A DNA stretch of 64,000 nucleotides from Mesodorylaimus sp. YZB2_4 (lineage: Eukaryota > Nematoda > Enoplea > Dorylaimida > Dorylaimidae). The DNA is taken from positions 159,563 to 223,562 of the forward strand of contig JASANH010001208.1 in assembly GCA_030248295.1 (NCBI GenBank), written 5' to 3'. The position numbers and the translations under genes were made by a program. The notes beneath the pieces were generated by a model that was not told where the DNA came from, made no database searches, and saw nothing but the letters and a program-made list of their open reading frames with translations. Shown piece after piece: positions 1 through 64,000 of this stretch (within the stretch, counting starts at the first letter, position 1; each line of letters starts with the position of its first letter).

Positions 1-282
1 GACCATTGCGGATGCGGTGACCATTGTGGGTGTGGGGACCATTGTGGGTGTGGGAACCATTGCGGATGTGGGGACCATTGCGGATGCGGTGACCATTGTG
101 GGTGTGGGGACCACTGCGGATGTGGGCACTGCCATGGCTGCGGTCATTGCGGTTGCGGATGCTGCGGAAAGCGTCGTTTTCGACGGTTCGCCGTGTGCAA
201 ACAAACGAAACGATACGTTAATGGGCCCATGAATGGCTTATTGAGCAGCTGCCATCCAAAAGCAAAGGAGCACAAAGCATAA
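1..282 (+). CDS. C-terminal part of a Cys/His/Gly-rich hexapeptide-repeat protein (5' end outside window)
   Basis: Frame 1 is open from the first base to a TAA at 280-282. It encodes seven 18-bp units reading D/N-H-C-G-C-G, then a run of alternating Cys, His and Gly, then a basic segment (KRRFRRF) and a short ordinary tail. No Met occurs before the repeats in this frame, so the gene starts upstream of the window. Differences between repeat units fall almost only on third codon positions of this frame (tgc/tgt, gga/ggg/ggt, cat/cac). That is strong evidence that this frame is translated; the ATG-initiated frame from 17 is a shadow. Such Cys/His density suggests metal binding or cross-linked structural protein, but I do not recognise the family. 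AATAAA-like signals occur near 445 and 841. Confidence 0.6.
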   Translation, partial: DHCGCGDHCGCGDHCGCGNHCGCGDHCGCGDHCGCGDHCGCGHCHGCGHCGCGCCGKRRFRRFAVCKQTKRYVNGPMNGLLSSCHPKAKEHKA

Positions 283-1077
283 ATGTTGTTGTATCAAATT
301 TATATACCGGTGAAAGAGTCCTACCGTTTGGTGTTGTGTTATTTCAAATATTTTGTAAAAATTTTGCTTGATCATATGAAACCCGTACTGGGGTGCATAT
401 CACGCGTGCATTGAAGTCTGCTGCAGCAAATTTTTTTATGAGCAAATAAATGCAATTGCCCGTCAACCCGCCGCGTTGATGTTTCAGCCACAAGTGAAGT
501 CCAGGACATCTGTGTCGCCGTAATTACATTATTTCTTAAACAGTCTGTTGTCACAGACGGAAACTTTCACTCCAGCCGATGCACCTAGCGGCCATCAATG
601 GTTTTGGATGGCTAGCCCACTGCCGCTGCAAAACAAAACACGCTCACGATCAGGGGGAAAGGTGCTCAGTGTTTGCTGTATTTCGCAAAGACCTGTCAAA
701 GAGCAGAAAAACTTATTCAGGGTCTGACCAGCTCGTTGAAATGTGTTCAGTCCTCCATAAAAGCGGCTCCTTTGATCGTGGCACATGCACCGCTGAACCA
801 GTGCGCGTGGCAGGCATGCATGATCGATTTGCAATTGTACTAAATAAATAAATTAAAAACAAGAATAGTATTTTCTGTCAGTTCTGAATACTCAGTGTAA
901 ACAATGAGCTGTCGATGACTTAAATGATCCAAGCAAATATGCAAACTAGATCTAGGAACTCTCCAGCAAAAGTAGCTTATAAACCAGCTTCTAGGAAAAA
1001 ACCAGCTTGAAAGCTAGAAGCTAGGAACGATTCCAGCATTTTGTCAGAGTAGAAGACTTGCTAAGGAGTGTGAATTC
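283..1077. other. Intergenic: 3' UTR of the left gene and 5' flank of BAG2
   Basis: No convincing gene. A 90-codon open frame at 579-851 (+) is opposed by one of similar length on the other strand and ends in an AT-rich AATAAATAAA tract at about 841-851, which could be the polyadenylation signal of the left-edge gene. Around 950-1035 a short AGCTAGAAGCTAGGAA-like motif recurs imperfectly just upstream of the BAG2 start. Confidence 0.4.
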
Positions 1078-3313
1078 ATGGAGGCCATGGGTGAGAGAGT
1101 GATTGCGATGCTGGACGAGATCGAGAGACGGGTTGAAAATTTGCGTGAAACTGGTGTCATGATGGAGCAAGAGAAGGAAAGTTTGATGGAGATGATTCAT
1201 ACGGTGCAGGTGAACAAAGACATGCTACGACTCTCTCAAAGTAAGGGACGTTAAGTTAGGATAAGGCGGATCGGATTGATTATGAGATCACCTTGAGATC
1301 TCATTCAATGGCAACTGCCTGGAACTATTCCAAGAGAGCTCAATACGAGGCACATGCGGGGCGCTCTTAGCACTGGTAGGCAATTGTTAGCTATAGAATT
1401 TTTGTGCGGCCTGTTCCAAATTAATTTTGACTGATTCATTCGTCATTCGACTGGTAATTCCCGTGGTGCCGGCTCCTTTCCCGCCCGAAGCACATGGGTT
1501 TTATTCTTCCTCTTAATCTTGTCTCAAATCTGATCCATTTCCTCTTCTTAATTTGCAGGCGAAAAAGAAGATTTAGAAGCCACCTCGAATCGACTTCTAA
1601 CCAGATGCAAGACAGTGGAAGTGAATGTGAGCACACCAAGAAATTATGATCAGGTATTTTTTGATCAAGCGAGATTGCTGTGGGTTACTTGACAGTCAGT
1701 ATTTCAGGAACGATCATTGAAGGCGGTCTATGAACAAATCGAGGAGCTGATCATAAAACTGCAGGAAGATATTGGAAGTTCAAGGCAGGTGAGGTTTCTG
1801 GATTGAGCTACACGTCTAGTCTCGACCTGGCGCAACGTACTCTTAGGTAGAGTACGTTTTCATGGCCCTCCTTAGCCCCAAAATTCACCATGTAGCGAGC
1901 CACACACATGCACATACGAGGTGTATGTGTGTGGCTCGCACACATACGAGGCTTGACTCAGACATGAAAAATCGAGCAAAATGTTTTTACCAATCGCAAA
2001 CATTTGATTTGCAGTATCACCGGACCCTGCCCTGGTCTTTACCCGGACCTTGCACTATTTGCCCCGCTTAGCCTCTTTGGGCCTGGAGATCGAAAGGATT
2101 TTTTCAAAATAGTCCAGCTTTGTTTTTTCAAATAATTTTGTTACACAGTCTCTCTTCATCGTGGAAAGATTCTGGTGTGCGAACTGTGATAACGAACGTT
2201 AACTAATAAGTGAAAATTATTACTTCGAATGTGCTGGAGATATAAAATATTGAGGGGTGCGCGGAAAATCAGATTGCCCCATACTTCTAGGCAGACTTTA
2301 TGCTCGAATTTCCTTGGAATGGCCGAAAATGCTGTGCTTTCTTTGAGAGACTAAATACCTACCAGCGCCAAAATGTATGGCAAGATTCCACGCCACCTCA
2401 CCCCCTACCCCAAAATTACATAAGCCTGAGCCCAAATAACCAAATACCCCATTCCAAATTTCAAATCCAAATTTTAAATGCCCTATTTATCATACAGTCG
2501 GGCTTTTCCCGCTCCTAAGCCTGAACAAAGAGCATGGTATTCAGATCGGTCTTTTCCGTAACTTAAAATTAGGCCTTTTGTTTTTAAACTCCTAATCAAA
2601 TAAATCAAATAAAAAACTCCTAATCATAAACCCTGATCGATTTTTCGGCTATCGGAGATTGGTTGACTGTGCAGTACTCACGCTCATGCTTTACACATCA
2701 CCAACGCGTATGTGCGCTCGAGTGTGAAGGAATACTTTTTACAAAAAATGATCCACCTGGCCGCGAGTCGAACTATAGCCTGTAATTTGCTCACCTGGCA
2801 TCAAAGGCAGATATCTCCTAAGCCCGAGGCCGAGCCTGGTCAAGCAAGCACATAATGCAGCCTGCCTTATTCAGCTATATTTTTGTCGAATAATCTATCT
2901 GCATCAAAAGTGCTTGTGCTCCTCACCAACCAGGAGCAATCAGGGATCATGTAGGACTCGGTATTCTTCCTGTACAATTATCTAAAATGGCCCGCTGCGG
3001 CAGCAAAAGAAGCTGAATGGGGACTTACAGTAGCTGTACTCGTACACCACAAAATGCGGGCGCTAATAGCAAAAATGATAAGTTTCCAGCGTGCGCAAGC
3101 GGCTCCTCTTTCACTTCCTTTCTCTTTCAGGTGTGCAGCCGTTACCTGAACGCCTGCAATCCCGATTCGCCCGAGGGTCCGATTGACCAACGTTTTCAAT
3201 CAGTCCTGATTGGCTGCACCGCAGATGATCAAAAGAAGATTCGTCATCGATTGGAGCAAGTATCTCAAATCATTGATCGAGCTGATAGAATAGTAGCCCA
3301 GGCCTTTCAATAA
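1078..3313 (+). CDS. BAG2: BAG family molecular chaperone regulator 2
   Basis: Spliced from four exons: 1078-1240, 1559-1653, 1708-1788 and 3131-3313, all with GT-AG borders and consistent phases, giving 173 residues. BAG2 binds the Hsp70/Hsc70 nucleotide-binding domain, promotes nucleotide exchange and inhibits the CHIP ubiquitin ligase in the cytosol. Exon 1 carries the N-terminal coiled coil (RVIAMLDEIERRVENLRE, then EQEKESLMEMIH), nearly identical in pattern to vertebrate BAG2. Exon 2 has the NRLLTRCKTVEVNVST segment. The last exon carries the BNB/BAG2 domain core (GPIDQRFQSVLIGCTADDQK). The ATG at 1078 gives a protein slightly shorter than human BAG2 (211 aa), lacking its variable N-terminal extension; a second Met lies three codons on. 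The third intron (1342 nt) holds a SINE-like relic. AATAAA at 3391-3396 is the likely polyadenylation signal. The gene converges on L2HGDH, with an LTR retrotransposon between them. Confidence 0.94.
2685..2830 (-). repeat. tRNA-derived SINE-like repeat, family A, in BAG2 intron 3
   Basis: On the minus strand there is a Pol III B-box-like GTTCGACTCGCGGCC followed by about 90 bp that matches a segment at about 23735-23860 on the plus strand. Both copies share GTTCGACTCGCGGCC, then ATCATTTT, then a CTCGAGCGC motif, then a GCGTT-GGTG-GTG block. Similarity also reaches about 40 bp upstream of the B box. Two dispersed copies sharing a tRNA-like promoter element and a common body fit a SINE; the ends were not delimited. 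Confidence 0.5.
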
Positions 3314-3449
3314 ATATGCAGCAAATAGCGGGGCTTACAGCTTATCGGGACGGTTGTCCCTGCATTGCACCTCTTGCTTTCCCCATCGATAATAAAATAC
3401 AGTACTTATCACACATACAAATTTAAGTACAGTAGTATAACCTGCTTTA

Positions 3450-3506
3450 TTTGAGAATATACACGCCCTCCACGCTCCGCATAGTGACGCGTGTACATTC
3501 CCAAAG
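3450..3506. repeat. Short palindromic repeat (TIR-like GGGAATATACACGC)
   Basis: Inverted arms GAGAATATACACGC and GCGTGTACATTCCCAAAG are separated by about 25 bp. The same terminal motif (CTTTGGGAATATACACGC) opens the longer repeat at 16973-17253, so this looks like an internally deleted miniature TIR element. Confidence 0.4.
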
Positions 3507-3651
3507 AAAACAGATACCTAGTAGTAATTTTGAAATTCCCGCCGAGCTTCCGTTTTAGCGTTTTTTGGATCGATGTATGGGAATGAAAGCATTTGATTTT
3601 TCTTAACATATGTAATACTCATACAGTTCTCTTGCTCTTGCCTTTCCCTTG

Positions 3652-3850
3652 TGTCAGGGTTAAGTTTGTATATGCCGCGTGGATATCATGTAGTGTAGTG
3701 TGCGTTATTGTAAAGCTTGCTCGCCAGGGCTACGGCCAGAGCAGGCGAGCTGTGTAGAGTACAGAGGACCGTAATATAATTCTCGTCTAGTGCGGTTGGT
3801 CTCGAGATTACTCTTCTCCACACGCGGTCACGTCGGACAGCAACGTGACA
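3652..3850 (+). repeat. 5' LTR
   Basis: 199 bp, starts TGTCAGGG, ends AACGTGACA, with a 5-bp terminal inverted repeat TGTCA/TGACA. It matches 9997-10195 with four substitutions, all in the first half. It should contain the element promoter and polyadenylation signals, but I could not assign a TATA box with confidence. Confidence 0.96.
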
Positions 3851-4296
3851 TTTCTGGCGAGCTTGGCAGGAGGAGAGGAGTCGGTGGAGAAGAGTGGCGG
3901 ATTGGTATATATACCTGTAAGTGGGGTTGATTCGGTCTTGGGTCGTAGTACGGGAGCTTGTCCTTGGATTGGGACGGCGATATTTGGGCAGCCGCTTCGT
4001 TCCGCTTGTGCTTCCTGGATTGGTTGCACTGGAAGCGGACTTTGAGAGTTTCGTGCTGTTTGTGCTTCCTGGATTGGTTGCACTGGAGACGCACGTTGGG
4101 AATTTCGTTTGAGTGCCTCGTGTGCTCTGGAGACGAATTCCACGTTCGTTTGCGTTACCTGGATTGGTTCGCTGGAGACGAAGCTTACTCTCACTTGTGG
4201 AATCGTTGAGTACCTGGATCGGTTCTCTGAAGCGAATTCGATCAGTAGCTCGGAAAGTTGCCGCGTGGACTCACGCGCAGAGACTTTGGGGTGAGC
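3851..4296 (+). other. Retrotransposon leader: primer-binding region and tandem repeats
   Basis: The first bases after the LTR include TGGCGAGCTTGGCAGG at about 3855, a candidate tRNA primer-binding site offset a few bases from the LTR; I cannot name the tRNA. From about 4000 to 4240 a unit of about 57 bp containing CCTGGATTGGTT recurs imperfectly four or five times (near 4013, 4070, 4159 and 4214). The gag ATG follows at 4297. Confidence 0.6.
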
Positions 4297-5853
4297 ATGG
4301 CTGCGAAGTTTAGTATCACGTATGCGGAATTGCGTGAAAAGTTACCTCCTTGGATGAAGAAAGAGGTGTTGAAGGCCTATTGCGATGCCAACAACGTGAA
4401 GGTCTCAGCCACATCAACGAAACAGGATATGGTAGAGGAACTTGGCAAGGCGATTTCTGCCGGATGGGACCAAGGTGCTGCGCATGGAGGTAGCAGCGGG
4501 GAAAGTACTTGGAAAATGTCCATGATCGATTTCGGTCCGTACATGAATGAAAGTACGAGTAAAAAAACCGCCGAAAGGAGACGGAGAGTATACGGGAGCG
4601 GACGATGCGTCGAGCAAGGCGACGCCTGTGACGAATCCGCAACGGCCACGCCTGGACCAAGGCGATGGTGGCACGGGTATCGCTCAGATGATGATGCAGC
4701 AACAGGCCATGTTCTTCGAGTTCCTGCAGAAACAACAGCAGAGGCAGGATGAGGACAGGCGCCGCGAAGCTGAGGAGCGGAAACGCCAGGAAGAAAGGCA
4801 ACTAGAAGACAGGCAGAGAGAGGCTGAGGAACGGAAACGGCAGGAAGAGAGGCAATTGGAGCAGCATAAGATAATGCTGGAACAGATGCAGGCTTTGACT
4901 GTCTTGATTCGCTCACCGCCACAGGCTGGTAGTACGCAGCCCAGTCAAACGTCTGTAGTGTCCCCGTCTGTGAATCTGCCAGGTCTAAAGATCGCAGTGT
5001 TTTCGGGCGACGTTGAAAAGATAGACCCATTCGAGTGGTTGGAGACTTTCCGTACATATAGTACGTTAGGACGGTGGTCCGTCGCTTAAGTCATGGAGGG
5101 TATCAAAGTGTATTTGACGGGCGAGGCTTTAGCCAAGTGGAACGAGTTGACTGATACGGATAAGAATTCTTGGAAGCGTGCAACGGCCGTTTGGCTGGAA
5201 AAGTTGCTCGGAGAGAAAAGGTCGATTTTCAGAGTGCAGCTAGCTGCCCTGAAGCAGGAAAATCGTTCAGTCGCCTGGTATACACAAGAATTCTTGCGAC
5301 TGGCAAAGTTGGCCTCATTTACGGCCACAAACCAGACGGTTCGGGATAATGACTGGCCTATATGCGAAATGTATGTCGCAGGATTGCGCAACACGATTCA
5401 GAAAGAGGTCCGCAGAGATAACCCGGATAGGTTATCAGTGGCGAAAGCGATCGCGGAAAGAGCCGAGTCATGCTCTACTCTGTGTGGCGAGATAGTGGTG
5501 AAGCACGAAATGATAGCCAACTCTCGCATGTCGGAGGAGCCAGGAATGGTAGTACAAACGACAGGGCCTGGTACCGGTGCGGACAGTTGGGTCACATAGC
5601 ACGAGAATGTGTGGATCGTAGAAACGATTACGCGGTCAGCACAGGTCTCGTAGTAGTTATCCGCAGCGAGATGGCCGCAGGGAGTTCCAAAGCAGTAGAG
5701 GACGACATAGTCCAGGTCGCAGAGACCAGTACGGTCGAGGACGACATTTTTCGTCTCGGGAAAATAGTAGCAACAGTTACAGTCGTGGTAACTATCAGAA
5801 TGATCGCGGACGGTCGGTTGACCGGAGGGGAAAGTCAATTCTGTTTCGGATGA
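4297..5853 (+). pseudogene. gag: gag-like polyprotein gene of the Ty3/Gypsy element, disrupted
   Basis: The reading frame starting MAAKFSITY at 4297 gives the N-terminal part. After an A7 run at 4561-4567 coding continues in the +1 frame with a Gln/Glu/Arg-rich coiled-coil segment (about 4700-4870) and a Gag-like retrotransposon domain (WLETFRTYS near 5035). A TAA at 5087-5089 interrupts that domain, which resumes in the same frame to 5599. A CCHC zinc-knuckle-like sequence lies in another frame at about 5569-5613, but its first Cys is Trp (WYRCGQLGHIARECV). An Arg/Gly/Ser-rich stretch follows in yet another frame. Gag normally forms the capsid and binds genomic RNA. The stop, frame changes and lost zinc ligand indicate a decayed copy. 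The A7 shift could alternatively be a slippage site. Confidence 0.8.
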
Positions 5854-5950
5854 CGGCTCGCGATTTGAAGAATATGGTGAGCAGAGTGACGAGTGCCAGG
5901 GGTATTGGCAGGATGAGGGCCAAAATACGGTTGGCGGAAGGTGTAATACA

Positions 5951-8900
5951 GTGCTGGGCATGCACAAGGATGCGCCGCATAGAGGATCGGCGCCAGTTTC
6001 GCAGGAGGCGAATGCAGTAAAATGGAAAATTGGTCAGTTGAGTTACGTGTTATGCCAGGTTGATGGGCAGGACGTACCCATGATGCTGAATAGTGGCGCT
6101 ACCGTAACCCTGATAAGCAAGGCAGTGGCGAAGAAAATCATACCGCGTAAAGATTGGAGGCCTAGTTCGGCTAGCCCGAAAGGTTTAGGTGGAGACGGCT
6201 CGCTAGAAATCGAGGCAGAGGTTGGAGTTGACCTCAAGGTTGGTTCGATAGTCGAACGACACGTAGTGCTGATATCGAGCACGATGGGTGGAATACCGGC
6301 ATCTTGGGCACAGATTTTACAGGCCCATGCCATAGCGAGCGGTACAGGTATTGTGCAGATTTGTCGCACGCTCAGGAAAAGCAGGGGCTCGTGGGAGTAG
6401 TGTTGAACTCTGAGTGCTCTGTGTATGTGTGCGCCGACGTTGTGATTCCGGCGAGGAGCGAAATAATAATTGAGGCTGAGCTGCGAGCGCTGCCCAATGA
6501 GGTATCTGTTGACCAAGGGTGGTTGGAACCCAGTACGAACGTAGGAGCGGAAAAGAGGCTATTTGTGGCTCGTTCGTTGGTTAAACTGAAGGGAGACGGC
6601 CTCGTGCCAGTGATGGTAGCTAATACAGCTACGGACGATAAGGTATTGCATAAAAATACGCGAATCGGCCAGTTCACGGTTATCGATAAGGGTGACCAAG
6701 TGGTGGCAGCTTGCGGTTCTGCCGAGGGTAAACCGGTGTCCATTATGGACCCAATCGCGAAGATCGATTGGAGGGAGTCAGAGTTGACTGAGGATCAACG
6801 GAAACGCGTTGTTAGCGTATTACGTCAATACGAGCATGAAGGTGATATCGGAAAGACGACGTTGCTACAACACAAAATCGTGTTGACAGGGGCGCCTCCG
6901 CCCAAGATGAGAGCTCGGAGAATACCAGAGGCAGTGAAGCCAGAGGTTGAGCGGCAATTGAAGGTGATGCAAACGCACGGTTGGATCAAACCGTCGTGCA
7001 GCCCAGTATCGGCTCCGCTAGTTATAGTGCCAAAGAAGGATGGAGGCACTAGGATTTGTATCGACTTCCGGGCATTGAATGCTGTAACAAAGAAGGACTT
7101 GTACCCCATGCCACGCGTAGACGAAGCGTTGGATGCATTGGGAGGTGCGAAGTGGTTCACAAGTTTGGACCTTCAGAGTGGGTACTGGCAGGTACCACTG
7201 AGCCCAGAGTCACAAGAATTGACGGCATTTTCAGCGCCAGGTGGACAATTCGAGTTCACGGTAATGCCATTTGGGTTAGTGAATGCGGGAGCGACATGTG
7301 AACGACTACTGGAGATGGTCCTATCGGGACTGCAGTGGGATCACTGTTTGGTGTATATCGATGATATACTGATCTACAGTAAAACGTTTGACGATCACTT
7401 GCGGCATATCGGCAATGTGTTTGATCGGTTGGTGAAAGCGGGCTTGAAGGTTAAGCCATCAAAATGTCACTTCGCGAGGGCTGAAGTACCTTTCCTGGGT
7501 CATGTGGTCTCGAAGGTTGGGATCAACATGGACGAGAAGAAGGTTGCAGCAGTGCGGAAGTTTCCAGGCCCACAGAACATCAAGGATGTGTGGCGGTTCC
7601 TGGGTATGTGCAACTTCTATCGGGATTTCATCCCTCGATTTGCCATGATAGCGGCTCCGTTGTACAAACTGCTATGCAAAGATCAGAGCTTCGTCTGGGA
7701 TACCCAGTGCGAGGACGCGTTTATGGCGTTAAAGGAGATGTTGGTGTCCAAACCGATCTTGCGGTTCCCTGATTTCAAAAGGCAGTTCATACTGCTGACA
7801 GATGCGTCGAATGTCGGCATCGGGGCAGTGCTGTATCAACAGCATGGGAACGACAAATGGGTCGTAGCATACGCGTCAAGGACGCTAACGAAAGCTGAAA
7901 AGAATTATTCAGCGCTGGAGAAGGAATGGTTAGCGGTTGTTTAATATGTTAAGCACTTTCGACCATACCTCTATGGGGCAAAGTTCCTGTTGAGGACAGA
8001 CCATCAACCGCTGAAGTGGCTGATGGCACACAAGGAACCCACAGGTCGGATTGCACGGTGGGTATACCAGTTGTCGGAATACACGTTTGATGTAGAGCAT
8101 GTGCCGGGGAAGACCAATGTTGTGGCAGATGCACTTTCTCGAAGCCCGATGTGCATGGTTTGCCCAGTGGCTGTAGAGACAGTCGGACAAAAAGCAGTGG
8201 AGTTGTCGGACCAGACACTTAAGGACGCACAGAGGGCAGATCAGTTCTGTCGGGCGCTAATTGACTATTTGGAACAAAGAATGTTGCCCAAAGATCCGCG
8301 GGATGCGAGGCGGCTAAAAAAGCTTGCGCAGAGCTTTAGTCTTTCGGAAATGGGCGTATTGCTACATTTTCCATTGGGGCAAGAACGGAGAAAAGAGGAT
8401 TGGATACAGATGGTAGTTCCATTATCCTTGCAGCGCTTGGTGTTTGACGCACTGCATGGTGATGCCATGGCAGGTCATTTGGGTTTCACGAAGACCTTTG
8501 TCAAGCTGAGGCAACGGTTCTTTTGGCCAGGCATGTACAAGGACACTTTTCGCTGGTGTCAAAGTTGTTTGCCATGTGCGAAGAACAAATCGTATGGTCA
8601 AACGGGTCGGGCACCCTTGAAACCACTGTGTGTGGAGAATCCGTTCGAGTTGGTGGCGATCGATGCCACGGGTCCATTCCCTACAGATAGGGATGGCAGT
8701 AAATACGTCGTAATCGTGAGCGACTACGTGACGAAGTACATCGAGGCATTCGCAGTGCCAGATATCAAGGCAGCGACGGTAGCCCAGATCTTGGTAGACA
8801 AGATCATATGTCGGTGGGGAGCGCCACGACGATTGCTGTCGGACAGAGGGGCTAATTTTACCTCAGAGTTGGTGCGGGGCGTGTGCGAGACATTGCGCAT

Positions 8901-9840
8901 CAAACGATCCCTGACGGTAGCGTACAGACCTCAGACTGATGGTCAGGTGGAGAGAGTGAATCGCGTGTTTCGCGATATGCTGAGAATGTACGTAGACCAA
9001 GATCACCAGGATAATTGGAGTGGTTTCGTTCCGTTTGCCCGATTCGCGTACAGTACGTCAGTCCATGAAGCGACGGGTGAGACTCCGTTCTTTCTGATGC
9101 ATGGTTTTGATGCACGGTTGGTGATCGATACGGGTATCTCGAGTTCAGCTAACAAATTTGGCAGCGCGATCGAATATCGCGAGAACGTGGTGCAGCAGCT
9201 CGAGCGAGCTCGGAGGTTAGCTTATGAGAGCATAGAACGAGTGCAAGAACAGCGTAAGGAACGTTGGGATAAGAATACGAAACTGGAGAAGGAGTTTCAG
9301 GCTGGTGATATGGTGATGTATAAGCGAATGCATACACCGGCAGGCTTATCATCGAAGCTGTTGGGCTCCTGGACTGGACCCTATCGTGTCACGCAAGTGA
9401 TATCGGCTCACAACTTGATTATCCGTCCGCAAGGAGGATTAGTTGGCGAAGAGAAGCGTGTTCACGTAGAACAGGTGAAGCGGTATGTGCCAGAGGTGGA
9501 TAGGCCACGCAAACCAAGACTGCTGAAGGTCGGTGATGCAGTGTGGGCCAAAATGAAGTACCACCCATATTTGCCAGCACGTATAGTGGATGAAACGGAA
9601 TTCCCGGATAAGAGGCCTATAAAACCAAATTGGGTTCGTGTTCACTTCTTCGGCGAGAAGAAGTACGGACTAGTCGAGCGCGATAACATCTTCGACTACA
9701 GGCAGCATAAGGAGGTGTTCGCCTCCAAGGCGGCAGGTTTGCCTCGTGCGATGCGAGACGCGGAGAGGTACTTGGAGGAGGAGAAGGACACGCGCAGTCG
9801 TGTGGCTTTGGTGAAGGAGAGACGGAAGTGGGTGCAATAG
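5951..9840 (+). pseudogene. pol: pol-like polyprotein gene: protease, reverse transcriptase, RNase H, integrase, PWWP-like domain
   Basis: The aspartic protease lies in the 5951-6400 frame; its catalytic motif reads LNSGAT, so the usual Asp is Asn (codon 6089-6091). The frame from 6304 to 7944 carries RT, with fingers and palm motifs (RICIDFRALN; YIDD at 7354-7365) and the start of RNase H (TDAS). A lone TAA at 7942-7944 interrupts RNase H. Coding resumes in the same frame (LLRTDHQPLKWL) to a TAG at 9838. The integrase has an HHCC zinc finger (about 8458-8590), a D-D-E catalytic core (IDATGPF, LSDRGANF, Glu at about 8950) and a GPY/F-like region (SWTGPYRV). It then ends in a PWWP-like domain at about 9520-9790 (GDAVWAKMKYHPYLPARIV, then VRVHFFG and an acidic/basic helix). 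The catalytic substitution and stop suggest loss of function in this copy. Confidence 0.92.
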
Positions 9841-9996
9841 GAATCGGAGACGTCGGTCAAACTCAATCAACAGCGTACAATACGGTCGTACGATGTCAAT
9901 GGAGATGGGCGACTTACGACGCCAATGATCACGATTTTTGCGTTTCGATATTTTGTGTTTCGTGTAGGAGTTCGTGTAAACTGAGGGGGAGGTGAA
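9841..9996 (+). other. Retrotransposon 3' untranslated region with polypurine tract
   Basis: Short non-coding stretch between the pol stop and the 3' LTR. The purine-rich GAGGGGGAGGTGAA at 9983-9996 directly abuts the LTR and is the expected plus-strand priming site. Confidence 0.75.
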
Positions 9997-10195
9997 TGTC
10001 AGGGTTAAGTTTGTATCTGCCGCGTGGATATCATGTAGTGTAGTGTTCGTTATTGGAAAGCTTGCTCGCCAGGGCTACGGCCAGAGCAGGCGGGCTGTGT
10101 AGAGTACAGAGGACCGTAATATAATTCTCGTCTAGTGCGGTTGGTCTCGAGATTACTCTTCTCCACACGCGGTCACGTCGGACAGCAACGTGACA
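9997..10195 (+). repeat. 3' LTR
   Basis: 199 bp, same length and ends as the 5' LTR, with four mismatches. The next four bases (CTTG, 10196-10199) repeat those before the 5' LTR. Confidence 0.96.
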
Positions 10196-10199
10196 CTTG

Positions 10200-10636
10200 C
10201 ACTGGTAACTATGCGCTGTTTTGTGTGTCCCATGGAGTATGATGCTCCACCACAAAATATTTTAGAACTTGTTGGTTGTACCCACCCAAATCTGAAAATG
10301 GATATACAGGGTCCATGCGTAGTGCGAGGCCACACTTTGGGCGCTAGTTTCAGAATTTACGCAGGTACATACAATCATTTCTCTTCCATGACCAACAGCT
10401 TCGAATTTCTACGAACTTCCATTTGTTACATATACAAACCGCACTGCTGCATATCACCGAAGTAAGGGAGTACAGAATAAAAAACCAAGCCCCTACAGCC
10501 TCTCGTACACCTAAGAATGACTACACGTATATGACGAGAGCATTACAGTCCCATATGATGCTAACAAATATTCCCGAATTCGCAGCTACCAACGCCCCCA
10601 CAACAGCACCAGTCATTATCACAATGTGACTACTAA
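10200..10636. other. Intergenic / L2HGDH 3' flank
   Basis: No gene seen. It separates the retrotransposon from the L2HGDH stop codon. No clear polyadenylation hexamer was found on the minus strand. Confidence 0.4.
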
Positions 10637-11981
10637 CTACTGCCCGCCCAGTTGGAAAGTTTCTTTCGCTTTATCAGCCACCATTTCAGCAATGGCCAAA
10701 CTGGATGTCGCGGCAGGACTGGGTGCATTGCGCACATGCAACAACCGTCGTCCAAGTTCTCCCACACCAGAATCAAATACAAAATCATCAACCAAATTTC
10801 CGCTCGCGTCCAATGCTTGCGCGCGAACACCAGCTGGTCCTCTGCAATAGGCGCAACAAACCTGCTTAAATGTTTACACGGAAGTCTCCCCAGGGACATA
10901 AAATTTCATCTGGGCTCCAGACGGGGAACATTATTCGAGGCGGATGTCAGCACATTTTTTAACCAGTTTGCGAAATCCTGAACAAGTATTTCCTGACGCT
11001 CTGCAGACACCCTTCAGACCAAAATCAACTTATTTGCGAGTATGATCGATTTCAGCTTCCCAAAGGAAAACCACAGCAAGCCTGAGCTTCAAGTTTCAAG
11101 TTAGATCCCAGGGGGTATATTCGGGGGGAAGACTTCAGAATAAACGCAGGGTTTACATACGGCCCTTTCGATAAAATAGCTTACCTCACGACATCTTCCA
11201 CTTTCAATTCGGGTACGAATCGCTGCAGCAGTTTGACTTGGGCCCGAATATTCAAGCTTCTGTACATTTCGCCCACACCGTACACCGTGTACTTTAGCAT
11301 CAGTTTTTGCATACCTCTGAAAAACAAACCTTAACTGCAGTATGTTACTAATCGTAAGGCATACTGTACATTATGTTGCATAGGACGCACTGTACTGGAC
11401 AGTATGTGCAGTCTGTGATCTCATGCTAGTCTGGGTACTGTCGTAATGATACCCCATTCGATGTTGTCTGGTGCGCAGTGGATGCTGGTCTCAACCGCCA
11501 ACTGCAGTTTCGCTCGGAACTGACAAAAATAGGATTCAGATACGTGAGTACTGTGTGCACTAGTGGAGGAGGGAATCGGAGGTAGGCGGCAAGGGTTACA
11601 TTACTTGGGTCGCAATTGATACTTGCACTGTACAGGCGTCACCACTCGGAGCGATGACCAGCAGTCGTCTGGGATGACTTATCTTTATAACCAGTCTCGC
11701 CTTGTTTTTTGAAGGTGCGACCCAGACGGTGCGATTTGATGCCCAGAGTAAGTGCGAAGCACCGCCAGACTTCCTTTATGAGCAACGTACTTCGTGCTTC
11801 GCAAGCTAGTCTGGTGCTACTTTGCAAGGAGTTGGACACAGTATATGTTGTCGCAAAAGACGTCACTTCCGACTTTCACCGAAATTCATGTGGCCTTGCC
11901 AAAGTGTCTGAGCATCACCAGCCAGGTGTGCGCACACCAAGCAATATACTCACGCGGAGCGCGAAGCGAGGAATATAAAAG

Positions 11982-12057
<76 letters not shown>

Positions 12058-15000
12058 AAAAAAAAAAAATCAGTGACCCATTTTTGTTCGCCGACAAGTG
12101 GTTTCAATTTTTTAAATATACATAATTTTTAGCGTCAAGAGATACTGGAAAGTGGCGCCTTCGGAGACAATAAGAATGTTCAGTGTCCAATCCTTGCGCG
12201 CGCGCCCTGGTTCTATTCAGTGTGTTTTGAAGTCGTAAAGTCTTCTCCCAGTCGCGTTGTTTCACTGGTCGTAGCCCCAGACCACCAATCAATCAGGGAG
12301 CGTAAAGCACCTGTTTCACCACGACTCCAGGCTCCGATCTGGAGACTCCAACTCCGGACTGGAGAGCTAAAAGTGTTTCACCATTCTGCAGTCAGACAGA
12401 ATTTTGGACTCCGGCGCCCGGAGTCCTTCAGGTGGCAATGGAGCTTCGTTGCGTTTCACCAAAAGTTACAGTAAGACACTTCATGGTGTGCGGGCTCCAG
12501 AAAATGGCTCCAATTCGGAGCAAAAACCTTGGAGTCTCGCGTGACTCTAAAACACATTTTAAACCCCTTTTCTGCATAAGCCTAAGCGATGGAAATGAAG
12601 TTCATTGATTATTAATTTATTATCTGACGATTGGGCGAACTACGAGCTTTGGATTTTACGATAACTTGAATTTACAAGAGGATGACAGAGCCTGATAGCA
12701 TGCTGCAACTACGACCAGTGTCTGCGTATCTACCTACAGTGTGCGTCAAGGATCGGTTTCGACGTGAACTGGGGGCGATTTTGAAAAGAATTTTGAGAAA
12801 CGGGATGAGGTTTTACGAGAAAGAACCAGATTATATTTTTCTGATTGTGAAGGTGATATAGTGTGATGGTAATCAGTTTTACCCTGCTGTCTTAAAAATC
12901 AAACTGCCAATGCCACAATCTATGTAGACACGTTTCTCATGTGTTCATTCTTATTTTGTTTGGGGCACCCTAGCCTTTGTTCTACAAGTCTTATCGTTAG
13001 TTTCCATTTAGCAGGGCACGCAATATCATAAAACTACAGCATGTTCAACCACGAAATATGAATCATAGTCGTTCTCTTATATCTTCCTTGTCATCAACCA
13101 TCCCGCCGCGCTGCAACTGCTGTCGTGGCCTACGTCCACATTTAGCAGGGTCATGCGATAGTATTGTAATGTTATCACGCTATTTTAAACTCATTTTTAA
13201 AAATTAAAAAATTTGTAATAATTATATTATGTGTGAATTGCTAAAGTATTGTCATTTCCTTCAAATCGAAATTAGTGAGCAAGATCAAAAACAAAATTAC
13301 CAAAGACATCAATGGCATCTTTCAGTTTGCCTCTCTCCAGCATACAAAGGGGAGTAGAGTGCGACTAAACCTGCACATCTTGCTCCTTGGTGTCAATTTT
13401 CCGCTCCAGCAATCAGACTCCTTTTCGGAGCACGTGGTGAAACGCTCTTTTTCCGCTCCTTCGCGGATCTTGGACTCCAGACTCCACAGGTTTCGCGGCC
13501 GGAGTCAGGGAGTCGTGGTAAACAGGCTGTAGTGTCATCTAAGGGGGTCAAGCAATGTCCCTTTACACTATGTACTGCACTTTCAACTATTCATCATTCA
13601 CTTTACACTTTCTTGCGCAGCCCTGAGGGAGGGAAGAACCGCATTTTTCAGCACTCGATCATAAAAGAATGCAGCCGAATACCCTCCATACCTGAACGAA
13701 ATCGACTCCAACAAATCCCGTATGCTGATATCAGTGTAAGTGTATCCCTCTCGCTTGAAAGCCAGCACAGCATTCGGACCCAGCCAAACATCGCCATTCA
13801 TCCGAGGCGTGAAATGAACACCCAAAAATGGGAATCGGGGATCCGGCACAGGATAAATGTTAGCTCTGGCCAAATATCGTTTCTCCGGTTTCAATAATAG
13901 ATATTCGCCTCTGAACGGCACGATCTTGGGTAACTTCGAGCAACCCGACAATGTCGCCACTCGATCGGAGTACAGACCAGTACAGGCTATAGAATATTTG
14001 CAATGCACAGGTGCCTAAAAAACCGTTTTTTGGAAAATCAGTGGCAGAAACATCCAGCCAACGAACATGACTCTTATCCTTGCTAATCAAAGCCAGCGGA
14101 TACGCCTTGTCTGAGTTGATTTTAAACTCTGTCACTTCGAAATTCTTGAAAATCTTTCCACCACGTTTCACGAAATCATCGCCAAAAGACTGAGTGGCAA
14201 GACCCCAGTCTACGATGCCAGTATGAGGTGAAAAGATTGCCTTGGCGCCCTAGGTATTTAAAATGATCATAGATTTGGTCATTCAAAGATGGTGCTAACT
14301 TACTCGGCAGTGGGGTTCGATTTCTTTTATTTTCGACCCATCGATTACTTGGAGGTCAGGCACGCCGTTGGCTATACCTCTTTGATAGAGAGTATCCAGT
14401 CGACCAACTTCTTCCTGGTCGACGGCCACGATAAGCTAAAAGGGGCCATGCGTCAGGGCTCAGAGCGATGGGGACTAAAACTTGACGCCACGATACTCCT
14501 GTGCCGGATAAGAGGTGGCTCCATCCAGAAGGCATGAGCTACCTCGCTACACATATGAGGCGACAGGATTTCAGATGCTTCTGTCCGGAAAAAATTCAGA
14601 CTGGCAAGGTAGTTCTACCGTAGGTTAGGCGCCAGGATGGTGCTGTTTAACAGGATTGCGTACGAGTCCAGTGGCTGATAGCCTGATCATACACGCCCGC
14701 TGTAAGACCCTAACTCGCAAGTCGGATGGTAAACAGGTTTACTGGATCTTATGTTTCCCCTTACACCACCTCGGACATGATCCTGGCCAAATTTTACTGG
14801 GCATTCTGTTCAATCTCAATGCTCGAATCCAGTGTTTGGCTTCACCTGCTAAACACACTAACGTTATTGTAAATATCCTCTTAGTATGTTTTTGCCAGAA
14901 AGTTCATCATATCCACCAGTTGAGGTCAGTTCCACCAGGTTGAGGTTGAGGTTGAGGTCCACCAGTTTGCACCCATACAAAGCGAGCGGATTCAGGTTCC

Positions 15001-16031
15001 TACGCAGGGGCGTGAGAGAAAGGTGGCCGCCATGCTGCGCGTCGTAACCAGCTGTTGGATAATTGTTAGCTCGTCTGATGGCTGGGTGCATGGCGGATTG
15101 CACATGGATAGCCGCCAGGAGCATGGCAGGGCTGTTTGGTCAGCGTGGGATAAGGAAATGATAGAAACAAGAAGCCTCGGTCACAAGTAGAGCAGTTAGG
15201 ACAACGCCTCTTGGGGAGGTGCTTCTAGTGGAGGACGCACAGGAGTACGCTGCTGCGTGTGCTGGTCCCCGCACACCCTTCCTTACAAGATTTGACTGCT
15301 GGCCGGCTGGCCAAACGAGCTTCGGCCCACAAAAATTAAAACGCAGGGTAGGCAGCGCAGGTCAAAGAACCCCTACGTACACATTGTGCAGGTCAGGCTA
15401 GGCGACTGGGTGCAAGGGCACTTCAAAAAAAAAACCGTAGCTTTAAGCGAGGAGAATGGGTCTATGAGTCGATGCATGGGGTCGGAGCACCAGAACTAAA
15501 GGACTCCCGATGTTTTGGGGGCAGTCCAAATCATACGTACAGTAGAGATGCCTGCCAGTCCAATCCAGTTTGTGATAAGAGAAGTTTCCAAAGCTTTACA
15601 CGATGCCGACCACAAGCCCCTACCTTGCCACATTTCTTGTAGGGAATATTATGTTCATCGAAATATTTGTACGATAATTTCAGCCCCCGGACGCAAAGTT
15701 TCGCCTTCAGGGAGCCCGGAGCGTAGTAAATGCCCGCATGGATGACACCGCTATTATTGCCACTTTGATGGGCAGCTTAAAAAAGAAGTTATCAGAAATG
15801 CAAGAAGAATCTGTCATGATTTTTAGTCTTCATAAAGGATCAAACTGGAAGAGCTTGCAATGTCGAGGAGTCGTAAACATTTATTTGACCAATCACATAC
15901 CGAGTTTGTCCTCTTTTTCAACCAAAGCCAACTTCAAGCTAGGATATCGAATGAGCAATTCTCGTGCAGTTGCACAACCAACGATACCACCACCTATGAT
16001 CACAATATCGAATTCGTCATTTTTGCTCGCT
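10637..16031 (-). CDS. L2HGDH: L-2-hydroxyglutarate dehydrogenase, mitochondrial (first exon not identified)
   Basis: FAD-dependent mitochondrial enzyme oxidising L-2-hydroxyglutarate to 2-oxoglutarate. Coding exons in order on the minus strand are 16031-15901, 15775-15624, 14435-14304, 14249-14067, 14014-13692, 11316-11185 and 10841-10637, with consistent phases and GT-AG borders. The 14067/14014 junction is the least certain, because its 52-nt intron has a weak GTTCGT donor. Together they give about 418 residues. Seen in order: the FAD Rossmann motif ([11 protein letters not shown]), the [12 protein letters not shown] active-site region, [28 protein letters not shown] with [38 protein letters not shown], and the C-terminal [11 protein letters not shown] and [15 protein letters not shown]. 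All match the family closely. The N-terminal exon with start codon and mitochondrial presequence was not found. The 2375-nt sixth intron holds an A-tract and a TIR element; the 1188-nt second intron is otherwise unremarkable. Confidence 0.93.
11982..12069 (+). repeat. 88-bp poly-A tract in an L2HGDH intron
   Basis: Almost pure A with a single T at 12056, preceded by GAATATAAAAG. It may be the tail of a retroposed sequence or a simple repeat; no recognisable SINE body was identified upstream. Its length may be imprecise in the assembly. Confidence 0.8.
12310..13526. mobile_element. Non-autonomous TIR element in an L2HGDH intron
   Basis: The ends are inverted: CCTGTTTCACCACGACTCC at 12310-12328 against GGAGTCGTGGTAAACAGG at 13509-13526 (one base missing). 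Subterminal GTTTCACC/GGTGAAAC motifs and GACTCC/GGAGTC clusters recur inside both ends. No transposase frame is visible in the 1.2 kb, and no clear target duplication was identified. Confidence 0.55.
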
Positions 16032-17828
16032 CTGAAACAACAAAGACTAGGTTTCCATTTTGCATTTTTGCAAAAAACGTATTTACTGTCTTGAATTCCT
16101 AAATTTGACCTTGTGCAGAAAAATCAAAACAATTCATACATTCAAAATGACAAAAGAGTGAAATAACGAAATCGATTCTTATCTAGCTCTGTCTCACCAA
16201 CAACGCATAGAAACGACACAGGAACTGGGAGCTTACTGTGCAGATAAGAGCCGTTGTGATGGCCGAATGAGCGCAGTTCTTGCACTCATCGTTCTCAAGC
16301 AATTGGAAAACATATTTTAGTGCCCTTTTCCGAAAATGAGGTACAATAATTGATGAAGACCCTATTAAGCAATTGACTGCGCAGCGGCAAAACAAAAACA
16401 TGAAAACGTGTAGAATGGTCAATTCGACGGCTAGCGCTTGCAGCAGACAATGTTTTGCTAAGAGTTATTTAAACACAGCACCGACGGTGACACGGTGCGT
16501 TGAAGCATAGTTAGAAAGGAGAAGGATGTACGTTCTGTCTTACAGTCTAACCTTAGTCCTTTCATTGCACTTTAAATAGTTGCAAAACTTTCATTCCTTG
16601 ACAGGAGTCGCTTCTACTAATCAGGCTAAGTCAGTGCTTAGGATAAGCATGTGCTTGGTCAGCTAATTAATAGTACAGACTCACAATCAGCAGGGGCCAG
16701 TTTCACAGCGCGATCCTAATTTCAGGACGGGTACGAATTCAGGTCACTAGCTGTGCACTAAAATGTACCCACCTGATGGCTTGACGTCTCCCAACCAGGA
16801 GAGAATCGATTACTCTCCACCACTCGCCATGGTCTAACAGGCGCGAGGGTTACATGCCTGATTATGTAACGAAGTCTGTGCTGTAGTACTCACGATCAGC
16901 CGCTCTGAACGGAGCAGTCGGTGGTCTCATCTTCTCTCTGACTGCATGTTTCCGCAATGTATTATCTATTTTCTTTGGGAATATACACGCCGTCGCCCAT
17001 CGTGCGAACCAGAGCTGGCAGCACACTTGGATCGCTGGCCCCTGATCCGAACCACTTATCGCACAGCGGAAACAATTGTCTGCTCCTGAGCACGGTTAGA
17101 TTGTTTACTAAACAAGATATGCGCATACGCGTGCACTACGCAGATTTTGAAAATGGCGGGCTTTGTTATAAGTGGTTAGGTCGGCATTGCGTGGCGATCC
17201 AAGTGTTGCTGCCAGCCTTGAATCGCCCATGGTCCCGCGCGTACATTCCCATTTCCGCGAGTGTCCCGATTTAGCGAGTGCTTTTTTACTTGCCACCCAA
17301 ACACGGCCGCCGCGCCTCGAGCGCTCCTACTGTAACCGCTAGTTTAGTTCATCCGTAAATTTTCAACGTGTGCAGAAATTTTCTTTGCTCTGTTGCTACA
17401 ATATGCAATCAATAAGCAATAAGATCAAGCGTTAAATTAGACGATATCATAAATGGTAAAGTAAGAAAAGACTGAGGAAACTGGCAATATTACATGGACC
17501 ATACGTGTAAGCGTACAAAGCTTGTCACCAGGGTGTCAGTAACACACCGTTCCATGCTATATTTTGATCAGCCTGATTCTCCTGAACTTTGATACCCCCT
17601 AACAAGAAAGATATGTGCAATAAATACGCTTTCACTTGTGGGCTAAAAATTCTTCCAATGACGAATGGGCCGTGATGAATAAACCTTGCTTTTGCATCCA
17701 TAATTCGTTCATCCACTCCAGAGTATATTGGATCCCTTGGCCGAGGCTGTGCACCACCGAGTAGCTGATTGATCCTCAGCTAAAGACCTAAACAACTCTA
17801 TCAGAGTCGAATAGAACTAGTTACCCAT
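16032..17828. other. Intergenic between L2HGDH and the MULE relic
   Basis: The missing L2HGDH first exon should lie in or beyond this stretch. A minus-strand open frame at 16183-16422 with a hydrophobic N-terminus is one weak candidate. An open frame at 17525-17716 (-) may be a 3' exon of the MULE gene but shows no recognisable motif. Confidence 0.3.
16973..17253. repeat. TIR-like repeat, GGGAATATACACGC family (longer copy)
   Basis: Opens with CTTTGGGAATATACACGC and closes with GCGCGTACATTCCCATTT, the imperfect inverse. It shares the terminal motif with 3450-3506. It is 281 bp with no coding content, consistent with a MITE. Confidence 0.4.
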
Positions 17829-19295
17829 TTAACTTACATCAGTTCGGTGAACGGCACCCTGTAGCCAGTGAAGAAAGGTGTTAAGCATCGGTTGAGCACC
17901 ATGTTTAAAATCATAATTCAAACGGTTGTGCCATCCTTCCGCATGATTTGTTGTCCGAGGGCCAGGTTTCCCCTGCAAACGCGCGCATACTCGCCAGACG
18001 TTGTCGAAGTGATTCCAAATGCGGTAGTCTCTCATCCATGTACGATATAAAATATGTTCATTTAATTTAGATTGGTAATTACACAGGGTATTGCTAGAGT
18101 GACAAGGCTACTTGGTCTACTTACTTGAAAATAGTTCTTAAACGCATGAAATTTCGCCCCAAGGTGCTGATCAGCTCTGGGAGGAAATTGCAAAACCTCG
18201 TGTCATAGCTGCTGAACTTGATGAGGCGGAATATGGGAAAGGCCTTGCAGCATTCGAACCCATCGATAAAATCGGCTTTCAACTCCGGGACCATCAGGAT
18301 TTTGCACGCCGGCGAGATACGTGTTTCGCAGTTCCAACCGATTTATCTCGCGCAAAAGGCATTGAGCAAAGTGGAAGACGCATCCACGCGTGATCACCTG
18401 TTCTAAAGCAGTCAATACTACATAGTAGCTACAAGTTAGGCCAAGTGCAACAGCCACCTTCAAACTTACCAGGCTCGAACACTGCCCGAGCTGCTTGATG
18501 AGCAGCCATCTCGAAATCTAGAAGAACAGTGTGCAGGCGACCAACGCTTTGGAATCGGTCAGTTAGCGCATTACGTAACGACAAAAAGAGTTGTCTGTAT
18601 GACTGTTCAGTCTTGTCTGGCATGAGGGCGTGGCATAATGGGATTCCTACAGGCAACCAAAGTGTTGGTGTTGCTGTTTGAACAGTACACACACGGTACA
18701 TTACCTTCTCCATTAACGAATCCATGTATGGTATACAGTTGCTTGAAATGCCTTGGACATTTTTCAAATGTGCCGTCCGCCACCCAGAATTCTGACTGAT
18801 GCAAGGCCTCGAGTTGTTTCAACGAACAAAAGATCAAAAAATTGTCTCCGCCATTGTACAAAAGCAGTCGATCAGCTGGTGCAATCGGACCGTGATCATG
18901 CGGATCAAAGCGCTGACGCGCCTCAAGCGTCATTTGGTATTCGACAGGCAGCTCGTTAACATTGTGTACCGGAATAAACTGTTTACCTTTGTGCCTAAGA
19001 AGAAAAACTCTGCATGAATTCACATACATACAGGGTCTTAAATAGGGCCTACAATTCGAATGAGTGCCATGAACATATATGTACGGGTATACCTGTATAA
19101 TGCCGAGCGATTCGATTGATAGGTACCAATACGGTTGAGGACTTCCAGTTGGGCTTCTGCATTTCCAGGAAATCGAAATGACGCGTCGATGATGCCATCT
19201 TCATGAGCAGTGATCGGACGGACTCCACGGAAACATGCAGTACGAATGGCACGCTTGACTTTCATAGCCTCGATTTCAACAATCGTAAATGGCAC
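17829..19295 (-). pseudogene. MULE-type transposase gene, spliced, with one premature TGA
   Basis: Minus-strand exons run from about 19295 downward. An N-terminal part (RAIRTACFRGVRP) joins across an intron (about 19090 to 19002) to the HKGKQFIPVHN frame. The DDE-type core follows (FWVADGTFEKCPRHFKQLY), then a 58-nt intron (18704-18647) before GIPLCHALMPDKTEQSY, then LDFEMAAHQAARAVF. A 67-nt intron (18469-18403) precedes the GCVFHFAQC segment. A later exon carries RTTNHAEGWHNRLN (about 17838-18030). These are hallmark MULE transposase blocks in the right order. A TGA at 18203-18205 interrupts the frame after VQQL; coding-like sequence continues in the same frame to about 18125. The following junction lacks a clear acceptor. 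It could be a decayed transposon or a decayed domesticated gene; no TIRs were identified around it. Confidence 0.8.
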
Positions 19296-19319
19296 GCATT
19301 CATTGTTTCATTTCAACTT

Positions 19320-19500
19320 TGATCGTTCATAACTCGACAAGAAATCAACAATATTGCACAAAATTTTGGAGATATTTGCCATGGCCAATGCAAAAGTTTC
19401 TTGGAATGGCTTAGCCGTTCTCGAGATCCAAAATGGACGTTTCGGTGTTCCAGAGATGACGACGACGACGTACTTGAGTCACGTCTGCAGCAATAACCAC
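19320..19500 (-). repeat. Dispersed repeat, family B
   Basis: The reverse complement matches 29670-29840 (+) over about 170 bp with moderate divergence. Shared landmarks are CGTCGTCATCT, TGGAACA, CGAAACGT, TTTGGAT, TCGAGAA, a TTTTGCA block, ATTTTGTGCA and TATGAACGATCAAA. The copies have opposite orientation. No coding content. Confidence 0.6.
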
Positions 19501-19527
19501 TAAAGCTACGGACGAAAGAGTTGGTTT

Positions 19528-21122
19528 GGGGCCATCCAAATGGTCGACCGCAGCCGCAGCCGCAGCAGGGGGGGGGGGGGGAGGGAACTGGTCAGGTGCT
19601 TCCAGGGGGGGGGGGGGGAGGGGTAGCGGCCAATTGTCGACCACAGCAAATTTTTGAGCTTTTGATGACAAAAAACACACCTATCTTCACCGATAGTGCG
19701 CGTTCAAATCTTCAAGCCTTTTTGTCTTCTCCTCTCCTTGGTCGTCCATTCTCGATAATGCAATTTCGAGTTCAAAAGGTGTAATGTACTGTACACGGAC
19801 TCTCGGTTCAAGCGACCTTTTTACCAGCCCGCTACATTATTAGTGAATAAACCTCCTACCAAAGCTCACGTACTTAACTGGCCTATGATTCAGCCTTCCA
19901 ACTACTGACAGGACACTTAAAACAATGTACGGTGCAAAAGCATAGCTAACAGTGTAATCATATGCGTATAGTTAAAACCTAAATATATGACATCAGTACT
20001 CTCATTCCCAGCTGGAAGGGCATCTGATCCGAAAGGGTTAGGGGCCGATGGCTCAGCTGGTGAAGGCGTTGGTTGGGGACGGCAACCCTGACTGGGAGGT
20101 CGAAGTTCTGTTCCGACGGAGCAGTTCAGTAGCTTGTCGCTGATTTTGGACACCTGGCTATGGGCAACTCCGGTGCTACTGTCAAGTGGTGGACGCCCTC
20201 AAGGAGTAGAGAATTGAAAACTGTCCTCGAACACCAGTCGGGAAGGTCTCTGAGCTAACGATAAGCCCAAGCCCCTTCTCACCCAGCACGCCCTCGCGTG
20301 GAGGTGCTCCCAGTGAAGACACAAGGAGCCTGGCGTGAGAGCTGGTCACCTCTGGAGATAGGTCGGGATCACCTTTTTCCGGGATCGGGATCAGAGCTAG
20401 CCCAATCGTGATCGGGATTGTTTGTTTAAGGTCGTACATTGTCTGCACACGCTAAGGAGATGAGTCTATTTTCCTCACTAAACCATTTAGTCATCCAGGT
20501 TTGTTAAAGCTTTTTATCAGGTCGAGTTTCAGTCATTATAAATAAGCTGATATTGATGAGTTCATTCGCAGTTTCGATACACGTCTCGCAAGATCAACCT
20601 GGGCTAAGTAAAATCAGTGTTGCTATCATTATCGATTTGAGCCGATGTTGCCGTTGTCTCTTCATCGCTACTGCTTCATCGCAGATATGATGGATCAGAG
20701 TGTACCATGCTTATGCATACCATTTCCGATGCCTATCCCTGTCACCTGACAGCCTCGCTTATCATATTATGACTGTTGGGCAGCTAATATGATTGGAAGT
20801 CCCGTGGAGAACTGGGCTGGTGCGGCTCAACCCGCAGAACTTTTTAAAAAATATGGGAAAAAGTGAGGGAAAAGCTTGAGGAGGCTTTTACAAAATAAAA
20901 ATCTGTTCCCTGTCTAAAAAAAAAGATTTGTCTTCGAAGGAGAGGGCACCTTGTCGAGCTCGAGAAAGCATATGATGAAACATTTCACAAAAAAGCTTTT
21001 GAAAGGGGGTATGGCTGAAGTGGTCGACCATTTTTGAGGTGGGTTCACGAGAAGTGGTCGGCATGCGGTCAGGGGGGTCAAAAAATCGAGATTTTGTGCG
21101 GTCGACCTTTACGGATGGCCCC
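19528..21122. mobile_element. TIR transposon (GGGGCCATCC family), long copy with nested SINE
   Basis: Terminal GGGGCCATCC at 19528 is the exact inverse of GGATGGCCCC ending at 21122. Inside both ends lie GGTCGACCGCA and TGCGGTCGACC. The left 250 bp matches 33791-33950 and the right 200 bp matches 34010-34247, so both belong to one family. Here the middle is longer and contains the SINE at 20037-20400. Two G-runs (about 19567-19580 and 19605-19617) are low complexity. No transposase was recognised; superfamily not assigned. Confidence 0.65.
20037..20400 (+). mobile_element. tRNA-derived SINE, family C
   Basis: Begins GGCCGATGGCTCAGCTGG, a tRNA-like 5' arm with A box. The body matches the reverse complement of 38095-38455. 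Shared blocks are the GCAACCCTGAC segment, AACTGTCCTCGAACACCAG, CCCTTCTC-CCCAG, GACACAAGGAGCC-like, and GTGAGAGCTGGTCACCTC near the 3' end. It is nested inside the TIR transposon. A fragment (GCGTGGAGGTGCTCCC) also appears at about 25744. Confidence 0.65.
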
Positions 21123-22032
21123 TTTTCCTGAAAGCTCCGCATAAGTGCTGTTTCTACATAGGTAACAAAAGGCAATCGTATTAAAAAACCGGAAACTTCC
21201 AAACTTACTCCAAAATACGTCCAAGTACGGGAGGCCCGGGGCCGGGGGCCGAGGCAAAGACTGGGAGTCAGGCAATGGAGGCCGATGGTCGTTAGTTCTA
21301 ATGCAGAAGGTTGTATGTACGCCTAAGCTATGAGCATGCTGGCTCCACAGAAGCTGGACTTCCTGATCTAGCATCACTGAGTAGGTGCTACGTAGACATA
21401 CAGCTCATGCTGTCACGACAGATGCAACCTTACTGCAGCATGTCCTCACTGTTTCCAAGTAAGTTCGAGGTAACAAAAGGGAGTCGTATTCCGAAACTAA
21501 AAAATATGAACTGACTCCAAAATATGAATAAGCATATTCATGAGGGCGCTAGCCTTTAGTGAAAAACAGAAAGAATAAAATCCCACAGGGAGTCGACCCT
21601 ATGACTCCATGGTGCATCGAGTACATCACAGAGGCATGCGCTGCGGGTGAGCGTGCGAGTACGATTGTGAGCCTCGCCCAGAACGCAACGTAAACGTAGA
21701 TATATCACGTCTGGATAAGTATAACCCACTCAAGCGTGTGCCGCCGAGAGAGCCTAGCCAACCTCGTTTGCCTTGCATTTGGTGAGTAGGGTGAACGGGC
21801 TGACCTTTTCGCTGTCTGATAACAGATTATTTTAGAACACAGTAGACCACTTTTACAACGGCAGTGTTAGAGCTGATGGTTCACTTAATTGCTGAATATT
21901 TCTTTTACGAGAAACTTTACTTCTTTTGCTAAATACAAAACCAAGTTCATAAAAAAACACACTTATCTTGCACTTATTTTACACATATACTCGTAAACGC
22001 CTAGAAGAGCTAGAAAATCCTAGCTTAGTAGA
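21123..22032. other. Intergenic, no gene seen
   Basis: Contains a GC-rich palindrome (GGCCCGGGGCCGGGGGCC, about 21231-21250) and, near 21590, a degenerate B-box-like GGGTCGACTCC on the minus strand. Nothing else supportable. Confidence 0.3.
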
Positions 22033-22555
22033 CGGAAGCAATCGATGATTGGGCCAGAATTAACGTTTGTGGGTGAGGAGTGCACAGTGACTGCAATAAG
22101 GTACCTAATGACCGGACGTAAGGCACAGGATTTATACAGTGAAACTAAACAATGTCCTAGGTAAGCAGTCGAGAGCCAAGAATAAACAAGAGAGACGAGT
22201 GAAAAATCGACATCATCAGGCTGTCCAGAGGGCTGTTGAACACCGAGTAAGGAGCAGCAGTCGATGATTGGAGCAGAAATAACGTTTGGTGGGCCAGAAA
22301 GGCTCGGTGACTGCGATGGTAACGACCGACGTAAGATACAGGATTGATAGAGAGAAACTAAAAAAATGGATCCTACGTAATCAGCCGAGAGCCGGGAACA
22401 CTCAAGAGAAACTAGTAAAACCCTGTATCGAGCTCAACAGGCTGTCCAGAGGGCTGCTGAACACCGAGTGAGGGACCAATGATTAGGCCAGAAATAACGT
22501 TGCGTGGGCCAGAAGCGCCCAGTGATTGTAATAAGGTAATGACCGGATGTAAGGG
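22033..22555 (+). repeat. Tandem repeat, unit about 220 bp, 2.4 copies
   Basis: The landmark GATGATTGG-(G/A)-CAGAA-TAACGTTT recurs at about 22043, 22263 and 22479. Each copy continues through GACCG-ACGTAAG and GGCTGTCCAGAGGGCTG before the next start, except the third, which is truncated. Divergence between copies is around 20 percent by eye. Confidence 0.75.
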
Positions 22556-22875
22556 AGAGAAGCAGAAGAAGAGCCGAAGGCGAAATGAAAGGTAGCTCCT
22601 ACGTAAGAGATCGCATCAGTGTCATTGCACGTAGTGGCACACAGATGTTGCTGTCTGACCCGTTCGACCTACCGTGAGCTTACGTTTTATTTGCCGTCGT
22701 TAGTTGATGGTCATAGACCAGTGGTCTTATACAGTATGTGCATTGGGGAATTCATGTGCTCAAGGAACGAATATGGCTCATCACAGTTTGTGCTCATCTG
22801 GTGAGTTTGGCCCAGGTTGTGTGTGAGTCCTGAAGCCCCAGAGAACAGGCAGTACGCAATTCGTTAAGCGTCCTT

Positions 22876-22927
22876 AGGTCAAAGTCGTTTGAGGCCGTTT
22901 TTTTAGGTCAAAGTTCGACTATTTCAA
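22876..22927 (+). promoter_or_regulatory. Paired nuclear-receptor-type sites (AGGTCAAAGT) upstream of an ATG
   Basis: AGGTCAAAGTCG at 22876-22887 and AGGTCAAAGTTCG at 22915-22927 lie just before the candidate start codon at 22933. The second resembles a DR1 (HNF4/RXR-type) element. Chance occurrence or a short duplication is possible. Confidence 0.25.
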
Positions 22928-22932
22928 AGAAC

Positions 22933-25165
22933 ATGACTGCAGATCCTGAACGCGGATGCGTTCAAATGCCTGATGCGACCGCGAAGAGAACTAGATTAGA
23001 TCCACAGGTGAGAAAATCACTTATGGTGCTCACAAATTCCTTTTGGAAGCGAAGCGTTAGCAGTGAAACTCGAACTGATCTTAGCGTTAGGGTTCCTAGA
23101 GCTGGTGCCTTACCAGCACTTCGACATTCCGTCCGCGCTACAATGTACGTAAGCTAGGCAGCTACTCTTCTAGCTTTAATGCCATCGGCACTTCCTGTCG
23201 ATGAAACACATCCGAGCCAGATCTGTCAGTATCATGGTCTCTTTCCACTCTCGCATACCACTCCCCAGGCAGCCAACGCTTGAATCTCAAGCCTAAACTT
23301 CAATGAATCCCTTTTTATCCATACTCACTGCACTAGCCAATATTCGCCAACAGCTGGACCAGTACCACAGAAAGCAGATAGAGATAGGGCTCTACCGTAT
23401 GGTAAGAGGTAGGGAGTGCCAAAAGACAGGATTACCAAGTGGTTATGAATAGGGATAGAGACAGGCCTACCGCTACCACTACTGTAAATGAAGGTAGGGA
23501 AAAGGTAGAATTACCTGATCTTTGCTACCAGCACCCTCCCCCTTTGACCCCCTCCTCCAGAGCAAGATAACAAAAAGATAGGGGTAGACACCTACCTCCA
23601 CCAATTGGCTCTCTCCTCTTTCTGTGGTGCTGGTAAGGGCAAGGGTAGCCCTGTCTCTACCTCGAGGTAGGCCTATCTTTACGAAAAGGTACCCCCACCT
23701 GATTTCCGTGGTACGGCCCCAGGCGCGCAGTTATGGGCGAGTGTTCGACTCGCGGCCTGGTAAATCATTTTGTATGTAATGCGTCCCATCATCCTCGAGC
23801 GCGCATAAGCGTTTGGTGGTGTGGTAAAAGATGAACATGAGCGAGTCCGTACTGTAAGTGTCGCGCTGCAATTAGGAGGAAAGCGAGACGCGGGTTGCAC
23901 ATGAAAGAGGCAGCCTTATGGGTTAGGCTTAAATCTGCTGGGGCATGTATAAGCAATGTTTCACCTCGAGCTGGCTCAAGCATTTTGTTTATGACCAGTT
24001 TTACCATCATCTACGCTACCTGCCTGGTATTAGAACCATACGCCTATAGTATCGTGACCTATCTTTAGTGTGTCAGCGTGGCCCGTTTCCCATCGCTGGG
24101 GCTCCCTGTTGTGAGAGCTCATGAAACCGTGCGGCCCGCAATTGGCCAAGGGTCAGACATTCTGATGGGTTTCACAGCATGCGCTCAGCTTCCTATCGCT
24201 CGAATTGTTGATCTGCACGTCAGGAAAAATCCGCAGGTGAGGATGTCTTGCTAATGCGGTATATCCGTTAACTAGCACTGTTACCAGAAAGAACATTACA
24301 GAGCGCGAACAAATTATGACATCAATTACAGTATGTATCTAGCCCATTCAGCTCACTGTTTGAATCCATCAGGGCCCTGTGGTCCGCCATATAGTACGCT
24401 CATCTTACCAACAACGATAGCTTAACGATTTGAAGACGTAGGGCAGCAAAGACCTTTTCGCACGGAGCTATATAAACTCGACAAAGATCACAAAAAATCA
24501 TTTCCTACAAACTAAATACTATATTTCGTATTTCGTATTTCGCACTCGCAAGTCTCATGAAAAACACAATTTTGACAAAACCATGCACAAAGAGCGGCTA
24601 TTATCGATCACAATGAAATTTTCATTTCTTTACAGTTATCTCATCAGCAGCAGAACACTCCTACTAACATAGGCAAGTCGAGAACTCTAGTTAGGACTGT
24701 AGTCATTTGATTTCGATTCAATTTTAGGAGAGAAGCCGTATAAATGCGCAATTCCTGGATGCGAGAAAGATTTTGCGAAACTGTCCCACTTAAAAAGTCA
24801 TTTGCAATATCACGAAAATAGAAAGCTCCTCGAGTGTAACAGGTAGCTGCATGCTGTCACTGTGAGCCAGAATAAATCCCTTAGATTGAATGAACTAGAC
24901 ATCTATTTTCAGCTGTCACAAAGGCTTCTTGAATGAAAAGAAACTGATGAAGCATATTGTATCCCACATCAATTCGGAACACTTGGGTGTGCATAAGCAC
25001 TCGAATCGCGACAACTCGCACACATTGCCAACTCATTCGAAAAAACATTCGCCCAAGCGCACGCATTGCGATTTTAATGCACGAGAAGCCGAGGTTGCGT
25101 CGACCAGTGGTCTCGAGAGTCAACAGACAGGTGCACATTCTGCAAACGATCATGAGCACCATTGA
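22933..25165 (+). CDS. C2H2 zinc-finger protein (3' exons clear, 5' exons inferred)
   Basis: Well supported: exon 24728-24842 encodes a linker plus a C2H2 finger (GEKPYKCAIPGCEKDF, C-x4-C with two C-terminal His). It splices at GT-AG to 24913-25165, which completes a second finger (ECNSCHKGF, with KHIVSH) and a His/Ser-rich tail ending in TGA. Inferred from phase-compatible splice sites are a 37-nt microexon 24636-24672 that ends at a GC donor (AG|GCAAGT) and supplies the Gly of the linker, exon 24069-24236, and a start exon 22933-23007 (MTADPERG...). All junctions are phase 0 up to the microexon. Two fingers with a TFIIIA-like C-x4-C spacing suggest sequence-specific DNA binding in the nucleus; the exact orthologue is not recognised. 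Confidence 0.6.
23358..23634. mobile_element. 277-bp MITE with ACCAGTACCACAGAAAG ends, in the zinc-finger gene's intron
   Basis: Terminal inverted repeats ACCAGTACCACAGAAAG (23358-23374) and CTTTCTGTGGTGCTGGT (23618-23634) match with one mismatch. The interior is dense in GGTAGG/CCTACC motifs in both orientations, suggesting strong folding. No coding content. Confidence 0.6.
23700..23860 (+). repeat. tRNA-derived SINE-like repeat, family A, second copy
   Basis: Carries GTTCGACTCGCGGCC at about 23747 and the same downstream body as the minus-strand copy at 2685-2830, including CTCGAGCGCGCATAAGCG. Confidence 0.5.
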
Positions 25166-26332
25166 CTTCCATCAGGTCCAGAGTCAAATCGCAATTCTCA
25201 AGATGAGCCTGGCATGACATCGGGGTAGCCTCGTGCAAATTTGCCAGCTTGAGTTTCGCGGGGATATGTGTTGGTAGGCGTCTTTTGATAACACCTCTTT
25301 GTGTAGAGTTTAGTGAAACAGTAAAATTTGTGTCGAGAATGAGTCTTAAAGGTGTCAGGCTCTAGATGTTTGTAATTAAAAATCTTGAGGCGAGGGCTTT
25401 GACCGTATCACACTGCCTTTCTCAGCAGCTAGACCAAGAAGTAAGGACAGAAACTTGGACAGAGACGTTCGCCATGATTTACGCAATGACACAGCGGGCT
25501 GGTGGAGCTGGCGGTTTGGTATTCGTTTCTCCGTATTGATTGGGAGCAAGTAGCTGGACTCGGCCCGGGTCGACCCCTGGTGATGGAGGTCGGTTTGCGA
25601 ACCACAAGCCCTCGCCGAGGTGCTTGCAGAGAATGCAGAGACGGACGCTGAACGAGGGCACCGTCTCGGCTGTCGAACACCGACAGGGCTCACAGCCCAC
25701 TCGCTATCGTCTGACGAAGTCGGCGCCCAGTCCAGGATGACCTAGCGTGGAGGTGCTCCCTCAAAAATGGCGCAATGACTCGCGGGACAAGTTTTTAAAT
25801 CAGAAAACATTCATTTATTCTTTATTCATTGTCGAATGCATAGCAGCACACTGAAGGATCATGGAACAATGTTAGAAGCACTAGGTACTCTACAAAGGAG
25901 AAGAAAAAGCGATGACGAAAATGGGACGTCACACCATGATCTGATCCAGCCCCCCCCCCCCCCCCGAGCGCCATCTAACGGTACAGGCGCAAGCACTAGT
26001 CGCAAGCGATTGATGAGCAACTTCATGGGCATTGTACATTGCAAAATGAAAATTTCCCGCTGCAAGCTGCCTAAGCCAGTTTTACATGGATTAAAAATCC
26101 CTTACTTTTCTGTAAGCCTGTGCATGAGTTGTATTGTGAGAAAATTTTATTTTCGCCGCTTTATTTACCGCCTATATCAACGATCTGCTCGTAAAATTTG
26201 AAGCAAAATTCCCATGTGCACCAACGCATCGTCGACTATTACAAGTATACAAGCGTCCACGTCATGTCATACCTTATGCATTCCAGGCCACTATGCAGCG
26301 CACTCGAGGGCATAAATTGACAGCTATTTTTA
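25166..26332. other. Intergenic, no gene seen
   Basis: Open frames at 25376-25740 on both strands shadow one another and show no domain. A poly-C run lies at about 25951-25965. A fragment related to SINE family C (GCGTGGAGGTGCTCCC) lies at about 25744. Confidence 0.35.
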
Positions 26333-26412
26333 CCCAGACGGGAGTCGAACCCCCTGTAAGTGCACACCCAGCGTGAGGGGTAGACGCCTTTTAACTCGCT
26401 AGGCTCGCTAGG
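26333..26412 (-). repeat. tRNA-like sequence, probably a SINE relic
   Basis: On the minus strand an A-box-like TAGCGAGTTAAAAGG is followed 45 bp later by a B-box-like GGGTTCGACTCCC. The acceptor arms do not pair and the anticodon arm is imperfect, so this is not an intact tRNA gene. Confidence 0.4.
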
Positions 26413-26746
26413 TTGACTTTTGATAGCTTCGCTGCGCTTTTTGTAGTGAATGTTTGTATCCACGCTAGCAGAAAATGGCATGTCAGCCTCTAAACGGCGG
26501 ATAAATGAAAAGCTAATGTTGTTGCACGGATTTAATCGTAGGCTTTGTTCCAGGAGGAGGTACAAGACTAACGCTGACGACTTTTCTCGCTAGTCAACAA
26601 GGTTATTTATTTTGAAATAACAGTCATAGCAGAAGCGCTTTGCATCTGCAGCATATCTACGCGAGGTCTCTCATACTCACGTTCACTCATGACTCACTTA
26701 CTGTGCTGCACTAGCACGAATGTAGCGTTGGATCATCATTTCAATG

Positions 26747-27178
26747 TCATCGCTCTGATTCGACGCCTTCATTGTCATGCGGCCCAATTTCTTCATCTCC
26801 TCCGTCTTCTCCGTGTGGCGACCCAGCGTCTTCGCCGTGCGGCGACCCAGCGTCTTCTCCCTGTGGCGACCCAGCGTCTTCTCCATGTGGCGACCCAGCG
26901 TCTTCTCCCTGTGGCGACCCAGCGTCTTCTCCATGTGGCGACCCAGCGTCTTCTCCATGTGGCGACCCAGCGTCTTCTCCATGTGGCGACCCAGCGTCTT
27001 CTCCATGTGGCGACCCAGCGTCTTCTCCCTGTGGCGACCCAGCGTCTTCTCCATGTGGCGACCCAACGTCTTCGCCATCGTCGTCCTCTATTTCATCGTC
27101 TGTATGAGATCTTTTCGCGACATTAGCTGCACACAACGTGACGAAGATCAGGAAAATCAAGACTATCGCTGGTTTCAT
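26747..27178 (-). CDS. Secreted acidic protein with eleven 8-residue repeats
   Basis: A 143-residue intronless frame. The Met at 27178 is chosen over the upstream one because a classic signal peptide follows directly (MKPAIVLIFLIFVTLCAANV). After a short KRSH and an acidic stretch come eleven tandem copies of GED(A/V)GSP(H/Q), encoded by a 24-bp DNA repeat (about 26817-27080), then an acidic tail ending VESER. A TATAAGTA box lies at 27250-27257 on this strand and AATAAA at 26606-26611, so the gene has plausible ends. Acidic, Gly/Ser/Pro-rich secreted repeats occur in matrix, cuticle, mucus and venom-gland proteins, but nothing here decides among them. Because of the 24-bp periodicity several other frames are also open; they are shadows. 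Confidence 0.75.
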   Translation of the reverse strand: MKPAIVLIFLIFVTLCAANVAKRSHTDDEIEDDDGEDVGSPHGEDAGSPQGEDAGSPHGEDAGSPHGEDAGSPHGEDAGSPHGEDAGSPQGEDAGSPHGEDAGSPQGEDAGSPHGEDAGSPHGEDGGDEEIGPHDNEGVESER

Positions 27179-27249
27179 TTTCAAGGCGTCCTGATTCGGC
27201 TGGCTGCTTGAATTCCGAAATGAATGGCGCAAATCTTAGAAGTGTCGCT

Positions 27250-27257
27250 TACTTATA
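27250..27257 (-). promoter_or_regulatory. TATA box of the secreted acidic-repeat gene
   Basis: TATAAGTA on the minus strand, 72 bp upstream of the chosen start codon; transcription would begin about 25-30 bp downstream. Confidence 0.5.
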
Positions 27258-28210
27258 CTTGAAGCTGAATAAGCGTACACATCGAGCACCTTTGGAAAAT
27301 TTCTTCTATCGTGTCAACGAAACAAAAATCTGAGATAACGTTCCTGTTTGCCATGCGTCTCGAAGTTCGCGCTACTGTAAGCACAGCTGCCATGCCAATA
27401 TACTGTAATTAGCATAATGCACATCCCACGCTGAGTTGTGAATGTTCGCCAGGCCTCCCGGCGGGTATATTCTTCTGTGTATGCAGTTCAGTCTGCTCCA
27501 AACGGCTAGAGCTTTGATACTGTATGTGCCCTGGTAATCCTCCTCTTGGTCTGTGTCTTTGATCTTCATGCATGCGACATGCGAACAGAAAAAAGGTCTT
27601 ACAGTTGATTTCTTGACACTAGCTTTGGTTGGGTTGGACATCGTGTCACACATTGAAAGGCTTGTTACCAACCAGCCGACATATGTCTAGCTACCTGTAA
27701 GCTAAACCTAACGACACAAAAGGCTGGAGTTTAGCATTTCCCCCCCCCCCCCAATAGAAAAATTCGTGCAGCTAGTAAATTTATTGAGGTACAGCGATTT
27801 AGAAATGATTCTTAGCGACTGCACTGATCATTCGTCAGAAGGGGTTTGCTAATGAAGCTCGTTTCAAACAATAAGCCCATATAAGATCCGAGGCTAGAGA
27901 GATTCACTATGGTGTTTTCTTATTATTGCAGATGGGTGGTCCAGCAAGGGTGCACTCGTCAAATATATTGATGCACAACCACAGCTTAGCAGCCTCAGTA
28001 GCCACCAAATCGAAGGAAGTTCACGCGGTTCTAAGGTCCATAAAGATCCGCTCACGATCAGCCCCAAGCTGTTCAGCTTCACATCAAAAAAATTTGCCGA
28101 CCCTGGCACAGCACTCCTAATCCAATCCAATCCGACCCGACCCGACCCTTTGAAAATCTCAACACACAAAAGATTCCAGCGTCGAATTTTTCTCTTATCG
28201 CATAAGATCT
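27258..28210. other. Intergenic, no gene seen
   Basis: A poly-C run at about 27740-27752. Short opposing open frames show no recognisable domain. Confidence 0.3.
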
Positions 28211-28218
28211 CACAGAAC

Positions 28219-29412
28219 CAGTGTTGCCAACCTGAAACAACACGACCAGCGAAAGCTGAGATAAAAACCGGCGAAAAACCGGCGACAAAATAAGTGACCG
28301 GCGACAGAAAACCGGCGATCATAAAATGCATCAAAACACAGTGCTACTTTGTATACTTTTACTTCACATCAGCAACTCGTGCATTTCGCATTACCGAAAA
28401 ACAAAAATCGCCTTCTGCTGCCACTTCCTATAGGACTGTTTCAACAAGCACTGTAATCATGAATTCTTTCCCAAATTTTAAACCTGTCTCCATCAACGAC
28501 CAACTCTTCTGACCTCTCTTATGATCGTATATATTTTCCTTAAAGCGAACTAGGAGTTATTTGATGGCAGATTCGTCTTCTTCAGGGTTCAAACTATTAG
28601 GGAATGATTTTCCCTGATTTTCCCAGGTTTTTGAGACAATAATCCGATCTTTCCCCTAACATTTTTACCCTGACCTAGACTTGGTAGAAGAATTTTTAAC
28701 TGGTTACATCTCCTAATCATGACATTTACAGATGAAGCCGTTGGAAAATAATTTGAATTTGGATGAGATGATGAAGCGATACCAATCCTTTAAACCACTT
28801 CATATTGTAAAAACGCCAAACTTTAAGCCTTAAAATGCAGCCTCTCAGTTTCTTCTAAATTTGGCTCTGAACCTACCATTTTCCCTGAGTTTTACGGGGA
28901 AAATAGGAAATTCCCTTGAAAAGTGTTCCAACCTTGTATGAGCCGTATTGTTGCAAATTATCCAAGAGAATGGACGAAATGCTCAGGCATGACTTAGCCA
29001 GTAGGTGTAATAACCTAAAGTGATGGGGCTGCAGGGCATCTAACGACGTACTGCCCAGAAAGTTCGAAACGAAATAAAAAATTACTAGATAAGCGTTTCC
29101 AAATTTTGACGCAAAAAAAAGGGTGAGAAGAGGAAAAAGGAGATACACAGCAAGCTTGTGGACTGGGTTTAAATGATATGTCCGTACTTGGCACAGAAAA
29201 AGAGAATGCGTCAACATCAAAGCTGGCGGTCAATGCCAAAGTTTACACACTGTAGTGCTGGAGAGGGAAGCTTCCAGAACCGGCGACAAAACCGGCGATA
29301 TTGAGGCTGACCGGCGAACGGAACCGGCGAAGGTACCCGACCGGCGAAAAACCGGCGACAGGGTCAAAAACCGGCGACAAATCGCCGGTTTCCAGCGAAG
29401 TTGGCAACACTG
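28219..29412. mobile_element. Non-autonomous hAT element with 8-bp target duplication
   Basis: Perfect 13-bp TIRs CAGTGTTGCCAAC (28219-28231) and GTTGGCAACACTG (29400-29412) are flanked by an exact 8-bp direct repeat CACAGAAC (28211-28218 and 29413-29420). CAG...CTG ends and an 8-bp duplication are hAT hallmarks. Subterminal regions carry many copies of ACCGGCGA (about 28266-28317 and 29278-29392), likely transposase-binding repeats. No transposase frame lies in the 1194 bp, so it depends on a partner in trans. Confidence 0.9.
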
Positions 29413-29639
29413 CACAGAACACGCATCTTGCCTAATTGGCCATCTAACTACGGCTAAACCAGCACTTTCGCGCCGCACGGCTAACAAAAATATTCCACCT
29501 GCTGGTGGTATTTGTGCTAAAATCCAGTTCTTAGAGCATAAAAAATTAACAAGCTCGGACCTAAAATCACACCCTCAAAAGAATAACCCCTGATAAGAGC
29601 TTTCAGAAAAACCAAACGTTCCCTCTGTGGCTTCAGTGG

Positions 29640-29850
29640 ATATTGCTGCGAACTTGTCTTAAGTACTTCGCCATCGTCGTCGTCGTCTTCCGTCGTCATC
29701 TATGGAACAGCGAAACGTGCACTTTGGATGTCGAGAATCGCAAAACCGTTTTGAATGAAATTTTGCACGATAATGGCAAACGTGGCTTAGTCCTAAAATT
29801 TTGTGCATTTTTGTTGATTTGGTGTCGAGCTATGAACGATCAAAACTGCC
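29640..29850 (+). repeat. Dispersed repeat, family B, second copy
   Basis: Matches the reverse complement of 19320-19500. Landmarks are CGTCGTCATCT, TGGAACAGCGAAACGTGCA and ATTTTGTGCA, then CTATGAACGATCAAA. Confidence 0.6.
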
Positions 29851-29984
29851 CGCTTAACATTGCGCGTCTGTGTGGCCGGGCAACAGGCAGCTACCGCGCC
29901 TGTTGACAACCGCTCTGCTAGGTGCGCTAGAAACTGCATTTTAGTCTTAAAGCTGCAGTATATTAGCTCAACACAGAATTACAA

Positions 29985-30260
29985 TACCTTGAAGAAGGTG
30001 AGTATGCCGTGATATAAAGCCCCCTGGAAGATACTGCAAGGCTGGTATACTTGGCTTTTCAGAAAATCCGTATTTTTCAAAATGCGAAAATCAGATTTTT
30101 AGAGTAAGTCACCTGTAATTCGCAGGCAACAGGTTGTACTGCTGGTTTGCGACGCAATGGTTTGCAAGATTGCCTTTCCAGATTTTGCAAATGTTTTGAG
30201 TCGGACGACAGAATTATTAGTGAGAAGTGGAAACGAAGTGCAAATATCCGGTTTTTGCAA
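29985..30260 (+). repeat. Dispersed repeat, family D
   Basis: Resembles 47367-47570 on the same strand. Shared landmarks are ACCTTGAAGAAGGTGAGT, a GGTTGGCATACTT-like block, AAAATGCGAAAATCA and GAGAAAGT-like. The 3' parts diverge. Confidence 0.5.
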
Positions 30261-30599
30261 AAAAGTTTGAAGTTAAGATAGTCAATCATGAGTAGCATTG
30301 GTCTTCTTTACAATATCAGCTTGTAAAGTAGATCCATGATGACAGTGAAGTAATGCTATATTGAATTTCAAGATATTATTATTTGAATTTACCGCTTTCG
30401 GGCATAAGAAGCTCAACTGCGCAGGTGTGCGCAATCAATTCCATCCACGTCGAGAAGGATTTGGGCAATGTTAGGAAGTTACGTTCACTACTGGTTTGGT
30501 AGGAGGGATCCTCCACAGTACATTTCATTTCATTGCCAGCCTGTGCCAATTTTGTATTCACGAAATCAGCTCGCTGTGCGATTGAATAATTCGCAAAAA

Positions 30600-33500
30600 A
30601 TGGCAACAAATTCGGCATCCACAGCGGCCAAGTATAAGTACATCAGCTTGGTAGTTTTGGTAGTACAGACTACGGCCTTGGTTTTAATCCTTCGATATTC
30701 GAGGACAATGAAAACTGAAGGACCTCGTTATTTGTCGTCGACAGCTATCGTAGTGGCCGAAGTAGTCAAGATAATTACCTGTTTTGGGATCTTATTTCAT
30801 GAATATGGTATGCCTAGACCTGCGTACAGTATAATATCCGCCGTGTAAACCTCCAAGCCGTACATAAACGTGAGAAATCAAAGCACTAGCTGCTTCTAAC
30901 GTTAGCTTTCAAAACTTCAGCCTTTTCCGCATCTTGCCATCCGTGCAGTATTGGAAATCTCTGATCTCCGAGGCTCGCATAGGCTACTGGTCTGTCCATT
31001 TAGAAACCCAGTCTCTTGTGTTTTTCAGTGACTTCCACCTGAAATTTCGTGGCTTGCTTGAGATAAGGATTGAGCATAGCATGAAGTCATTGTGATTTTG
31101 ATCGAATGCGACAAATTATTTTTAATTTTTTAGATTACTCTGGCAATCGATTCGCATCCGCTTTGCACACTGAACTGATCGACAAAAAAGTGGAGTTTTT
31201 GAAAGTTTCCGTGCCAGCAATTTTGTACACTGTGCAAAATAACTTATTGTTTTTGGCATTATCATATTTGGACGCCGCTACTTATCAAGTAAGCTGGCCA
31301 AGCTTTGCTCGCAGTCTTGACTTACTTTAGTTTGAGGATAATGAACACTCCGCTCTGGCGTTTGGTCGGCTAAACTTATCGAGTACCCCAAATTCCTGCG
31401 TTGCCCTGCCCTAAGATGAAGGATTCAGCAAACCGAGTAACTTGTCGCAACCGAATGCTGTTATTGGATGCTTTGTTTGCAAAAAGAATAAAAAACTACG
31501 GGTTTTCACTAAAAAAAGTAAAATTTAAGAAATGGAGAGAAGTTTGCAAAATGCAAGTGACTCTACTGTAGTCTGGGTCTAGCCTACGCATGTTTGAAGA
31601 ACAAATTCCTGGAGCAAATCTCTCACCTCTGCATGCAGATTCTTCCGGGTTTTTGTAGCTGAACCCCTGATGGCTACGATCCATTGAGTGATGCCTCTGT
31701 CTAAACATCGCTGACTGGGTATCCAAGGTAGTGTAGAACCCCCCTACAAAATGCTGGAAAAATTTTTTTGAGGGGACCTTTCTCATTTTTTAGACCCCCT
31801 GTCCCGCCCGGCAAGGGTGTGCAGGTATCTACTGTTTTATACCGGCCCCCTACTTTTTTTGGCAGAAGAAAATTTTTTTACATAGCGAAGACCCCCATTC
31901 AAAGTTTTTAAAAAATTTTGTAAAGACGGGACCCTTCTCATTTTTTAAACCCCCTGTCCCGCCCGGCAAGGGTGTGCAGGTACCTTTGCTGTTTTTGACC
32001 CCCACTCAAAAGAAAAATTTCATTCTTCATAGTAAAAAAGACCCAATGTTTTGCTTTGGAAGGCCCAAACTAACTTTAAATTTTCGCGGGAAAATTTAAA
32101 TTTAAAAACTTCAATTTTACAAGCCGGCTAGCAGCGCGAGCGCTCTTTTCTTTTGCTTCGATTGTTTTCTGTACACGTCGGTTTCTATTGCAGGTAACAT
32201 ACCAGCTGAAAATATTGACCACTGCCATCTTTTCCGTGGCAATGCTTGGAAAACAGCTGGATGCACCCAAGTGGACGTCCTTAGTTATGCTTATGGTTGG
32301 CGTGGCATTGGTTCAGGTGTGCGGGTTGCAAAACTACGAATTCATTTACCACCTTCATATTCAGTTTGTTTTAGTGGCCAACGGATTCGGTTGCCAGCGC
32401 CAAAGTGGACACAACGCATTCGTGGGCGGACAAAATGCTAGGTTTGGTCGCTGTCTTATTAGCATGCGTCTCCAGCGGCTTTTCTGGAGTATATTTTGAG
32501 AAAATCTTGAAAGGCTCGACGACATCAGTGTGGATGAGAAATTTGCAGCTCGGTAAGATGCTTAGTGCTTCAAACTCGCTATTTTATGTGCCCATCGTCC
32601 ATCGCGCAATTTACACATCATGAGAATGTCTAATCTGGATCGCTTTTGTTCAGTATAGTCACACGATGCACAGCACAGGCTTGGTGGTGCATCACTAACT
32701 CTACAGCATGCGAGGAGGCTTACAGCTCTCTCGACTTCACTAGCAGTTTATTCCGCAATCCCATGAGTTAGCGAATTGAAGTTGGAGTCGCATGAATTAC
32801 TACAGAGACATAGTATAACAAACTATGTGTACCATTCGAATTAAACCATTTAGGCGTAGGCCTAAACTATTCAACAAAACATGCACGCTGCAATCTGTGA
32901 GGCGGCCAATATTGTTTCTTGTGTAACGCCCCGCCTGGTAAGCCATGGCGAGTGGGGTAGAGTGTAATAGGCGGAATAGCCCTACATTGGAGAAGATACC
33001 GCGGGGAGCGGATGGACTCAAAAACCCTCCAGGCAGGTCACCTAGTCGTAGGTCCCTGAGACATCAACCCGACGGGTTTCAGCCTCGCCTGTAGGAGCGT
33101 ATCGAATGGCCAACGAAGGCAATCCGATACGCTGTATGCGGCGGCCAGTCAAGGCAACCACATACTGCTCCGTGCATAAGGCGGCCAGTTAAGGCAACCA
33201 GATACACTACCTTCTCCACATGCCAAACACGCCTACTACAAGAGTAATCGATACTATCCCCTGGCTGGGAGGCGTCAACCCCTCCGGTTGATGTTTCAGC
33301 CGTATGTATAGTCGCAAGACTTGCCTGCTCCAGTCGGAGTTTTTGTCCCGCTGACTTACAGTATAGGTCGGCCACCTCCCTCCCACGCCTGCCAGGCTTG
33401 GTTACACTTGCGTTTTTCCCATCAAGAATTTTCTCATTATTTTGCAGCGTTATCTGCATATACTCTTTTGAGCGCTGACAAGAATCGCATTGGCTATCGC

Positions 33501-36075
33501 CTAAACTTCATGAAATTTCTAGAACTCGTAAAGAAATGAACATACAGTATAGGCGGGCGTTGACGCTCAGAAAGCTGTTTCTCATCCCCGCCGTCCCCGC
33601 CAGGATTATCTCCAGCGCCGAAAACACCCGAATGACCATCTCCGTCCCCTTCCCAAATCCCGAACAGGGAAAGATTAACCACGCGCCCATCCCCCAAAAA
33701 ATCCCCCCTGGTCGAACGCTATATCAGGTGATTTCTCAGAATCAGAATTTTTCAACGTGCCTAGGTCCTGAATGTTGCTCAAAGTAAATAAGGACCATCC
33801 ATAAAGGTCGACCGCAGCCTTGGTTGGGGAGGGGAGAGTGACCGATTTCAGGTTTTGATGACAAAAACACCTTTTTATTCTCAACAGTAGTGCGCGCGCT
33901 TAATTCTTTAAGACTTTTTGTCTTCTAGCTGTTTTCGTCGTTCGTCCTCCATGAAATTTTGAAATACACTATCTTCACATCCTCGACTAAGATGGCATCT
34001 GAAACGGAAAAATTGTGTGAAGACGTCTTCGAGGCGTCCACAAAATCAGAATCGGATGTTTCGAAGGAGAAGACGCTTCGTCAAGCTGAAGAACGTATAA
34101 AATGCATTTTTCGAAGCTGCGTTGAAAGAGGGATATGGCTGGAGTGGTCGACCATTTTTGAGAGGGTCAAAAAATTGGTCGGCATGCGGTCAGGGAGGAG
34201 GGGTAAAATAATCGTGATTTCTGCGGTCGACCTTTATGGACTGCCCCATAGAAGACTATCATGTCCTGATTTCTAATTTACACCGCTGTTTCAGTGGAGT
34301 AAATAGAAACTGATCTGGCGTTTTATCTTGCTCTTTCATCACATTGAACATGCTTTGGCACAGGCCAGCCAAAGTGAGAGCGAGTAAATTGCAAATGTAA
34401 GAGCAACAGCTAACGTGTCATGTTACAGTTGGAGTCTCTCGATCGATAAGGAGTAGCTAACACTGATTGACTGATCATGACTAGTTCTCGATCTACATTG
34501 ATCCACATGCTTTCTAATGCCAGGCCTGTTATGCCTTGTGCTGGTCCTCTCCTTGTCTGTCGAGAAAGGGCCGCCCAGTAAAAGGTTGCCTCTCGTTTTT
34601 TTGTTTGATTTTTTGATCAGCACTGGGCTGTAGATTATCAAATTGACCTGAAACGAAAAGACTGATTGTGAGAGCCATGACATACAGCAGGGCTGACGCA
34701 CCAGTGTAGACCCGCCAGCCTGCCACGCGATCAGGGCGGAGCGGACCAGGAAAGAAAAGGAGAACCTTTTTTAAGGCGGTCCAACTCTCGGCTGACAAGG
34801 AGAGGACCAACACAAGGCACTAACAGACCTGGCACTAGAAAGCAGTTAGGTATCAACGAAAAACGGGAAACAGACGGGATTAGTCAGTTTACGGAAACAC
34901 GCTTCTAGAAGATGTAACTGAGGAGGCCACAAAGACGTGCTTTCTTGCCTAGGCATCTCAGATAACCGTTTCGCATGTTGTTCCAACCACAAAAGCGGGT
35001 TTCCCGTAATTTACAGTCGCGCTTTTGATGAAATATTTGCACACATGCAGTACATAGCATACCGGGAAAAGCGTCCAGATACTGTAATCTTGTATGCTGG
35101 TTGCACCTGAAGGAAGCAACATTCTCATGATGCAATCAGCCAATTTGAAACTGGGTTTGGTGTCAAAACGGCTGACATGCTGTGCTGCTTTATCTTTCTG
35201 TAACGTTTTGAGGAATTTTGGATTTTTTCAGCTTTCTTCAGCATTTTTTCCGGCCTCTTCGCCGTCCTGTTTAGCGATTTCAAAGCAATAAGGGAGAACG
35301 GGTTTTTTCAAGGGTACAACACGGTGATATGGATTGTCGTTTTGCTCCAGGTAAGGCTTAGGCATGCTTCGTGTGCTGGGAGACAAATGCCGGATGGTTG
35401 TACAGTCAATAGCGCATGGCATGTTGAAACTGCTTTGTGGATTACAACTCAAATATATTGACATACTTTGGTCGTCAATTAAAAAGCTAGCATTTTAGGT
35501 GGCTGGCCTCTCGACAATACTGGTTTTCCTAAAAAATGAGACCTCTTTTTGAGTATCTACAACAATTATTTATGTTGTATTTTTTGGCATGTCTTGTCAA
35601 ACACTGTGTGAAACGTGCATGCGCCTGTCTGGATTAGGTGCCCTGTTGTCACCCAGGGTGCACTCTATCGCACACTCTGTTTGATTGGGCGTGTTCCAAT
35701 TTTCCAGCAGAACTTGTTATTCATGTGACATATCTGCTCTATTTGCATACTAACTGTCCGATGCTTGTCTCATCTTTGCAGGCCTACGGTGGTCTTATAA
35801 TTGGTCTGGTGGTGAAATATGCAGACAATATTCTCAAAGGTTTTGCCACCTCGCTTTCAATCATTTTGTCCAGCGTATGCTCATATTTCATTTTGGATGA
35901 TTTTGAACCGTCAACGTAAGTCTTTTTTTGTGATTTATTTTCTATTCGAGATCTCTGAAAAAAATTTTTTGGTTTTTTTAGAATGTTTCTTCTGGGCGCC
36001 TTGATCGTTATTGGGGCAACATTTTTGTACGGATGGGAATGGAAAAAGCCAGTAGTGCATGCCAATGTAAGCTAA
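30600..36075 (+). CDS. SLC35A3: Golgi nucleotide-sugar transporter, SLC35A2/A3 type
   Basis: Seven exons: 30600-30807, 31134-31288, 32194-32316, 32375-32552, 35232-35350, 35782-35915 and 35982-36075. All have GT-AG borders and consistent phases, giving 336 residues, close to human SLC35A3 (325). It is an antiporter importing UDP-sugar (UDP-GlcNAc or UDP-galactose) into the Golgi in exchange for UMP, feeding glycosylation. Diagnostic blocks are [73 protein letters not shown] then [17 protein letters not shown] and [19 protein letters not shown]. About ten membrane segments are expected. Identity to A3 over A2 rests on overall pattern and is not certain; substrate cannot be read from sequence. 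AATAAA at 36293 is a likely polyadenylation signal. Introns 2 (905 nt) and 4 (2679 nt) carry repeats. Confidence 0.93.
31770..31990 (+). repeat. Two-copy direct repeat in transporter intron 2
   Basis: A block of about 60 bp (CTCATTTTTTAGACCCCCTG then TCCCGCCCGGCAAGGGTGTG) at about 31780 recurs at about 31935, 155 bp apart, with few differences. Confidence 0.7.
33791..34247. mobile_element. TIR element (GGGGCCATCC family), 457-bp MITE copy in transporter intron 4
   Basis: Left end GGACCATCCATAAAGG then TCGACCGCAG; right end CTGCGGTCGACC then TTTATGGACTGCCCC, the imperfect inverse. Left and right halves match the two ends of the element at 19528-21122, including TTTTGATGACAAAAA and GGTCGGCATGCGGTCAGG. 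It is the short, internally deleted form. Confidence 0.65.
34492..34858. repeat. Foldback repeat with arms of about 100 bp in transporter intron 4
   Basis: The left arm (about 34492-34595) and right arm (about 34755-34858) are inverted copies: GCTTTCTAATGCCAGGCCTG and GTGCTGGTCCTCTCCTTGTC on the left correspond to CAGACCTGGCACTAGAAAGC and GACAAGGAGAGGACCAACAC on the right. The loop is about 160 bp. A transcript through this intron could form a long imperfect hairpin. Confidence 0.65.
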
Positions 36076-36566
36076 TCATAGAAGTAATGCTTTTTTAGTT
36101 TTGGTTTAGAAATGCTTAGATTTAGTAACAGCTGGTTTTTGCTTTTTCCGGTTTTGTAAGACGCAAATGACGGATGAGAAAACCGTTATTATTCCACTTG
36201 CCCCTGGTAGAGCCTTAACGAATTAAAAACAGCGTTGTTGTCTTATCTCATCCTCTTGTGTGAGGAGGTAATGAATGTGAGCTGTGCACTGCAATAAAGA
36301 TATTACTGTGTGCACGCGTGTTTGCAACTGTGCCGTGTGAATAAAACCTCGACGTCCAGCTCTCTGACCTGTGTGGTACCTGGTAATGTCTGGGTGTGGT
36401 ACTCCGGCGGTAAAATACAGTTTCACATACTATAAAAGCATTGTTTGCAAAAATTGACATGACCGATTTGCTACACAATATTTAATGAAAACTGAAAGGA
36501 TGTTGAAGTTTAATACCAGAAGTAAGTTCAGTCGAGCACCGCATCAGGGAAAAATCAATTTATCGA

Positions 36567-39432
36567 TTATATAATAGTGCAAAGTTTAGAAGTCCGCTTG
36601 GTCATTGATAACTTTTGATGTGCAGTCGTAGCCTTGGCTTTATCCATTTCGTCGTCACTTTTTGTGCCCTCAACCGCATTAGATCCTCCGATTGGCAGTC
36701 CTTTTTCTTGTAGGAGTCTCGATTGCACTTGATACAAGACTATGCGATAAGTGCCGACCACAGAATTTTTGGCCCCGCGTTGAGCAGCATCCTTCATCAT
36801 GGAGGGGGAAATACCATATTTGTGCAAGGTAGTCCATACTTCTTTGACAGCTGGTTTGTGACTCAGTTCATTCTCGCTGGGGACCACACTATACTTTTCG
36901 TAGGCAGATGGGAACTGCGCTGTGGTCAGCCAATAATGCTCTTGCATTTCGAACAGGGATGACCTGTCATTCGGTTCCATTTTCATGGCGCCATTGATCA
37001 AATCCTGACAAAGTTGGGACACGTAATCGGGAATCTCGTATTGTCCAATTAATATCAGTTTCTTTAATTCGGAGACAGTATCGCCTCGAAAGGGGGTGTT
37101 GCCAGTGACCATGAAATAGAGGAGGACACCCAAGGCCCAGATGTCCACATATTTTCCGTGATAGCTTTTGTCTCGAAACAGTTCGGGAGCAGCATAGGGA
37201 GGGCTGCCGCAAAATGTGTCCAGGGTGTCGCCCTGTTTTACAGCCACGCTGAAACCAAAATCGCCCAGTTTCACCCATTTGGGGGCAGCAAAAAAGACGT
37301 TTTCAGCTTTAATGTCACGATGAATTATGCCGATCTGATGCTAAAATGCAATAAGTGTTTGTGAGATAATTCCTTGGTGTGGATGGGCAGGTCCACCCGG
37401 AACTGTCCAGAAGGGATGTAGAGAGCGCCAGGGGTGAAAACGGAAATGAATAAGGTCTATTTTCTGATAATAAGGAAAGTGGGCAGCAGAGGGAAGAGTG
37501 CCACCGCCAAATTAGTGGGCACATCTAAAAACGTGATTTTCTAAACTGTGACATTAATTTGGTTGCCATTAAGCTTCCGGTTTATTTTAGAAATTTTTCC
37601 CCATACTGAAACGGCCAGCTCACCAGGGCCCTCGTGAGCAAACTCTTCATAAAAAAATACGGTCTATTTCCATTCACGATTAGAGTTTTATCTTGAGTGG
37701 AAATCGTGCATCTGGTATTTGGTGCAACGTCAACAGCGGCCACTGAACCAGCAGAAATCAACGGTCAGCAGGTGAGGAGCTAAGGAAGAATATTGGAGGA
37801 AGTGCTTGATCCGCGTAAAACTTTTTAACAGGCTCCCTAAATCGCTTAAAAATTCTGGAATGCGCCTATGAGGCAATAAAGGCTCCAGATTTGGCCCCCT
37901 CTATAAAGGCCCCAGAAATTTTTGCTAAGTCGAGGAAGGTGAGGTTATCTGAATCGCAGAATTTTTTCCTCACTGTAAAACATATATATAAGGGTTTTCC
38001 TTATTTTTTAACTATTTGTTGATTGGCCCCCATGCCGCCCCAGTTTCCCACCGGCCTTCTAGCCCGTTTTGCCTATAGGCCAGCAGTCCTGATATGTTAA
38101 GCGAGGTGACCAGCTCTCACGGCAGCTTCCATCTTGTGTCTCCAATAGGCGCACCCACACGAGGGGATGCCAATGCCAGCGTCAGGATGATACTGGGCGA
38201 GAAGGGAGGGACGTTCCTGGCTGGTGTTCGAGAACAGTTTCCTGATTCCGTTCAGCATCCGCCACCTGACGGTATCGGGTCAGTCGCCCAGAGCCAAGCA
38301 CCTAACCTAAAATCGCCGTCGAAGAGCGATTCCCACTCCGAGAACGGGCTTACTAAGCTGCCGTCCCCAGCCAGAACAGAGCTGCGGTCAGGGTTGCTGG
38401 CCTAATTAATGCAGGACCAACGCCTTAACCAACTGAGCCACCGCGTCTCCAGATATATTAAGGGTGCGATCCTCGTTTTTAGGAATAGAGAACTATAGAC
38501 ATAAGGGCTGCTATGTATGAAATTTTAGCTGTTGCTCTCACAGATCCAGAAAATCCTGGATGTGCATCCAGAGCAGGTTCAATTCCTGCTAGGCTCAAAT
38601 TTTTTTCAAGTGTCATTGTAGCTGGTAGTTCCAGTTACAAAAGTCTGCATCGAACCTTAATCAGCGGCTGCGTGCAAACATGCAAAGCTTATTGCATTTT
38701 ACCATGTGAACAACAGCGGCCAGAACTTGCGCGAAAATTAATCTGGACTCGCTCTCGCTCAATTTGGTATTATTGACAACGTGGTCGTATAATTCCCCAC
38801 CGCCAGCATACTCGAGAATCAAGTGCAATTTGGTCAGTGTTTCCACAACCTAAAAATAGGGTCCTTTTATGGTAGCTTGACAGCTTCTCACACAAGGCAC
38901 ACAAAAGCCAGCTTATCACAGAGGAAATGATGGCAAATGGTACCTCAAACAATCGAATAATGTTAGGATGATGCGTTTCTTCCATATTTTTTACTTCGCG
39001 CTCAAGTAATCGTTGAGCTTTTTGGTCCATTCTTGATTTTTCTATGATTTTGATTGCTACACGCTCTGAAAATCGAAAACAGTGCTCTCTGATCGAGCTT
39101 TTATCTGTGACTGTAAAATTCGAAACCGGAGCCCAATGCTTACCTTTCGTTAAAATATGCGCACCGACTTTGACTTTGGAAAAATTACCCGATCCTAATT
39201 CTTCACCTAATTTATAAAATCCTATTCTCTTTCCCAAAGCCACTTCTCGTTGATAATTGGCATCGCTAGCTAACAAATCCAATACTCGAGTATAAGCTGA
39301 GATTTTCAAGTCATCTTTTGTAAGCGTAATCTTCGACTCAGCTGTATTTCTTGATGGAACCATCGACTGCCTGTATCCAGTTCTGCCAGATGGAAGCTGG
39401 GGTTGCGACTGAGCAGTAATAGAGGAGACCAT
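36567..39432 (-). CDS. NIM1K: Serine/threonine protein kinase NIM1 with C-terminal CaaX box
   Basis: Four coding exons on the minus strand: 39432-39144, 39065-38944, 38849-38703 and 37340-36567. Phases are consistent and the product is 443 residues (human NIM1 436). It is an AMPK-related kinase of the LKB1-activated family. Motifs in order: LGKRIGFYKLGEELGSGNFS (Gly-rich loop), VAIKII (catalytic Lys), HHPNIIRLFE, LHLILEYAGGGEL, IHRDIKAEN (catalytic loop), GDFGFS (Mg-binding), an activation segment DTFC-GSPPYAAPELF with the Thr expected to be the LKB1 target, and YVDIWALGVLLYFMVTG. The C-terminus ends TSKLCTII, a CaaX prenylation box. Vertebrate NIM1 ends similarly, so membrane anchoring by a lipid is probably conserved. 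The third intron (1362 nt) carries a SINE. The gene converges on SLC35A3 with about 490 bp between stop codons. Confidence 0.95.
38095..38455 (-). mobile_element. tRNA-derived SINE, family C, second copy, in a NIM1K intron
   Basis: On the minus strand it begins GGAGACGCGGTGGCTCAG, then TTGGTTAAGGCG, a clear tRNA-like 5' arm with A box. The body matches 20037-20400, including GTTCTCGAACACCAG and GTGAGAGCTGGTCACCTC. It has the same orientation as the NIM1K transcript. Confidence 0.7.
38518..38605 (+). repeat. tRNA-like sequence
   Basis: The T arm is perfect (GCAGG-TTCAATT-CCTGC, about 38573-38590), and an ATCCAG/CTGGAT hairpin precedes it. The 5' and 3' ends do not pair as an acceptor stem, so a functional tRNA is unlikely. 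Confidence 0.3.
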
Positions 39433-39552
39433 TCTATGGCTTAAAGAGCAGTGCTGTCAGACACGCATCAGTGTAGAGAGACTTCCACAGGATAAACTAT
39501 ACTGTAGTCATATGGCCGGAAATAACATCAGGTGAGTCGTGAGATCAACTAG

Positions 39553-39631
39553 TCGCCTCATCTTCCGCCGATAAAGGCGGAAGACGAGGCGCCTCTCGGA
39601 GTGCCTCTCGGAGCGCCTCGTCTTCCGCCTT
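39553..39631. other. Overlapping inverted repeats that can form alternative hairpins
   Basis: AAGGCGGAAGACGAGGCGC (39574-39592) pairs perfectly over 19 bp with GCGCCTCGTCTTCCGCCTT (39613-39631), loop 20 nt. The same middle arm can instead pair with TCTTCCGCC at 39561-39569 on its other side, loop 6 nt. The motif GCCTC(A/G)TCTTCCGCC thus occurs twice as a direct repeat around one complementary arm. It lies about 120 bp upstream of the NIM1K start codon. Confidence 0.75.
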
Positions 39632-39639
39632 GATCGGCG

Positions 39640-42085
39640 AATCTAATCAGTCACAAAGAGGAAGGCCCACCGAGTATCTTGTTAGCATTATAAATGTAGG
39701 TAATTCTAGATTCTGAAAGCTTTAGCTAAATCGAATTCCAGAGAGAACGCAGCTGTCAGTCAGTGCGACAAGCGAATTCCACAGTCTCTGCAGACGGTGG
39801 ATCGAGTTCCGAGGGATTAGTCAAAGCTTGGATGACCTAGGCCTCGCAGACAGACGGTAGTCGATCAGACGGGTGCATGAAATATTAGGTGTCTGCAAGA
39901 TAAGCAGGTGCCCGTTTTTTCGGCTTATGCATGGAGTGCAAGTGGTGCCTAGCTCTAGAAAAAAAATGTCTTTAGAAAATGTATCCCCTCTTTTATTAGT
40001 GCATCTCCAACAAAATATTAGACATTGAAAACCACTTGGTTTTCCACTTGGTTTTTTACTTTACAACGCTCACGGAAACAAAGATTTTAGTTCTCTTCTG
40101 CACCGAGTATGCTAGGTAGCACCGAAGCGAAAAGCCTACTCACGGCCACTGTTCTTCAACGCACACTGTTTGCTCCGCATTGATTTTAGACAGAGACAGG
40201 TTTATTAGCTTTCTTTCATCCCCTGGAGAATCTCTCATTAAAACCGTATCGGGCACTTCAATTAAAAGCTCCTCCCTCTCGACAATTGGACACATAACGA
40301 GCACCGCCCGTTGGCATTCGATTACTCGAGGACAAACCCTGCGTCAACTTTTGAGAGCTCAGAAAAGAGCACGGATCGTCATTTTGGTGAAAGCGGACAA
40401 GTTTTTGAAGCCTTGACTTATGATAATATCAGCGAGCGAAAAAAATCGTTTAGGCACGGAAAGATAAAACGAAAGGGAAAAAACTCTCTTGAAAACCAAA
40501 CTCAGACCGAGTATGTGGAAGCAGCGTGTTAAAACTGATGACCATTGACGCTGGTGTGGCTGTTCACTCAATTCGACCATCTGCTGGAAAATAATCAAAT
40601 GATATCCTGGGTTAAAGGAGGGGAAACTAAATGGCCATCCCACTTTGAGTACGACGCGCCGGGACCACGTGACACTGACAACCTGGACAAGAGCAAGTCT
40701 GACAAATAAGTTTCACCAAAGTTTTGAAATCGTCAAGCAAGTCATTCAAAAATTTGGTACAGGGACACAAGGACAGCGTCGTCAGACAAGTGAGTGCAAA
40801 GCGGCTTTTGCAACTAGCCGGTTCCACCACTCGACAAGAAAAAGTTACTCGTCAGACTCTCAGTCAACCTTGTAAAAGCGTTGAGTGTTGTAAAATCGCA
40901 TGACAAAACGAATCACTTCAGCAATGGCACAGAAAAGGCTTGCAAATGTAATGGACGGGGATACCAGCTTTCTCTGCGCTGATATCCCAGTTCTTGACAA
41001 ACCCTGTAGATGGCTTGGAATCATGCCTCAGGAAGCACATGCCATTAGAGCCACTACACAGCGACAGCTCAGGATGTAAAATAAAAGATAAGCGGGAGAT
41101 TTCACAGCTTTTTGCAATTAGGAGGAGCCAGAAACTTCCGGCGAAAATAGTAGTGAATAGGAATTGCAGGAAATCGATTAGGTGAAAAGATCTGACTTGT
41201 TTTTCAAGACTACGATAAAATACTCTTCAACCTCTAGATCCCCTGTGTACCCAGAAGAGACAATGAAAGCTTTTACACATCGTTAGAGAAGGTTATTTTC
41301 CAGCTGAAGCCTTAAAATATGGAAATGACTTGTGAAAAAGGGTGTGCTCTTCACGAATAAAAATTACTAAAGCCTAACTGATTTCTAATGGGACTCTCAA
41401 TTGCCCTTTCGATGCGCTCTTATTTTTACAGCTAATATTCTCGAAACTACTGAAAATCTGCGACCACCAGCACCGACTAGCTAAAATCTGGGCAAGGAAA
41501 GAAGGAAAACAAATGGTGTCCTCATCTTTTTGTTTCTTACCACTCCAGTCTGTCATAAAATCGAGCACCATGCATGGATGTTTGGAGAGGACACAAAAGG
41601 AGCTTTCGCTACCAGGCGCCAAATGGACTAGTTTTTTCCTCGAATGGTAAAAGGATAGCGAAAAAGGAAATCTTCGGGACTTGACCAAATTCATCGAATT
41701 TGTGTAAACTAGTGAATAAAAGAAAAGACACTTAGTCATTTAATGCTTCTAGTAGACGGGTTGTCGAAGGCGTGCTTAGTACAGGTACCTGTTGGCTTGT
41801 CTTATGCTAGAGCAGGTTGAACGCCATAGCTCGACGGATTACGCAAAGGCTCGTAGCCAGCGCTGTATCGATTTTTGATGCGGGAATGTAGGTAATCCAT
41901 TTGGTAACTGCGAAAAGGGAGTCGCGCCGTGACAAGATGACAAACATGTTTTCCGAGGGTTATTTATTTTGCCGCCATCAAATATCAAGGGGCGCTGGAA
42001 TTTTGCTTGTGAAATTTTCTTCATGCATAAAAAAATGAAACTAACAAATCATGTATCTTTGCTACTGGATGTACGTACCTTGAAG
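39640..42085. other. Intergenic, no gene seen
   Basis: Several short open frames (for example 40180-40416 and 41374-41739) lack splice context and domains. A small direct repeat CCACTTGGTTTT lies near 40032-40056. Confidence 0.3.
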
Positions 42086-42854
42086 ATGAAATCCATCCGC
42101 GATATACTCTGTATATTTGTGTTTACCCTTCTGAACCATTCAATGCTGTACGTGAGCTGCAAATGGGGCGTTATGGAAGATTGATATGTCTATATTACGA
42201 AATATGATATGCCCAGTTGAAACGGAAAATCCCTTTCAATATTCTTATGTAGGTTGGCCTGTGTGTATTAGTGTGTGTGTAATAGTGAACTGTTTATGAT
42301 GACAATCAAAATAATAGCATTGTGAAAAGGAAAGCAAATGGTGGGCGAGTGAAACCAAAAGATGCGAAAACGTGTCTTGTGATTTAGGTGCTCATACTTC
42401 ACAGAACAGTTTTCTGGAGAGACAGTATGTACAGTATAAGGGAGCATAATGTTGGTGCAACGAATCGAAAGGAGTGCTGAAAGAAACGTCGTTACTGCGA
42501 TACGAGAAGGTCTGCCAAGTAAGAATGAACTAGAGACCATAAAGCCACCAAAGCAACCATAATCTAGCTTCGGTAAATGCATTGAACATAAACAGTTTTA
42601 CGGACCAGCAAATTTTACGAATTTATGACGAAACGCACCAACAAGCCGCCGGGCACAATTTGCAGTGTCGCGATGCTCCGCAAAACGCATATCAGACGAC
42701 AAATCAACTTCAAGATAGGAGACTACATCAAGGAATTCAGCTGCAATGCCATAACAATACAGACGAAATACCTCTGCAAGGTCTCGGATCAATTCGAAAA
42801 ATGCAACCGTGAATCCTTGCGGAATCGAATTCAAGGCCCAAATCCGACACCTTT
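42086..42854 (+). CDS. Possible small secreted Cys-containing protein, two exons, tentative
   Basis: An ATG at 42086 starts a 22-codon exon with signal-peptide character (MKSIRDILCIFVFTLLN) ending at a GT donor at 42152. About 430 bp later an open frame running to 42864 has four Cys (CSVAML..., SCNAITIQTKYLCKV, EKCNRE) and stops just before AATAAATAAA at about 42861. I could not find an acceptor that joins the two in phase, and the opposite strand is also open for 161 codons, so the join and even the strand are uncertain. End coordinate approximate. Confidence 0.25.
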
Positions 42855-42869
42855 TCAGCAATAAATAAA

Positions 42870-44867
42870 ACTGCCCATTGCAGCAAACCTTCCAAGTCTG
42901 GCAGCGGGCACGCAGGAGACAGAAGAACGATGTCGTACTGTAAGTGTTGTGACCATTGCCGCTTTGGGGCGCCTGGAATTCTCGGGGGTGTGGCTCGGGT
43001 AGTTGACTCGGTAGGGAGGAGCAAGGGTGGTATAAGAGCAGGCCACCGGGAGAGATCAGGTGTTCTTCCTTGCTTGTTTTCACTCAATTCGGGCCAATCT
43101 GTTTGGTTCTGAATTTGTGTGGAGCCACCCCTTGTGTTGTCCACCCCATTGGCAGATCTGTGGGACAGGCCAGGCGCCATCCAGGGACTTCGATTAGCAT
43201 ACTCTCAAAGGGCCTCGGCGGTCCTCGATTACTTTGGTTCATACTGCAAAAAATTCAGGAGTTGACTCCGGGGCAGGTACTTGGTTTGTCTGCGGATTTG
43301 TCTGTGGGTAAGATCTAGGACTGATAAGACATCGTCGTGCGTTGTTGTGCTTCGTAAATGATCCTCTGGTGTTGACTGGAGTCTTTACTGCGCCATCCAC
43401 AGTGGAACTGTTCGCCAGCGTAGGCATCATAGGACCGGGTGCATTCGACCAGCTGCCAGACTAGTGTATCATTGCACAAAGCAGTTGCAGGCACCCCTGG
43501 GAGGCGCGGAAAACACGCCTGGGGGTTTGTTGAGAAATTGGGGTCTCAGTGATCGATACTCTGCAGGAATAAGCCTTTCTACCAGGCTTGGGCTATTGAA
43601 GACATTGGACCGCTCGCTTATAGGATCAGCCCGAACCCACCGGCACGAGAGCGAAGAAGAGCTGTCGCACACTCGCAAACAAACAACAATCATGACATCA
43701 GCACACGCTTTTAGCAAAAAGCCAGCAAATTGTTTGCGAAAATCATGGACATGGGTGGAAAATTGATGGATGTACTTAACTAGAGAATTATATCGCAGCA
43801 AACATCAATAGCTGTACTCTTATTCCACATTCGGTCATAAATTCTGATGGCGCCATGTTTACCATAGCGAAATCAGGATACGTACAAAGTTTTAAAATCC
43901 AGTGATGGCAACTTTGACAAAGTCAGAAAAAGCCACTGGAAAAATATTGACTGGGAAGAAAGAGTCATCAGATGTTTTTTATTTTTTACCGACGTTTAAC
44001 GCAACAGCTGCCGAGCTAAAACGCTAGTCGTATATTGGCTTTGTTGCGACCATAAAATACATGTTGGAAAAGATCGATAAAATACATGTTCGAATTCTTG
44101 CAAGTGCATTAGTTTGTGGAAAGAAATTCCCAATAATTTTTAAGTTAGTTCAAGCTGCTTATATCAACGTACGAATTGTATATTTTTTTCGTCCTAGCAA
44201 ATTTTTGCGTGCGTATATGCGTACACCAGGTGGAATCCGTATGCGTAAACGCTTCCAAATTTCAATGCGTAACAAGAAAACTTTGCGTATTTTTATTTTG
44301 TACTCAATCAGCTGTACATCTGGCATCCCCTAGACACATTCCGTGCTGCCAGGAGCTCATCACAAAGATTTCAGTGGAATAGAATGTAAACGCCACTTCA
44401 AACATGGGGTCTAGTCATGGAAGACATACCCCCTCCCCCCCCCCCCCGTTTCAAATATCACAAATTGGGCTTTCCGTCGCTTTTGATCTGAGTTGAAAAT
44501 CAGAGGAAAATCTGAAAGGCAACGCGATTCCGTATTAACTTTATTGTCTAGTTTCCCTCAAAACAGACGCGTGATACTGCGCCACCGAGTACGCCCACCG
44601 TTTTCCCAAGAATACTGACAAATATCAACCGGAAATGCTGGCCTGCTCATGTGAAAGCGAAATAATATACTCCTGTTTCTCAATGTTGTGTGCGTGACTG
44701 TCCGCGATGGCAAGCCTATCGCGTAGGGAGCTTCTCACCTCAGCCTCGCATATGCATGTTTGAGCTACTTGTGATCACAAGTGCCCACCCCTTGGAAACA
44801 GGGAATGCAGGCTGCTCCATTTAACTCCTTCTAATTAGGCATTTCTGACAAAATTTAATCTGCTCAA
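42870..44867. other. Intergenic, no gene seen
   Basis: Opposing open frames at 43464-43801 show no domain. A C-rich run lies at about 44430-44447, and a short duplication of ATAAAATACATGTT at about 44053 and 44080. Confidence 0.3.
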
Positions 44868-46390
44868 CATGAAGCTGGAAGCGTTGTCCATATTCGGTAC
44901 AAATTATCAGGATCAGGCTTTATTTTCAGGAGCTGCGAAATATTTGAGAAAAACATACAGATAGCGATATGAACATTTAAATCGTGTCTCTTGAAAACAT
45001 ATAAATTAATATAGAATTTTTTAAGCCCCCAAATCTTTACTATTTGATTGAAATCAAAAACATTTGCAGCCGTAATAATACAGACTCTCTTTTTACTGAT
45101 CCCAGACACGGCGGAGTCACATTTGCTGCGGCCGCCGATCAAACAGAGTAGGTTGCAGTGTCTATGTACATACAGTATTTTATAATTTAGCATCGTATAC
45201 ATTCGGACTGCAGAAGGGGTCTGCAGTCGATAGGTACTGCGGTTCATGAAGCTGCTACCTACAGTATATGTACGGAGGGAGTTCAAAAAGTTCGTAGCCT
45301 GAGTACCTTCCGCATGAGCTGCAGCAGTGAAATTTGTACTTTACACTGCCACACATCCTACTAGAATCCCTACAAAAAATCACGCTGATTCATCCTGCGT
45401 TCTTGAGATATGGTCATCTACGTAGAAGTGGGTCAGAGAAATTACAAATTTGACAAATTACACACACAGACGACAGAAATTAGCGATCGCATTGTCTTAG
45501 TGTACGGCAATAATGACCCTAAATTGGCGTCATCGTAAAAAGTGGTCTGCTTTGCTCAAACATGGGGGGAGAATCGATTGAAGATGACCCAAGATCTGGA
45601 CGACCAACCGAGGCGACACCGGCCAACAAATGCGATGTTGTGGCAAAGATTGGGAAAGAAGACCTTCGAACAGGCTGCCATCGATGAATGCGGATTCAAA
45701 CAAACTAATCATGCACTACAGTCCCGACCTGGCACCCAGCGATTGCTACCAAATCGGAAAATCCAAAAAAAAGTTTGAGGGTACAGATTTTCGAGTGATG
45801 AGGAAGTGAAACCAGCGACTGAAGCGTTTTTTGAGGGGTGTGAGTAATATTTTTTTACGGGTATGCACGCGGTGCACCAAAGTTTAAACAAGCGCATTGG
45901 TCTAAGGGGATGTTATGTCGAAAATAAATAAGCATTACCTTGTACAGTTTCAATTAAAATGTGGTCAGGCTACGAACTTTTTGAACTCCCCTCGTATACA
46001 CGTACATTCAGGGCGACTTTGTCTGGCTGGGAGGGAAGAAACGAGCCATCAGTGTAAACTGATGACACTGTACAGTATCTTCAGTATCAGGAGGCTGGAA
46101 ACCGTCACCCTGATTTTTGTATTCACATATTCCTTCCCACCTGGGTGAATAAAATGCGAGCACATTGCTTCTTTTCTTCACGGATGACTAAGAATTCACC
46201 TTTCGTCAACACTCATCGTTCACTTTCAACACGTACAGTTTTTTTCCTAGAAAACTTCATTATTACGCATCAAAATTTAAATATTTTGCAGCTCCTGAAA
46301 ATAAATGTATTCACTCATTCAGTTCCCAAAATCAAAACCGAGAGCCATGAAATTTGTACCGAATATTCCCCACGCTTCCATCTTCACGTA
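44868..46390. repeat. Inverted duplication flanking the mariner element
   Basis: About 85-130 bp at 44868-44955 is repeated in inverted orientation at about 46270-46390. Shared landmarks are GGAAGCGT, ATATTCGGTACAAAT and TTTATTTTCAGGAGCTGC then AAATATTT. A mariner copy lies between the arms. The interval between the arms and the mariner shows no clear further match. Confidence 0.6.
45273..45994 (+). mobile_element. Internally deleted mariner element
   Basis: TIRs of about 28 bp (left GGGAGTTCAAAAAGTTCGTA then GCCTGA; the right end is its inverse) are flanked by TA on both sides (45271-45272 and 45995-45996), the mariner target duplication. Inside are transposase fragments: SIEDDPRSGRPTEAT near 45575, the third-Asp region YSPDLAPSD near 45720, and a tail FSSDEEVKPATEAFFEG near 45795, ending in GCYVEK then a stop. 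Frames are broken and the 722-bp length is about half of a full mariner, so the catalytic core is largely deleted. Confidence 0.88.
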
Positions 46391-47366
46391 GAACAGATTA
46401 AATTTTATCGGAAAGGCCTAATTATGAAATAGTCAAGTCAATTAGAAAATAAGCATGCTCGTGGGGCCTTGTCCAACTAGAAAGCGTAGTCAGAGCGTCA
46501 ACGACAGAAGCCAGTGCAACTTTTCTCGTTCTTTCATTTAAACATACTGTACATATGCTCATTAAAATCCGATGAAGAGTATTCGATATATACAATGACT
46601 TGCAATTTCAAAGTACAGTATTCCGGGCACTTTTTATACTGATTGACGCTTTAAACTTTTGTGTAAAAGTGAGACATGGATATGGACATATTTCACATAT
46701 ATCAATAATGGGACTAAGAGCTTCAATAAGACACGAGGATCTAACATGCTCGGGTGCGAGCCAGATTACGTCGATTTTGTCGAGAAGCATGTTATTCTTA
46801 TTTCAAAGACGAAAATGATGTGGAGCTCAATGTAAGAGAAAATATACTGCGTGCATGTGGGAAGGGCTCCATACACGATCAGCGATAGCGAGCACTTTTT
46901 ATGTGCCTGCAGACAATCGAAGAAGCAAAACAAGTGATTTGGTTGAGTCCGTTTTTTATACATGCAAAAATAATGAATCACCAAAGACGCAGCCACTTAC
47001 AACGAGTTGTATCTGAGGGTCCTAATCTGAATCACCACAAACACATTGCACCAATCGCTCTCTAACCCTGACAAAAAATGAAACGGCTGTATGAGGTGCA
47101 GGTAACAATAGACAACATCAATTTGTCAAGAACAACATCAAGAAGATCTGTAGATTATCGATTGAGCCAAGCCGGCGTATAAGTCGTAACAAGCAGTCAA
47201 TCGGAAAACGAAGCCTGGCTGAGAAAACACTTCTAAGGCAGCGAGGGAAGTGCAGAAAGTGCTGACAATGCAAGCAGCCAACGAGGGCAGAGTCGGGTGT
47301 TGAAAATGCATGGTGTCAAATTTCACATCTAAAGCACTTGAAGCTATAGTAGCACGGGGGTAACCT
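46391..47366. other. Intergenic, no gene seen
   Basis: AT-rich, with short opposing open frames only. Several TACAGTA/TACTGTA motifs. Confidence 0.3.
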
Positions 47367-47570
47367 TGAAAAAGGTGAGTGTGCTCCATGTAGGTGTGAG
47401 GGTTAAAGAAGGTGGCCCCATGCAAAATAAGGTTGGCATACTTTATTTTGCTCAGATCCGTATCATTATTTTAAAAAAATGCGAAAATCAAATTTTCGGA
47501 GAAAGTTGAATTGCACGCACTTCGCGCGCTTTTGCCTGTGATGCGCAGGATAACAGAGCACTGTAGCCAC
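47367..47570 (+). repeat. Dispersed repeat, family D, second copy
   Basis: Resembles 29985-30260: ACCTTGAAAAAGGTGAGT, GCAAAATAAGGTTGGCATAC, then AAAATGCGAAAATCAAATTT. Confidence 0.5.
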
Positions 47571-47869
47571 AACGATTTTCGTTAACATCGGTAAAAAATG
47601 AGCTGGGCCATTTTCTTACTTTCTTCAAGATTTTACAAGCCACTTGATCTTATGGGTGATTTTTGAGACAAAATAGCGCTTTCGCCGAATATATGTTGGT
47701 CAACAATAATGTGGCATATGTTTACATTTGGTAACGCTCCCATTTTTGTGTTTGAGCTTTAATGGCTCAATGGCAAGAAAAGAAGCTCTCAGACAATAAA
47801 CTAAAAAGGGGATGCGCGATAATTTTATATTGACGTCTTAAAAACAATACAAATATTTAATAGAGAATC

Positions 47870-49294
47870 GTGGAAGCGCAGAAAAATCAATACGAATATT
47901 TAGCACTGGAATCTGGCAGTTACTGTGCAATCAGGATAAATAATTCACGGACAGCCGCTGAAGTGCTGAAGGTGGACGATGATCAGCAGCAAGCACAGAT
48001 CCGCACACTTCAAAAAACAGCAAAGACTAATCAGTTCTTGAGGAGCGAATGTGAAAGTCCAGTGATAGTGAATGAAAACGACATTCTAAACGTACTTCCA
48101 GAACCAAGACCTGGCTTGCTTATCTGTCAGGGCGCCAAGCAACGAATAGCTAGGCCTACATTGTTATTTGATGAAAAAATCTGCAATGCTCTGGAGAAAG
48201 ATTTTATATTCCGAGATGAAGCTGATGGTAAAACATCAGCCGGGTCTTCAACGAAGTGAAAGCCACAGAAGCGATCAGCACAATATTGTTATTCAGAAAC
48301 AGAAGTACGCAGGTCTCGACTGCAAAGTTGAACTACTGACGACAATGAAGCAAGCATACAGACTCTCAATCAGCCATTTGGCACATTTCAAGTTCCAGTT
48401 CAAGTGCATGCTTTAAGCTGCTAAGACAGAAGGCCCATGCTGGGAAGTGGATCGCGAAAAAACGAGACTAGCCAGGTGTAAAGCAAATATCTGCTGCACA
48501 ATCCGAACCAGAAGAGAGTAAGCGACTCGTCAAACAAGTCAAAGTCTCAGAAATCAACGCATAGACGTACCTCAATTCAAGCTCAATGCAGAGGTGCACC
48601 ATTAAAAGATCGATGGTCTCAACACAACAGTGAAAGCAGTGATAAAGATGAACCAAGTAAAAGCGGCCGACATCAATCACATGGTTTTGCTAAACCGTAT
48701 CGCATGCATCAGACAAATTCAGATGGCAATACAAGATCACATGAGGGTGGAGGAGAGCGCTACTACTGCCAACGAGTGGAGCAGGGAGAAGCATCTGCAA
48801 TTTTATGCGAAGTTTCTGGATGCCCGAATCAGCCTAGGAAATGAGGTAAACAAAAAATTTTTGTTTATGTTCTCTTTGTTTTGTGAAACAGACTTACTGC
48901 GGCAAAGTAAAGGGATGTAGTGGTAAAAGATACGTTTTCGTTCATTTTGAAAATTTGTGTGTCTCCCTCATTCCATAATTTCATTTCAGGCATCCTCACT
49001 CGTCTACGATCAGAGCTGAATAACTGGCTGGACCGTCGTCGGGAAAGTAAAAGGAGTGACAGAATGGCAGAGGCTGCATTCTGGGATGAGGCCGATCGCG
49101 CATATAATGAACGCAAGAGAATCGAAGAAGCTAGACGCCAGGCTGGATTGGTGGAAGATTTGCCTCCTTTCCTGCTGGAACCCAAACCGCTGGGGCCAAA
49201 ATGGTATGAGCGACTCAGTGAATGTGATGAAGCGAGAAGACTCGCTAACGCCATTCCAAACTGGCATGGCGTCCAAAGATTGCGGGAGAAATAG
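47870..49294 (+). pseudogene. Unrecognised coding-like locus with several in-frame stops
   Basis: One frame reads as ordinary protein from 47870 to about 48850, interrupted by stop codons at about 48257, 48332, 48416 and 48479 and closing with a TGA at about 48848. The 5' part (129 residues) has a pattern seen in Tudor/SH3-like barrels (GSYCAIRI, AEVLKVDDD, a Phe-Leu turn, NDILNVLPEP). The 3' part is Ser/Lys/His-rich (VSDSSNKSKSQKS, SESSDKDEPSKSG). After an AG acceptor near 48989, a further open segment to 49294 is rich in charged helix (WLDRRRESKRSDRM, ADRAYNERKRIEEARR). Some stops could fall in short introns that I cannot resolve; otherwise it is a decayed gene. I do not recognise the family. 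Confidence 0.4.
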
Positions 49295-49851
49295 ATGCAC
49301 ATAACGCGAAAAATGATTATCACTTGATCAGCTCCACTGGTTTTCAGCAATTCAATTTGCAATAACATTTTCCAATGATCATGCCAGCCGTCCTAATGCC
49401 GAATTATACCACGGGAATCCACTACATGGGAAGCACACAGAAGATCGCACATTTCAACAGCGCCGATGTTGCGAGCAAGAAAAAAAGAATTCTTTTGAAA
49501 GCCAGCTACGCCTCTATAGGCAGACGCAACGCCGAAATTTTCTTGCTGAACGAAACCGAACCAGAAGCAGCAGCGTTTGAGGGCGCCTATCATCCAAGCG
49601 GGAGCTCACTCGACCTCAGTCTTGCATCGAGAAATCGATTACTGCTTACTACCACGCTGCTGCGCCCTTAATAAATGACAAATCAGGGACACCAGATTCC
49701 AAGACTGTTGCAAACTTGACAGAACTTTTGTGGGAGCTCGCTTAAGTGAGTGCATTGATCAACCCAATCATGGCCTATTTTCTATTGGATTTGCTTAGAT
49801 ATGCTTCAAGCTAAATACCTCTGTAAAATATCGCTTTTGACTTTCCGAAAG

Positions 49852-52480
49852 AAATAACACCAGAAGCAGTTCAAAATATTTCTGAATCGCTCTATGAGAT
49901 ATTGCGATGGTCGCGTGTTGCCATATCGGAACTGGATATTTTCTTAACAGCAGCCATATTGGACGATATTTCGTCCGTTTTTCCATTGCCAGACCAGGTA
50001 CGCTCCAGTAGTTGACTGTTTATAGAATTTCGGTGTTGTTTTCATGCATTCACCTTTTGATGTACTCTGTTTCTGGTGGTTTCACTCTTTTGTCTTATTC
50101 AGGCTTTAAAGGCGGCTGTCCAGAGCTTGGACATCGTTCTAAGTCAAGATGAAGACACAATTCGACGAAGCAATTTTCTTTGCAACACCACTGATTTGTA
50201 AGTGATTTTGGCATTTCCAATCACCATGCAAGGTTGTGTTCGGCAGGATGCCCCTTGCATTTTGTTAGAGCCGCATAAAACAACACATGCAATCATCACA
50301 ATATAAATCCGCTTCACTGCCTGCTTTTAGCGTTCAGAAGTCTTTTTCCAATCATTCGCCCATACAACATCAGAATTTATTATCCAAGACAAACCAAATG
50401 TATTTGTCTCCATACATACAACACATCAAGTGCAGCACGACTGAGCGAGAACAGCAACCCATCGGCATAGTACAGTATGACAATGGTGTAACGTACACTG
50501 CTGACCAAAATACAACCAGTGAGGCCCAGCCAAAGCAACAAAACCTCGAGGCCTACATTGAACTTACGGTTGATGCTATATGTCAACTAGGGTCTGAAAG
50601 ACAGAAAAGGTCAGCGACTGGCAGCAATGAGTACAGGGCAGACTCGGTCCTGTACCGTAATCAAAAACTCTTTGGCAAAGAGGATCCTCGCGGGAGAAAG
50701 AAGAATGACCCTTGTGCGAGACAAACTCTGCCACAGTCCAGCTTTGTAACAACTATGGACGTGGTGGCATAGGAGAATACAGATGCAAACGTGACATTTT
50801 CCAGCGCCATTTTAATGAAACCAGTGGTTTTTGGAATGGGTGCCAAGGATGATATGAGCAAGGTACCGTACTGTACACATGCAAAATAATAAAACAGATA
50901 GAAAACCAAACTGAGCGAAGACTTCACTTTCAGACATCGCTTCACGCGGAAAACACGTGCTCTCATTACGATTGTACCCACGGATGGATTTCCCAACGAT
51001 GCCGTTTCAAAGGACATGTTGGCGATGTAAAACGCTGAGAATGCGATCACCTAACTGAATTTAAATTAATTGTGGTAAGAAATTTTATCTTGAAAATTTG
51101 AAGTTTGCTGCAGTCTGTGAGCTAAAGCAAAGCAGGACTTACACGTTACAGACTACGAGACCTCTGATGAAAACGGTCATTGGTAGTCAGAGGTCTGGGT
51201 TTTTCAAGATTCCTGTCAACAGTGGCATGCACAAAACCCCACTCTCATCTATACAGTGAAGCATTCCTTGCAGGACACCAGCAAAATGGACCCCGCTCTT
51301 TGCTAACCCGCATTATCAACTTTCAGCTTAACGCTGTCTTTATTGTCACTGGCCGCCTTATTCGTTGCTCTCTCGCTTCATTTCTTGAAATGCTTTCACT
51401 CACGGTTGCCATTCACTTGGCAAAAAAGCAAACTAATAAGGTGCATCCATGCTGTGCACACCAGCGAACGCCAGGAAGGAAAGAGTACAGTGGTGGAATG
51501 GCTTATGGCTAGCATGTTCCTCTTCGTCCTTCTTTTTGTTGTATTTGCTGATCAAAGAACCTTGAACCTGTCCCACAGAAGATGTGACATTGCGGCGGCT
51601 GTGCTCTATTGCGTTCTCCTGTGCACATTTGTTTGGACAGCATTCGCCACTATAAATTCTTTCAAAATTTTTTACAAAGTTTTTTCAGCAAGACCTCTGG
51701 TCTCCAGAGAAAGTCTTCTGGTGTCAAAAAAGTAATGTTTCCTGTCAGTTTTGGTAAGTCGGGCAGCAGCAAATCCATACTTGAGCGTGTTCGTTTTGCT
51801 TCCTGTGGATTTAGGAGCCCCTATAATAATTACTGTCATCATTTAGATAGCCAATCCCGAATTTTATTCGCGCCGAGGACTCCTAGTAGGAATTCTTTTT
51901 TTCCTGGTTTTGCTTTAAGAGTAATTATAGTATATAACCGTTGGTGGTTTATTTTCAGCTGTTGGATCAGATTAAACGCAATATATGTTATCCCTGGTGT
52001 TATACTTCCACTTAGCATTTTCATCATTCTTGACGTACAGCTGACTGGAATAATTATCAAATCCATATATTTCCACAATGTCAATTACATGCAGTCATCA
52101 GCTGGAAGAAAAAAGGCTTCAATTCGATATGCCGTTCCTGTACTTGGTCTTCAGTTCACATTGGGGTTACCGTGGGAAAGTTGTGTTGTTACCGTCTGAG
52201 AAATCCCTGCATCAATTAGTTGAAATAGCTTGCAACATGAGTTTATTTAACTAATACTGACTATTTCAATCGTGACTTACTGTAGATCCTGCAACATGGC
52301 ACGATCAGCACGTCAAAATCAAACCCAAGACACTACGTGTTCGCATTCTTCAATGCCTCGCAGGGTTTAATTTTGGCTTTGTTATATATTATCGGCTGGA
52401 TCAAAGCCGTTTTAGATTTAAGGGATAGCCTGAACGTTGAACACTCAACGAAAAATTTTGAAAAAGGAAATTGCATTTAG
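49852..52480 (+). pseudogene. Adhesion G-protein-coupled receptor (GAIN-GPS-7TM), multiple in-frame stops
   Basis: Pieces appear in the correct order for an adhesion GPCR. Stalk/GAIN exons lie at 49852-49997 (AVQNISESLYEIL), about 50111-50200 and 50331 onward (SVLYRNQKLF). The GPS region is at about 50935-51074 (CSHYDCTHGWISQRC ... ECDHLTEFKLIV). TM1-TM3 start at 51274 (LTLSLLSLAALFVALSLHFL, then ECL1 and CDIAAAVLYCVLLCTFVW). TM4 is at 51815 (GAPIIITVII), TM5-TM6 at about 51959-52190 (CWIRLNAIYVIPGVILPLSI; PVLGLQFTLG) and TM7 at 52286-52480 (YVFAFFNASQGLILALLY). In-frame stops occur at 50770 (TAG), 51036 (TGA, exactly at the first Cys of the GPS C-x-C), 51304 (TAA), 51733 (TAA) and 51844 (TAG). 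Possible further stalk sequence (TVANLTELLWEL) lies at about 49690-49740. Receptors of this class couple adhesion to G proteins at the plasma membrane; this copy looks non-functional unless transcripts differ. Confidence 0.8.
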
Positions 52481-53218
52481 TAGTGATATACAGTAAATTT
52501 CATGAATCAAAACTGAAAAACATATACCTATATATGCATTTCCTACGTTAAAACCGTGCATGCCGCAGCCCTTTACATTCTCAAACAGGTTATTGCAGGA
52601 CTTATGTGGCCAAAAGGCATAACTTTACAGTACTGTACTGGATATGAAATGACAGGAGAGATATGCTCCCGACACCAGTCTATTTGTATTGCATTTCTTC
52701 AGCGATCATAGTTGCGATGCATGCCACCGTGACGAGGGTTCCTGGGAGATGACTGACAGATGTATACAGTACAGTATAAAAGAGTTTTAGATGCCACCCA
52801 GAAACTGATCACCCCATCTACTAAAAGTCTATCTTTGATTGCTGCCATTCGACTCGACAAAACGCACACTATACCTGAGCATCAATCGGTTCTGTCTTCA
52901 CGTTCAAGCGGCAGTGTCGTGTTTAACCCCTGCTGGGGTATTATTAGTTTTTCTCCGAAATATGCTTGATCGATTGTGCATGTTAAAAATTTTATCTGGA
53001 GCGGTGGAGTAATTTAGAGGAAGATAAGATCTTGCTTCTTTTATTCATCCAACTCGAAAAACTTCTTCTCAGACCCGCAGATGTAGGAGGAAATTTGCTC
53101 GTTCGAACGAGGCAGCTTGTCAGTAAAAAAATGTATTGGGTCGAATCTCTAAGATTATTCTAAACATCTGCGAAAACTGAAAAAACAGAGATTCTTTGAG
53201 CTTATTATTGCAGGGCCA

Positions 53219-53561
53219 TTATACGCGGGCATGTAGGTGATTCAGACAATATCCAAGAGTGCGAGTTGAGCATAAACGATGAAATAAAGAGTCGCGTCTA
53301 GATTCGGATAAGATATACAAGGCGATACGACTCAACCGGGAACAAAGATTGGACAGTAGATTAACTGCAAAGGATGTGGAATATCCCATCAGTCATATTA
53401 TTAGCTCAGTATTCAAAAACAAAGATTTTGCTGCTGCTCAAAAACAACAAATTGGATTTGAGAGCTGGGAAACCGTAAATGCCTTGCACCACGCAGAAAC
53501 TTTGTACAAGTACACCCAGGAAGGGAAGACAATATGCGAGGAAACGATCCGTAGAATTTAA
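53219..53561 (+). pseudogene. Unrecognised coding-like exon with a 2-bp frame break
   Basis: After an acceptor-like TTATTGCAG at 53210-53218 an open, charged segment (GHVGDSDNIQECELSINDEI) runs to a TAG at about 53300. From about 53296 the neighbouring frame continues smoothly as LDSDKIYKAIRLNREQRLDS and on to VEYPISHIISSVF, ending with TAA at 53559-53561. The two join across a CGCG dinucleotide repeat, suggesting a 2-bp indel. No domain recognised; it may be a 3' remnant of the same decayed region. Confidence 0.35.
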
Positions 53562-53982
53562 AACAAAGTTTTCAAAAAGGATCAAGCTTAAAATAATTAA
53601 AACCTTTATTGATTATAAACCAATATCCGATAAAATGACGGAAAAACAAAAACCATACCTTTTCCAATACAGCATTTACCAAAAGACATCACATCCTCAA
53701 AGCAAGACTAACAACACCTAAAAACTGCAGAGCATCCTAACATTCATGAAGTGCATGCTAGCAGGAGCAGACACGAAACCACCACCAACCCCAAGTTAAC
53801 TGCATTAGCCCGCATTTAGCGAGACTACAGCTGACACTTACAGAAGGTCACATTAACGAATGCAAACTCCTGTAAAAGGCGATGACAAGATGTCGCCGCT
53901 AGGGAAAACACGATGCACCCGCGTGCATTGTTGGCGTACAGCATACGCCATAAGTTTCCTTATTGGACCTCAACTACCGCGT

Positions 53983-54230
53983 TTAATTGCGCTTCGCGCG
54001 CAGTTTATGGCCTTGCTGCCTCGCGGCAGCCGGCTTGGTCCTTGGTAGCGAAACGTATGTGTACCGGCGTCCGGTCATCATGGTACTGTAGGCTCTGAAC
54101 GGTTGGACATTGGTGTAGGAGCTGGAGGGCGGGGACTGGTCCGCAGCTTGGACACCCATTGTGTAAGCTCGTCGGGAAGCTAAGCTGTAGACTGGCAATA
54201 GTTCACTAACATCAATCGGTAGAGACTGAA
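53983..54230 (-). CDS. Possible terminal exon, Ser/Tyr/Arg-rich, next to the satellite array
   Basis: A minus-strand frame ending at 53983 reads AYTMGVQAADQSPPSSSYTN and on to YTYVSLPRTKPAAARQQ, plausible protein composition with a basic C-terminus. It runs into the satellite at its 5' side and no acceptor or start was defined. It may be a relic or chance. Confidence 0.25.
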
Positions 54231-57200
54231 CACACTGTGACAAAATGCACACTACACTTTACGCTGGCACTTACCCCAATTCATGCCGCTGTCAGGCGTT
54301 TGATCGGGCAACTTGAATTTCCCGGAAGTTGGTCCAATTCAAGACGATGTCTCCGCTTCATCGTCGCCGCCGCAGTGGTTCACGGCCACTGGCGCATGCG
54401 TGCTAGCGAGCATTGCACGCAACATCACGCAGCTCGCCACTAACGCGGGCGAACGACTTTGAGCGGAACCTGGAAAGAACGCACTGTCACCGAATGCACA
54501 CTACACTTTACACTGCCACTTACCTCGATTCATGCCGCTGTCAGGCGTTTGATCAGGCGGCTTGAATTTGTCGAACTTTCGTCCAATTCACGACGATGTC
54601 TCCACTTCATCGTCACCGCCGCAGTAGTTCACGGCCAATGGCGCATGCGTGCTAGCCGAGCATTGCACGCAGCACCACGCAGCTCGCCACTAACGAGGGC
54701 AGACGACACTGAGCAGCACCTGAAAAGAACGCACTGGCACCAAATGCACACTACACTTTACACTGGCACTTACCTCGATTCATGCCGCTGTCAGGCGTTT
54801 GATGAGGCGGATTCAATTTGTCGAACTTCCGTCCAATTCACGACGATGTCTCCACTTCATCGTCACCGCCGCAGTGGTTCACGGCCACTGGCGCATGCGT
54901 GCTAGCCGAGCATTGCACGCAGCACCACGCAGCTCGCCACTAACGAGGGCAGACGACACTGAGCAGCACCTGAGAAGAACGCACTGTCACCAAATGCACA
55001 CTACACTTTACACTGGCACTCACCTCGATTCATGCCGCTGTCAGGCGTTTGATCGGGCGACTTGAATTTGTCGAATTTTCATCCAATTCACGACGATGTC
55101 TCCACTTCATCGTCACCGCCGCAGTGGTTCACGGCCACTGGCGCATGCGTGCTAGCCGAGCATTGCACGCAGCACCACGAAGCTCGCCACTAACGAGGGC
55201 AGACGACACTGAGCAGCACCTGAAAAAAACGCACTGTCACGAAATGCACACTACACTTTACACTGGCACTCACCTCGATTCATGCCGCTGTCAGGCGTTT
55301 GATGAGGCGGATTCAATTTGTCGAACTTTCGTCCAATTCACGACGATGTCTCCACTTCATCGTCACCGCCGCAGTGGTTCACGGCCACTGGCGCATGCGT
55401 GCTAGCCGAGCATTGCACGCAGCACCACGCAGCTCGCCACTAACGAGGGCAGACGACACTGAGCAGCACCTGAAAAAAACGCACTGTCACCAAATGCACA
55501 CTACACTTTACACTGGCACTCACCTCGATTCATGCCGCTGTCAGGCGTTTGATCGGGCGACTTGAACTTGTCGAATTTTCATCCAATTCACGACGATGTC
55601 TCCACTTCATCGTCACCGCCGCAGTGGTTCACGGCCACTGGCGCATGCGTGCTAGCCGAGCATTGCACGCAGCACCACGCAGCTCGCCACTAACGAGGGC
55701 AGACGACACTGAGCAGCACCTGAAAAAAACACACTGTGACAAAATGCACACTACACTTTACGCTGGCACTTACCCCAATTCATGCCGCTGTCAGGCGTTT
55801 GATCGGGCAACTTGAATTTCCTGGAAGTTGGTCCAATTCAAGACGATGTCTCCACTTCATCGTCGCCGCCGCAGTGGTTCACGGCCACTGGCGCATGCGT
55901 GCTAGCGAGCATTGCACGCAACATCACGCAGCTCGCCACTAACGAGGGCAGACGACACTGAGCAGCACCTGAAAAGAACGCACTGGCACCAAATGCACAC
56001 TACACTTTACACTGCCACTTACCTCGATTCATGCCGCTGTCACGCGTTTGATCAGGCGGCTTGAATTTGTCGAACTTTCGTCCAATTCACGACGATGTCT
56101 CCACTTCATCGTCACCGCCGCAGTAGTTCACGGCCACTGGCGCATGCGTGCTAGCCGAGCATTGCACGCAGCACCACGCAGCTCGCCACTAACGAGGGCA
56201 GACGACACTGAGCAGCACCTGAAAAAAACGCACTGTCACCAAATGCACACTACACTTTACACTGGCACTTACCTCGATTCATGCCGCTGTCAGGCGTTTG
56301 ATGAGGCGGATTGAATTTGTCGAACTTCCGTCCAATTCACGACGATGTCTCCACTTCATCGTCACCGCCGCAGTGGTTCACGGCCACTGGCGCATGCGTG
56401 CTAGCCGAGCATTGCACGCAGCACCACGCAGCTCGCCACTAACGAGGGCAGACGACACTGAGCAGCACCTGAAAAGAACGCACTGGCACCAAATGCACAC
56501 TACACTTTACACTGCCACTTACCTCGATTCATGCCGCTGTCACGCGTTTGATCAGGCGGCTTGAATTTGTCGAACTTTCGTCCAATTCACGACGATGTCT
56601 CCACTTCATCGTCACCGCCGCAGTGGTTCACGGCCACTGGCGCATGCGTGCTAGCCGAGCATTGCACGCAGCACCACGCAGCTCGCCACTAACGAGGGCA
56701 GACGACACTGAGCAGCACCTGAAAAGAACGCACTGTCACCAAATGCACACTACACTTTACACTGGCACTTACCTCGATTCATGCCGCTGTCAGGCGTTTG
56801 ATCGGGCGGCTTGAATTTGTCGAACTTTCGTCCAATTCACGACGATGTCTCCACTTCATCGTCACCGCCGCAGTGGTTCACGGCCACTGGCGCATGCGTG
56901 CTAGCCGAGCATTGCACGCAGCACCACGCAGCTCGCCACTAACGAGGGCAGACGACACTGAGCAGCACCTGAAAAGAACGCACTGTCACCAAATGCACAC
57001 TACACTTTACACTGGCACTTACCTCGATTCATGCCGCTGTCAGGCGTTTGATCGGGCGGCTTGAATTTGTCGAACTTTCGTCCAATTCACGACGATGTCT
57101 CCACTTCATCGTCACCGCCGCAGTGGTTCACGGCCACTGGCGCATGCGTGCTAGCCGAGCATTGCACGCAGCACCACGCAGCTCGCCACTAACGAGGGCA

Positions 57201-60200
57201 GACGACACTGAGCAGCACCTAAAAAGAACGCACTGTCACCAAATGCACACTACACTTTACACTGGCACTTACCTCGATTCATGCCGCTGTCAGGCGTTTG
57301 ATAAGGCGGCTTGAATTTGTCGAACTTTCGTCCAATTCACGACGATGTCTCCACTTCATCGTCACCGCCGCAGTGGTTCACGGCCACTGGCGCATGCGTG
57401 CTAGCCGAGCATTGCACGCAGCACCACGCAGCTCGCCACTAACGAGGGCAGACGACACTGAGCAGCACCTGAAAAGAACGCACTGTCACCAAATGCACAC
57501 TACACTTTACACTGGCACTCACCTCGATTCATGCCGCTGTCAGGCGTTTGATCGGGCGGCTTGAATTTGTCGAACCATCGTCCAATTCACGACGATGTCT
57601 CCACTTCATCGTCACCGCCGCAGTGGTTCACGGCCACTGGCGCATGCGTGCTAGCCGAGCATTGCACGCAGCACCACGCAGCTCGCCACTAACGAGGGCA
57701 GACGACACTGAGCAGCACCTGAAAAGAACGCACTGTCACCAAATGCACCCTACACTTTACACTGGCACTCACCTCGATTCATGCCGCTGTCAGGCGTTCG
57801 ATCGGGCGGCTTGAATTTGTCGAACCATCGTCCAATTCACGACGATGTCTCCACTTCATCGTCACCGCCGCAGTGGTTCACGGCCACTGGCGCATGCGTG
57901 CTAGCCGAGCATTGCACGCAGCACCACGCAGCTCGCCACTAACGAGGGCAGACGACACTGAGCAGCACCTAAAAAGAACGCACTGTCACCAAATGCACAC
58001 TACACTTTACATTGGAACTTACCTCGATTCATGCCGCTGTCAGGCGTTTGATAAGGCGGCTTGAATTTGTCGAACCATCGTCCAATTCACGACGATGTCT
58101 CCACTTCATCGTCACCGCCGCAGTGGTTCACGGCCACTGGCGCATGCGTGCTAGCCGAGCATTGCACGCAGCACCACGCAGCTCGCCACTAACGAGGGCA
58201 GACGACACTGAGCAGCACCTGAAAAGAACGCACTGTCACCAAATGCACACTACACTTTACACTGGCACTCACCTCGATTCATGCCGCTGTCAGGCGTTTG
58301 ATCGGGCGGCTTGAATTTGTCGAACCATCGTCCAATTCACGACGATGTCTCCACTTCATCGTCACCGCCGCAGTGGTTCACGGCCACTGGCGCATGCGTG
58401 CTAGCCGAGCATTGCACGCAGCACCACGCAGCTCGCCACTAACGAGGGCAGACGACACTGAGCAGCACCTGAAAAGAACGCACTGTCACCAAATGCACCC
58501 TACACTTTACACTGGAACTTACCTCGATTCATGCCGCTGTCAGGCGTTTGATCGAGCGGCTTGAATTTGTCGAACTATCGTCCAATTCACGACGATGTCT
58601 CCACTTCATCGTCACCGCCGCAGTGGTTCACGGCCACTGGCGCATGCGTGCTAGCCGAGCATTGCACGCAGCACCACGCAGCTCGCCACTAACGAGGGCA
58701 GACGACACTGAGCAGCACCTAAAAAGAACGCACTGTCACCAAATGCACACTACACTTTACATTGGAACTTACCTCGATTCATGCCGCTGTCAGGCGTTCG
58801 ATCGGGCGGCTTGAATTTGTCGAACCATCGTCCAATTCACGACGATGTCTCCACTTCATCGTCACCGCCGCAGTGGTTCACGGCCACTGGCGCATGCGTG
58901 CTAGCCGAGCATTGCACGCAGCACCACGCAGCTCGCCACTAACGAGGGCAGACGACACTGAGCAGCACCTGAAAAGAACGCACTGTCACCAAATGCACCC
59001 TACACTTTACACTGGCACTCACCTCGATTCATGCCCCTGTCAGGCGTTTGATCGGGCGGCTTGAATTTGTCGAACCATCGTCCAATTCACGACGATGTCT
59101 CCACTTCATCGTCACCGCCGCAGTGGTTCACGGCCACTGGCGCATGCGTGCTAGCCGAGCATTGCACGCAGCACCACGCAGCTCGCCACTAACGAGGGCA
59201 GACGACACTGAGCAGCACCTAAAAAGAACGCACTGTCACCAAATGCACACTACACTTTACATTGGAACTTACCTCGATTCATGCCGCTGTCAGGCGTTTG
59301 ATAAGGCGGCTTGAATTTGTCGAACCATCGTCCAATTCACGACGATGTCTCCACTTCATCGTCACCGCCGCAGTGGTTCACGGCCACTGGCGCATGCGTG
59401 CTAGCCGAGCATTGCACGCAGCACCACGCAGCTCGCCACTAACGAGGGCAGACGACACTGAGCAGCACCTGAAAAGAACGCACTGTCACCAAATGCACCC
59501 TACACTTAACACTGGCACTCACCTCGATTCATGCCGCTGTCAGGCGTTCGATCGGGCGGCTTGAATTTGTCGAACCATCGTCCAATCCACGACGATGTCT
59601 CCACTTCATCGTCACCGCCGCAGTGGTTCACGGCCACTGGCGCATGCGTGCTAGCCGAGCATTGCACGCAGCACCACGCAGCTCGCCACTAACGAGGGCA
59701 GACGACACTGAGCAGCACCTAAAAAGAACGCACTGTCACCAAATGCACACTACACTTTACATTGGAACTTACCTCGATTCATGCCGCTGTCAGGCGTTTG
59801 ATAAGGCGGCTTGAATTTGTCGAACCATCGTCCAATTCACGACGATGTCTCCACTTCATCGTCACCGCCGCAGTGGTTCACGGCCACTGGCGCATGCGTG
59901 CTAGCCGAGCATTGCACGCAGCACCACGCAGCTCGCCACTAACGAGGGCAGACGACACTGAGCAGCACCTAAAAAGAACGCACTGTCACCAAATGCACAC
60001 TACACTTTACATTGGAACTTACCTCGATTCATGCCGCTGTCAGGCGTTTGATAAGGCGGCTTGAATTTGTCGAACCATCGTCCAATTCACGACGATGTCT
60101 CCACTTCATCGTCACCGCCGCAGTGGTTCACGGCCACTGGCGCATGCGTGCTAGCCGAGCATTGCACGCAGCACCACGCAGCTCGCCACTAACGAGGGCA

Positions 60201-63200
60201 GACGACACTGAGCAGCACCTGAAAAGAACGCACTGTCACCAAATGCACCCTACACTTTACACTGGCACTCACCTCGATTCATGCCCCTGTCAGGCGTTTG
60301 ATCGGGCGGCTTGAATTTGTCGAACCATCGTCCAATTCACGACGATGTCTCCACTTCATCGTCACCGCCGCAGTGGTTCACGGCCACTGGCGCATGCGTG
60401 CTAGCCGAGCATTGCACGCAGCACCACGCAGCTCGCCACTAACGAGGGCAGACGACACTGAGCAGCACCTGAAAAGAACGCACTGTCACCAAATGCACCC
60501 TACACTTTACACTGGCACTCACCTCGATTCATGCCCCTGTCAGGCGTTTGATAAGGCGGCTTGAATTTGTCGAACCATCGTCCAATTCACGACGATGTCT
60601 CCACTTCATCGTCACCGCCGCAGTGGTTCACGGCCACTGGCGCATGCGTGCTAGCCGAGCATTGCACGCAGCACCACGCAGCTCGCCACTAACGAGGGCA
60701 GACGACACTGAGCAGCACCTGAAAAGAACGCACTGTCACCAAATGCACCCTACACTTTACACTGGCACTCACCTCGATTCATGCCCCTGTCAGGCGTTTG
60801 ATCGGGCGGCTTGAATTTGTCGAACCATCGTCCAATTCACGACGATGTCTCCACTTCATCGTCACCGCCGCAGTGGTTCACGGCCACTGGCGCATGCGTG
60901 CTAGCCGAGCATTGCACGCAGCACCACGCAGCTCGCCACTAACGAGGGCAGACGACACTGAGCAGCACCTAAAAAGAACGCACTGTCACCAAATGCACAC
61001 TACACTTTACATTGGAACTTACCTCGATTCATGCCGCTGTCAGGCGTTTGATAAGGCGGCTTGAATTTGTCGAACCATCGTCCAATTCACGACGATGTCT
61101 CCACTTCATCGTCACCGCCGCAGTGGTTCACGGCCACTGGCGCATGCGTGCTAGCCGAGCATTGCACGCAGCACCACGCAGCTCGCCACTAACGAGGGCA
61201 GACGACACTGAGCAGCAGCTGAAAAGAACGCACTGTCATCCAATTTACACACTACACTTTACACTGGCACTCACCTCGATTCATGCCGCTCTCAGGCGTT
61301 TGATAAGGCGGCTTGAATTGGTCGAACTTTCGTCCAATTCACGACGATGTCTCCACTTCATCGTCACCGCCGCTGTGGTTCACGGCCACTGGCGCATGCG
61401 TGCTAGCCGAGCATTGCACGCAGCACCACGCAGCTCGCCACTAACGAGGGCAGACGACACTGAGCAGCACCTAAAAAGAACGCACTGTCACCAAATGCAC
61501 ACTACACTTTACATTGGAACTTACCTCGATTCATGCCGCTGTCAGGCGTTTGATAAGGCGGCTTGAATTTGTCGAACCATCGTCCAATTCACGACGATGT
61601 CTCCACTTCATCGTCACCGCCGCAGTGGTTCACGGCCACTGGCGCATGCGTGCTAGCCGAGCATTGCACGCAGCACCACGCAGCTCGCCACTAACGAGGG
61701 CAGACGACACTGAGCAGCACCTGAAAAGAACGCACTGTCACCAAATGCACCCTACACTTTACACTGGCACTCACCTCGATTCATGCCCCTGTCAGGCGTT
61801 TGATCGGGCGGCTTGAATTTGTCGAACCATCGTCCAATTCACGACGATGTCTCCACTTCATCGTCACCGCCGCAGTGGTTCACGGCCACTGGCGCATGCG
61901 TGCTAGCCGAGCATTGCACGCAGCACCACGCAGCTCGCCACTAACGAGGGCAGACGACACTGAGCAGCACCTAAAAAGAACGCACTGTCACCAAATGCAC
62001 ACTACACTTTACATTGGAACTTACCTCGATTCATGCCGCTGTCAGGCGTTTGATAAGGCGGCTTGAATTTGTCGAACCATCGTCCAATTCACGACGATGT
62101 CTCCACTTCATCGTCACCGCCGCAGTGGTTCACGGCCACTGGCGCATGCGTGCTAGCCGAGCATTGCACGCAGCACCACGCAGCTCGCCACTAACGAGGG
62201 CAGACGACACTGAGCAGCACCTGAAAAGAACGCACTGTCACCAAATGCACCCTACACTTTACACTGGCACTCACCTCGATTCATGCCCCTGTCAGGCGTT
62301 TGATCGGGCGGCTTGAATTTGTCGAACCATCGTCCAATTCACGACGATGTCTCCACTTCATCGTCACCGCCGCAGTGGTTCACGGCCACTGGCGCATGCG
62401 TGCTAGCCGAGCATTGCACGCAGCACCACGCAGCTCGCCACTAACGAGGGCAGACGACACTGAGCAGCACCTGAAAAGAACGCACTGTCACCAAATGCAC
62501 CCTACACTTAACACTGGCACTTACCTCGATTCATGCTCCTGTCAGGCGTTTGATAAGGCGGCTTGAATTTGTCGAACTTTCGTCCGATTCACGACGATGT
62601 CTCCACTTCATCGTCACCGCCGCAGTGGTTCACGGCCACTGGCGCATGCGTGCTAGCCGAGCATTGCACGCAGCACCACGCAGCTCGCCACTAACGAGGG
62701 CAGACGACACTGAGCAGCACCTGAAAAGAACGCACTGTCACCAAATGCACCCTACACTTTACACTGGCACTCACCTCGATTCATGCCGCTGTCAGGCGTT
62801 CGATCGGGCGGCTTGAATTTGTCGAACCATCGTCCAATTCACGACGATGTCTCCACTTCATCGTCACCGCCGCAGTGGTTCACGGCCACTGGCGCATGCG
62901 TGCTAGCCGAGCATTGCACGCAGCACCACGCAGCTCGCCACTAACGAGGGCAGACGACACTGAGCAGCACCTAAAAAGAACGCACTGTCACCAAATGCAC
63001 CCTACACTTTACACTGGCACTCACCTCGATTCATGCCGCTGTCAGGCGTTCGATCGGGCGGCTTGAATTTGTCGAACCATCGTCCAATTCACGACGATGT
63101 CTCCACTTCATCGTCACCGCCGCAGTGGTTCACGGCCACTGGCGCATGCGTGCTAGCCGAGCATTGCACGCAGCACCACGCAGCTCGCCACTAACGAGGG

Positions 63201-64000
63201 CAGACGACACTGAGCAGCACCTGAAAAGAACGCACTGTCACCAAATGCACCCTACACTTTACACTGGCACTCACCTCGATTCATGCCGCTGTCAGGCGTT
63301 CGATCGGGCGGCTTGAATTTGTCGAACCATCGTCCAATTCACGACGATGTCTCCACTTCATCGTCACCGCCGCAGTGGTTCACGGCCACTGGCGCATGCG
63401 TGCTAGCCGAGCATTGCACGCAGCACCACGCAGCTCGCCACTAACGAGGGCAGACGACACTGAGCAGCACCTGAAAAGAACGCACTGTCACCAAATGCAC
63501 CCTACACTTTACACTGGCACTCACCTCGATTCATGCCGCTGTCAGGCGTTCGATCGGGCGGCTTGAATTTGTCGAACCATCGTCCAATTCACGACGATGT
63601 CTCCACTTCATCGTCACCGCCGCAGTGGTTCACGGCCACTGGCGCATGCGTGCTAGCCGAGCATTGCACGCAGCACCACGCAGCTCGCCACTAACGAGGG
63701 CAGACGACACTGAGCAGCACCTAAAAAGAACGCAGGGTCACCAAATGCACACTACACTTTACATTGGAACCTACCCCAATTCATGCCGCTGTCAGGCGTT
63801 TCATAAGGCGGCTTGAATTTGTCGAATCATCGTCCAATTCACGACGATGTCTCCACTTCATCGTCACCGCCGCGGTGGTTCACGGCCACTGGCGCATGCG
63901 TGCTAGCCGAGCATTGCACGCAGCACCACGCAGCTCGCCACTAACGAGGGCAGACGACACTGAGCAGCACCTGAAAAGAACGCACTGTCACCAAATGCAC
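54231..64000 (+). repeat. Satellite array, 250-bp unit, about 39 copies, continuing past the right edge
   Basis: Head-to-tail units of 250 bp; rare units are 249 or 252 bp, the latter at about 61220-61470. A block of about 150 bp (from CCAATTCACGACGATG through GGTTCACGGCCACTGG and GAGCATTGCACGCAG to GACACTGAGCAGCACCT) is almost identical in every copy. The other 100 bp varies between a few alternative states: CACACTAC/CACCCTAC, CACTGGCACTC/CATTGGAACTT, GATCGGG/GATAAGG, AACTTTCG/AACCATCG. Two divergent units (GACAAAATGCAC, CCTGGAAG-type) at 54236 and 55736 are exactly six units apart. Each unit contains an 88-codon open frame, but 250 is not a multiple of three, so it is not one continuous gene. 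Confidence 0.97.

What the first reader, a model, noticed from the sequence alone, without database searches (positions are those of the whole stretch)
9520..9790. PWWP-like chromatin-reader domain fused to the C-terminus of a Ty3/Gypsy integrase
After the GPY/F-like region, the integrase frame continues into GDAVWAKMKYHPYLPARIV, a second strand block VRVHFFG followed by KYGLV, and a charged helix with ERYL. This follows the PWWP fold pattern (G-D-x-V-W-A-K-M-K ... P-x-x-P-A-R-I, then V-x-F-F-G, then a helical end) very closely, with the second core Trp replaced by Leu. Chromoviruses carry a chromodomain at this place to guide integration, and the host protein LEDGF uses a PWWP to tether retroviral integrase. 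A retrotransposon with its own PWWP would be a direct, cis-encoded version of that tethering. I do not know of a described family with this arrangement.
Basis: partly seen in the sequence, partly recalled or inferred. Interest (0 to 1): 0.88.

Follow-up and report, generated by a model that had tools for sequence, protein, structure and literature searches.

The report
PWWP chromatin reader in retrotransposon integrases
In this animal genome several families of virus-like jumping genes carry, at the end of the enzyme that inserts them into DNA, a copy of a host protein module (PWWP) that in other proteins reads chromatin marks of active genes, so they may carry their own guide to where they insert.

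The parts
3648..3651 (.). target-site duplication CTTG, left
   Evidence: read by eye; 4 bp only, so weak on its own
3652..3850 (+). 5' LTR, TGTCA...TGACA, 199 bp
   Evidence: 4 mismatches in 199 to the 3' LTR
3855..3872 (+). possible primer-binding site TGGCGAGC... (tRNA not identified; right end arbitrary)
   Evidence: read by eye
5093..5596 (+). gag (PF03732, E 2.6e-7)
5470..5850 (+). gag zinc knuckle frame (PF00098, E 2.9e-5)
5951..6397 (+). aspartic protease frame (PF13650, E 1.9e-6)
6304..7941 (+). reverse transcriptase and RNase H (PF00078 E 8.2e-37; PF17919 E 4.6e-29); the frame is closed by an in-frame stop at 7942-7944, so this copy is broken
8416..8592 (+). integrase zinc domain H2C2 (PF17921, E 3.9e-20)
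8638..8931 (+). integrase catalytic core rve (PF00665, E 4.1e-12)
9376..9384 (+). G-P-Y of the GPY/F motif (WTGPYRV) of the integrase C-terminal domain
9532..9762 (+). PWWP domain (PF00855)
9763..9837 (+). charged tail of the same frame, partly helical in the model; stop 9838-9840
9983..9996 (+). polypurine tract-like GAGGGGGAGGTGAA
   Evidence: read by eye
9997..10195 (+). 3' LTR, 199 bp
10196..10199 (.). target-site duplication CTTG, right
   Evidence: read by eye

Best explanation
Ty3/Gypsy LTR retrotransposons of an unnamed invertebrate acquired, once or a few times, a host-type PWWP domain as the last domain of the integrase, where chromoviruses have a chromodomain. The PWWP most likely docks the integration complex on nucleosomes: in families with an intact cage by binding methylated H3K36 plus nucleosomal DNA, in the window's subfamily (cage Trp lost) mainly by nucleosomal DNA or with altered histone specificity. 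Shown: the domain, its predicted fold, its in-frame position, its recurrence in at least nine families, its mobility and its conservation. Inferred: the docking, the histone mark and any effect on integration sites.
For: PWWP by profile and fold. Nine of ten family ORFs scanned hold H2C2+rve+PWWP; the tenth (L092) has PWWP only in the piece fetched. 48 of 150 scored H2C2 sites (691 candidates) have a PWWP 0.92-1.07 kb downstream on the same strand, against 0 of 150 in each of two controls. 146 PF00855 matches in the genome from 150 scored candidates, host genes included. Copies of families B, C and D that are mostly 96-99.7% alike behind the PWWP have different 3' flanks wherever the LTR end was reached. 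Purifying selection on the PWWP: window against L017 dS 0.62, dN 0.050, ratio 0.08; L018 0.08; F/G 0.04; I/J 0.10. Nearest solved sequences are HDGFL3, DNMT3B and LEDGF for A, LEDGF for D, NSD2 for F. LEDGF's cage and DNA-contact residues: passages of PMC3663649. The K14 and K16 places are Lys in A.
Against: No binding or integration data. In the window copy the W21 place is Leu and the Y18 place His; LEDGF W21A does not bind. K has Ala at W21; only F, G and H have Phe or Tyr at Y18 together with W21 (read by eye). At least four of 17 A-family 3' flanks carry RVT or DDE matches of other transposons, not what strict gene-body targeting predicts. Three other comparisons give higher PWWP dN/dS: L011 0.64 (few changes), L026 0.38, L025 0.26. 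102 of the 150 scored integrase zinc domains have no PWWP called downstream.
Confidence: 0.72

Rival explanations
1. The PWWP is mainly a nucleosome or DNA clamp that helps strand transfer or nuclear retention and does not choose a histone mark.
For: W21 is lost in A and K, yet A's PWWP shows dN/dS 0.08 in the two best comparisons; LEDGF PWWP binds the methylated peptide alone very weakly and needs DNA contacts (PMC3663649, passages); some chromovirus chromodomains (CHD_II) lack cage residues and are said to tether without histone marks (PMC5006619, passages).
Against: 11 of 13 PWWPs compared keep W21 and 12 of 13 keep a Phe at the F44 place (by eye), hard to explain by DNA binding alone, although W21 and F44 are also core residues.
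Confidence: 0.3
2. The tail is a decaying captured fragment without function.
For: The window copy itself is broken (stop 7942-7944); several A copies are partial or hold stops; three comparisons give dN/dS 0.26-0.64.
Against: dN/dS 0.04-0.10 in four comparisons between subfamilies; recurrence in at least nine families whose integrase tails are 28-38% identical to the window's.
Confidence: 0.03
3. The genome's PWWP integrases arose by two or more separate captures, not one.
For: The careful integrase tree needs two changes, with window A apart from the other nine; 1% of 200 bootstrap trees need one. Nearest solved PWWPs differ: HDGF family for A and D, NSD2 for F.
Against: Trees with all ten held together score higher than the free searches (+23.9 and +2.9), p-AU 0.859 and 0.563. 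PWWP and integrase groupings agree for E-I-J and F-H; B-C-D is unresolved in the short PWWP tree.
Confidence: 0.4
4. It only looks like a PWWP because integrase SH3 tails, chromodomains and PWWPs share a barrel-like fold.
For: Chromodomain and PWWP are both 'Royal' folds (recalled).
Against: PF00855 far above cut-off; no chromodomain match at E up to 10 in window 8860-9837; GPY/F lies separately upstream.
Confidence: 0.01

Closest known systems
Chromoviruses (chromodomain-bearing Ty3/Gypsy)
   Same: Host-type chromatin reader as the last domain of a Gypsy integrase, behind GPY/F; 24 of 75 outside relatives rescanned carry PF00385.
   Different: PWWP instead of chromodomain; expected mark H3K36me rather than H3K9me.
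Ectocarpus Gypsy elements with chromodomain or Tudor tails (PMC12477816, passages)
   Same: Separate capture of reader domains by Gypsy integrases.
   Different: The passages name chromodomains and one Tudor domain; the search listing counts no PWWP in the text.
LEDGF/p75 with lentiviral integrase (PMC8149907 and PMC3663649, passages)
   Same: A PWWP links an integrase to H3K36me3 nucleosomes.
   Different: There the PWWP sits on a host protein and acts in trans; here it is in the integrase frame.
Skipper-1 and Skipper-2 chromoviruses with intact and cage-poor chromodomains (PMC5006619, passages)
   Same: Same split between cage-intact and cage-poor reader tails.
   Different: Chromodomain, in social amoebae; Skipper-2 inserts near tRNA genes. 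No tRNA gene was found in 55 loci here with ARAGORN under the bacterial setting.
Methyl-CpG-binding domain captured by an arthropod retrotransposon family (de Mendoza et al. 2019; title seen only in a reference list)
   Same: A retrotransposon holding a host epigenetic reader.
   Different: Other domain; paper not held.

Membership tests
PWWP domain (PF00855) | profile match above curated cut-off | tested here: met
   53.6 bits against 25.6
PWWP domain (PF00855) | five-stranded barrel plus C-terminal helices | tested here: met
   (single-sequence model)
H3K36me reader of the LEDGF type | aromatic cage (LEDGF M15, Y18, W21, F44) | tested here: not met
   window A has M, H, L, F; W21 is present in 11 of 13 PWWPs compared, so other families come closer
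H3K36me reader of the LEDGF type | methyl-H3K36 nucleosome binding and biased integration | not testable with these tools
   needs binding assays and histone maps
Ty3/Gypsy LTR retrotransposon | LTRs, gag-PR-RT-RH-IN order, GPY/F | tested here: met
Chromovirus | C-terminal chromodomain on integrase | tested here: not met
   no PF00385 at E up to 10 in window 8860-9837
Chromovirus | place inside the chromovirus RT clade | not tested
   RT tree with reference elements not built; the integrase tree is unresolved

The most novel reading that the evidence does not exclude
A Ty3/Gypsy group defined by a PWWP integrase tail that reads H3K36 methylation in cis and steers insertion into transcribed chromatin, a natural single-protein version of the LEDGF-integrase pair, with cage-poor offshoots (the window's subfamily) that have changed target.
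Probability: 0.35. Interest if true: 0.92.

Novelty: new variant of a known kind. Interest (0 to 1): 0.82.

Why it matters
Chromodomain tails are thought to send Gypsy elements to heterochromatin. A PWWP tail would be the opposite solution, known to me so far only in trans, through LEDGF in lentiviruses. One genome holding at least nine PWWP families, some with an intact and some with a broken methyl-lysine cage, and many integrases without a PWWP call, is a natural experiment on whether the reader domain decides where integration goes.

Tried and rejected
Chance fusion or assembly artefact: rejected. Fold mimicry: rejected. tRNA-gene targeting as in Skipper-2: no tRNA in 55 loci or in the window, ARAGORN under the bacterial setting. 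PWWP integrases elsewhere: in the protein collection a single query gave 4 hits, a profile of ten gave 407 (120 listed, none flagged PF00855; 75 of them rescanned, none with PWWP), the C-terminal part of one B copy gave 0; viral contigs 0. Only proteins of limited length were candidates, so full polyproteins may be missed, and no collection of eukaryote genomes was at hand. Gene-body test on flanks: no fair background sample could be fetched, so the flank counts are description only. Of 23 flanks extracted (17 A, 6 B), ORFs of 22 were read by eye and nine ORFs from eight flanks were sent to Pfam, so other flanks may hold transposons unseen. Chromodomains in this genome (70 PF00385 matches) were not sorted into host genes and elements.

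Papers: ten searches were answered. Eleven papers hold both PWWP and Gypsy (listing only); none names such an element in its title or the start of its abstract. Passages of PMC12344493, PMC12460157 and PMC11244446 on PWWP concern DNMT3 or other methyltransferases. Part 1 of 4 of PMC6338049 names chromodomain and DnaQ-like exonuclease as accessory domains of LTR elements. The library is open-access only; Repbase and preprints were not searched.

Full report

It recurs. The window lies in a 145-Mb, 1067-contig genome. The window's PWWP has 100 matches there; the 29 loci given besides the window are 59-98% identical, some partial. PF00855 has 146 matches out of 150 scored of 173 candidates, host genes included. 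Reading the frames around them gave integrase tails of at least nine families: A (window), B (L044), C (L048), D (L064), E (L038), F/G (L072, L069), H (L088), I/J (L089, L090), K (L091). L092 has a PWWP behind a GPY-like stretch (by eye), but no integrase core in the piece fetched. Pfam finds H2C2, rve and PWWP in nine of ten ORFs scanned. The window's tail is 28-38% identical to the nine other representatives with a full core; B, C and D are 70-75% alike.

Association test. Of the 150 best-scored H2C2 sites (691 candidates) 48 have a PWWP 0.6-2 kb downstream on the same strand, all at 0.92-1.07 kb; opposite strand downstream 0 of 150, same strand upstream 0 of 150. The other 102 have none called; some may be cut by contig ends or decayed, so PWWP-less Gypsy elements probably coexist.

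Mobility and selection. B, C and D copies, mostly 96-99.7% alike behind the PWWP (L054 86%, L057 91%), have different 3' flanks wherever the LTR end was reached, as do most A copies (L014 and L016 share a flank, L002 and L010 are 80% alike over 1.1 kb). Nei-Gojobori counts on the PWWP: window against L017 dS 0.62, dN 0.050 (0.08); L018 0.08; F/G 0.04; I/J 0.10; B/C 0.08 with near-saturated dS; L011 0.64 on few changes; fragmentary L025 0.26 and L026 0.38; B/D, C/D, F/H and L028 saturated.

Cage. LEDGF uses M15, Y18, W21, F44; W21A and F44A do not bind, perhaps from misfolding (PMC3663649, passages). By alignment the window has M, H, L, F. Its relatives L028 and L029 still have Trp at the W21 place. 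Of the 13 PWWPs listed (F and G nearly alike) 11 keep W21 (not window A, not K), 12 keep Phe at the F44 place (not H), but only F, G and H have Phe or Tyr at Y18 together with W21; these places were read by eye. So H3K36me reading is most plausible for F and G, plausible for B-D, doubtful for A and K. This resembles the intact and cage-poor chromodomains of Skipper-1 and Skipper-2 (PMC5006619, passages).

Exchange of the tail. I and J differ by 2-5% of bases over the first 300 codons of the pieces compared but by 26-37% from codon 450 on, where the PWWP lies: the PWWP end may have been swapped between elements. One pair only.

Outside relatives. A profile of ten tails found 407 proteins; of the 120 listed none is flagged PWWP. 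Of the 75 rescanned 24 have a chromodomain, 0 a PWWP. On an integrase-core tree of 85 rows the PWWP rows need 2-3 changes, but one clade is not rejected: held-together trees score higher than the free ones, p-AU 0.859 and 0.563. One origin against several is open.

Surroundings. The element sits between the 3' ends of two convergent genes: BAG2 on + (last exon piece 3017-3310, E 2.8e-13 to BAG2) and L2HGDH on - (10640-10873, E 9.3e-24, and 13601-14014, E 2.6e-42, to chain FI05204p of 8w75; that this is fly L2HGDH is recalled). If these frames end at the coding stops, the element lies 334 bp past the first and 437 bp past the second. That is one case, in transcribed or near-transcribed DNA. Against a simple rule, at least 4 of 17 A-family 3' flanks (L009, L012, L014, L018) carry RVT_1 or DDE_3 matches of other transposons, three of them below Pfam's cut-off; L007 looks BEL-like by eye, without a Pfam match.

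Host. A COX1 copy (L094) has TGA as Trp, AGA/AGG where Ser is expected in places (such as RRYR against RRYS) and AAA at three conserved Lys places. That fits the invertebrate mitochondrial code; the species is not known.

Verdict. A real, recurrent, conserved PWWP at the integrase end. As a domain finding it is solid. As a targeting device it is the likeliest but untested reading. Capture of reader domains by Gypsy integrases is known (chromodomain, Tudor: PMC12477816, passages); PWWP in that place was not found in the ten paper searches listed under Tried and rejected.

Noticed in passing
window 1018-3310 (+) and 10640-16123 (-): The element lies between the 3' ends of convergent BAG2-like and L2HGDH-like genes (the 1018-1251 piece matched no BAG2 chain).
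   Followed up: partly
L089 against L090: Integrase cores 2-5% different, PWWP ends 26-37% different: possible swap of the PWWP end between elements.
   Followed up: partly
window 54228-64000: 250-bp satellite, 39 copies, 96% matches, running to the window end.
   Followed up: no
window 1-144: 18/54-bp repeat that in one frame encodes runs of DHCGCG.
   Followed up: no
window 3996-4103: 54-bp direct repeat shortly behind the 5' LTR.
   Followed up: no
G000 contigs C58, C85, C334, C396, C779 (L003, L004, L006, L005, L020): Contigs end within about 12 bases of the 3' LTR end of A-family copies, probably assembly breaks at repeat edges.
   Followed up: partly
G000 C85:434471/437515, C267:122388/125610, C1033:1040/7133: Pairs of PWWP-element ends in opposite orientation 3-6 kb apart: inverted insertions or assembly palindromes.
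   Followed up: no
L094 (C73:253316-254668) and further places: COX1 followed by an NAD4-like frame (by eye), with 14 further COX1 matches in the assembly: nuclear mitochondrial copies are likely.
   Followed up: partly
window 36567-39432 (-): Protein kinase domain in two separated frames, so an intron-bearing gene.
   Followed up: no
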